From NCBI RefSeq assembly GCF_028583425.1, contig NC_072801.1, positions 58,295,766 to 58,359,765 of the forward strand: 64,000 nt of DNA. Direction: 5' to 3'. The translations under genes and the position numbers were made by a program. Each line of letters starts with the position of its first letter. Position 1 is the first letter of the stretch. Source of the DNA: Eublepharis macularius. Its lineage: Eukaryota > Chordata > Lepidosauria > Squamata > Eublepharidae. The notes below the pieces were generated by a model. It searched no databases. It was not told where the DNA came from and saw nothing but the letters and a program-made list of their open reading frames with translations. This document shows positions 1 through 64,000 of this stretch, piece after piece.

Positions 1-853
1 ATTATGCTGTTTCTGAATCAAATCTGGTAGTTCGAAAAATCATTTTGGGGTGAATCCATCCTCAGAACGGACTCGCGAAACTTCCTTTTTAACTGTTTTT
101 TATTTTTTTTATTTTATATTACTGTAATATCGAAATTACGAAATATCGAAATAATGACACTCCAAGGAAGTGAAACTTCAGTAAAATTCAGGCACTGAAC
201 TGTCCTGCATAGGAAATGCCCACGAAAGCTTCCCACATGCTTCCAAATTTCCAAAAAAGAAACGGAAGAGCCATCAGTGCTGTCAGTGGGGGAAAGAGAG
301 GCAACATTATCTTCAATGAAGTTTCTTTATAAGGCAAGATCGAAATAACGGAAAAGTGCGCTCAAAAAAATTTTAAAAAATGGGCAGGAAGAAAAGGTCC
401 CGCCCAAAAAAGCGGTTTTTGAGCGGCCATGTGACCGGAGGAACGCGCGAGAAAGACGGATCGGAAGCAGGAATGTGAACGAAGAGGAAAAAATCGCGGA
501 TTGGAGGCAAACGGAAGATATCCGATAAACATGCGGGTAATGGGTGAATGTGGATTCGACCCTAATCTTCCTGACAAGGTAGTTGCTGTGAGAATGGAGA
601 ATGCTCTTGTAAGCTGTTTGGGGTTCCCATTGGACAGAAAAGCAGAGTATAAATAAGTAAATAAAATTGATTCTCTGCTATTTAATAATGTTGGTTGTGG
701 CTTTTTTTCTGAGTGGTAAAATGCTGATTTCTTGCATGCATTTGGGTTTTGGAGAGGCATGTAGATTGTGTCCTAATGTTTGAGCAGGATTGTTTTTATG
801 TAAATGTTTGTCAGGATTGTTTTTATGTAAATATTTGACCTCTTGCCCCCTTT
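1..853. other. No gene recognised
   Basis: AT-rich start, then a GC-richer stretch (380-560), with near-repeats of TTTGTCAGGATTGTTTTTATG around 780-830. Probably repeat-derived; open frames here have no recognisable content. Confidence 0.4.
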
Positions 854-1233
854 CAGGGGTCATTTCATAGAAAAAGAGCTGGAGGAACTTGTTAGCATAA
901 CTCATTAGCATATGCCTCTTGCCATCAGTAGAAGTGTGCCATTCGTATAATTGAATTGCATATGCCACACCGTCTGACATCACCTATCCTGGCTGTTTTG
1001 GACCCAATCCTGGCCATTAAGGGCCAAAATTGGGCCCAAAATGGTCAGGATCAGGCCGCTGATGAGCGGGAGAGTGATCCACCACCCGTCAGAGGCCCGA
1101 TCTGGGCCATTTCGGCCCCAATCCAGGCCAAAACAGGCCCCAAACGGCTGAGAGTCAGGTGGGCGGGGCCACCTGACATGTGACCTCTTTGGGGAACTGC
1201 GTTCCTGTGCATTCCCCTTCAAAATGAGCCCTG
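854..1233 (+). mobile_element. hAT-like nonautonomous element
   Basis: Ends CAGGGGTCATTT and AAAATGAGCCCTG are imperfect inverted repeats of the CAGGG type. The middle is GC-rich and self-complementary (GGGCCAAAATTGGGCCC, GGCCCCAATCCAGG), similar in style to 19.63-19.95 kb. No clear 8-bp duplication was found. Confidence 0.5.
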
Positions 1234-1954
1234 CTTGTTACAGAATTAAAAAAGAAATGTCACTCTCTGACAAACTGGAGGGAAGGCAGCACTAAGTCGA
1301 TGTAGTAATTTACTGTGGTCTATCGCTGAGCACCAGTCTTACCTGCTGGTATTCAGAAATGCCAGCCCTGCTCATGGAACCCCCTGGCATGGCATCTCAC
1401 CAGTTTTGAAGCTGGCTGTGGTTAGGCATGGTGATTGAAGGCCCTTTGTGCATTCTCAAGTTCATTTTTTCACATGACCAGGGAAAAAGTAGACTAGGAA
1501 GGGGGCATTGACCACCTCTTGTCCAATTCCTCCCCAAAATCTTAGAACTGGTTTTGCTAAATGAGGAAATCAGGAAGCAATAGATGGTCCAAGATACCAG
1601 AGTTAAATGTAGCATTTAAAAAAATTGTACAAGACATGAGAGCTTGGCAAAGCAGGTTACAGCAAGATAAATAACAGTCAGGAAAGAACACCTGTTGACT
1701 GGGGCAGCACTCCATAGAAACCTTCCCCATTATGTATATATACAAAGCCACATCCCACAGGGAAATCCATCAACCGAGACAGACAGTTTTTTCACCAGAG
1801 AGTTGAAGGCAGTTTGAAAAAAAAAAACCTGCTGTTCATCCATGCATGCTCATACTGCTGTAGGTTTTGATAATTATATCTGTACACACCCTATTTACAG
1901 GAGCTGGTGTGGCCATATCTGCTCTCGCTTCTTTGTTTGCGCCTAACATATCTG
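1234..1954. other. No gene recognised
   Basis: Ordinary intergenic sequence downstream of CD19; no exon-like blocks or clear repeat ends were seen. Confidence 0.4.
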
Positions 1955-2400
1955 TCTCCAAATTTAGGTGGGTAGCTGTGTTAGTCTGCAGTAGATCTTT
2001 GAATGGACTTTGTATTGACTCTGAAATTGAACGGTTTCTTTCACGTCCTAAGACTATGTTGGAATTGAAATAGTTGGTGGCCTGATGAAGGATTTGTCCT
2101 GAAACGAGCCAAATTATATTGGACCGGTAAGCTCGTTGCCACTCAGCGTTTTTTTGATGTCTTCAACCAGCTCCCACGGACCTCGGGACATCACGAATCA
2201 ACAGCGACGTGATTAAAGACAGAACCACTTACTTGTTGGATATTTGAAGATATTTATTGGAACTTTTTCTTGCTCTTAGTGGTTATTGTACCACATTGTT
2301 ATTCACTGTTGTAATTTCTATTGTAAATTTGTACATAGGGCAATATACCTTTTGGCTTGCTTCCTTTGTTGTTTTTGGGTTAGTCTGCAGTAGAACAGCA
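1955..2400 (+). mobile_element. Repeat containing the hammerhead ribozyme, possibly a Penelope-type terminal piece
   Basis: The segment starts with GTGTTAGTCTGCAGTAG, holds the ribozyme, and continues with AT-rich sequence; a second GTTAGTCTGCAGTAG occurs at 2381. No open reading frame of a Penelope element was seen next to it. The family assignment rests on the ribozyme alone. Confidence 0.4.
2076..2143 (+). ncRNA. Type I hammerhead ribozyme, complete by inspection
   Basis: All core parts are present in order. Stem I 5' side GGTGGC (2076-2081), core CTGATGA (2082-2088), stem II AGGA/TCCT with loop TTTG (2089-2100), core GAAA (2101-2104), stem III ACGAGC (2104-2109) pairing with GCTCGT (2131-2136), cleavage nucleotide T at 2137, and stem I 3' side GCCACT (2138-2143). 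Stem I is six pairs including one G-U. Stem II opens with A-U rather than the usual G-C. Such ribozymes are known in the terminal repeats of Penelope-like elements, and this one lies in a repeat-like stretch. Confidence 0.75.
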
Positions 2401-2580
2401 GGATATGAGTCCAGTGGCACCTCGGAGACCAACAAGATTTTCAGAGTGTAAACTTTTGAGAGTCAGAGCTCAAGAAGGGTTCCCTTGGTTCCCAAAGCTC
2501 AAGAAGGGAACTTGGACTCTCGAAAGCTTACACTCTGAAAATGTTTTTGGTCTCTAAGGTGCCACTGGACTCATACCATG
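2389..2580 (+). repeat. Interspersed repeat with inverted arms (GTCCAGTGGCACCT family)
   Basis: ATGAGTCCAGTGGCACCT at the left is mirrored by AGGTGCCACTGGACTCAT at the right, with TTTCAGAGTGTAA and its reverse complement inside. The same family recurs at 8.5, 20.5, 21.1, 28.5, 41.2, 44.9 and 53.4 kb. Confidence 0.7.
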
Positions 2581-2777
2581 CCGTCTCCAATTTGGTGCTG
2601 ACTTCCTCTTTTCCTTCATTTACAAACTCCATGTAGCCTTTAAAAAAGTGTTTGGGGCACCTGGTGTTTTTTAACAAAGCCAATCTGTTAGGTTATTTAT
2701 TTTACATATTTATAAGCCCACCTTTCTCCGAGACAACTGGGATCCCTCTAGGACCCATCCTTCAAGTACTGCTGTAA

Positions 2778-3094
2778 CTATGAGCCAAAACACACGTTAA
2801 GAAATACCTAGGTTCAGCACGTGTTCTCTTACCTCAAGGTTTGCCGGGATCTGTAGGCGTCCTGGAAGCTTAAAGTTTAGCATTTACAGAGCGCCTGTAT
2901 TTTAAGCTTTAAGCTTCCAGGACGCCTTTAAGCTTCCAGGACGCCTACAGATCCTTTAAGCTTCCAGGACTTTAAGCTTCCAGGACGCCTATAGATCTTT
3001 AAGCTTCCAGGACGCCTACAGATCCCGGCAAACCTTGAGGTAAGAGAACACGTGCTGAACCTAGGTATTTCTTAACGTGTGTTTTGGCTCTATG
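2778..3094. mobile_element. Foldback DNA transposon with tandem core; 5-bp target duplication CTATG
   Basis: CTATG at 2778-2782 and 3090-3094 flank inverted ends starting AGCCAAAACACACG. The arms are about 90 bp and near perfect. The centre holds several copies of TTTAAGCTTCCAGGACGCC. Confidence 0.85.
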
Positions 3095-4221
3095 TGGGGG
3101 CTTTACAATGGTCAACCAGTCAATAGTCTGGAGAGCTGGCTGGCAAGAAAGGGAAAATAGTAAAAAATTGCTTTAAAGTCATTATGGCCTGCAGCAACCT
3201 GAAACATGAATCTTTGCCTGTCAGAAATTCCATAATATATTTAAAAGAGAAAGAAAAGGGATTAAAAAGGAGAGAAAAAGAGAAGAACAAAGAATAAAGA
3301 AAAAAAGCAAAGAAAAATAATACATATTTCATTCCTTTTTCTTTCTCTTTTCTATGCCCCTTTTTATTGGGCTTTTAATCTTATCAATAAAATAATAAGT
3401 ATTCTTTAAAAATAAAATCCATTATATATTGACATAAGGAGGTCTTAACACCATATGAAGAATGTGCTTAAATTCTACTCTGCCCATTTTCATTCTGTAC
3501 CATCTGGTCTGATCTAGAGTTCTGGAGAACTTGAAAGTTTGCATACTGTCATGTGTCATTTGTTTGATCCTAATTAAGGTATTACGTGGGTGGATTTCTG
3601 GCTTTTTAGCTTTTCTTTCATAGTAACAAGAATATAAACAACTGGGCAAGTAGGAAGGAGGGGAGGTGGTTTCTGACCAGCACAAGAGTCAGCCTATTGA
3701 AATTCCAAACCCTAAATTTATGCTGAAACATGAAAGAACCGGTTGCTTTTCAACTTCATTCCGTGAGGTAGATCATATAGCTGGCCAAAAACGAATGAGT
3801 GTGAATTTATAGCAAACAGACTCACTATTCAAGTGATATCTATCAAAATATACAGGTTTCTATCTTGTTTCAAGAAACTTTGGCCAGCTGTGATGGGAGA
3901 ACAAAGGAATAATTGTCTTATATATACAAAATGCCTCTCTCATATCACTTTCATTTTTCACAAAATTGAATGTCTCCATCAGTCCCTTCTGCCTCCCACT
4001 CAGGAATAGAAGACTCCATGCTGGTTTTCCTGGTGGTGATCAAACCCAGGAGTTCAGTCTCCCAATATTACTTTCCTATCCTTCTGCTCCAAGAGAGTGC
4101 CAAAATCTTGGAAGAAGCAGGGAGCCTGGGTGAGTTCACTTTAGTTTGAGGGAGGAAAGGAATTGTGGACAGCCAAGTACCCAAGCTTGCCCTTCTGCAT
4201 TGGCTTGTTCTAGTGTAAGCA
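3095..4221. other. Probable CD19 3' UTR and downstream sequence
   Basis: Between the CD19 stop and the foldback element. An A/G-rich stretch lies at 3240-3320. Apart from the candidate poly(A) signal nothing is recognised. Confidence 0.4.
3363..3368 (-). terminator. Candidate CD19 polyadenylation signal
   Basis: Minus-strand AATAAA about 855 nt beyond the CD19 stop, with ATTAAA a few bases before it. No nearer AATAAA was noticed. This would make a longer 3' UTR than in human. Confidence 0.35.
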
Positions 4222-4292
4222 TTACAGAGCTCCTTTGAGATCAGCCCCAAAAGAAATGGAGAGATTTTGCCGCACGGAACCAAAGGCAACTC
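4222..4292 (-). CDS. CD19: CD19 last coding exon and stop
   Basis: Starts in phase 1 after acceptor TCTTCCACAG and reads VAFGSVRQNLSISFGADLKG and AL before TAA. It lies where the short human C-terminus (GGRMGTWSTR) ends but shows little similarity to it, so the frame and acceptor carry the call. Confidence 0.7.
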
Positions 4293-7200
4293 CTGTGGAA
4301 GAGACAAGAAAATTATGTACTTAGCTACAAGTGTTTCAAAAAGTCTTTGCCTCTCACCTTAATGTGACCAGAACTACAAGAATATTGGGATTCTCTGCAG
4401 ATCTGGAACTTGAGCGCAGAATCCACTATCTAGGCTGTATCCATTTTAATTTATTTTTTAAAGAATACAAGTTTCTAATTCTGTATATGCAAAAAGGGCA
4501 TTAAGTGTGTAGGTAATATCTAGTGAAATTTCTAGCTGCATTGCATCACAATACCCATTTCAAACTTCACAAAGTCCAAAAAGTCAGGCATGGTAGCAGA
4601 ACTCCCCTGGGTTCCCTAGACCTTCTTTTCATCCATAGTCACTCAGCATCAGGAAAAGATACTGTTTAGAACAAAAATTAAAGTGCAATTTCAGAAAGTC
4701 TGCAACAGACGCCATCTTGACTTCTCAGCAGCTTCCCTTGGATCCCAGATCTTCAACCCAGCTTACTTACCTTCCCCTCCTGGATCCACATTGCCTTCCT
4801 TCCGTAAACTGAAGGAGTTGGGGCTCTCCATGTTTTCATAGGAATCACCATCTGCAGAAGATACTTGGTCAGAGATGGACTCAACCCCCAATCCCAACTC
4901 CTTAAGCTTATTTTATGGGACTAGAAATGGTTGGAGGTGTCAACCAGCTCCAAAGTTGTGAACTTTATTTTTCTTTCTTTCAAGCAAAAATGAATATGGA
5001 TAGCTAGTGTGGAAGCAGAGAGATGGAAAAAGCTTCACCTGCTGGATTTTGGCCCAGAGAACTCAACAGTGTTGGCACTCACCCTCCTCATTGCTTGTTT
5101 GGAGACCTTTGCTTGTGGTGGGGCTCAAGGTTCCATTCATCTCTTCATATGACTGGGAGCCTGATGGAAAGCAAACATGTCTCAGCCAGGGCTGGATTCA
5201 GAGTTATGCAAAGTACTCTATGAGAGAGGGCCGCAACCAAAGGGAGGCCTTTGCTGCAGATGAACAAAGAACAGTGGGTTAAAAAGGCAATTTGTAATAG
5301 CCATCAAGGTGTGAAGAGCTCTTCCACATGGTCTTATTGCTGCGGATTGGATTCTTAACTTGATCAGGTTATTTTTCAGCTGCCTCATATCCCCTTGCTG
5401 CCCCAGTTTTTCAAACCTCATTTGCTCTGATGTTTTCCCCAAATATGTCAATAACTGCTTTTTCCTTTAAGGAAAATCTGCCTTAGTTTCAGTGGACCTG
5501 TCCGCCGGGCACCATGTTTTGCATTTTTTTTTAAAAAAAATGTGCGTGCTTGCATTTAAATCCCTTGTATACATTATGCTGGATCCCATATTACACTGGC
5601 AGAAGTACAGCAGCTCCTCAGGCCCCTTCTGACCCTGGAAAAGTTTATGGACGGGGCTGAGGGACCAGCATACACTAACCGCCACGTAGTTCAGGCAGCT
5701 GCAGTGGGCAGGGGAAACAGAGAGAAATTGCTCTCTTACTTTCTGTTCTGTGAGTTGGGCTCTGCTGACACAATAAGCAAAAAGGCTGAGCTTGTTTCTT
5801 CCCCCCTCCTAACAAGAGCTGCCCAATCTGCCCGTGTTTTTAATTACCGGAGAGTTCCCTCTGTCCCACCAATAAACTTTCCCAGAGTCTGCAAGTGCTG
5901 GAGGGGGCAGGGAGGTGGGGAAAGGTACCAGTTCACAGAATCCAAGTTGTTTATTTTCAGGGCCATTTTTTAAAAAATTAATGTTTGTAGCAGTTTTTTA
6001 AATGTTCTGTTTATGATCTAACAGCTCTGCCAGTACCTTGAGCGACACCCGCTCGCTCTCTGTGTACATCTACATTTGGGTTAACATTTTTCTGTTGTCT
6101 GCTGCAAAACTTTTTTTTTACGAAATCAGCGCACAGATCAGTGTGCTTTGCAGGAGAATAAGCACTACTTTTCGCACAAGCAGGAAGCCCATTTTGTGAT
6201 CAGCTATGATCTTTTGCAGTCTTCGATGAGCACATTTTCCCTGGTATTTTCTGCCATTCCAAAAGGTCTATAAAAAACAGCTGTCCCAAGGAAGAAGCCA
6301 ATCACTTATTAGATACATTATGCACCAGTTAGGAAGCGGGGGTGTGGGGGGGGCACATTGCTTTGGGTGACTGCACACAAATATTGCTGCAGTGAATGAA
6401 TGAATTTTATTCACTGTCAATGACCAGCACTTAAAAACACCACAGAAATAAATAGAAAATTCAGTAAAATCATTCAAAATACAGGTTAAAATTTAAAATG
6501 CTTGATAGAACAGTAAAATTTTAACATTCATCTACCTGAGCAGTTAAGGTTTTCCTAATCCTTGAAGCAAGCCAACCAAATCTGGCTACCTGTTGAGTGA
6601 CCTCAGGATGCCTGTCTGAGAGAAAACTTCTCAGAAGGCATAATCTTTGACTACCGGTAAGGGGAAGAGTCGTAGAGAAAAGGAGAGATTCGCAAAGATT
6701 ATTATATGTCTTGCAATCAAATATAACATGTTCTACAGACTCTATCCCTTCCTCACAGCAGGGGCAAATCCTTTTCTCATAAAGGATTTTTTAAAACTTC
6801 CCTTCAAGGACAGCTGAGGGAAGTACATACTATCGCATTAGTGTAAACATTCTCCTATGCTCTTGGTTTGATAAATTTAAGAAATAAGGCATAGGAGTTA
6901 CCCTATTAATGGGAATTGGTACATTGCATATGCACATACAAAAAAAAAGAGAAGCCACTGGAGTCAAGTTGGGGCCATGTGTAATGGAAGGTTGGCCACA
7001 CAAACGGAAAAGGAAGAGTAAAAATAACTATTGGGGACCCCCATTCCCAGCGCAGTGGTGCTGCATCAGACAAAAGATACTTCAGGGCTGCCATCTGGAT
7101 GATGTCCGGGTCTACTGCTTGACATGTGGGCACTTGTGGAATTTTGATACAGGGCAGTGGATGCTACCACAAAATGGCTGCCACAGGAGGTGGAGTCAAC

Positions 7201-10200
7201 CACAAAATACCAATAAACAAGATTATGCATAGTTTTGATAGTAGTTCTTCAACATTTCAGGCAGATGTTCTGTTAAATGGGCGGGGGAGAAAGGAAATCT
7301 CTTTCACACACACACGCATACAGAGGAAGCTGAAGTGCAGGGGAGATGAGTATTTTTTTAAAAAAATACACTGGGTAAGGGAAGTGAGAGAGAATGAAAC
7401 TAACACTGTGATGGTAGCTGCTGCTGAAACAACTATTTAAAAATCTGCACAGCCAGATCTCCAATGGCCACAGAGACCCTGCTGGCCAAGAGCACCCTCC
7501 CAACCCTGCTCACTTTCTAAAAACACTTGGAAGGCACCAGGAAAGGTAATGGTGCCACAGTTAGACCAGGATTACCTTTAAGCTTCCTTCAAAATTCAAA
7601 TAACAGAATTGTATTTTATGATTACCTGTCGATGCCTCACTGCCCCCATCCTGCTTGTCCACTTGGGGGTCTAGAGCCAGCTGCAGGCGCAAACCTAGAG
7701 GCAAAGAACAGCCTTATTGGACACCAAAGGCCAGTGTCGTTTTAGGTTATATCCAAAAGAAACACTGAGGAGATCATCGTACCCATGTGTTCAGCGCGGC
7801 TTCTCCCAAAAGAATACCGACAGATTGAAAAGGAGTCAGAAGTTGGTTGCAAGGATGTTCAGAGGAGTAGAAAAGAAGGAAACACACCACAAATCAGACC
7901 ACAGTTAATGGTCTTTAGATTTACTACCTAGTATTCAATTTTATGCCAAACATAGGTCATCTTATGCTAAACACAGGTGGACTTAAAGCTGTTGCAGTTC
8001 TGTTCACGTTTCCTTGGAGAAATTCTCATGGAACTCAAGAAGGCTTTGTTCTTCAGTAAACATGTTTAGTACTGTGCTACAGAACAAAAGATACATGTGT
8101 CCAGGATGAGGGACCCCAGAGACTATGATCAGAGTGTCAGATGAGGGCATGGGTTCAAATCTCTACTCTGCCATGAGGCTCTCTGGGTGACCCTGTGCCA
8201 TCTATTGGGGAGGGGAGGGGAGAGAAGGAGATCATGTATGCTGCCCTGAGCTCCTTATAAGGAAAACCAGGGGAGGAAAACAGAGATAGGAAGCCTGCAT
8301 CTCAAAGTGAGAGGAGACATACCTATTAAACAGGGGCACATGCCATGAAAGTTAAAATTGTATATGGAGAAAATTATAGTGTTAAATGTTATCAGAAGTT
8401 TTTTGCAATTTCAGTGAAGTGTCTTAGTGAAGTGTTAAGGGGGGCTCACTTCTGGTAGAAGAACATCTGCTGATTTTGCCAAAAGTGAGGGGCTTTCAGC
8501 ACTGCAGGATTTGGATAGCTGCGGCTCAATAAAATCTATTGGTCTCTGAAGAAGGGAGCTTTGACTCTCAAAAGCTTATACCCTGAAAATCTTGTTGGTC
8601 TTTAAGGAGCCACAGGACTCAGTCCTGTAGCTCAACAGAAGAAGAATCATGCTGTCTTTGGACTTGGCCAACTGATTTGAAAGGAGTTACTTTCTTTCCT
8701 AGTTGAGAAAATAACCACACACTACTGACCTCATTTTACACAATGTAGCAGTACAATATCACACAAAGTTGCAGATGTAATACAAGCCCTTTAACTATCA
8801 GTAGGATCTCCCAGGCCTTTTTGATCTGGCTCTCTCCTCATTTCAATTGGACATACCCACACTACAAATTAATGTTGGTTTTCTGTCAGTTTAACTTGTG
8901 TAGCTTCTTCCTCAAAGGATCCTGGGAATTGTAGTTGTGTGGGTATGCTGAGAAATCTCTCTCAGAGATTCCTATTTACCCACACACAGCTACAATTCCC
9001 TGGAGCCGATAGAATATTTTATTTAAAACATTTGTATGCTGCCTTTCTACCCAACTTAGGGTACCCAAGGTAGCAAACAATCAAAATAATGTTTCCAATG
9101 CAGATAAAAATATATACAATATTTAAAACAATTAAAAAACATATAAACACAGATACGGAGAAAGGCCAATGTAAGTTAATGAAGGAACGTCAAACAACAA
9201 AAAATTCATCACCCACTGGTGGAAGACAACGATAGAGGAAGGTAGATGAATGTCCTCGGGAGGGAGTTCCAACTGAAAAACTGCTATCTGTTTAGCCTCA
9301 GGCAGCAGGAGCACCTAATGCCGTGCCTTTGAAAATGACTAAAGTGGTCAGGTAGGTTCATATTTAACCTGTTTAAGTATGTAGGATAGATAAACCCTTT
9401 TTTGGGATTGCCAAACACTATTTATCCTACCGCCTGGTAAAGTGGTTGGCTACTGGGGATTAGGTTAGCCTTTGATCTGTGCGGAATGATGAAGAGATAC
9501 TGTGTGTTGCATTTGGAAGTCTCAGAGCCAAGCTACAAGTGACACCTTACACAGGTTGGACACTTGTCAGCTTCCCTCAAGTTTTGATGGGAAATGTAGG
9601 CATCCTGGTTTTACAGCTTGGCCCTCCATTACAGCTGCAAGACCAGGATGCCTACATTTCCCATCAAAACTTGAGGGAAGCTGACAAGTGTCCAACCTGT
9701 GTCTGGCGTCACTTGTAGCTTGGCTCTCAGGACAGAGATTCTGGTTCATTTGCCGTCTCCAGGCCTGGATCCAATACCTGCAATAAGTCGTGCAGCTCCA
9801 GGACTCAAAACAATCTCTTCTTCCACATTTTCATAGTTGTCACCATCTGTTGGAAAACACAAGGAGAAGTGACCAACACTAACTAGAATGGATGGCTTTG
9901 GGTGGTGTCTCCACTTTACTGAGGGAGTTGTTGCTCTGAGCAATGCCTTCCAATCCCTAAGAAAGCAGTTTCTCAGAGTAATGGCCCCATTTTGCATAGA
10001 AGGCAAAGACTTATGTTCCTGTGGTAATTTGCTGGTGTCAGTGGGACAGCTACTGCTGTTTCTATATGCAAAGTTCTTACCAGGGAAAGAGGCATGAGGA
10101 ACACCAGGGGCAATAATTTGCAATCTGCACAAGTGCTGCTTCTGGGAGAAAGGGATGTCACCATGCCAATAATATTCATTTTCACAACCCAGTGCAAACA

Positions 10201-13200
10201 AAATGTCAGTGATAGTTCCCCATGGTACTTAATATTACACTGTATTCCCTCTAAAATCTTGCAATGAATAGCTCCATAGGCAAGATGTTTACATTTATTC
10301 AGAAGCCTCATTCAGCACAGGTTATGTTTCTTCAAAACCCTTTTGCACTATTTTTTGCCTCTTCGTTTAAAAGAACTACATCCTGGCTTCTTATTAATTT
10401 GCATGCCTCTGGCATTTTTGAACTGCCCCTTAAGGACTCTGCTTTGCCAGGCCACATTGGACAAGCTGATGTGGCAATTGTATTTTAAGTAAAAAGAAAT
10501 GACTACAAGGACTAAAAAAAGACCTTGAAAAAGAAATAACTACAAGGTCTAAAAAACAAGAGAAGCACTGGAATGCAGTGCAATTTATAGAATAAAAAGT
10601 GATGTGTTTCAAGTAAACAGCTGGAGTGGAAACAACCAGGAATAGGATACACAGATTCTCAAGGGAAGCTGTTTTTATAGTTCTGAAATTAACATGTATA
10701 TTGAATGTATCTGTTAATTTTAAAAGTACAAAGACAATTTCCCTTCAGAAAGAGTGTGATTTGAAGCCCACAAGGAATAATAGATGGAGGGTTTTTTCCC
10801 CTCCTGCATATTTTTGCAACTGTTTTCAAATTCTCTGGTTGTTTCAGTAGGTTCTCTACTTACACACCCAAATGTTACCTTCAGAAAGTGGCTCCTGGGT
10901 TGGATCTTGAAGGCTGTTCTGAGCATTGTTTGCATACCAAGAGTCAGCTATGGGCCAAAGAAAGCAAATCATAAGAAAAAGAGGCCAACAATACCTGAGC
11001 CACATCTCTCTTTTTTGCTGTTTTCATAAGAGGAACCATCTGTGGAAGGAAGATGAGGAGCTGTTGCTTAGCAAGAAAGGCAACAAGGTGCATAGTCAGA
11101 CCACATGCTTTGCCTGAGAAAGCCCCAGATTCAAGACACATTGAGATGATTCCATTTAGGATCTCTCATGTTTTTTTTCTAAAGATTCAAAGCAGCCACA
11201 GAGAAAGGAGAAAGAGTCAGGCAAGGCAGGGTAAGTGGGGTCAGGGAAGTTGTGCTGGGGAAGAGAAGGCTATTTAACACTTTCTCCTCCCATGCCATTT
11301 ACACACATTCACACCCAAGCTGTAGCGAGGCTCTGAATCTTTATGGTGCCTGCCTGCACATTTCCCACTTGCAAGCAGCTTGAGGGGGTTAGGTGGGCTT
11401 TAGATCAGGAAACTGGTACAGAAAGGTTGAACAAACCAGTATCATGGCCCATTCTGATTCAGTATCTGCTCCCTCCAGCTGTTTTTAACTTAAAAAAACA
11501 CCATGCAAAATCCAGTTGTAAATTCCTGCCCTCTCATCCAGTTTGGCCATCAGTCACAGGCATTGCATGTTTAAAATCATCTCAAGTAGTAGCAGACTGG
11601 AAGTCTGCTACTTTGGACAGCTAAGCCACTAGCAATAGGTTTGGTAAAATCCAATGGGAAGATTAAAGGATCCATTGTGTACTTAATCAGTGACCTTGGT
11701 CAACTTACTAGTGATGTGACACTTCTTCAGAATGAAGAAGGATGTTTCTGGCACAATTGCAGTTTGGGATGAAATAACTTGGGAGACATTGTTCAAATTA
11801 CACCTGATAGCATAGATTACAAAATTTAAACCATCTGGATATAATTTTATAACATAAACAACAAAGTTGTTATTATCCATTTCTCCTCTTGAGGCAATAC
11901 CCAGTGTTTTTTTTAAAAGTAGCCTACAAAAATCTCTAGGTGATTTAAAGACAACTTGAAATCTATAATACTGTAGATAACTCAAGACAATTTCTCCCCA
12001 TTGCCTTAATTTTCAGTACACCAACTATCGGGACTAAGCACTGGTCATTTTGGGGTGCCCCTAGAAAGCCACAATGGCTTAAAATTGGGGAGACAGCAAT
12101 ACACTCCATCCATTCCAGCCCTTCTCCACTTGATGGGGAGGGGGCTTCTGTAGATGCCCACAGAGCACCTAGCCCTCATTAAGATGCCTCTAGGCCTGAG
12201 TCACTCCTAATGAAATCCATTGTGATGCGGTCTCATGTGATGACAGTGAAGGAAAGGAGCGTTACCGTTCGAAACCACGTCTTCCTGTTTCACTTCTTCC
12301 TGGGCGTTCTCATAGTTGTCCTCATCTAAAGGAAACAGATTAAATAGAGGAGGCTGGCCTACTCTTCTCTTAGCCCACACAATTTACCTTGTTTCTCTTC
12401 CTCAGCCCACTGGTTATGTTGTGGATTCTTCCACTGAAAAAACCCACTCACCTTCCAGTCAGAATCCCTAACACCCACTGGCCCCAAGGCTCTGGTTCCT
12501 CCCCTTCTTTTAGGTATGCACTCTCCCATAGAGCTAATTAGTGCAACATTTGGAGAGGGGGGAAGGTCTTGTAACAGATAAATAGGGGCCAGAACTAGGT
12601 GTAGACTTCCACACCGGTCACGAACCCTGGAAGTTTGGGCTCTCAAACCATTTCTAATGCCCCAATCAAGCTTAGAAGGGCACCTCACACCTCCACCTTG
12701 TGATGGAGCAAAGGACTCTAGGATGCATGCAGGATGTGCAAGATGTCGGTTGTGGAATGGCATAAGTCTTCCTTCCACTTGCCCTTTTTCTCACTGCTCT
12801 TTCCACTTATTGTGGCATGTACTTGGCCACACAGCCTATTTATCCAGGGCAAATGGGTTAATCCTCAAAGGTTTGTAGGGACATGGTAGTGAGTGATATA
12901 GCCTGGGGACTGTGATTTAGGCTGAACTATATCCTAAATTTCCCCCTCTAGCTCACTCAAGCACAACTTACCATCTGATTTCTGTTCTATCTCACTGTCT
13001 GGATGCTCATACTCTTCATCATCATCGTCTGGTGGGGAAGGAACAGAGGGAGAGAAAATGTGCATAAATTCTGATGGCACTCACCCAAGTAAATGCTTTT
13101 AAATGCTAAGAGAACCCCCATTTCAATTCTGCTTGCAGTTGTGTTAAATGATCAAGCAGCATGAACACATTCTAGTGTGGAAGGCCTGGGTTATTCTGGC

Positions 13201-16200
13201 TTTCTCCCTGTTATGCTATTTTGATATGTGTTGGTTTGGGGTGGGGTGGGGTGGCATAAGGAAGCTCTTGTTTATGGGATTTTCCCCACTTGAAGTCTGA
13301 ATGGAAAGTCCAGGAATTGTTGCACTGTATCAGTTGCTGTTTATGTGAACTAATGCAAAGTTTCTTCCCCACTCCCCAATACAATTGTCATAAGATGTGT
13401 AACTGAACAGCAAAATATTCAAGTTGGCACTGCAGCACTGAATGGCGGTGTGTGTGTGTGTATCAATATGTCCACAGGCATGCACTTTGCGCAACTGAGC
13501 TATGATTTTACTTTATGTTATTTTCTTTATTTATGGTCTGCCCTTTTTTTTGCAGAGACTGAAGGCAGATTACAAAATTTAGCAATGGAATAGGAACAGT
13601 ATAAGACATGGAATAAGTGCTGTAATAAGAATGGAACACAAAGTTAGAAAATGATGCAATAAAAACAGTAAACATAAAATTGGATTACAGATATTAGAAA
13701 ATAATACCATTAAAAACAAGAAATGCGTAAACAGTGCCATAAACTAGAGCCCTTGTTGCTTTGTAAAGGCTTTCTCCTGAACAATTCAATTATCCTACAG
13801 CCCTATTCCCAATATACAAATGTGCATGGGGCTACTCAATTTATGTTTTGCTTGGATTGGTGTGGCACTGGCAAGGTACTGGCATGTGTGCCAAATTAGC
13901 CCTCAGTGAAGCTTCCATGCCCTGACCCTTGTGTACCAGTGACAGGGATAGGATCATCGCTACAGCAATCTTTGCCTTTTCCTTCCTCAGTCGACTATTT
14001 TACTAATTTCCGGTGTTAAATTGTTTCTGCTTCCTGCCATTGTTCAAGACAGTCTCGTTTTAAGGCAAACTACAGTGTAATTTTGCTTCTGCTTTTTAAT
14101 ACTTATTTATTTCATTTCATTTGTAGTCCACCTTTCTCACTGAGACTCAGGGCACATTAGAGGATTAGAAAACGTTGCACTAAAGACAGGCATAATATAT
14201 ACCAACCAACAAGGAATGCAGTCAAGCTGGATTACAAAATTAGAGAACAATGAAGTAAAAAACAGGGTCTTGCCATGAAAACCCCACTAGGGGTTGTCAT
14301 AAATCAGCTATGACTTGACTGCACTCTCCACCACCACACCCAATAAAGAATACAAGGGGAAGGGAAATGGTCTAAAATTTGCAGACATTAAAGTTGCAGT
14401 CCTATTCCTTTGAGCTCTCTTAGTTACTGTGAAGCAGGACTTTGCTTTCCACTTGCATTAGCATGGAAACATTTAGCAAGTGTCTTATAAATAATCCTGC
14501 ACAGCTCCTGTTAATTTCAGTGGGGACTGTGCAGGACCCCAGGACAACATCATGAGTCAGATCTGACTCTCTCCTACTCTGTACTCTTAAATGGTTCTCA
14601 AAATCTTCCTCTGGAGGTGGCCACCTTCCTTACCTAGCCTCACACCTGGGAGAATAATTCCTCCTTCAGTTGTGCATATGGCCAGACTTTGGAGTGGAAG
14701 ACCAGAACACCAGCTCTCAGGCTCAACACGTTGGCGGGTGGGGGTACAAAATCGGGCTGTAGCTTTGCATTTGAAATCTACATCACCGTCTAATGTAAGG
14801 GACACATCATTAAGTCCAGAGTCTAAAATATGCCACAGAGCCCCATACCTAAAACCACCCAACTCTTCAGACCTATGGCTGCCATGATCTTTACCAGGGC
14901 TTTTTTTCTGGGAAAAGAGGTGGTGGAACTCAGTGGGTTGCCCTCGGAGAAAATGGTCACATGGCTGGTGGCCCCGCCCCCTGATCTCCAGACAGAGGGG
15001 AGTTGAGATCTAAACTCCCCTCTGTCTGGAGATCCGGGGGGCGGGGCCACCAGCCATGTGACCATTTTCAAGAGGTTCCGGAACTCCGTTCCACCGCATT
15101 CCCGCTGAAAAAAAGCCCTGATCTTTTACAACATGGAACCTTCAGGCCAACGCAGACATGGGCACAGCACTTTATGTGTTGCTGCAGTTTCCCTTTTGGA
15201 GAAAATTAGTTTTTTTTTAAATTTCCTCTGGTTCAAAGGTGGAGAAAAGGGTGCCAGATGTGTCATGCCCAAATTGGGCACGACATCATCTGTGGATGCT
15301 TCAGTTTACTGCTGCCATTGTGGGGGGAAATTCTTCATGTGGAAGCAACTACTTTTGCACTTTAAACCAGACCCCCATCTCCCAGCCTCTCTTCAGACAA
15401 AGTCACAAGTCTGCTTCCAATATGTATAATTCTGCACATTAAATTCTGACTTTCTAGTTCTCATCATAACACTTTCCCCACCTTATTATCCATAACGTTG
15501 CTCAGAGTCACTGTAATTTCTATTCCTTGCATTCTCTGTCCCTCCATTATGCTGCCTCCCATGCTATGTTCTGCATCCCTTCACGGCATTTCCCCATCTC
15601 ATATACTCATCCAGCACTTACCTTCCATCTTGCCAGCTGCAGGCAGGGTGTTTGCTTTCTGTAGGGACTGCTGGCCACCCCTTGAACTCATGTTCGGCAA
15701 TATATTCTCATAGGAGAAGGCATCCATTTGCTCCTTGCCTTAGGAAAAAGAAATATGTATGTTTTATACAATAATTTCAAAAATCACAATTCACAATTCC
15801 ACAAGTCTCATTTACAGTCGAAAATAGACAGGTACAAAAAGTCAGTGCTAAATAGCAGAGAATCACAAGCCTCTATAAATAACCTTACTATAGCAGAATT
15901 TTTTATTCCTTCTTGCAATTCACCATATATATGTATTTATATAAATATTCTTGACTAGCAACAGAGAAAATGGCGCAACCTCCAGAGGGACGGATTGGCT
16001 CAGCTGGCCATCCCGCCTTGGCTCCAGCCTCCAGAGGCATGGGCCAGCTCACCTGGCCTTCCCACCACTGTGCTGGCCTCCAGAGGGGTGGGCTGGCTCA
16101 CCTTTAGAGGTCATATTGACCACAAAGCACTTTTTATCCTAATGCTCCTGTGCAGGTGTACCAGGATAAAATGTGTGTTGTCGGCAACACAGTTTGCCTT

Positions 16201-19200
16201 TTATGTTTAAGGATAATTCCTTGTTTGTTTGTAGTTAGCTTTCATGGTTTTCTGTTAACCATATTCCTTGTTTTGTGATACTCTCTGTTGTTATTTAGAA
16301 AAAGAAAAGCATGCTCTGTCAAGACACTAGACCCTCCCAGGTTTAGCCAGGTATCATAAGGCCAGCAGAACAAAGAATTTAACAAGAAAGTTACACAAGC
16401 CATAATGCCTGCACCTCTCTGCTTCACAACAAGCTGGGACAAAAATATCCTATCCTCTTTCATGGCATGGAGGGAAATAAATTCACCGGGTAAATAACAT
16501 GCCATTAAAGGGACAGGACATTTTTTCTCCAGGGACTTGGCAACCCCGCATCCTGCAAAAAGAGTTAATACTTGGGTTCCTGACCAAAACAACCAAAGAA
16601 AAAGGGCTGGTTTCCTGAGCAGGAGGCAGACTGCGGGTCATTAACTCACCATCTCCATTCATTGCAGGCAGCAGAATTCCATCAGGGCCTGGTGCCTTGT
16701 TCCGCTGGGCATGGAAGAACTTTCTGGAAACCAAAGAACCATATAAAATTAAAGGCAGCAAGCTGTGGGTTCAGCACGAATGCCCCCTGAGGGCTCCTGT
16801 GGCAGTAAAAAGCAAGATGTACATTTAAAAATAAATAACATGAATCAACACTTTAGAATAGCACTAGACCCTCTTCCCTTTAGGCTCCTCTTGAAGGACT
16901 GCTGGATGTCTCCCTGTCTGATTGTTTATTTTATCCTGCTATTCCTCCAAACAAGTCCCAAGATGGCATGCATCAGGGTCCCTAGCCTTGTTGAACTGTG
17001 GAATTTTGAGAACAGAGAGTGGGCACCACAGCAAAAGAGCAGACATGGAGGTTGGATTCAGTCTCAGAACACTAGAACAAAACATTGGGTGGTTCCAAGC
17101 CAAGCATCCTGCTCTAACAGAAGCAGCTGCTTCCAAATAGCTGCCCCCTGCAGACACAAACATTCTGGATGCCGGTGAAGAATCCCCTACTCCGTTAAAG
17201 TGGAAGAAAGCCAGGATTGCTTTGAGGAAGAGATGCTATGGAAAAGAAGTGAGTGTGTGCCAGGAAGTGAGTGATCAGTGGGTGCTGTGACACCCACGGG
17301 CACCATGCTGGGGACCACCAGCATGCATTACTCACACCTAGATCTATTTGATAGGTGCCACCTGGCACTAAGATCAGTTTTGTGGCTGAATGGCACACCC
17401 TTATATAAAAACTGCCCCACTTCTTAGAGATGCATATTCCTCCTGGATCCATACACCCATCTTGTTGCAGAGAGTCTTTTTTCTACAGCCCTTTCTTGTA
17501 AGGACCACTCTCCCAGATTCAGCCTCTGCCCTCCCTCTCCTGTGCCACCCTAATACTTGCCTCCTGGCTGGTTCCCTCAGCTGCTTCTTCTCTCTACGTG
17601 CATGAAAGGCTGAAATGAGAGGGATGGATGGAAAATAAGCTACAGGGAGAAATCTTTGCCCATAGCTATCATGGCATAGCCTACATTAATCATGTGTTAT
17701 TGGTTAAGGGGGGAACCAAGTGTTGTCACCTCCTGTAAGTGCTTCTCCTTCCATCATTAGCAGAGCTGCTTTGGTCACAGAATGTTCATAAGCATTCTAT
17801 CTGTTCAGGGGGTGCTATCAAGATTAGTTTGCTAACACCTCAAGTTCTATATGGTCAGTTTCATAGGAGAAAAATACAGATAAAACCCAAGGACAGAAGA
17901 GGCTATGTGCTTTTGGCAAAAAAGAGCAGGCAGATAAAGATTTCAAAAGAGGAGAACATCAAGAACAAGGAGGTAGGATACTGTGCTGAACTTCACATGT
18001 TTATTTAAACTAGTAATTCGTTTAAATAATTACTAGTTTATTTAAACTAGTAATTAGTGAACTCTGGCTCCTCATGGTCTGCATTTTTTAATTTATTTTG
18101 ATTTCTAAAGAAGAAAGAGTGGTGTGAAAGAGGCATTGGTTTCTATGGTTGAGCTTGTGTATGTGCCTATACTTACCACGCTTAAACCGCAGGAAGCAGA
18201 AGAGGGAGCCAAGGCAAGCAGCCAGGTATCCTAGGGCCACACTCCAGATGATCCAGTGCTGTTTTCCAAAATGCTGCCAAACAGCTGGGGGGGTGGGAGG
18301 GAGAATTAACTGTCTCTGTATGAGTCTCTCTACACAAGATTTCTGACACGTTTGTCAAGTGCTCAGTTAATTCAAAGCTTTAAGTAACAAGGGCAGTAGG
18401 GCAATAGCTCCAGAAGGGGAGAGGGTCCAGCATGTCAGAGGTGGTAGAGGGCTGTGAGAGAGTCCATGTCCTCCAGAGCGATTTGCGCTGGCTCTGTCTT
18501 TTAAAACTACACTTCCCGGCTAACACTTGATGAACACACGCCCAGGCGTCTCATGTAGAGAGACTCTATGTATATGCATGAAAGAAGGCACAATATTCCC
18601 ATTTTCATTTTTCTTTTTTTAGAACCAAATTTCTAAGACTGAAAATTTATGGAAGTGCCTATCAATTTTTGTGAAATTTCAAAGAACAAGGATGGGGCTA
18701 GGCAGAATTTCCTGTTGCCAGAAGTGGCCAGGGACTGAGTACCTTGCATAGTTCATTCTCTACAATTATCAGAAGCAGAACCCACTTTGTAAAGTAAGCA
18801 AATACCACAAATCCTTTATTTCAGTTTTTTCAGCTGCAGAATTGTATGTTTCCTTTTTGTTCACAAATATTATGCACAAATGGATTGGTGACTTTGCACT
18901 TGTCTTTGGGGTCAGCCAATCAGCATTCTGCACATCCAGATAAGCCAGTCAGCATTCCACAAATCCAGATAAGGAGATGTGTGACAGAGAGCTTTGAATT
19001 CATTCACAAATTCAGAACAGTGGACCTCCAACCTGGGCTGAAGAGGGACACAGGATTTTTATTCTCAATGCAGATGTTAATTTTCTGCATTACCTCTCCT
19101 AGGCCATTTCCTTGTGCCCTTAAAGGGACAGCACACAAACGGAATACTGGCAACGTGTCTGTTTGCAAAACGGATGCGAACCGTTTGGCTTTCATTTTTT

Positions 19201-22200
19201 TCAACAACTTTTCTGGAACCACAGAAAGTGCATTCCCAAAAAGGCACTGAAGAAACAGAGGCCAAACTGCCCACAGCTGTTTTGCAAACAGAGACGTCTG
19301 GATTCATGAGGAAAAGCCACCAGCGTTTGGCGAGTGGGCCATCCCTTTAAGGGCATGTGGAAACAGCCTTACTCTAATCAATTTATATTTCACAATATAC
19401 ACATATACCTTTACATCCTACCAGGGCTTTTTTTCTGGGAAAAGAGGTGGTGGAACTCAGTGGGTTGCCCTCAGAGAAAATGATGAGGTTGCCAAGCCTC
19501 CTCGATCTCCCAGCGGGAGATTTGGGCCTGGCTCTTACCTTGGAGGAGCGGATGTGTGCGCGCACGGAGCGCACACGCATTCTCCTGCAAGCGTGATGAC
19601 ATCACTTCTGGGAGTGATGTCATCATGCAGCCCCCGTTTGGGCGCTGATTTGGGTCTGTTGTGGGCCCCTGCGGAGCGCAGGAACGCTCCCACGCCCCAC
19701 AGGGGCCCACAACGGGCCCAATCCATACCAAAACGGGCCCGATCCATGCCCGTTTTGGCACAGATCGGGTCCATTTTGATGCGGATTGGGCCCATTTTGG
19801 ACCCCTGTGGAGCGTGGGAGCGTTCCTGCACTCCGCAGGGGCCCACAACGGGCCCAATCTGTGCCAAAATGGACCCAATCCGTGCCAAAACGGGCTCCAC
19901 AGGGGCCCCAATCCAGGTCAAAACAGGCCTGATCCTGGGGCTGCTGTGCGCAGGGGCACGCAGCACCGCAGGGAGCACGCATGGAAGGTGCGTGTGCCCC
20001 TGCTGGCCAGGTAAGTGGGGGCGGGGTGGGAGGGTGGGGGCGCGGGATCCCCACCGGGGGTCTGGCAGCAGTGTTCCCACTAATGTGAGCACGTGAGCAA
20101 TCGCTCACAGATTCTGACTCCTCTGCTCACAGCTTCTCAGATGTAGCTCACAGATACTAACCCTCAGGCTGCCCCGCCCTCCCACTCAGCCAGCATCTGC
20201 AGGTGGTCCCTATATGGATGGAGCCTCATCGCACTTCTCCCTTCCTGGCTGTGGCTGGTTTGGCCCCCAGGGTGGTGCCAGAGAGTGCCTCCAGCCACTG
20301 CTGACTCTCTAGCTGGGGAACAGAGCCGAGCGAGTGATCGGGTCTGGCCTGACCCGTGCAGCCTGAAATTGCTAGGATCCCCTCAGCCCCAGAAAGCGGA
20401 GGAGAGGAGGTAGCGCCTCAGCCGCCACCATGGTGAAGGTGTCATTTAACTTGGCCTTGGCGCAGAAGGAGGCTGAAGAAGTAAGCACTGACTCACAAAA
20501 GCTCATCTTGAAATAAACATGCTAGTCGGTGCCATTGCGTGTCTGCTTTATTTTGCAGCAACAGACTAATACAACTACCCCTTTGTAATCAGCATGGACA
20601 TATCCATTTTTATACAGAAGTATACTCTGTTTTTTGTGGCCCTTTTACCTAATGGCTTTTATTGGTAAATTGTTTTGATTGTAATCAAAACAATTTGATT
20701 GTAATTTTTTTTTAAAAAGGAGGTGCACTCAAAACGTTAATGAAAGTTGTTGTTTCGGCTCACAAAGTAGATTTTTAGCTTACAACACTGCAAAGCTTAG
20801 AGGGAACATTGTCTGGCAGCCCTAGAAAATGGTCACATGGCTGGTGGCCCTGCCCCCTGATCTCCAGACAGAGAGGAGTTGAGATTGCCCTCTGCGCCGC
20901 TTGGCGGCGCGGAGGGCAATCTGAACTCCCCTCTGTCTGGAGATCAGGGGGCAGGGCCACCGGCCATGTGACCATTTTCAAGAGGTTCCAGAACTCCATT
21001 CCCCCGCGTTCCTGCTGAAAAAAAGGCCTGCATCCTACCTTACTTCTTTGCAACACCCCTCCTACCTTCTGATTGAAATATAAAGACTCAGATCTCCATT
21101 CATACTTGTATCTGACAAAAGGAGCATTGGCTTTCTAAAGCTTATACCATAGAAAATCTTGTTGGACTTTAAAGTGCTACTGGACTAGAACCTTGCTTAG
21201 GGAACTTTGGGATTGTCTCCAGAGTCAGCCAATTAGCATTCTCTGGACACATATGGGGAACTGGGGCCTTTAGGGCTGTCACCAGGGCTGCTCACGGTTT
21301 CTGGAACAAAAAGAATCAGTTTCAATTCAGTTTGGAAGTTTGTTCATCTGTCTAAATAAGCATAATAGCAAATATACAACAAGCTGCTCATTACATTGGC
21401 TAAATGCAGCCTTCCAAAGACCATGCTGTAACTCGACACCTCACAGAAGTGTAACTAATTGTCTATAAGATCAGACTTTAAGATGAGGGCCTGAGAAGTC
21501 TATCTTCTTTTTTTTAAAAAAAATTGTCTCATCTAGCCTGATGAAGAGCTCTGGGAAGTTCAAAAGCATAGGCAGTATTTTTTGCCAATTTAGTGGTTCA
21601 AATAAAATACAGGTTTTGTTCTTCTTTTTTGATTTTGTGTGGATCAGTATGGCAGTACAACATTCCCCCCACTACATACAACAAGGATGTCCAACAGCAA
21701 GCCCATAAGGCACATGGTGCCTTTTGACTAGAGGTGGGCACAATCCAAAAAAAAATTACCAATCAAGCTGATCGTGGATCGGCACCAGCGACGATCCCAA
21801 ATTAATGATCTGCACTGATCGTCTCCCATTTCCGATCTGTGGATCGTGGATCGTGGATGCCAAAGCAGGGCGCGCTGCTATTCCCAGCTATGTGGGAAGG
21901 TGGGTGGTGGTGGCCGCCGCTGGGCACAGCGGGCACAGGGAGACGGCGACGTCGTATCCCTACAATACTTCCCTCCTATCTGAGTAAAAAACCTTTTTGA
22001 ATAATTTGGTTTTGCACAGTTTGCAGAAACCCAGGAGAGTGGACGCTCTCCTGACCTCTGGCTGGCTGTTCCACAGGGTAGGGGCCACCACAGAGAAAGC
22101 CCGTGTACAGGCTCCTGTTGATTTCACCCATATGCAGGCTGGCATCTCCAAGAGACCCTGTTCAGATGAGCGAAACTGCCATGGAGGGACACAGGGAGGG

Positions 22201-25200
22201 AGGCGGTCCCATAGGTATGCTGGGTGAAGGCCATGAAGAGCTTTGTATGTAATAAACAATACCTTGAATTGAGCATGATAACTGATAGGTAGCCAATGGA
22301 GTGACTGTAAGATGGGAGTGATGTTTATGCTCCTGCTCACTCCTGCTACCAGTTGATCTGCAGCATTTTGCATTAATTGGAGCCTCCTAGGTAACTTAGA
22401 TGGGAGACCAATATATAGCGCATTACAATAGTCAAGTGTTGTTGTTACCATAACGTAGATCCAGGCGGCCAGGTCAGCCATGTCAAGGTAAGAAGCCATC
22501 TTCCAGGCTAGAGTGAAATTGTAGTAAGCAATTTTTGTGGCTATGAGCCTTTGTGGGTGAATCGTTTTAACTTTACCTTCCATTTTGAGGGGTATTGGGG
22601 CTTTATTCACTTTTGCCTTCAGCAGATGAGGGTCTGACCATGGTTCAGGCCAAATTTCCAATGTTGAGCCAAGGTTTTCCCTCAAAGGCTCAGCGCAAAA
22701 TATTAAGTCTAGTGTGTGGCCTGTTTCATACGTAGGGCCTGACACTGTTTGAGAGAGGCCTAGGGTTGCCAGGGAGGCTATAAATTCATGAGCCGGGCCT
22801 GATTTGGAACACTCAGCATGGATGTTGAAGTCTCCCATAACAATAAGTTGGTGTCTCCAACACCATGTCTACTAGCAGCTCTGCCAACTCAGAAAGAGTG
22901 CTTATGGGGGAGCTGGGTGGTCTGTAAACAAGCAGGATATTCAGTCTATCTTTAATTCCCAGAGACAGGAACATGCAGTCAATACCAGTTATAGTTTGTA
23001 CTGGAGATCAGCAGAAGTTGAAGGACTCGTGAAGAATAATAGCAACCCCTTTGCCCTGGCTACCATAGCGAGGTTGGTGTAGGACTGCATAGCCAGGGGG
23101 AGTTAGTTGGGATAGATACACTTTGTCATTTTCCTGCAGCCATGTCTCTGTTAGGCAAGCTACATTAATTTTCTTTTCCTGCAACATCTCAGCAATGCAT
23201 GCAACCTAGTTCCTAACAAATCTGGCATTGCATAATATTAGTGTAGCGAGGGGGTGGGAGGTGGAAGTGACTCCATTGTAAGAAAGTGGAATCCTAGAGA
23301 GGTTGGACAAGCAGCGAGCATTACTGTTTGATGCTGGGTGCCTTTGGTAAGTCCCACTCCCATATTTACCAGCTCCCAGTTACGCTTGAATAGTACATTT
23401 GCCAGACATTTTCACCATGCAAATAGGTAGTAAGTAAGAAGCTCAGGTTGGACTCCACAACCATGTATTGGAGTATCAAACATACTGGTGGTCCCAACAC
23501 AGGCAACAGACTAGGGCTACAATTATGGTATAGTTGAACAAGCAGTGTCGAATAGGTGTTGCACCCATCCTAGATGCAGTTCGTAATATAGTGATGTTCC
23601 TCCTATCCTCTCATGACCGCTAACCCACGTAGCTGATGACTGCTCCCCGGCTGATTGCCACAGGCCAAGAGCCCTTGTGCTCTCACACTTTGGCTCACGG
23701 CAAGAGGCTCACGCCTCCCTGCACGGTGCTCCAGTGAAATAGCCAGGCTAGCAAACAGCCTGTGAAGAGACAGAAGTGGGTGGAGGTGGGGCCTTGGATC
23801 CAAATGGTCAGCAGCTGCAGATCAAAGGGAAGTGCTGCAGGCATCCATCTAGCCCTTCAGCAAGTTCTCGTCCCAAGCAAGCAAGCCTCCCTGCATGGTG
23901 CCCCAGTGAAATAGCCAGGCTAGCAAGCAGCATTACCTGTGAAGAGACAGAGGGGGGTGGAGGTGGGGCCTTGGGCTTGGGATCCAAATGGTCAGCAGCT
24001 GCAGATCAAAGGGAAGTGCTGCAGGCTGCATATTTGCCAGAAAATATTTTTAAACAATGTTAATTTTAAAAGGCATCCTATTAAACAAAGCACCTGAAAT
24101 GTTTATGAACTATTATATTTATGCATAAACTCGCTCCCTGAGATTTTGGTAGTTGGCTCCACCTCTTATGGCAACCATTTTGTGGTTGTGTTCACCACCC
24201 TGGGTCAGAATTCCAAAGGTGCCTGCAGGCTCAAAAAGGTTGAGATCCCTGACATACAGCTTGCAGCCTATGATTGCATTTCAAAAATATGCAACTTCTA
24301 TCTAATAACATCAACATCTCACATACCCCTTACCTTGAGGTGTACCTGACTTTGCTGACACTTCCAGCTGAAAATGCTGACTCTGGTTCTTCCAGTGGCA
24401 GGTGTAGTTTCCAGCATCTCTGGAGGTTACAGAAGGCAGCAGTAACGAGATAGAGTCAGGATCAACTTGAAGCCAGTAAGGGACAATGCGCCATATTTGC
24501 ATATTCAGCTCTGCTTTTGTCCTGTTAGGCAAGATCCAAGACAGAGATTTCCGGGTCCAGTTGCTAGTTTCTGAGCCATTACAAAGTACTGGAAACTGTG
24601 CAGAATCCATGACATTCTGGTACTCTGCAGGAGGAATGGAAGAGTGTGTGGTAGGAGAGGGTGAGAAAGAAGGGCCATTGAGTGGAAGCACAGTTTGGCA
24701 CAAATGCAAAATTGGGCTGAATAATTAAAATTTATGCCAAAATTTTAAATGCTGGATATGGTTCTGTGGGATACTTAGTTGGGACTTGTTGTTAATTTTG
24801 GGGCAGCAACATTAAGAACTGATTTAGTAGGTGAATACCTCCCACCTTCTCTAGCAGAAGGCACTTCCACATGCAGAACAAATTGAGAGCAATCTTTCCC
24901 CTCCACTACAAACTCCATATTCTCTCTGGGGGGAACCTCAGAGATAAAACGGGATGAGGGTAGGGTTGCCAGCTCCAAGCTGGGAAATTCCTGGAGATCT
25001 GGGGTGGGGTGAAACCTGGAGAAAGTGGGGTTTGGGGAGGGAAAGGACCTTGGCATGGCATAATTCCATAGAGTTCACCCCCCAAAGTAGCCATTTTCTC
25101 CAGGTGAACTGATCTCTGTGGCCTGGAGACCAGTTGTAATTCCAGGAGATCTCCAGCCACTACCTGGAGGCTGGCAACCTTAGATTAGGGTGTTGGGGCA

Positions 25201-28200
25201 GCAACATGCAGCAGGAAGGGGGAGTTGGGATCCAAAAACATTCATCTTTGGGCCAAGCTACAAGTGACAAATGACACTTGAACGGCAAGTGTATTTCTCC
25301 CTGTTCACTTGCCCTCCAGTCAATCCACTTGCCGTTCAAGTGTCGTTCGTCACTTGTAGCTTGGCCCTTTGTCTAGCACAGCTCCATGGGTGCAAGATAA
25401 GATATACCCCTTTATGCCTTGCTTTCTGGTGAAATCTTCAACAGCATGGCTTGTGAAAATCTGAGAGATAACTATGGGCCAAGCTACAAGTGACGAATGA
25501 CACTTGCCTGGCAAGTGAACAGACTCGTGTGTATTCCTCCCTGTTCACTTGCCATTCCTCCCTGGTCACTTGATCAAGTGGAGAGCAAGTGAATGGCAAG
25601 TGAACAGGGAGGAATACACGCGAGTCTGTTCACTTGCCAGGCACGTGTCATTCATCGCTTGTAGCTTGACCCTATGTAACAACAGGAGCTAATCACTGTA
25701 GCCTCTCTGTTCTGCTGACTCATAATCTTAGGATATAGGCTGTAGCCAGTCCCTAACCCACACCTGCTCCACCACTCCCCAAAATAATCTTCCATTACTC
25801 TGAATCATATTTCTGCCAGGACACTTTCTAATACCTCGTCCTGTTTCTTTTTATCCCACCTAAATTCCTCTTAACATTACACTTAATCCTTCTTCCCAGT
25901 TCACAATAAAAATTGCCAGTAGTAGCTTTAAATAAAAAACCCCAAAGATACTTGTTCCAGTCCCAGAAGCCCCTTCCTTTGCCCCTGCCCAGGCCCAGGC
26001 CCTTCAGCTGCTGCCCACAGAGAGATGAGGCAGAGAAGAGCGAGCCATGTTCACAACTCATGCTGACAGCATCAGTCACCCTTTATTCCAGCTCAGAAGC
26101 CATACAGAAGCAGAAAAAACACAGATATACTAATAACCAGCAATGATATTTCAACGTATTTCCTAACAGTGAAGAAAATGATTTATTACCATATGAAGAA
26201 TCGGTCCCATTTTGTTCCATTTCCTCTTTAGGGGCAGTGGCAGCATCTGAAGGAAACAGACTAGAATGACTAGGCTGGCCTACCCTTCCCTTAGTCCACC
26301 TCCTTTTGTTTCTCTGCTCCACTGGAACTTTCCCATCTCCCTTATCCAGCTAGTTTCAGTCAGTTTCTGTTTGCTGCTTCTACTGTCTTGCTGTCTAAGC
26401 TTTTCTTGCACAGTTATAGTCAAGGCTAGGCCGCTAAGCAGTTTTGTATTTCAAGCTAGCAAGAAAAAATGGCTGTGCTTTTGCTCCCTCTTTAGAAGAT
26501 AAGCTGAAGCATTAAGTGGAATTGCTTCTTTAGTGTTATAGCAAGCTCTATGCTGGGCATAAGACTGAATTGACTGAGACTCAAGCGAAGCCTGGTAACC
26601 AGTAGATAGATATGAGCGAGTTGGTGCAAACCAAGAGAAGCATAGAGTTCAGAAGACAGGAATAAATTGTATACAACAGCGTATGCAAATTAAAAGAACA
26701 GAGATACCTAGAAAGGCCTGTTTGACAGCACGAAGAAGGGTTCCCCATCCTGATGTCGAAGATGACAGGGAGTCCCACCAAAGGCTGAAAGGCTGTTGCT
26801 TTGTTGCCTCCCAGTCCCGTACTGCTTTTTCAGCTGATAAAATATGGTGGTTTATTTCAGTGGAATTATCAGGGATGTAGGTACAGCATTCTTTTTCTGT
26901 TCAAGTGCATATCCCCCTTGGGTAAACAGTAAATAATCTAAACCCAAGTGGTTTTGCAATATTACCATTAGCATTTGAGTTACTTCTCCAGTTAACAGTT
27001 TCACGGCTGCTAGAGAGCTAGAGTGTAGTTAGCAGATCTTTCATTAAAAAGGCTCAGAGCATTAAATGGTGTTACTATCTTTGCAGTACCATATTACGGA
27101 AGAGTAGTCATTCCGTACCTATCTCCTTCTGAGATGACATGGGCATCATGAGTACCGTATCTGCCCTCAGGTATGAAAACATTCTCTCTCCAAATTCTAA
27201 GTCTTCCTTGTGGGAGTTGACGGGTAACCCTGAATTGTGGTGGGAGAAATTCTTTATAAAAGGATCCATTCCACCCATGAGGCAGCCACTTATAGGCCGT
27301 TCTGCCACAACTCCACCATTCATCTCCATTTTAAAGCCAGTTTGGTGTAGTGGTTAAGAGTGCAGGACTCTAATCTGGAGAGCCAGGTGTGATTCCCCAC
27401 CCCTCCACTTGTAGCGAGCTGGGTGACCTTGGGTCAATCACAGCTTCTAGGAGCTCACTCAGCCCCTCTCACCTCACAGGGTGTTTTGTTATGGAGATGA
27501 TAATAACATACTTTGTAAACTGCTCTGAGTGGGCATTAAGTTGTCCTGAAGGGTGGTATATAAATCAAATGTTGTTATTATTATTATTATTTCTACCATA
27601 CCAAGTCAAGCCTCCTGGCTCACCAGAATTTGTGGCAAAAATGCCTTAGTTCATTTTGATTTTGTGCTTTGCCCAGTGATTACACCAAGACTTGAAGAAC
27701 TTTGAAGAGGAAAACCTTTTATTTCATGAAATAAGGGGACAGTTTCGAGCAAGTAAAAACACTCTGCGCCCACCTGAGAAAGACGGAGGGAGGGATCTTT
27801 TATACCTTGTCTTTATGAGACAAAGCCTCTCTTCTGATGGCAAAGCCCACTTCCTTTTGCTTCTCTGCTCTGGTGAAACTTTCCCATCTCCCTTCTCTAG
27901 CTAGCTTCAGCCAGTTTATGTTTATTGCTTCTACTGTCTTGCTATCTAAAATTTTCTTGCACAGTTACATTCAAGGCCAGGCAAATAAGCTGTTTTGTAT
28001 TTCAACCTAGCAAGAAAAAATGGCTGTCCTTTTGCTCATGTGTTCCAGAGTTCTGTAACAGTCAGGTGTGCGTAGCCATGCCTGATTCATATTGGGGCTG
28101 CAGCATGCAGAGAGAAGGGTTCTCTGTCTTTTCTAGATTGACCCTGAACTGGTCTTAAAAGTCCATGATTTCCGAGGCAACCTGCTGGCCTGCTGTTCCA

Positions 28201-29529
28201 TCAGCCACTCCTCCCACCCAAAATGGGGTATACAGCAGCTCAGCCATTTCAGGTTGAGAAACCAGGTTTACAGAAATATATACACTTGGTCTGGGGATTC
28301 CCATTGTGCAGATATTTTGATCTGCACAAAGGAGGCCACATTTAAATCAATCTCTAAGAGATGTCTTTTGGTTGTGAAGCAACTAACTAAACAACCAGAT
28401 AATACTGTCCCTTCATCTTATAGATCAAGATGGGTTGCGGTGTTAGTATATTGTAGCAGCAGAAAAAAAGCAAGAATCCAGTAGCTCAGCTGTGACTCAC
28501 GAAAGCTCATACTCTAACCACAAATTTTGTCTTATAGGTGCTACTGGACTCTTGCTCTTTTCTATGCCTTCATCTTATAATTAGCTTCCTTCGCTGCCCC
28601 CCTCCTCTTTACCCTTGGACTTACACTCCATGTCATAAGAGTAGTCACTCACTTCTATTTCTTTATCTGGTGGGAAGAGAGACAAAGGCTTGGTTCTTAT
28701 AAATAAGCATATGAGGGTTTTTTTTAAGTTTCAGGACTATAGCACTTCAGACTGCAGATAGGGGTTCAAACAACAGTTCATATTAAAATAAAATCCACAC
28801 AGAGAGAAAACTACCATGTTGGGGCAAGAGTGGGCTAGCTGTCTGTTCCTCAACATTTGCTTTCCTATGTACGGGGTAAAAAAGCTTAGGAACATTAAAT
28901 CATACAAGACCCCACTTGATGTTTGAGGTGGTACGATCCAGCAACAAATATATCACCTCACCTGCTGTCTGAGAACGCTAGACTGAAGAGCAAGAACAAA
29001 AGAAAGAAATGTGGATGATAGCAGTATTCTGACAGGGCCGACTGGTCTAGACCTTTGCTCAAGCAGTACCATTGCCATCCGGCACCTTGGTGCTTGGCAG
29101 CACTGCTGAGAGCAACCCTGGGCAACCCCTTCAAGTGAAAAACAATCCCTCCGGGTTTTCCCTCATGCCACCCAAACCACCCAACCCAAACATGCTATGA
29201 AAACAAAGTGCCATTAGAACGAACAGACTTGTGATTGGTTCTCTCTGTGTGCACCAAACTCAATGCACATTAGACCTAGACAATGTGGTGCCCACCTGGA
29301 TTTCCTTCCCAGTGGCAAGTAAACTGAATGTCATCCTGACTGGAGATGTTGAGGATCAGTAGCCCCCAGTCCATATCTGGACTTGCCTCATGGTCAGGAT
29401 AGTGGTATTTCACACGCACATTCAGCACCATCCTCTCCAGTGGACCAAGCCAAGTGAGATTCAGATAATTTGAAGCTGGTGTGGGGCCCAAGCCACCCAA
29501 GATGCAGGGCAGGATCACTGTATCTGACT
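4222..29529 (-). CDS. CD19: CD19, B-cell co-receptor (signal-peptide exon not found)
   Basis: CD19 is a single-pass membrane protein of B cells. With CD21 and CD81 it lowers the threshold for B-cell receptor signalling by recruiting PI3-kinase, VAV and Lyn through tail tyrosines. Read from the right: Ig exon 1, Ig exon 2, a transmembrane exon, a basic juxtamembrane exon, then eleven further tail exons ending at TAA (4222-4224). The confident exons give about 490 codons; human CD19 is 556 residues. Diagnostic matches are DAGNYTCHW in Ig2 (human DAGKYYCHR), EEYEHPDSE (human EGYEEPDSE), GSQSYEEM (human GSQSYEDM) and DSYENM (identical to human). The two YxxM sites correspond to the PI3K-binding tyrosines 482 and 513 of the mature human protein. 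Exons are almost all phase 1-1. Two extra small exons between the Ig exons are uncertain. Downstream of ATP2A1 on the same strand, as in human. Confidence 0.93.
4771..4851 (-). CDS. CD19: CD19 exon: PI3K site DSYENM
   Basis: 27 codons, phase 1-1. DGDSYENMESPNSFSLRKEG matches human DADSYENMDNPDGP, the second YxxM site (human mature Y513). Acceptor ATCTTCTGCAG, donor GTAAGT. Confidence 0.93.
5083..5160 (-). CDS. CD19: CD19 exon: PI3K site GSQSYEEM
   Basis: 26 codons, phase 1-1. GSQSYEEMNGTL matches human GSQSYEDMRGIL, the first YxxM site for the p85 SH2 domains (human mature Y482). The rest (SPTTSKGLQTSNEE) is diverged. Acceptor TTTCCATCAG, donor GTGAGT. Confidence 0.93.
6380..6895 (-). mobile_element. 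LINE ORF2 C-terminal fragment
   Basis: On the minus strand the frame reads ICPCCEEGIESVEHVIFDC, a C-x2-C-x8-H-x4-C type knuckle found near the C-terminus of several LINE ORF2 proteins, then leucine-rich sequence and LASRIRKTLTAQ. Clade not assigned. It is a short degenerate fragment in a CD19 intron. Confidence 0.6.
7100..7230 (+). repeat. Interspersed repeat fragment
   Basis: ACTTGTGGAATTTTGATACAG and ACCACAAAATGGCTGCCAC resemble the segments at 16.98-17.09 kb and, inverted, 24.15-24.23 kb. Unclassified. Confidence 0.4.
7626..7694 (-). CDS. CD19: CD19 exon: tail spacer LRLQLALDPQVDKQDGG
   Basis: 23 codons, phase 1-1, without tyrosine. LALDPQVDKQDGGSEAST occupies the place of human SAWDPSREATSL just before GSQSYEDM. 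Acceptor TTGCCTCTAG, donor GTAATC. Confidence 0.75.
8120..8290 (+). repeat. tRNA-derived SINE fragment
   Basis: A B-box-like GGTTCAAATCT is followed by CTCTGCCATGAGGCTCTCTGGGTGACC and a G/A-rich body. No A box is clear. Confidence 0.4.
8540..8625 (+). repeat. Copy of the CTGAWGAAG...GAAAGC repeat family
   Basis: CTCTGAAGAAGGGAGC, then CTCTCAAAAGCTTATACC and TCTTGTTGGTCTTTAAGG, the same order of blocks as in copies at 2.5, 21.1 and 41.2 kb. Confidence 0.6.
8840..9010. repeat. Foldback-like repeat with CTGGGAATTGTAG arms
   Basis: CCTGGGAATTGTAGTTGTGTG at 8921 is mirrored by CACACAGCTACAATTCCCTGG at 8983. Looks like a small nonautonomous DNA transposon; ends not fixed. Confidence 0.45.
9521..9729. 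mobile_element. Foldback element, AGCCAAGCTACAAGTGAC ends, target CTCAG
   Basis: Almost the whole element is a palindrome with a short centre. Direct CTCAG copies at 9521-9525 and 9725-9729 flank AGCCAAGCTACAAGTGAC and its reverse complement. It lies about 50 bp from the CD19 exon at 9778. Confidence 0.85.
9778..9846 (-). CDS. CD19: CD19 exon: tail segment DGDNYENVEEE
   Basis: 23 codons, phase 1-1. DGDNYENVEEEIVLSPGAAR resembles human AESYENEDEELTQPVAR. Acceptor TTTTCCAACAG, donor GTATTG. Confidence 0.85.
10879..10947 (-). CDS. CD19: CD19 exon: tail segment ADSWYANNAQN
   Basis: 23 codons, phase 1-1. ADSWYANNAQNSLQDPTQEP resembles human NAESYENEDEELTQP. The tyrosine sits in YANN rather than YEN. 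Acceptor GGCCCATAG, donor GTAACA. Confidence 0.75.
10995..11039 (-). CDS. CD19: CD19 exon: tail segment DGSSYENSKKE
   Basis: 15 codons, phase 1-1. GSSYENS corresponds to human GSGYENP. Acceptor CTTCCACAG, donor GTATTG. Confidence 0.85.
12266..12325 (-). CDS. CD19: CD19 exon: tail segment DEDNYENAQEE
   Basis: 20 codons, phase 1-1, with a YEN motif in an acidic setting, like human EFYENDSN. Acceptor TTTCCTTTAG, donor GTAACG. Its upstream intron is the apparent source of the similar flank at 26.25-26.33 kb. Confidence 0.88.
12972..13028 (-). CDS. CD19: CD19 exon: acidic tail segment DDDDEEYEHPDSE
   Basis: 19 codons, phase 1-1. EEYEHPDSEIE matches human EGYEEPDSEED, the acidic segment around human mature Y391. 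Acceptor TTCCCCACCAG, donor GTAAGT. Confidence 0.9.
13500..14340 (-). repeat. LINE 3'-end fragments and a 5S-SINE tail
   Basis: TTTATGGTCTGCC at 13.53 kb and TAGTCCACCTTTCTCACTGAGACTC at 14.13 kb are reverse complements of the L2/CR1-type 3' end seen at 59.7 kb. GCCATGAAAACCCC...GACTTGACTGCAC at 14.27-14.32 kb matches the tail of the 5S-derived SINE at 61.6 kb. Confidence 0.5.
14895..15120. mobile_element. hAT foldback element (CAGGGCTTTTTTTC family)
   Basis: Ends CAGGGCTTTTTTTC and GAAAAAAAGCCCTG, arms almost mirror-perfect (CTCCAGACAGAGGGGAGTT). Flanks GATCTTTAC and GATCTTTTAC suggest an 8-bp duplication with one indel. Family copies also at 19.42 and 33.59 kb. Confidence 0.85.
15622..15738 (-). 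CDS. CD19: CD19 exon: tail segment with FSYENIL
   Basis: 39 codons, phase 1-1. FSYENILPN aligns with human NQYGNVLSL, and QQSLQKANTLPAAG with the Ala/Gly-rich stretch after it. The tyrosine is in a YENI context, so this lizard has a YEN motif where human has YGN. Donor GTAAGT. Confidence 0.88.
15960..16105 (+). repeat. Short imperfect minisatellite
   Basis: Three units of about 50 bp built on GGCCTCCAGAGG...TGGCTCACCTGGCC, in the intron before the exon at 15738. Confidence 0.55.
16650..16723 (-). CDS. CD19: CD19 exon: cytoplasmic tail, KFFHAQ segment
   Basis: 74 nt, phase 2 in and phase 1 out, reading KFFHAQRNKAPGPDGILLP and AMNGD. Together with the previous exon it gives ARRKFFHA, matching human TRRFFKVT. 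Acceptor GGTTTCCAG, donor GTGAGT. Only this frame is open. Confidence 0.85.
17561..17609 (-). CDS. CD19: CD19 exon: basic juxtamembrane segment with a GC donor
   Basis: 49 nt, phase 1 in and phase 2 out, reading AFHARREKKQLREPAR and then R across the junction. It matches human RRKRKRMTDPTRR just before FFK. The acceptor is CTCATTTCAG. The donor is AG|GCAAGT, the usual form of a GC-AG intron. Without it, the transmembrane exon (phase 1 out) cannot join the next exon (phase 2 in) in frame, which supports the call. Confidence 0.8.
18000..18058. repeat. AT-rich inverted and direct repeats
   Basis: TTTAAACTAGTAATT occurs twice in direct orientation and once inverted within 60 bp, just left of the CD19 transmembrane exon. 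Confidence 0.6.
18177..18284 (-). CDS. CD19: CD19 exon: transmembrane segment
   Basis: 36 codons, phase 1-1. AVWQHFGKQHW is followed by a hydrophobic helix (VALGYLAACLGSLFCFL) and then basic RFKR as stop-transfer. It aligns with human PVLWHWLL, AVTLAYLIFCLCSLVG and the basic stretch that follows. Unlike my memory of the human exon, the basic juxtamembrane stretch is on a separate exon. Donor GTAAGT. Confidence 0.9.
18323..18565. mobile_element. Foldback element with AGTCTCTCTACAC ends
   Basis: AGTCTCTCTACACAAG is mirrored by CATGTAGAGAGACT. Flanks GTATG (18318-18322) and CTATG (18566-18570) match at four of five positions. Inner arms include GTTAGCCGGGAAG-type sequence, shared with 47.95-48.29 and 53.80-54.16 kb. 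Confidence 0.65.
19080..19370. repeat. Foldback-like repeat with CCTTAAAGGGA arms
   Basis: GCCCTTAAAGGGACAGC at the left and CATCCCTTTAAGGGCATG at the right are inverted; GTCTGTTTGCAAAAC and GTTTTGCAAACAGAGAC pair inside. Confidence 0.55.
19485..20824. mobile_element. Middle hAT of the nest (TRRGGYTGCCA ends)
   Basis: Starts TGAGGTTGCCA and ends TGGCAGCCCTA. Flanks GAAAATGA and GAAAATGG match at seven of eight positions and rejoin the outer element. The left part is very GC-rich with strong self-complementarity (GTGGGCCCCTGCGGAGCG and its mirror). It is split by a third element. Confidence 0.8.
20069..20811. mobile_element. Inner hAT of the nest (CARTGTTCCC ends)
   Basis: Starts CAGTGTTCCCACTAA and ends TTAGAGGGAACATTG. 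The exact 8-bp duplication TCTGGCAG flanks it at 20061-20068 and 20812-20819. No transposase frame is evident in its 743 bp. Confidence 0.85.
21110..21195 (+). repeat. Copy of the CTGAWGAAG...GAAAGC repeat family
   Basis: TCTGACAAAAGGAGC, CTAAAGCTTATACC, TCTTGTTGGACTTTAAAGTGC; a degraded copy. Confidence 0.5.
21960..23240 (-). mobile_element. L2/CR1-clade LINE with large internal deletion
   Basis: On the minus strand the endonuclease part shows CLTETWLQENDKVYL and GVAIILHES, then MGDFNIHAE. An open frame of 292 codons (21960-22838) joins this to the C-terminal reverse-transcriptase part (LDYCNALYIGLPSKLPRRLQ, SLHWLPISYHAQFKVL, YKALHGL). The YxDD-bearing middle of the RT is missing, so the copy is internally deleted. 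It sits in the intron between the CD19 Ig2 and transmembrane exons. Confidence 0.8.
23705..24030 (+). repeat. Tandem duplication of about 170 bp
   Basis: CCAGTGAAATAGCCAGGCTAG through GCAGCTGCAGATCAAAGGGAAG occurs twice (about 23.72-23.85 and 23.89-24.03 kb), the second copy with small insertions. Confidence 0.75.
24334..24624 (-). CDS. CD19: CD19 exon: second Ig-like domain
   Basis: 97 codons, phase 1-1, from acceptor TTCCTCCTGCAG to donor GTAAGG. FPVLCNG and GNYTCHW hold the Ig cysteines. KSLSWILPN matches human GPLSWTHVH and SVTSRDAGNYTCHW matches human RATAQDAGKYYCHR. Sequons include NGS, NWT, NRT, NYT and NQS. A second, weaker in-phase donor (GTACAC) lies 15 nt earlier and would trim five residues before the membrane segment. 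Confidence 0.93.
24961..25182. mobile_element. hAT nonautonomous element (TAGGGTTGCCA ends)
   Basis: Starts TAGGGTTGCCAGCTCC and ends GGCTGGCAACCTTA. Flanks GATGAGGG (24953-24960) and GATTAGGG (25183-25190) match at seven of eight. Same end type as the middle element of the 19.4-21 kb nest. Confidence 0.8.
25246..25371. mobile_element. Foldback element, GGCCAAGCTACAAGTGAC ends, target CTTTG
   Basis: Exact CTTTG at 25246-25250 and 25367-25371. Arms carry GACACTTGAACGGCAAGTG and its mirror. Confidence 0.85.
25472..25676. mobile_element. Foldback element, GGCCAAGCTACAAGTGAC ends, target CTATG
   Basis: Exact CTATG at 25472-25476 and 25672-25676. Arms of about 80 bp with ATGACACTTGCCTGGCAAG and its mirror. 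Confidence 0.85.
26190..26246 (-). CDS. CD19: CD19 candidate exon b, duplicate of the exon at 12266
   Basis: A 57-nt phase 1-1 stretch with acceptor TTTCCTTCAG and donor GTAATA. It reads DAATAPKEEMEQNGTDSSY. The second half (EEMEQNG) resembles EEVKQED of the tail exon at 12266-12325, and about 90 nt of the upstream intron is also similar (both carry AAGGAAACAGA and GGCTGGCCTAC). It looks like a duplicated tail exon placed between the Ig exons. Whether it is spliced in is unknown. Confidence 0.4.
26277..26500 (+). repeat. Left copy of a dispersed 220-bp duplication
   Basis: CTTTCCCATCTCCCTTATCC through GCAAGAAAAAATGGCTGTGC is repeated at 27.84-28.06 kb at roughly 85-90% by eye. The left end overlaps the intron block shared with the exon at 12266. 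Confidence 0.7.
27335..27595 (+). repeat. tRNA-derived SINE
   Basis: A-box-like TGGTGTAGTGG and B-box-like GTGATTCCCCAC, then GAGCTGGGTGACCTTGGG, CACCTCACAGGGTGTTTTG, GGTATATAAAT and an ATT-repeat tail. Same family as the minus copy at 39.07-39.34 kb. Confidence 0.85.
27835..28060 (+). repeat. Right copy of the dispersed 220-bp duplication
   Basis: Matches 26.28-26.50 kb in the same orientation. Both lie in the CD19 intron region between the Ig exons. Confidence 0.7.
28432..28565 (+). repeat. Copy of the GTGTTAGT...GTGCTACTGGACTC repeat family
   Basis: GGTGTTAGTATATTGTAGCAGC, TCCAGTAGCTCAGCTGTGACT, CACGAAAGCTCATACTC and TAGGTGCTACTGGACTC in order. Confidence 0.65.
28625..28666 (-). CDS. CD19: CD19 candidate small linker exon a (uncertain)
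   Basis: A 42-nt open stretch between a good acceptor (CTTCCCACCAG) and a strong donor (GTAAGT), phase 1-1, reading DKEIEVSDYSYDME. The VSD resembles human linker-exon NVSD, but the match is weak. Joined directly to the Ig2 exon it would make a TAG codon at the junction, so it could only be used together with the exon at 26190-26246. It may be an unused pseudo-exon. Confidence 0.35.
29296..29529 (-). CDS. CD19: CD19 exon: first Ig-like domain
   Basis: 78 codons, phase 1-1. It starts ESDTVILPC (human EGDNAVLQC) and ends at FTCHWEGNP, giving the two Ig cysteines. NLTW and LNIS are potential N-glycosylation sites. The donor is GTGGGC; the acceptor (CAAATCAAG) has a modest pyrimidine tract. The exon stops soon after the second cysteine, so the last Ig strand must come from the next exon or be short. 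Confidence 0.85.
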
Positions 29530-30260
29530 CTTGATTTGGAGGGAAAGATAAGCAATTAATATGATTTTTTTTAAATGCATATCCAGCACTTATCAGCCTA
29601 TATGGCTCTCGAACAGGCTTCCAATTCAAATCACAAGACATATAGAATAAAAAGCAGAACAATGTAAAAACAAAATTAGTTCAGTAATCATTTCTTTTTT
29701 TAAGATATTGGTATCTCAGCAAAACATGGGAAAACCAACAGCAGCACTAAAAACAAAAGACGATGTAAAATGCAAGACAAGTCCCTTCCCAAAGGATGTT
29801 ACCTGCCTGCATTCACCCTCTTTTGCTTCCTTTAGATTAATGGGTTCCACCACATCTTATTATTTCTTTGTTTTCTTTTGCAAATCTGTTTGACAGAATT
29901 GCTTTATTAGCGAGAAGAACAGTTTGGGGAGCAAGGGAGACGTTAATCCTGGCACTCCTCCTGCCATTTTCTCACTGAAAAAAATCAGTAGGTCCTGGCT
30001 GGAGTTCTCCCAAAATTACAGTTGATCTCCAGACTTTATAGATCAGTTGCCCCGGAGGAAATGGCAGCTTTGGAGGGTGGCCTCTATGGAATTTCCCAAG
30101 ACGAGGTTAGCAATTCTGTCACCCTATATGGGCCCTCCTAGGATGATTTCAGACTCAATCCTTCCAGAAAATGGTTCAGTCTGATCTGGAAACTTGCTTT
30201 CTCCCGAATCCTTGATAGCTATGGCAAGGGGAAAGCACTCTGCACATGTTCATAGACATT
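29530..30260. other. Sequence upstream of CD19 Ig1 exon; signal exon not found
   Basis: An in-frame ATG at 29662 precedes the Ig1 exon without a stop (MFCFLFYMSC...), but it lies in what reads as intron and lacks a convincing signal peptide. No alternative first exon with a hydrophobic leader and phase 1 donor was recognised to the right. Confidence 0.4.
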
Positions 30261-31610
30261 GATGTATTGTCGAAGGCTTTCACGGCCGGAGAAGGATGGT
30301 TGTTGGGGGTTTTTCGGGCTGTCTTGCCGTGGTCTTGGCATTGTAGTTCCTGACGTTTTGCCAGCAGCTGTGGCTGGCATCTTCAGAGGTGTAGCACCAA
30401 AAGACAGAGATCTCTCAGTGTCACAGTGTGGAAAAGATGTAGGTCATTGTATCTACTCAGGAGGGGTGGGGTTGAGCTGAGTCATTCTGTAAGAGTTTCC
30501 CAGGGTGTGGAATGCTAATGGCGGGAGGCTTCACTGTATCCTGAGGCGGTTCTTTTGCATATGGATTGGTGCTTGATGTGCTAATCTTCTCTGCAGGGCT
30601 ATTGTCGGGTGTGGAGTGTTTTGTTGGCCTGGTGTTTTTCAGAACTGGAGCCCATGCTCTGTTCATTCTTAAGGTTTCTTCTTTCCTGTTGAAGTTTTGC
30701 TTATGCTTGTGAATTTCAATGGCTTCCCTGTGCAGTCTGACAAAGTAGTTGGAAGTGTTGTCCAGTATTTTGGTATCCTGGAATAAGATACTGTGCCCTG
30801 TTTGAGTTAGGCTATGTTCAGCCACTGCTGATTTTTCAGGCTGTCCAAGTCTGCAGTGTCTTTCATGTTCTTTTATTCTTGTCTGGATGCTACGCTTTGT
30901 GGTCCCGATGTAAACTTGTCCACAGCTGCAGGGTATACGGTATACTCCTGCAGAGGTGAGGGGATCTCTGCTGTCTTTTGCTGATCGTAGCATCTGTTGT
31001 ATTTTTCGGGTGGGTCTGAATACTGCTTGAAGGTTATGCTTTTTCATAAGCTTTCCCATCTGATCAGTAATTCCTTTGATATATGGCAAAAACACTTTTC
31101 CTGTGGGAGACTGTTTTTCTTTGGTTGTTTGATTCATCCTGGGTTTGATTGCTCTTCGGATTTCATTTCTGGAGTAGCCATTTGCCTGAAGTGCGTGGTT
31201 TAGATGATTAATTTCCTCATTGAGAAAGCGCGGCTCACATATCCGTCTTGCACGATCCACTAATGTTTTCATTATGCCTCTTTTCTGTCGGGGGTGGTGA
31301 TTGGAGTTTTTGTGTAAGTACCGATCAGTGTGAGTTGGTTTCCTGTAGACCTTGTGACCTAACTGAAAGTTTGCTTTGCGGATGACCAAGGTATCCAGGA
31401 ATGAGAGTTTTCCCTCACTTTCTTTCTCCATTGTGAATTGTATGTTCAGGTGGATGTTGTTGAGATGATTCAAAAACTCCATCAATTCTTCCTCCCCATG
31501 GCTCCAAATGATGAATGTATCATCCACAAACCGGAACCATACACTGGGTTTGTGGGGTGCTGATTCTAGAGCTGTTTTTTCAAAATGTTCCATGTAGAAG
31601 TTTGCTATAA
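30261..31610 (-). mobile_element. Penelope-like element, left copy (minus)
   Basis: 5'-truncated copy with the C-terminal part of a Penelope RT-endonuclease and its 3' end. It carries about 33 bp more at its outer end (GTCGAAGGCTTTCACGGCCG) than the right copy. From 30294 to 31610 it mirrors the right copy almost base for base. TTCATAGACATT (30249-30260) and TTCATAGATATT (32938-32949) flank the pair, a probable target duplication. Confidence 0.85.
30457..31593 (-). CDS. Penelope RT C-terminus plus GIY-YIG endonuclease (left copy)
   Basis: 378 codons, identical in protein to the frame at 31641-32777. RFVDDTFIIW (residues 21-30) is RT motif C; the earlier RT motifs are absent because of 5' truncation. 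GVYRIPCSCGQVYIGTTKRS (216-235) is the GIY-YIG core, with the C-x-C and later EHERHC and EHSL residues forming the Cys/His pattern typical of Penelope endonucleases. REAIEI near residue 300 likely holds the catalytic Glu. A Pro/Ser/Thr-rich tail follows. The start Met is simply the first after the truncation, so this is not a full protein. It makes DNA nicks for retrotransposition in intact relatives; here it is probably a dead fragment. Confidence 0.85.
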   Translation of the reverse strand: MEHFEKTALESAPHKPSVWFRFVDDTFIIWSHGEEELMEFLNHLNNIHLNIQFTMEKESEGKLSFLDTLVIRKANFQLGHKVYRKPTHTDRYLHKNSNHHPRQKRGIMKTLVDRARRICEPRFLNEEINHLNHALQANGYSRNEIRRAIKPRMNQTTKEKQSPTGKVFLPYIKGITDQMGKLMKKHNLQAVFRPTRKIQQMLRSAKDSRDPLTSAGVYRIPCSCGQVYIGTTKRSIQTRIKEHERHCRLGQPEKSAVAEHSLTQTGHSILFQDTKILDNTSNYFVRLHREAIEIHKHKQNFNRKEETLRMNRAWAPVLKNTRPTKHSTPDNSPAEKISTSSTNPYAKEPPQDTVKPPAISIPHPGKLLQNDSAQPHPS

Positions 31611-31640
31611 GAAGTTTGCCCAGTTATAGCAAACTTCTAC

Positions 31641-32777
31641 ATGGAACATTTTGAAAAAACAGCTCTAGAATCAGCACCCCACAAACCCAGTGTATGGTTC
31701 CGGTTTGTGGATGATACGTTCATCATTTGGAGCCATGGGGAGGAAGAATTGATGGAGTTTTTGAATCATCTCAACAACATCCACCTGAACATACAATTCA
31801 CAATGGAGAAAGAAAGTGAGGGAAAACTCTCATTCCTGGATACCTTGGTCATCCGCAAAGCAAACTTTCAGTTAGGTCACAAGGTCTACAGGAAACCAAC
31901 TCACACTGATCGGTACTTACACAAAAACTCCAATCACCACCCCCGACAGAAAAGAGGCATAATGAAAACATTAGTGGATCGTGCAAGACGGATATGTGAG
32001 CCGCGCTTTCTCAATGAGGAAATTAATCATCTAAACCACGCACTTCAGGCAAATGGCTACTCCAGAAATGAAATCCGAAGAGCAATCAAACCCAGGATGA
32101 ATCAAACAACCAAAGAAAAACAGTCTCCCACAGGAAAAGTGTTTTTGCCATATATCAAAGGAATTACTGATCAGATGGGAAAGCTTATGAAAAAGCATAA
32201 CCTTCAAGCAGTATTCAGACCCACCCGAAAAATACAACAGATGCTACGATCAGCAAAAGACAGCAGAGATCCCCTCACCTCTGCAGGAGTATACCGTATA
32301 CCCTGCAGCTGTGGACAAGTTTACATCGGGACCACAAAGCGTAGCATCCAGACAAGAATAAAAGAACATGAAAGACACTGCAGACTTGGACAGCCTGAAA
32401 AATCAGCAGTGGCTGAACATAGCCTAACTCAAACAGGGCACAGTATCTTATTCCAGGACACCAAAATACTGGACAACACTTCCAACTACTTTGTCAGACT
32501 GCACAGGGAAGCCATTGAAATTCACAAGCATAAACAAAACTTCAACAGGAAAGAAGAAACCTTAAGAATGAACAGAGCATGGGCTCCAGTTCTGAAAAAC
32601 ACCAGGCCAACAAAACACTCCACACCCGACAATAGCCCTGCAGAGAAGATTAGCACATCAAGCACCAATCCATATGCAAAAGAACCGCCTCAGGATACAG
32701 TGAAGCCTCCCGCCATTAGCATTCCACACCCTGGGAAACTCTTACAGAATGACTCAGCTCAACCCCACCCCTCCTGA
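31641..32777 (+). CDS. Penelope RT C-terminus plus GIY-YIG endonuclease (right copy)
   Basis: 378 codons, same protein as the left copy. RT motif C (FVDD, residues 22-25), connector rich in Lys/Arg/Asn, GIY-YIG at 216-230, C-terminal low-complexity tail ending HPS. The frame is intact over its length, so insertion was recent or the arms have been homogenised. No promoter or full RT is present. Confidence 0.85.
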   Translation: MEHFEKTALESAPHKPSVWFRFVDDTFIIWSHGEEELMEFLNHLNNIHLNIQFTMEKESEGKLSFLDTLVIRKANFQLGHKVYRKPTHTDRYLHKNSNHHPRQKRGIMKTLVDRARRICEPRFLNEEINHLNHALQANGYSRNEIRRAIKPRMNQTTKEKQSPTGKVFLPYIKGITDQMGKLMKKHNLQAVFRPTRKIQQMLRSAKDSRDPLTSAGVYRIPCSCGQVYIGTTKRSIQTRIKEHERHCRLGQPEKSAVAEHSLTQTGHSILFQDTKILDNTSNYFVRLHREAIEIHKHKQNFNRKEETLRMNRAWAPVLKNTRPTKHSTPDNSPAEKISTSSTNPYAKEPPQDTVKPPAISIPHPGKLLQNDSAQPHPS

Positions 32778-32844
32778 GTAGATACAATGACCTACATCTT
32801 TTCCACACTGTGACACTGAGAGATCTCTGTCTTTTGGTGCTACA

Positions 32845-32885
32845 CCTCTGAAGATGCCAGCCACAGCTGCTGGCGAAACGTCAGG
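32845..32885 (+). ncRNA. Minimal hammerhead-like motif at the Penelope 3' end
   Basis: CCT, core CTGAAGA (position 7 is variable in hammerheads), stem II GCCAGC/GCTGGC, GAAAC, then GTC and AGG. Stem III would be just self-complementary ACGT, a layout known for Penelope hammerheads that act as dimers. An extra T after the core is unpaired. The mirror site on the left copy (30349-30389) has AAAAC in place of GAAAC. Confidence 0.5.
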
Positions 32886-32949
32886 AACTACAATGCCAAG
32901 ACCACGGCAAGACAGCCCGAAAAACCCCCAACAACCATTCATAGATATT

Positions 32950-33419
32950 CTTTCTTATACTGCCATTTCTTTACTGCTGCCCTAGTTGGCTTCTCCCCAC
33001 ATCCTCCCTGCTTGCATACTGGAGAGTCGTCTCCTCATTCAACCCTGCTCCCACCTTTTCTCTTCATCCTCTTCCTGTGAGACCCACCTGTGGCTTGGAC
33101 AATTTGTGCTGACTCCTCCTGTGCTCCAGCACCTGCTCTCCAACCCAGCCACAGCAGAAGCAGGCAATGCAGAATAGGTACCATTGCCTCTCTCCAGCAA
33201 CACCTACTGCCCACCAGCCCCTGAGTTGCCTGGCAAAATGAGGCTCAGGCAACCCAAAAGGGGCAGTCAGTAAGCTTCTGGCTGCAGTAGCAGAAAAGGG
33301 TGCACTGGAGCATGAACTTCCTATCATGCGCCCTTGGGGCTTACTAGCTGCCCCAGGGGAGAGAAAGGAAATGGGGCTGAGGCCTCTTCAGGCTGGATAA
33401 GCAGAAAACAATTGAACGA
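32950..33419. other. No gene recognised
   Basis: C/T-rich sequence at 32.96-33.10 kb and otherwise ordinary intergenic or intronic DNA. Confidence 0.35.
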
Positions 33420-33890
33420 GTGTGGTGCAGCAGTTCAAGTGCTGAATGAGAACCTGGGAGAATTCCCTGTCAGACTTGAAGCTCACTAGGTGGCCTTGGG
33501 CCAGTCACTCTCAGCCTAACCGCCTTCACAGGCTGGTTGTGAGGATAAAATGGAGGTGGGGCCAGGGGCCATGTATTTGAGGCGGATGAGCAGGGCTTTT
33601 TTTCTGGGAAAAGAGGTGGTGGAACTCAGTGGGTTGCCCTCAGAGAAAATGGTCACATGGCTGGTGGCCCTGCCCCCTGATCTCCAGACAGAGGGGAATT
33701 TAGATTGCCCTCCATGCCACTCGGCCATGTGACCATTTTCAAGAGGTTCTGGAACTCCGTTCCACCACGTTCCTGCTGAAAAAAAGCCCTGCAGATGAGT
33801 ACACCTTACTGGGCTCCTATTGCAGCCTGGTACAGTCTGCAAGCTTATTGACTTGATATGGTCTATTTATGTCATTTCAGAAATGAAATA
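33420..33890 (+). repeat. tRNA-type SINE split by a hAT element
   Basis: GTGTGGTGCAGCAGTTCAAG, GAGAATTCCCTGTCAGACTTG and TTGGGCCAGTCACTCTCAGCC resemble a tRNA-derived SINE; it continues after the hAT at 33.80 kb. Confidence 0.55.
33591..33791. mobile_element. hAT foldback element (CAGGGCTTTTTTTC family)
   Basis: Same family as 14895-15120. Flanks CGGATGAG (33583-33590) and CAGATGAG (33792-33799) match at seven of eight positions. Confidence 0.85.
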
Positions 33891-33891
33891 A

Positions 33892-35075
33892 ACTTTTTTC
33901 CATGACTCAGGATATAGGAGATCCTGTGGGGGAGAGGTATGTTATAAATTGTACAGAGAAATGATGCTTGGCCCTGACCTCAGCACATCCAAACTCCGAT
34001 AAAAGTTTCATTGATACATGCAACTAACTGACTAGGGTCATAGAACGGACTTTATCATTTCAGGCTACACATAGGAGATGCCATTTTTAGACAGATAAAC
34101 CCCATTGCAAGTAGAAAATTGGCCATATCAGGAAGAAAGTTTTTTGTTGTTGTTGGCCCTCTTTGCTAGTTTTGTATCTGCAGTGACGTTTTTGTCTTGC
34201 TTTGCCAATCCATTCTACCACCTCAGTTTTCTATCACCTAATTCCCACTTCAGTCTGCTGTATGTATAGACCTGGCTTAAATTTGGTAAGGATTCTGGAA
34301 ACAGTCTAGGCAACACCCTTATTTCACGTGAGATGCCAGTTTGGCCTATGACACCTCACCATTGCCCTACGAGAGTGTGCCAAGAACACATGCAACATTT
34401 TGTTATGGATATACCCTGAAGGGAAAACTGGTAACGGGCGGGGGGGGGGGGGGAGTCAGCAGTTTTCAATCCTAGCTGATCTTCACATTGAGGAAGTAAA
34501 TGGGAGAGCAGGTTGGGATAAAGCTTATAGTTTCTGAGGGAATCTTTGGATATGGATATCTTCACTGAGGGTTCTGAGGGAATCTTGTGCTGTGCAGAGT
34601 TTAAATGAGTTTATCAATGTCTTCACATATCCGAGGGATGTGTGGGATAATTTACCATGTCTTTAGGATAAACTGTGACATTTTGTGAGAAGGAAAGGCC
34701 AATATTCTCTCTTACAGTGACACACTAGAATACAAATAGACTCTGAAATAAACAAGTATGCTGTTGACCCTTAAGGATAATTTTGTTGCAGTAACATCCA
34801 GGCTGCTGGGTTTCTTTTAAAGGGCATTATTCTTTTGCTTGCTAATTTCATTTGTAAGCTGCTCTGGAGAACATTTTAGGGAACAGTTTTTAAAATGACA
34901 TTCAGTTCTGAAACCCAAGGATTAATTTACCCTTGCCCTTTATAATTGGAAAAAGCTTTAGCGGATTAATCTACTGATTAATACTGACTGTTTTCCTGCA
35001 GAACTCTTTTCCATTAGCAGGAATGACGGCCAAAAGCATGTGGAATACCCGCCCCCCCCACACACACACATACAA
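33892..35075. other. No gene recognised
   Basis: Intergenic-type sequence with a poly-G run near 34440. No exon of RABEP2 or other gene was seen. Confidence 0.35.
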
Positions 35076-35153
35076 CCAGCGCTCCATGTTGTCTAATGTT
35101 AGTCCTAGAACTGATTATGTTTTGCTCTAGTATTTTTTCTACTCTGTCTTGGA

Positions 35154-35609
35154 CTGGTCGCAGCCATTGTGTTTCCTATAACAACCTACGGATGTGAGAC
35201 ATGGACCTTAACAAAAATGGACAGGAGAAAAATTGACTCATTCGAACTGTGGTGTTGGAGACAACTCCTGAGGATCCCTTGGACAGCAAAAGTAACAAAC
35301 CAAGCTGTCTTGGAACGCATAAAACCTGACATGTCTCTGGAGGGGAAGATTACAAAGCAGAAGCTCAGCTATTTCGGGCACGTAATGCGGGCCAACTCAC
35401 TAGAAACATCAATGATGCTAGGAATGGTGAGTGGAATGAGGAAGAGAGGAAGACCAAAAACCCGCTGGTTGGATACCATCATGAAAGACACTGGACTGAA
35501 CATGAAGGAATTGAAAGAAGCAGTCAGAGACAGAAAGGCCTGGAGGGATACGATCTACAGAGTAGCCAAGGATCGGACACGATTAGATGGCTAGGATTGG
35601 ATTGGATTG
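35154..35609 (+). mobile_element. RTE/BovB LINE 3' fragment
   Basis: The frame at 35169-35594 reads YGCETWTLTKMDRRKIDSFE, LWCWRQLLRIPWTAKVTNQ, KLSYFGHVMR, RGRPKTRWLD and KAWRDTIYRVAKDRTRL, the conserved C-terminus of BovB ORF2. It ends in GGATT repeats. GTCTTGGA at 35146-35153 and 35610-35617 is a likely target duplication. Confidence 0.85.
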
Positions 35610-36259
35610 GTCTTGGATTCTTGCTAATGCTACGTCTTTTAAACTTGTATCTGTTTACTAGGGGTGTGCAAGCCAAAAAATTTCGGCTAAAGCCGAAAGC
35701 CGAAAGAAGAATCTCTTTCGAATAAGCCGAAAGCCGAAACGGCCAGCCGTTTCGGCTTTCGGCTTTCGGCTTTCTTTCGGCTTTCTTTCGGCTTTCGGCT
35801 TTTTCAATGGGAAAATGCCTCCGTCTTCCCGGACGTCTGGGGGAGGCATTTTCCCACCGAATCAGCCCAAAATTGGTGGGGACCTTCCTCTAACCCCTCT
35901 CTAAAAACCCCCCAAGTTTCAGACCGATTGGACTTTGGGGGGCCATGTTATGGCCCCCCAAAGCAGGTCCCCCTATCCTCCCATAAGAAAGCGAAGGAGC
36001 AGCATATTGTTAGCATGCTGCTGCTCATCTTCTTCATTATTTCCTATGGGGAAAAATGAAGAAGCAGGCTTCCTTTGCCAGGGGTGGCATTTTGCATGCA
36101 AAATGCCCCCTTACCCTCAGGGGCTCTTCTCCCACCCTTCCTCCCACCCCCCACCAAGGCTCAGCCTGCTCCCACTTGGGGGGGGGCATTTCATGGCCTC
36201 CCCAAGTAGGTGCTCTGCTCTCATCTCTACCACTGACAGCTGGGGGAGGCTTGTCTTGA

Positions 36260-36810
36260 ACAGCTTTAGGATACACAGCAGGGGAGTGCACCAAAGGGCA
36301 TGATAGAAGTGTACTACACAAAATAATACAACCCACTTCACCGTTTTTGACAGCAGTTGTGTTTGTGTGATTCTCTGATGTGAAGTGAGTTGTGTTATTT
36401 TTATGTAGTACACTGCTTTCATGCCCTGTTGTGCCTTCCTACTGTGTAACCTAAAGCAGTTAAGGAAATAAAGTGCTTTTGACAGCAATATTTTGGGGTG
36501 ATTCTCTGATGTCAAGTGAGTTGTGTTATTTTTGTGTAAGATACTGCTGCCATGCCCTTTGGTGCGCCCCCCTGCTGTGTATCCTAAAGCTGTTCAAGAA
36601 ATAAAGTGTTTTTGACAGGAATTGTGCTTTTGTGATTCTCTGATGTTAAGTGAGTTGTGTTATTTTTGTGTAAGATACTGCTGCCATGCCCTTTGGTGTG
36701 CCCCCCTGCTGTGTAACCTAAAGCTGTTCAAGAAATAAAGTGTTTTTGACAGGAATCGTGTTTTGTGATTCTCTGATGTTAAGTGAGTTGTGTTAATTTT
36801 TCTGTGTGGG
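36260..36810 (+). repeat. Tandem array, about 132-bp units, four copies
   Basis: GTGATTCTCTGATGT recurs near 36368, 36499, 36632 and 36765. Each unit also has ATAAAGTGTTTTTGACAG and ATGCCCTTTGGTG. Confidence 0.8.
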
Positions 36811-37299
36811 GGACTGCTGGTGTAATGTGTCATAATGCTTTGCCTACTTGTACTTTGAAAGGGAGAAAATAATTTTTAAAAAACTTTATTTTGTGTTGTT
36901 CGTGTTTTATTCTTTGTTGTGCAGTTGGTTCCCATCATAGGGAACAATGGGGCTGGCTGGCCAGCCATCTCTGTAGGTGGTGGGGGAATTTGAGGGAGGG
37001 TGTCTGTGGTTCAGATGCTCTTTCACAGGGACCAGCTGGCACTCAGAAGTGTGCCCACCATTGTGGCACCCCTGGGCTGTGCAGAATTGCCCAGGGAAAG
37101 AGAGTTTAGAAGTTCCCAGCATAGGGAACAAAGGGAGAGGGCTGGCCTTTGCCAGCCTGTTCCTGGGGTTATGGGTGTGGGGCAGGTGGGGGTGGATTTG
37201 GGTCTGTGAGGGGCTAATGTGGGGATTTGGGTCTGTGTGTGGCAGCTGGGGGGGAATTGGGTTTGTGTGGGGCTGTAAGGGGTGGACTTTAGGGGCTGA

Positions 37300-37800
37300 G
37301 AGGACCTACTTGGGGAGGCCATGAAATGCCCCCCCCAAGTGGGAGCAGGCTGAGCCTTGGTGGGGGGTGGGAGGAGGGGTGGGAGAAAGGCCCCTGAGGG
37401 CTGGGGGGCATTTTGCATGCAAAATGCCACCCCTGGCAAGACAAGCCTCCCCCAGCTGTCAGTGGTAGAGAAAAGAGCACCTACTTGGGGAGGCCATGAA
37501 ATGCCCCCCCAAGTGGTAGCAGTCTGAGCCTTGGTGGGGGGTGGGAGGAAGGGTGGGAGAAGGGCCCCAGAGGGTTGGGGGGCATTTTACATGCAAAATG
37601 CCACCCCTGGAAAGATAAGCCTCCCCCAGCTGTCAGTGGTAGAGATGAGAGCAGAGCACCTACTTGGGGAGGCCATGAAATGGCCCCCCCAAGTGGGAGC
37701 AGGCTGAGCCTTGGTGGGGGGTGGGAGGAAGGGTGGGAGAAGAGCCCCTGAGGGTAAGGGGGCATTTTGCATGCAAAATGCCACCCCTGGCAAAGGAAGC
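37300..37800 (+). repeat. Tandem array, about 177-bp units, three copies
   Basis: CCTACTTGGGGAGGCCATGA recurs near 37304, 37481 and 37659. Units include GCATTTTGCATGCAAAATGCC, itself a palindrome. The last unit runs into the right arm. Confidence 0.8.
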
Positions 37801-39066
37801 CTGCTTCTTCATTTTTCCCCATAGGAAATAATGAAGAAGATGAGCAGCAGCATGCTAACAATATGCTGCTCCTTCGCTTTCTTATGGGAGGATAGGGGGA
37901 CCTGCTTTGGGGGGCCATAACATGGCCCCCCAAAGTCCAATCGGTCTGAAACTTGGGGGGTTTTTAGAGAGGGGTTAGAGGAAGGTCCCCACCAATTTTG
38001 GGCTGATTCGGTGGGAAAATGCCTCCCCCAGACGTCCGGGAAGACGGAGGCATTTTCCCATTGAAAAGCCGAAAGAAAGCCTAAAGAAGCCGAAACGTTT
38101 CGGCTTTTTTTCTTTCGGCTAGCCGAAACGTTTCGGCTTTCTCCGAAACGTTTCGGCTAACCCGAAAGAAGCAGAAACACTTTTGTTTCGGCTTTCTTTC
38201 GGCATTCAGAAAGCCGAAACACACATCCCTACTGTTTACCTTATGGTATTGTATTGAAATCTGCTTACTTGATACTGATTGTATTAACCTCATATTGTGT
38301 AATCCACCTTGAGTCTGTGAGAAAGGCAGACTATAAATGACGTAAATAAAATTAGTATGTTTGTGAAAAGTGTGACCGTAAACAGTGGGCGCAACTGATA
38401 GTGGTCTCTCTTCAACAATGTAACCAGTCTAGTTGACTTCCCACCGCTTTAGAGCTAGAAAAGATGCCGGGGGGGCAGAGATTTTTGCCACTGTACACTT
38501 CTGTAGGCAATTGGGCCTAAGAAGTAGGACCATTCATTGAAAAGGCAAGCACTGGGACCCAGCGGAACTGGTACATTGTGGCAGGTACACTTAACTGTGT
38601 GAATGAACCCCAGCACGTCCCTGGGGAGCTGCAGGAAACTTGTCAGCTTGCCTTGCAGCTGCAGCGGATGGATGTGCGAGCTCAATATGAACAGCCTGGG
38701 CCTGAAACTGAACTGGAGGCTGAGGGAGGGGAGATTTAAAGCCTGGCATGGGCGGGGGGGGGAGAGCTGAATTCCCCTCTTCGACACATCTTGTCCCAGA
38801 TGGGCTGCCTAGAAAATTGTGTGTGTCCCTTCTTGCAAGGTTGGATACTGGGGAGTAGACAGCGTTTTTTAAAAAATTGTATAACCTATGGTCATGTTTT
38901 AAAACATTAATTCCAGCTTTTGAGGCTCTATGGGATCTATTGTTAAGGTTCTGCCCTGGTTCCTATCAACCAGGCATATGCTGGGAGTTCAGTGCCGAAA
39001 CTGAATTCACAAATATGTGGGGACCTAATTCAGATCAGGGCTGCAGTATATGAGGGAGAGAAAGTT

Positions 39067-39336
39067 TAATAACAACATTAATAATAATAACATTCGATTT
39101 ATATACCGCCCTTCAGGACGACTTAATGCCCACTCAGAGCGGTTTACAAAGTATGTCATTATTATCCCCACAACAAAACACCCTGTGAGGTGGGTGGGGC
39201 TAAGAGAGCTCTGGAAGAGCTGTGACTGACCCAAGGTCACCCAGCTGGCTTCAAGTGGAGGAGTGGGGAATCAAACCCAGCTCTCCAGATTAGAGTCCCA
39301 CGCTCTTAACCACTACACCAAACTGGCTACATCAAA
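39067..39336 (-). repeat. tRNA-derived SINE (minus)
   Basis: Reverse complement of the family at 27.34 kb: TTAACCACTACACCAAACTGG at the right end, GGGAATCAAACCCAGC (B box), and ATTTATATACCGCCC next to ATT/AAT repeats. Confidence 0.88.
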
Positions 39337-39339
39337 CTG

Positions 39340-41160
39340 GTTTAGTTGTCTCCCCGCATCCCACACTGAAATGGCTTCAGAGATTCACTATTTTCCACAT
39401 TCAGAAAACTTATATGTAGCCCATTAGCACACATATAGCCTGTCATAACACACAATCTTCTCCCCTCTTGCATTTTAAACATATTTGAGACGCCCCCCTT
39501 CAGGGTGTTGCCCAAAACTGTTGCAAGAACCCCCTTTTTATCTTTGCAGTGTGATAAACTAGACATACAGTGTAGTTAGCGCTATCAGGTTCACGTTTTG
39601 TTTTTCCTTCTGTGCAAAGGACAGCAGATTCTGATGAGAAAAGGTGGAATGGGAGCTGTGATAAGCATATATGCCCACCACTGAAGATGTTTGCTAATCT
39701 TTTTCCAGTGTCCCAGACAGACTGAAACTGTCACATCCAATCAGAATGTTTAAAAAATACACTGTACTCAGCAACTTGCCTGTCTCGTCTCCAGTGCCGT
39801 CATTGTGGGATCAGCAGATTCAGTTTGTGTGGGATCATTGAAGATACTTTTGCTTTCTCAGATAAATAGCTCCATAAGAGGCTTTGTTTAGCAATATTGG
39901 GACAAACCAAAGTGTGTCAGACATTACTTACAGTGCTACCCTAAGACTACTTTCCTAGGAGTAAGGTAGAGTTGATAAGATTGCTCTCTTACTGTGCCAT
40001 CCTTAGCAGAGTTATACCAAGAATTCTGCTAAGCACTTGATGATGGGATTGCCATCTTGGTCAGTACCCAAGATTGTCCTTTGGGTTTCAACAAATATGC
40101 AAATGCCTAATTTGCCTAATGCTAGCATTGAGAGTTGGCTACTAGACTCTGTGATTAACTGCTTTGAGTGCTAACATCAGATGCAAGAGCTGTGTCTCAG
40201 TCTTGTGTGTATAACATGTATTGTTTCAGTAAGGGAGGAAACACTCACCAGGTATTTTTGGATCTATCTTGGGCACACAAGGCCTCATATTTTGGACTTT
40301 AGTTCCACAATGGTCCATTTCAGGCAAAATGCCTTTTCTTTCTTCTGATTTTTATTTATCACCCTCAGCTCCATGAATGAAGAAAACTGGAGGCCATCTA
40401 ATCCTGTCAGAACCTTTTCATGACTTTGCACTCCTAACAACGCCCCCCCCCCTCTATTTTCCTGTAATAACAACTCCACGGGAAGCCCTCAAGCAGGCAG
40501 GAAGGCAATAGCTTTCCCTTGATGCTGCTCCTCTGCAACAAATTCACAGGTAGACTACTTCTGAACATGGAGGGATTCCATGGTTGCCAAAGTTGAAAAG
40601 ACCCACTTTAAGTAGCTGTGTCTATGACCCTATTGAGGACACAAAATTGCCATCCATTTTCCTGACAGGTTCTTTGCCTTAAAGAAGTTTCCCCATTTGT
40701 CTCATCCACAAGAATATTGCAATGGTTGAGCTCACGCGGCTAAAGTGTACATAGGGGAACGGAACTAAACAGAATCTGGAAGAACGTGTAGGGCTTATAC
40801 AGTTATTAAAGATACCTTTCCTCTGCAACAATCTTCATTTTGCCTTGGTGCGCACCCCCCCTTCATAAATTTCTGTGTGCCATGTGTGGATTTGCTTTCA
40901 TTTGTTCACATGGTTATCATGGAGAATTCAGATGACATCATTAACAAGTGACTGCAATCCAGGTTTTTCCTTGTCACTCACGTTTTTTCTTAGAATGGGT
41001 TTGTGGTGATTAAAAAAAAAACTTTGAATGGACTAGCTGGGCTAGTCTGTCTGCTGTGAAGGGCAAAAGCACTAACAATATGCTTGGCAGGAGGAGAAGT
41101 TGGGCTGGAGACACTGGTAGTGTTGCACTACCATTTCCTGGCTGTGTTGCCATTTTACAG
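39340..41160. other. No gene recognised
   Basis: Ordinary intergenic sequence between CD19 and ATP2A1. No homologous exon blocks were noticed. Confidence 0.35.
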
Positions 41161-41171
41161 TGTCTAAAAAA

Positions 41172-41395
41172 AAAAGAGTCCAGTAGCACCTTTAAGACTA
41201 ACCAACTTTATTGTAGCAAAAGCTTTCGAGAATCACAGTTCTCTTCATCAGATGCATGCATCTGACAAAGAGAACTGTGATTCTCGAAAGCTTATGCTAC
41301 AATAAAGTTAGTTAGTCTTAAAGGTGCTACTGGACTCTTTTTGATTTTGCTACTACAGACTAACACGGCTAACTCCTCTGCATCTAAAAGAAAAA
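41172..41395. repeat. Palindromic repeat of the AGTCCAGTAGCACC family
   Basis: GAGTCCAGTAGCACCTTTAAG at the left is mirrored by CTTAAAGGTGCTACTGGACTC at the right, around a centre CAGATGCATGCATCTG. CAGACTAACACGGCTAAC follows on the right. Each arm holds a CTGATGA/CTGACAA...TCTCGAAAGC block resembling a hammerhead core. Confidence 0.8.
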
Positions 41396-41399
41396 AGCA

Positions 41400-42440
41400 A
41401 AGTGTCTGGGCAAACTGCAATAATTAAAAACACTTCGGTCAATAAAAAGAGGTAACAATGCAAATACCACACCTCCAGACCTCAAAGGAGCTGCAACTCA
41501 ACTCACATTGAGCTATTTGTAAGATAACATTCTAAAAAGCTCCCCCCACCCACCCCTCCCTTTGTCCTAAATAATGAAGGAAAAGTTAAAAGAATGTGGT
41601 ACAGTTGAGTTTATCCTTTAATGTCAATAAATAAGCAGCTAGAAGAATCTATTTCCTCCAAGTTGAGGAGTCTCACTTGTTTGTTTGTTTGTTTTCCCTA
41701 ACAAAATGTTTCCTTCTGTTTATGTGTGCATTAAAAAATCCAACCCCTGGGCTGAGGTGGGTTCTAGTCATATGAAGAGGGGGAACGAATGTCATTAGTG
41801 TGGGCACTAATGCAGAGAGCAGTGGGAGGGAGAGTATTGGGGGTGCAGGAGCTAGGATAGGCGGGGGGCTCAAAATGTACAGAAGCCAAGAAGCAAGTGG
41901 AGTTCTAGGGTTGGGTAGGGTGGGGCGGGGATGCAACTGGCAGGGAACACGGCATGGCAGATGCCGGCGTCGTGGCCCACACTGATAAGTTCCCAATAAA
42001 GAAGTTACAAAGGGTATGCAGGGAAAGGAGTGGCTATTAAATAAGGGAGAGGCACAGAAGCGGAGGAGGGAGTGGCAGACATGGCAGAGGGATGAGGGGA
42101 AGATCTTCACTGTTGGGGATGAAGAGGTTATTTCCGTGCTGACTCAAAAGTTCACTTCCTCATCCTTTCTTCTAAATCCCCTGGAAAAAAAGGTGAAGGG
42201 GGGGGGAGAAAAACAGATGAATGAGTGCCAGAGGAACAGAGAACGCAAGTTTCCACACAGCAAGGAGGTGGCCAAAACTAGCACAGAAAGTCAGAAGGCA
42301 TGGCTGAGTGTCAGGCTGTGGCTCTGTTCACTTTTCTTCCTGGCTGGTAGTCTTGGCACAAAGCTTTTTGGCCAACAGACGTACATACACTTTCCCCACT
42401 GAGTTGGCTGAACTGCCTCTGTCCCACCTCTTATGCAGAC
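41400..42440. other. No gene recognised
   Basis: GC- and purine-rich stretches at 41.75-42.30 kb produce long frames of low-complexity composition on both strands. No homology recognised. Confidence 0.35.
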
Positions 42441-42449
42441 ATCTTAAAT

Positions 42450-42715
42450 ACATGAAGCTGCTTTATACTGAATCAGGACGAAAGGCAGCACCTTCTTGGT
42501 GTACTGGTGTAGTCCTCTTGTTTTGCTGTTCACTCTCTCTACTGAAGCAAACCATCGGTCCATCCAGCTCAGTATTCTCTAATCAGACGGGCTGCGGTTT
42601 TCCAAGGTCTCAGGTTGAGGTCTTTTGCATCGCTGACTGCTTGTTTTTTTTCCACTAGAGATGCCAGGGATTGAACCTGGGACCTTCTACAGCAGGTATT
42701 CTGAGCCACGACTCC
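42450..42715 (-). repeat. tRNA-derived SINE (minus)
   Basis: On the minus strand GTCCCAGGTTCAATCCCTGGC is a B-box region, followed by AGACCTTGG and, at the far end, CAGTATAAAGCAGCTTCATG. Same family as 48.32-48.48 kb. Confidence 0.7.
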
Positions 42716-45480
42716 CTCCCTTTGTAACGTTATTTATTTATTTGCCGTATGTCTTCTTTTCTACCAGTGCTCTTGTGCCTACAGCAGGTGGTGCTTTCCC
42801 CATCAATGCATCCCCCTGCCAGGGAAAACCCATGCCTCTCGAACTTGTGCACATGATTCTTGGTGGCACAAGAACCTTTCTGGAAGAAAAGGTGGCAAGC
42901 GACTCTTCTCCTCATTGGTAAGAGTCCACTATGCCACCTTCTTTGCAAGGACTGCACAAAAATCCCACGTTGCCACACTATTAAAATCATAGCTTTGAAC
43001 TGTGTGGTTAATTGCTCTGGGCCACTTAGCAGCTGCTGCCTTCTCTTCCCTGCTTATTTTCTGTTCCCTGTTCCTAGTAAATCGCTATCCCTATTTATGC
43101 CCTTCCCTTTCCCAGTTGAGCTGCGCTGCAGTGGCACACTGTGACATAGTGGGGAGAAAAAGCCCTCCAAAGGGCTAAAAGGGGGGGGGGGACAGAGCGC
43201 AGCGGCAAAGTGTCCCAGGCCAACTCTAAAGTGGAACTTCTCTCCACTTCCATCTGTATGGTGGTGACAGAGGGAGCATCCACACAAATGCTCCCCCACG
43301 GCCACTATGGAGAATCATTATGAACTAGTCTGAAATAGGTTTTGTTCCAGTTCCAAGGCCGGGCTGGAATTTCTTGCACTAATACAAACTGCTTACTAAG
43401 CTGTACTATATATCCTGTTAGGGCAGCACAGGTTTGTTATTTGGTTTTAAGGGAAAAGCCCCTGGAAGGCAATGAGTTAAGCTCAGAAAAATCAAAATGT
43501 TAGGTGGGTGTTGGATTTCCGCTCTCTACGGAAGGAACAGCCCCTCCTCCCCCTGCAGCACACTCCCAAATCGAACTGGGCCCTGTAGCGCTTGGGAATG
43601 TTAGTTCCCCAATATTACATATGACTGCAAGTCTGTTTGGGGGCCCCTAACCTGAGCCACGTCACACGTAACATCTAGTTTTGCCCGTATTCTGAACTTG
43701 TGCTCTGAGTTTTCCAAACTTCAGATATTTCAGGAAAGGCAAGATTTGCATGAACTGAAACAAGCTCATCTTCCTGTAAGAGTCTGCTCCTTTGTTTTGT
43801 TCTTTGTTTTGTGCATACATTCATCAGCTTCTTTCACTTGAGGCTGAAGATGAATGGAAGGCACGTGAGAAGAACCAAAAGGGTCTGAAAAGGGTCCAAA
43901 ATGTTGCTTGGTGGACTCAATACCAGCACTCCTGCGACTTGATGCTGCATTCTGCAGTTTTTAAAGTACTTTCTAAGACAGAATCCTAGAAATGTGGTCA
44001 GTACACGCTAGCAAAGTTAACCTCTGGAATTATGGATCAAAGGGATCTGCAGCAGCATGGATCGGTTGTTTGACAATGTTGTTATGAAAAGCAACTTCAA
44101 AAAAGTGTCACACTCATTCTGAAAAAAGCAGCTTGGAAGAGAATTTTTGTTCGATCCCTCCCCACAAATCTTCAGTTTTCTTCCCTATTTTAAGCCTGGG
44201 GGGAGAGGAAAGCCACCACCCAATTCCCTTACATCTCTAGATCCACATCCAAAGCAGAGCAGCCGCACAAATAAACAAGCAACTGCTTGATTTTCCTGGC
44301 ATTGCAGAAGGTCTTTGCTGGCAAGAGGCAGTCTATTAAGAAATAATCTCTTTCTCGACATCAGGTATGTCACAAGCGATACCCTTGCAAAACAGTGCAT
44401 TTGAAGCAACTAAGACCCAAGACACCCTCCCCCCTCAGCAAGTATGGTGCCAAGCGATTGCTCATGAAGGACTGGCCAGGCATGGCATGGAGCAACCAGC
44501 AGGGGGCAGTGAAGACAACTGGGGCACAGCCAGAGAAGCAATGAGAACCAGACTGGCTTGGACAGCTTTCCCATTCCAGGCTCACAAACTTCAGTCTAGA
44601 TCAATTATGACTTCATTTTAAGCACCATAAATAGGAAGAAATGCAGAAGTTTAACCAGGCTAAGTGAACTCCATTGCGTATGAAGAAAGGGGAAAAGAAC
44701 CTGGGAACTGAAAGAGCAGAAAAAGAATCCACAACTAACAGGTTCATTCATTGGGCACAACACCGGCACTTTTAGAGTCCAACTTTCAAGTCCTAAGCTT
44801 GGGCATAGCAAATTAATTCCAACTAGATAATTTTAAGTGGGTAGCCAAGTTGGCCTGCAGTAGAACATCAAGACTCAAGTCCAATCGCATCTTGGTCTTC
44901 AAAGTGCTACTGGACTTGAATCTTGCTGACTTCCAACTCAGAACTTTCTTTTAATGGCTCCAAGAAGTAGTTAAAATGGTTTTCAAATGGTAGTCCAAAA
45001 AATATCCTACTGATCCTTAGAAGTTTCTTGATGAGTTCTTGATGAAATCATTAGCAATGGCAAACAAGTTTCTCTGAAAAATGGTTCACCCTCCTACCAC
45101 TGATCCTTCCCCGCAGAACATAGGTGCGGGACGAAATCGAGTATGTGCAGGGTGAAGATGATGGAGGTGAATAGGTTTGGTCACTGTCCTGCATGAATTC
45201 TGTGTGGATCCTAGAACATATTCCATGATCTTTTGCAATGCCCAGGGATTCCTGGGCAGAAACACAAGGGGTTCCTCAGCAGGCAAGTCAGTGCGGTAGA
45301 AAGTTTGGGAAACCACAGGGGATAGTAGCCATGCTGTTTATAAAGCAGCCAGATGGCAATGCTACTTGCACTGATACTTTGAACATTTTTTAGGCCTATG
45401 CAGACCAGATTTCAGTCAACCAATTATGATTTCATAAAGAAAATATTGATTGCCTACTAATTGTTGTAACATCATTCGTC
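42716..45480. other. No gene recognised; one repeat copy at 44.83-44.93 kb
   Basis: GTGGGTAGCCAAGTTGGCCTG and AAAGTGCTACTGGACTTG at 44.84-44.92 kb belong to the GTGCTACTGGACT family. Otherwise no exon or element is clear. Confidence 0.35.
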
Positions 45481-45492
45481 AACTCAGTGTCA

Positions 45493-45713
45493 TTTATTTT
45501 ACATGGAATTTTTTTCCTGGGCAAGGTTAGGATTTTCTCTCTGGCCCTGACCCAGGTGCTGGCCCCAGTTTCCCGGACTGCCCAAACTGCGATCAAGCAA
45601 AAAGAGACACCTTCCCGAGGCTCCCTGCAGATATTCCCACATGGATGAACAGACAGAGAGGAGAGGAGACCAGGGAGAACAAGCAAGGCATGCGGTCAAG
45701 GGTTGTCAGATAC
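45493..45713 (-). CDS. ATP2A1: Candidate last exon and 3' UTR of ATP2A1 (weak)
   Basis: Acceptor ATCCTGCCTCCCAG is followed by GT ATC TGA. Joined to the preceding C this would give an R-I tail and stop, and a minus-strand AATAAA lies at 45493-45498. The spacing is plausible, but many other acceptors exist between 45.4 and 47.2 kb. Confidence 0.22.
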
Positions 45714-46271
45714 CTGGGAGGCAGGATACAGGAGAACAGAGGGGAAAGGAGTTTATGCTACAGGATGGAAAGGATAAAAGAAATCAGAATTAATAGAGAT
45801 TAGGAAGAAGGTGGGGAAGGAGGAGACAAAGGGATTAGTGCGAGTGGGTGGATGGATGGATGGAGACCCATCATGGAACTGATGCAACCTTGGTAGATTA
45901 GAGAATGGACTCATCATGGTATGTTCTAAGTGGGAAAAGCAGCAGGGGAGGGGGAGTTTGAACTAGACCTGCAGCATGGGGGTGGGGGGTAGCTAACCCT
46001 TTACTCCCATGTCTTTTTCCTGACATCAGCCACCCATGAGAACTGCTGTTTGCCCCAAGGGAAAAACATGTGAGTAACCTGGACATGGAAGACAACCTGG
46101 GAGGTTCTGGTTACTCTCTGTCCACCCCACTAAATTCAATTTGCAACACAAAGTTTTGAGGAGGACCTATGAGTTCCAGTTCCCACCCATGCATCCTGCA
46201 CTCCTGCTGCAACCCAACAAAGCACACTGCAATCTCAGGGCACTCAAGGGGGCCCAGGGACCGTGAGCCAC

Positions 46272-46477
46272 CTCAGAGCCAAGCTACAAGTGACGAATGA
46301 CACTTGCCTGGCAAGTGAACAGACTCGCGTGTATTCCTCCCTGTTCACTTGCCATTCACTTGCGCTCCACTTGATCAAGTGGAGAGCAACTGAACGGCAA
46401 GTGAACAGGGAGGAATACACGCAAGTCTGTTCACTTGCCAGGCAAGTGTCATTCATCACTTGTAGCTTGGCTCTGAG
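46272..46477. mobile_element. Foldback element, AGCCAAGCTACAAGTGAC ends
   Basis: CTCAG (46272-46276) and CTGAG (46473-46477) flank near-perfect arms containing ACACTTGCCTGGCAAGTGAA. The centre is CACTTGATCAAGTG. Confidence 0.8.
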
Positions 46478-47218
46478 TGTAAGAATTTCAAAAGTTCAAG
46501 TGCCAGATGCCACACAAGGCCGAGAAACAATTTCCTCTCTAAGAGAAAAAAAATTTCAGAGGTGATCACTCGGAGAAGCCTGAGTAGGGGCGGCTAAAGT
46601 GGTCATGCACCTGGGATTTTCCAAGCCTTCCGTCTGAGGGTCTGTCTTCATGATACATTTTGCACGAGTTCGCCAAAGGGACTTAACTGTACTGCAGCAA
46701 TGAGCTCTCAGTGGTAACTTCATTTAGAAGTGCAGCAGGTGACTGATTTGGATCGGGATTATGGTGTGGGCGAATAAAGTTTCCTGGTGCCATTTCTGTT
46801 TGGGAAAATGGGGTGGGGAAGGCAGAAGGCAGGAACCCATCATCCCCAGGCAGTGATCCCAATTCAAATTGGACCCCTGCAGCACTTTTCAATGGAGTTG
46901 CTAAAGGGAAATCAGAGCAGCAGTATGGCTGCAAGTTCCTGTGGCGAACTAGTGTAAAATGTATCATGTAGTTTAACCATTCTGCCCTGGATAGGTGCTG
47001 ATGGAGATGATGGAGGGTCACAGCGATTAATAGTGGTAGTTGGGGACAGGGAAGAACTAAAGAAGAAAGGGTCCAGAGAAGAAAGAACAGCCAAAGTCTC
47101 CTCTTCTCGATGCTGATGTTTCCCCACGCATTCTGTCCAGTAGAGGGGCAAAAGGAGAAGACTTGGAAAGGACTGGAGAAAAGGACTGGAATGGACCCAG
47201 GGAAGGGAAAGGAAGTTA

Positions 47219-64000
<16,782 letters not shown>

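What the first reader, a model, noticed from the sequence alone, without database searches (positions are those of the whole stretch)
2076..2143. Complete type I hammerhead ribozyme in a reptile repeat
Seen: all invariant core bases (CTGATGA, GAAA, T-T cleavage site), three stems of 6, 4 and 6 pairs, in the right order on the plus strand, within 68 nt. Known: hammerheads occur in Penelope-like elements and as scattered genomic copies. Inference: it is a functional or recently functional self-cleaving RNA. Unlike the minimal Penelope type it has a full stem III, so it need not dimerise, and an A-U pair opens stem II.
Basis: partly seen in the sequence, partly recalled or inferred. Interest (0 to 1): 0.82.

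Follow-up and report, generated by a model that had tools for sequence, protein, structure and literature searches.

The report
Self-cutting RNA motif in Penelope retroelement
The window holds a small spliced copy of a Penelope-type jumping element carrying a hammerhead self-cutting RNA motif with a full third stem, and some broken sister copies elsewhere in the same genome are broken exactly where that RNA should cut itself.

Summary
The motif at 2076-2143 is real: every core base and stems of 6, 4 and 6 pairs; the same descriptor occurs 0 times in 4,085 shuffles. Rfam finds no hammerhead there, even at E up to 10. It lies in a 382-nt insertion (1997-2378) flanked by a 16-nt target duplication inside an older Penelope-type repeat. 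The window's own genome has 156 places matching the motif core. One complete tandem unit has reverse-transcriptase and GIY-YIG matches, so the motif belongs to the 5' repeat of a Penelope-like element. The window copy came from spliced RNA: 19 of 19 classified intron-bearing copies extend upstream of the start, 22 of 22 spliced ones begin there. Scars indicate cleavage in vivo: copies at five loci start, and at two end, at the predicted cut 2137/2138. Controls one base either side found an inherited duplication, one of those same cut-site scars, and unrelated DNA. Most copies read across the cut, so cleavage is partial. No compensatory changes were found and self-cleavage was not tested directly. 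New variant of a known kind.

The parts
1980..1995 (+). left target-site duplication GTTAGTCTGCAGTAGA (19 nt, 1977-1995, if one mismatch is allowed)
   Evidence: repeat D1; self-BLAST with empty-site relatives at 44829-44895 and 41371-41176
1997..2378 (+). spliced mini-retrocopy of a Penelope-like element pLTR, from presumed transcription start to internal RT start site (ends ambiguous by a few bases at the duplication)
   Evidence: spliced copies share the 5' boundary CTTTGAATGG; 3' ends cluster at TGTTTTTGG(TGCAG) or somewhat further on
1997..2072 (+). exon 1; an intron (GTGAGT...TTATAG, 87 nt in L069 266-352) is missing between 2072 and 2073
   Evidence: alignment with intron-bearing copies L016, L017, L025, L028; L069
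2076..2143 (+). type I hammerhead ribozyme motif
   Evidence: complete in 44 of 46 places read
2076..2081 (+). stem I, 5' strand, pairs with 2138-2143
2082..2088 (+). catalytic core CUGAUGA
   Evidence: 7 of 7 columns invariant in 25 rows
2089..2100 (+). stem II (4 pairs, A-U first) and UUUG loop
2101..2104 (+). core GAAA
   Evidence: 4 of 4 columns invariant in 25 rows
2104..2136 (+). stem III (6 pairs with A15.1-U16.1) and its 21-nt loop
2137..2138 (+). predicted cleavage site, between U17 (2137) and G (2138)
   Evidence: breakpoints in other copies at this site
2379..2394 (+). right target-site duplication
2395..2584 (.). continuation of the older, different Penelope-type repeat that was the insertion target (inverted pair of arms)
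   Evidence: inverted repeat I1, self-BLAST, sequence

Best explanation
The motif is the hammerhead ribozyme of the 5' repeat (pLTR / 5' untranslated region) of an endonuclease-bearing Penelope-like element. The window carries a 382-nt mini-retrocopy: an RNA that began at the element's start site and was spliced was reverse-transcribed from an internal start site back to its 5' end, and inserted with a 16-nt duplication. In element transcripts the hammerhead folds and cuts, incompletely, between U2137 and G2138. Most RNAs used as templates were uncut across this site. Some templates were cut fragments, and the reverse transcriptase ran off their 5' end (G2138) or started on or jumped to their 3' end (U2137), leaving scars exactly at the cut. 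Shown: anatomy, family membership, splice junction, conservation, breakpoints at the cut. Inferred: that a ribozyme rather than a protein made the cuts, that cleavage is partial, and that unit-length RNAs are released from tandem arrays.
For: Family and host element: 156 matches with up to 3 mismatches, 0 for the backward control, some spaced 3,957-3,958 nt in tandem. Unit L069 has a 752-aa frame, RVT_1 E 1.6e-8, and GIY-YIG E 3.3e-4, 21.3 bits against a cut-off of 22.6. Conservation: CUGAUGA, GAAA, UU and the stem I 3' strand are invariant in all 25 rows; stretches outside the motif are 0.815-0.920 identical. Splicing: intron status and 5' end fully linked, 19/19 against 22/22 of the 41 classified places. 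Cleavage scars: all 7 hits (5 loci) of the two not-T+GCCACTCAGCG searches are structural breakpoints starting at 2138, one of them 2138 or 2139 (read). Both hits (2 loci) of the 3'-side search are breakpoints ending at 2137 (backward control 1; read). One-base controls: for 2137, 10 hits, of which 9 are one inherited 16-nt duplication and 1 is the C9 scar at the cut; for 2139, 2 hits with backward control 1, both unrelated DNA. Independently, 3 of 9 breakpoints between 2079 and 2197 lie at the cut, P about 0.001 if uniform.
Against: No Rfam hammerhead match. No compensatory base changes. The hammerhead fold lies 1.9 kcal/mol above the predicted best fold in the window copy, about 2% of the ensemble without tertiary contacts. 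U17 and A10.1-U11.1 are expected to be slow (recalled, no call). All 22 spliced copies classified span the cut, though they were found with queries containing the motif; with a downstream query 47 of 58 matches still had the motif core upstream. One near breakpoint lies at 2141, not at the cut. No RNA data. In Anolis Poseidon, hammerhead mutants did not change insertion and no RNA-seq ends were seen at the cut (PMC11167929, section 3 read).
Confidence: 0.8

Rival explanations
1. The conserved segment works as a non-cleaving structured RNA (a long hairpin in which UGAUGA pairs with UCGUU, or a protein-binding site), and the hammerhead look is a relic. The breakpoints are reverse-transcriptase stops at structure.
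For: The best predicted fold of the window copy and of the alignment is that hairpin. Strand pairing is conserved without covariation.
Against: GAAA, unpaired in the hairpin, is invariant in 25 rows. In the tandem unit L069 the best fold is the hammerhead plus one extra pair. A stop at structure should fall at the 3' edge of stem I (about 2143/2144), not at 2138 (inference). Copies ending at 2137 and an 8-nt insertion exactly between 2137 and 2138 suggest a break in the template.
Confidence: 0.12
2. A retrozyme: a non-autonomous circular-RNA element whose unit runs from hammerhead cut to hammerhead cut.
For: Size (382 nt) and a type I hammerhead fit the published animal retrozymes (PMC7229834, abstract and passages).
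Against: Spliced copies run from start site to tail, not cut to cut. The tandem repeats seen are units of 3,957-3,958 nt with RT and GIY-YIG.
Confidence: 0.05
3. The cuts are real but made by a cellular or element-encoded nuclease at this structure, not by RNA catalysis.
For: No activity assay was possible. For the Anolis element no cleavage occurred without protein (PMC11167929).
Against: The position is the exact bond predicted from the hammerhead core. In Anolis, endonuclease mutants left RNA cleavage intact while C3 and G8 mutants abolished it (same paper).
Confidence: 0.08
4. Chance motif in a repeat.
For: No Rfam hit; the bare core pattern alone is not rare.
Against: 0 in 4,085 shuffles for the full descriptor; invariant core in 25 rows.
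Confidence: 0.01

Closest known systems
Poseidon of Anolis carolinensis (PAc), a Penelope-like element with a hammerhead (PMC11167929)
   Same: pLTR position, RT + GIY-YIG, tandem units, two adjacent 3' start sites giving an optional tail, hammerhead near the 5' side
   Different: [quoted passage not shown] Here stem III has six pairs, and the motif lies just after an intron, about 350 nt before the ATG of the first long frame in L069 (766). The genome keeps scars at the cut.
Minimal hammerheads of metazoan Penelope-like elements (Cervera and de la Pena 2014; paper not held, seen only as cited in PMC6155905, PMC7229834 and PMC11167929)
   Same: type I, in pLTRs
   Different: PMC6155905 (passages) says they usually lack helix III; this one has it
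Animal retrozymes with type I hammerheads (PMC7229834)
   Same: type I hammerhead, short repeat unit, target duplications longer than 4 bp
   Different: here the motif is part of an autonomous element, and the short copies run from start site to tail
Adineta vaga Penelope elements (PMC3846280)
   Same: head-to-head inverted pLTRs, optional tail, short target duplications
   Different: that paper proposes an antisense template as compatible with intron retention; here spliced sense RNA was the template of the short copies

Membership tests
Type I hammerhead ribozyme | invariant core CUGANGA, GAAA, NUH and three stems in type I order | tested here: met
Type I hammerhead ribozyme | score above an Rfam hammerhead threshold | tested here: not met
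   Membership by core and stems is kept; membership of an Rfam family is not claimed.
Type I hammerhead ribozyme | stems kept by paired changes | tested here: inconclusive
   0 of 16 pairs with a change on both sides among 22 distinct sequences; 98.0% of cells paired
Type I hammerhead ribozyme | self-cleavage between U17 and the next base | not testable with these tools
   genomic breakpoints at the bond are indirect support
Penelope-like element, endonuclease-bearing | reverse transcriptase plus C-terminal GIY-YIG in the autonomous unit | tested here: met
   RVT_1 E 1.6e-8; GIY-YIG E 3.3e-4 on the C-terminal 130 aa, just under the Pfam cut-off; no GIY-YIG match when the whole frame was scanned
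Penelope-like element, endonuclease-bearing | pLTRs in tandem and head-to-head inverted partial copies | tested here: met
   3,957-3,958-nt spacing; L069 repeats its own start; head-to-head pairs
Penelope-like element, endonuclease-bearing | short target duplications and optional 3' tail | tested here: met
   Six copies tried: window 16 exact, L020 12, L024 13 exact, L015 8-10, none adjacent found by the script for L014 and L026; 16 nt at C1; 3' ends near unit 694 or 711-751
Penelope-like element, named subgroup (Neptune, Poseidon and so on) | place in the RT tree | not tested
   no reference proteins at hand; Neptune-like is a guess from memory
Retrozyme | unit bounded by hammerheads, no coding capacity | tested here: not met

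The most novel reading that the evidence does not exclude
In this vertebrate Penelope-like element the hammerhead cuts its RNA in vivo and sorts it into two fates. Capped, spliced, uncut RNA yields only dead-end mini-copies. Read-through (or antisense) RNA, processed at the hammerhead, carries the intron and the ORF into new full copies. That would explain at once why these retroelements keep both introns and ribozymes, and the genome records the cuts as template-end scars with untemplated bases.
Probability: 0.35. Interest if true: 0.78.

Novelty: new variant of a known kind. Interest (0 to 1): 0.62.

Why it matters
Hammerheads are reported from all Penelope-like element sequences then available (PMC6155905), yet for the one studied in vitro, cleavage was dispensable for insertion and no cut ends were found in RNA-seq (PMC11167929). 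The breakpoints found here are natural evidence that such a ribozyme cuts inside animal cells and that cut fragments meet the reverse transcriptase. The spliced mini-copies show that sense, spliced RNA is a template. This bears on the open question of how these elements keep introns, for which an antisense template has been proposed (PMC3846280, passages).

Tried and rejected
Rfam scans: no hammerhead. The miRNA-family hits are palindromes below threshold. Covariation: no paired changes in 22 distinct sequences, so no support. Viral contigs: 0 hits for the motif pattern. Model R1, which was built with the window copy in it, finds on the window only the motif itself plus a 10.6-bit chance match. 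NCBIfam and PDB gave no relative of the 752-aa frame. A hammerhead cut as the 5' end of most mini-copies was rejected: 22 of 22 spliced copies classified start at the presumed transcription start instead, with the caveat that queries contained the motif. An unbiased downstream pattern gave 58 matches (backward control 3): 47 with the hammerhead core (39 judged by a listed motif match at the right distance, 8 read), 9 read without it, 2 not read. Of the two unread, C6:144351005 aligned from window 2073 on. In one search the automatic breakpoints for L070 (2135, run through a palindrome) and L081 (1998, run through a deletion) were replaced by reading the sequence. Of the 10 hits, two of the nine inherited duplications were read (L074, L081) and seven were judged by lying 76 nt from the motif start listed. 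C9:90744479 first looked like a point mutant and proved to be an 8-nt insertion at the cut; it is also the tenth hit. Rows left out of the intron count: 5 of 46 (C10:70747984, whose alignment to the unit from 42 on would agree; C12:20300806; C4:96740102; C4:96740397; and C1:185398272, for which the script repeated its neighbour's row).

Full report
Observation. The sequence 2076-2143 reads GGTGGC-CTGATGA-AGGA-TTTG-TCCT-GAAA-CGAGC-(21 nt)-GCTCG-TT-GCCACT. Every invariant hammerhead base is present, with stems of 6 (outer pair G-U), 4 and 6 pairs and the cut expected between T2137 and G2138. A descriptor scan of both strands gave this one site even with stems relaxed to 4/3/3. 4,085 shuffles gave none at 6/4/6 and 0.022 per 64 kb at 4/3/3. 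The bare core pattern alone is not rare (31 of 100 shuffles). Rfam does not see it at any threshold tried, and its overall folding energy is ordinary.

Where it sits. A 19-nt direct repeat (one mismatch; 16 exact) brackets the insert that ends at 2378. The two flanks together match older Penelope-type repeats elsewhere in the window (44829-44895 and 41371-41176) that lack the insert. So the hammerhead lies in a 382-nt insertion into another repeat.

What the insertion is. The window's own genome (2.24 Gb) has 156 places matching the 34-nt hammerhead core with up to 3 mismatches, and 0 for the backward control; the list printed was cut at about a hundred. Spliced copies share a sharp 5' boundary, CTTTGAATGG (window 1997), and 3' ends at TGTTTTTGG(TGCAG) or somewhat further on. 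Some matches are spaced 3,957-3,958 nt in tandem. One such unit (L069) has a 752-aa frame with a reverse transcriptase (RVT_1 E 1.6e-8) and, in its C-terminal 130 residues, GIY-YIG (E 3.3e-4, 21.3 bits against a cut-off of 22.6; not found when the whole frame was scanned). An upstream 181-aa frame has its ATG at L069 766. Head-to-head inverted partial copies recur, as described for Penelope-like elements (PMC3846280, passages). The hammerhead is therefore in the 5' repeat of a Penelope-like element. The subgroup was not tested.

Splicing. Some copies carry GTGAGT...TTATAG (87 nt in L069, 266-352) three bases before stem I; the window copy lacks it exactly. Of 46 places examined, 41 could be classified. 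All 19 intron-bearing copies continue upstream of CTTTGAATGG with the unit's own sequence. All 22 intronless copies begin there (nominal Fisher P 4e-12, but copies are related by descent). BLAST alignments of these intronless copies to the unit end near 694 or at 711-751, short of the ATG at 766; one (C9:60654850) has a diverged Penelope-type frame about 0.5 kb away whose relation is unresolved. I read these as retrocopies of spliced sense RNA from the start site to an internal start of reverse transcription. The 3' end classes resemble the two adjacent start sites and optional tail of the Anolis element (PMC11167929, section 3 read).

Conservation. In 25 rows (24 copies and the window) CTGATGA, GAAA, TT and the stem I 3' strand are invariant. 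The motif as a whole is 0.957 identical, the stretches outside it 0.815-0.920. 44 of 46 places keep the whole motif, but part of these loci were fetched by an exact motif match, so that fraction is biased upward. Among 22 distinct sequences 98.0% of pair cells are paired, with no change on both sides of any of the 16 pairs. The stems are kept, but covariation is silent.

Fold. In the window copy the hammerhead fold is 1.9 kcal/mol above the best predicted fold, a hairpin that pairs UGAUGA with UCGUU; its ensemble share is about 2% without tertiary contacts. In the tandem unit L069 the best fold is the hammerhead plus one extra pair.

Scars at the cut. I asked whether other copies are broken at 2137/2138. 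An unbiased downstream pattern gave 58 matches (backward control 3): 47 with the hammerhead core, 9 read without it, 2 unread. With L082 (core present, stem I truncated) and counting the two arms of L070 once, there are 9 breakpoints, at window equivalents 2079, 2099, 2138/2139 (L070, a perfect head-to-head palindrome), 2138 (L071), 2138 (L081, a jump from within the intron), 2141, 2156, 2165 and 2197. Three of nine at the cut plus or minus one has P about 0.001 if uniform.

Targeted searches. The pattern not-T + GCCACTCAGCGTTCYT gave 5 matches at 4 loci, control 0: L071, L081, both arms of L021, where a 29-nt tandem duplication restarts at 2138, and L083, where a longer duplication restarts at 2138 after what look like extra A's. 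The pattern for a second subfamily gave 2 matches, the two arms of L070, control 0. So 7 of 7 matches (5 loci) are breakpoints and none is a point change of T2137. Controls one base away: for a break at 2137, 10 matches, control 0. Nine are a single inherited 16-nt duplication that itself restarts at 2137/2138 (two read, seven by their 76-nt offset from motifs listed); the tenth is the C9 scar below. For a break at 2139, 2 matches, backward control 1, both unrelated DNA. On the other side, GACCGGTRAGCTCGTT + not-G gave 2 matches, backward control 1. At C9 eight bases are inserted exactly between 2137 and 2138. At C1 a complete insertion with a 16-nt target duplication contains an intron-bearing copy ending at GCTCGTT (2-nt ambiguity), joined to a spliced copy that itself ends three bases before the cut, at the target junction.

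Mechanism. The simplest reading is that template RNAs had ends at 2137 and 2138: the reverse transcriptase ran off a 5' end at G2138, sometimes adding bases and jumping, or started on or jumped to a 3' end at U2137. The hammerhead predicts exactly these ends. Templates uncut across the site predominate, so cleavage was partial. The terminal U17 and the A-U first pair of stem II would be expected to slow it (recalled knowledge). In Anolis the hammerhead worked only with protein added (PMC11167929). What is shown is the sequence pattern; RNA catalysis itself is inferred.

Known or new. Hammerheads in Penelope-like elements are known and are described as usually minimal, lacking helix III (PMC6155905, passages). 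My searches of the held library (hammerhead with Penelope, lizard, amniote, SINE/reptile, Neptune and template switching, and Penelope with intron terms) listed no title or abstract reporting genomic breakpoints at a hammerhead cut. I opened four of the listed papers (PMC11167929, PMC7229834, PMC6155905, PMC3846280), three of them by passages only, and most subscription papers are not in that library.

Noticed in passing
window 41160-41380: Head-to-head palindrome of a different Penelope-type repeat carrying CTGATGA...GAAAGC, a degenerate-looking hammerhead core with a two-pair stem III at best; related arms at 8530-8640, 21100-21210, 28470-28570 and 2395-2584.
   Followed up: partly
window 61427-61541 +: 5S rRNA-like stretch, 36.1 bits against a gathering score of 38, perhaps a 5S-derived SINE or pseudogene.
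   Followed up: no
window 46334-46415, 25528-25620, 9572-9679, 38084-38141, 31563-31671, 2838-3030: Palindromic stretches that score as miRNA models on both strands, all below threshold; they look like foldback transposon remnants.
   Followed up: no
C2:203560400-203564900 (L069): Tandem Penelope-like units identical over the 543 overlapping bases read, with an upstream 181-aa frame before the 752-aa frame; suggests recent activity. Described only.
   Followed up: partly
C1:185395150-185398600 (L084, L029): Complete Penelope-like insertion with 16-nt target duplication, inverted arms, one intron-bearing and one spliced leader in the same insert.
   Followed up: yes
C4:96740102 and C4:96740397 (L040, L041): Two head-to-head copies in which exon 2 (GTTGGTGGCC...) is preceded by a different sequence ending CTGGAG, as if another first exon had been spliced to the same acceptor.
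   Followed up: no
L068, C9:60653092-60654000 -: A diverged Penelope-type RT frame (303 aa) about 0.5 kb from a spliced leader copy; whether they belong together is unresolved.
   Followed up: no
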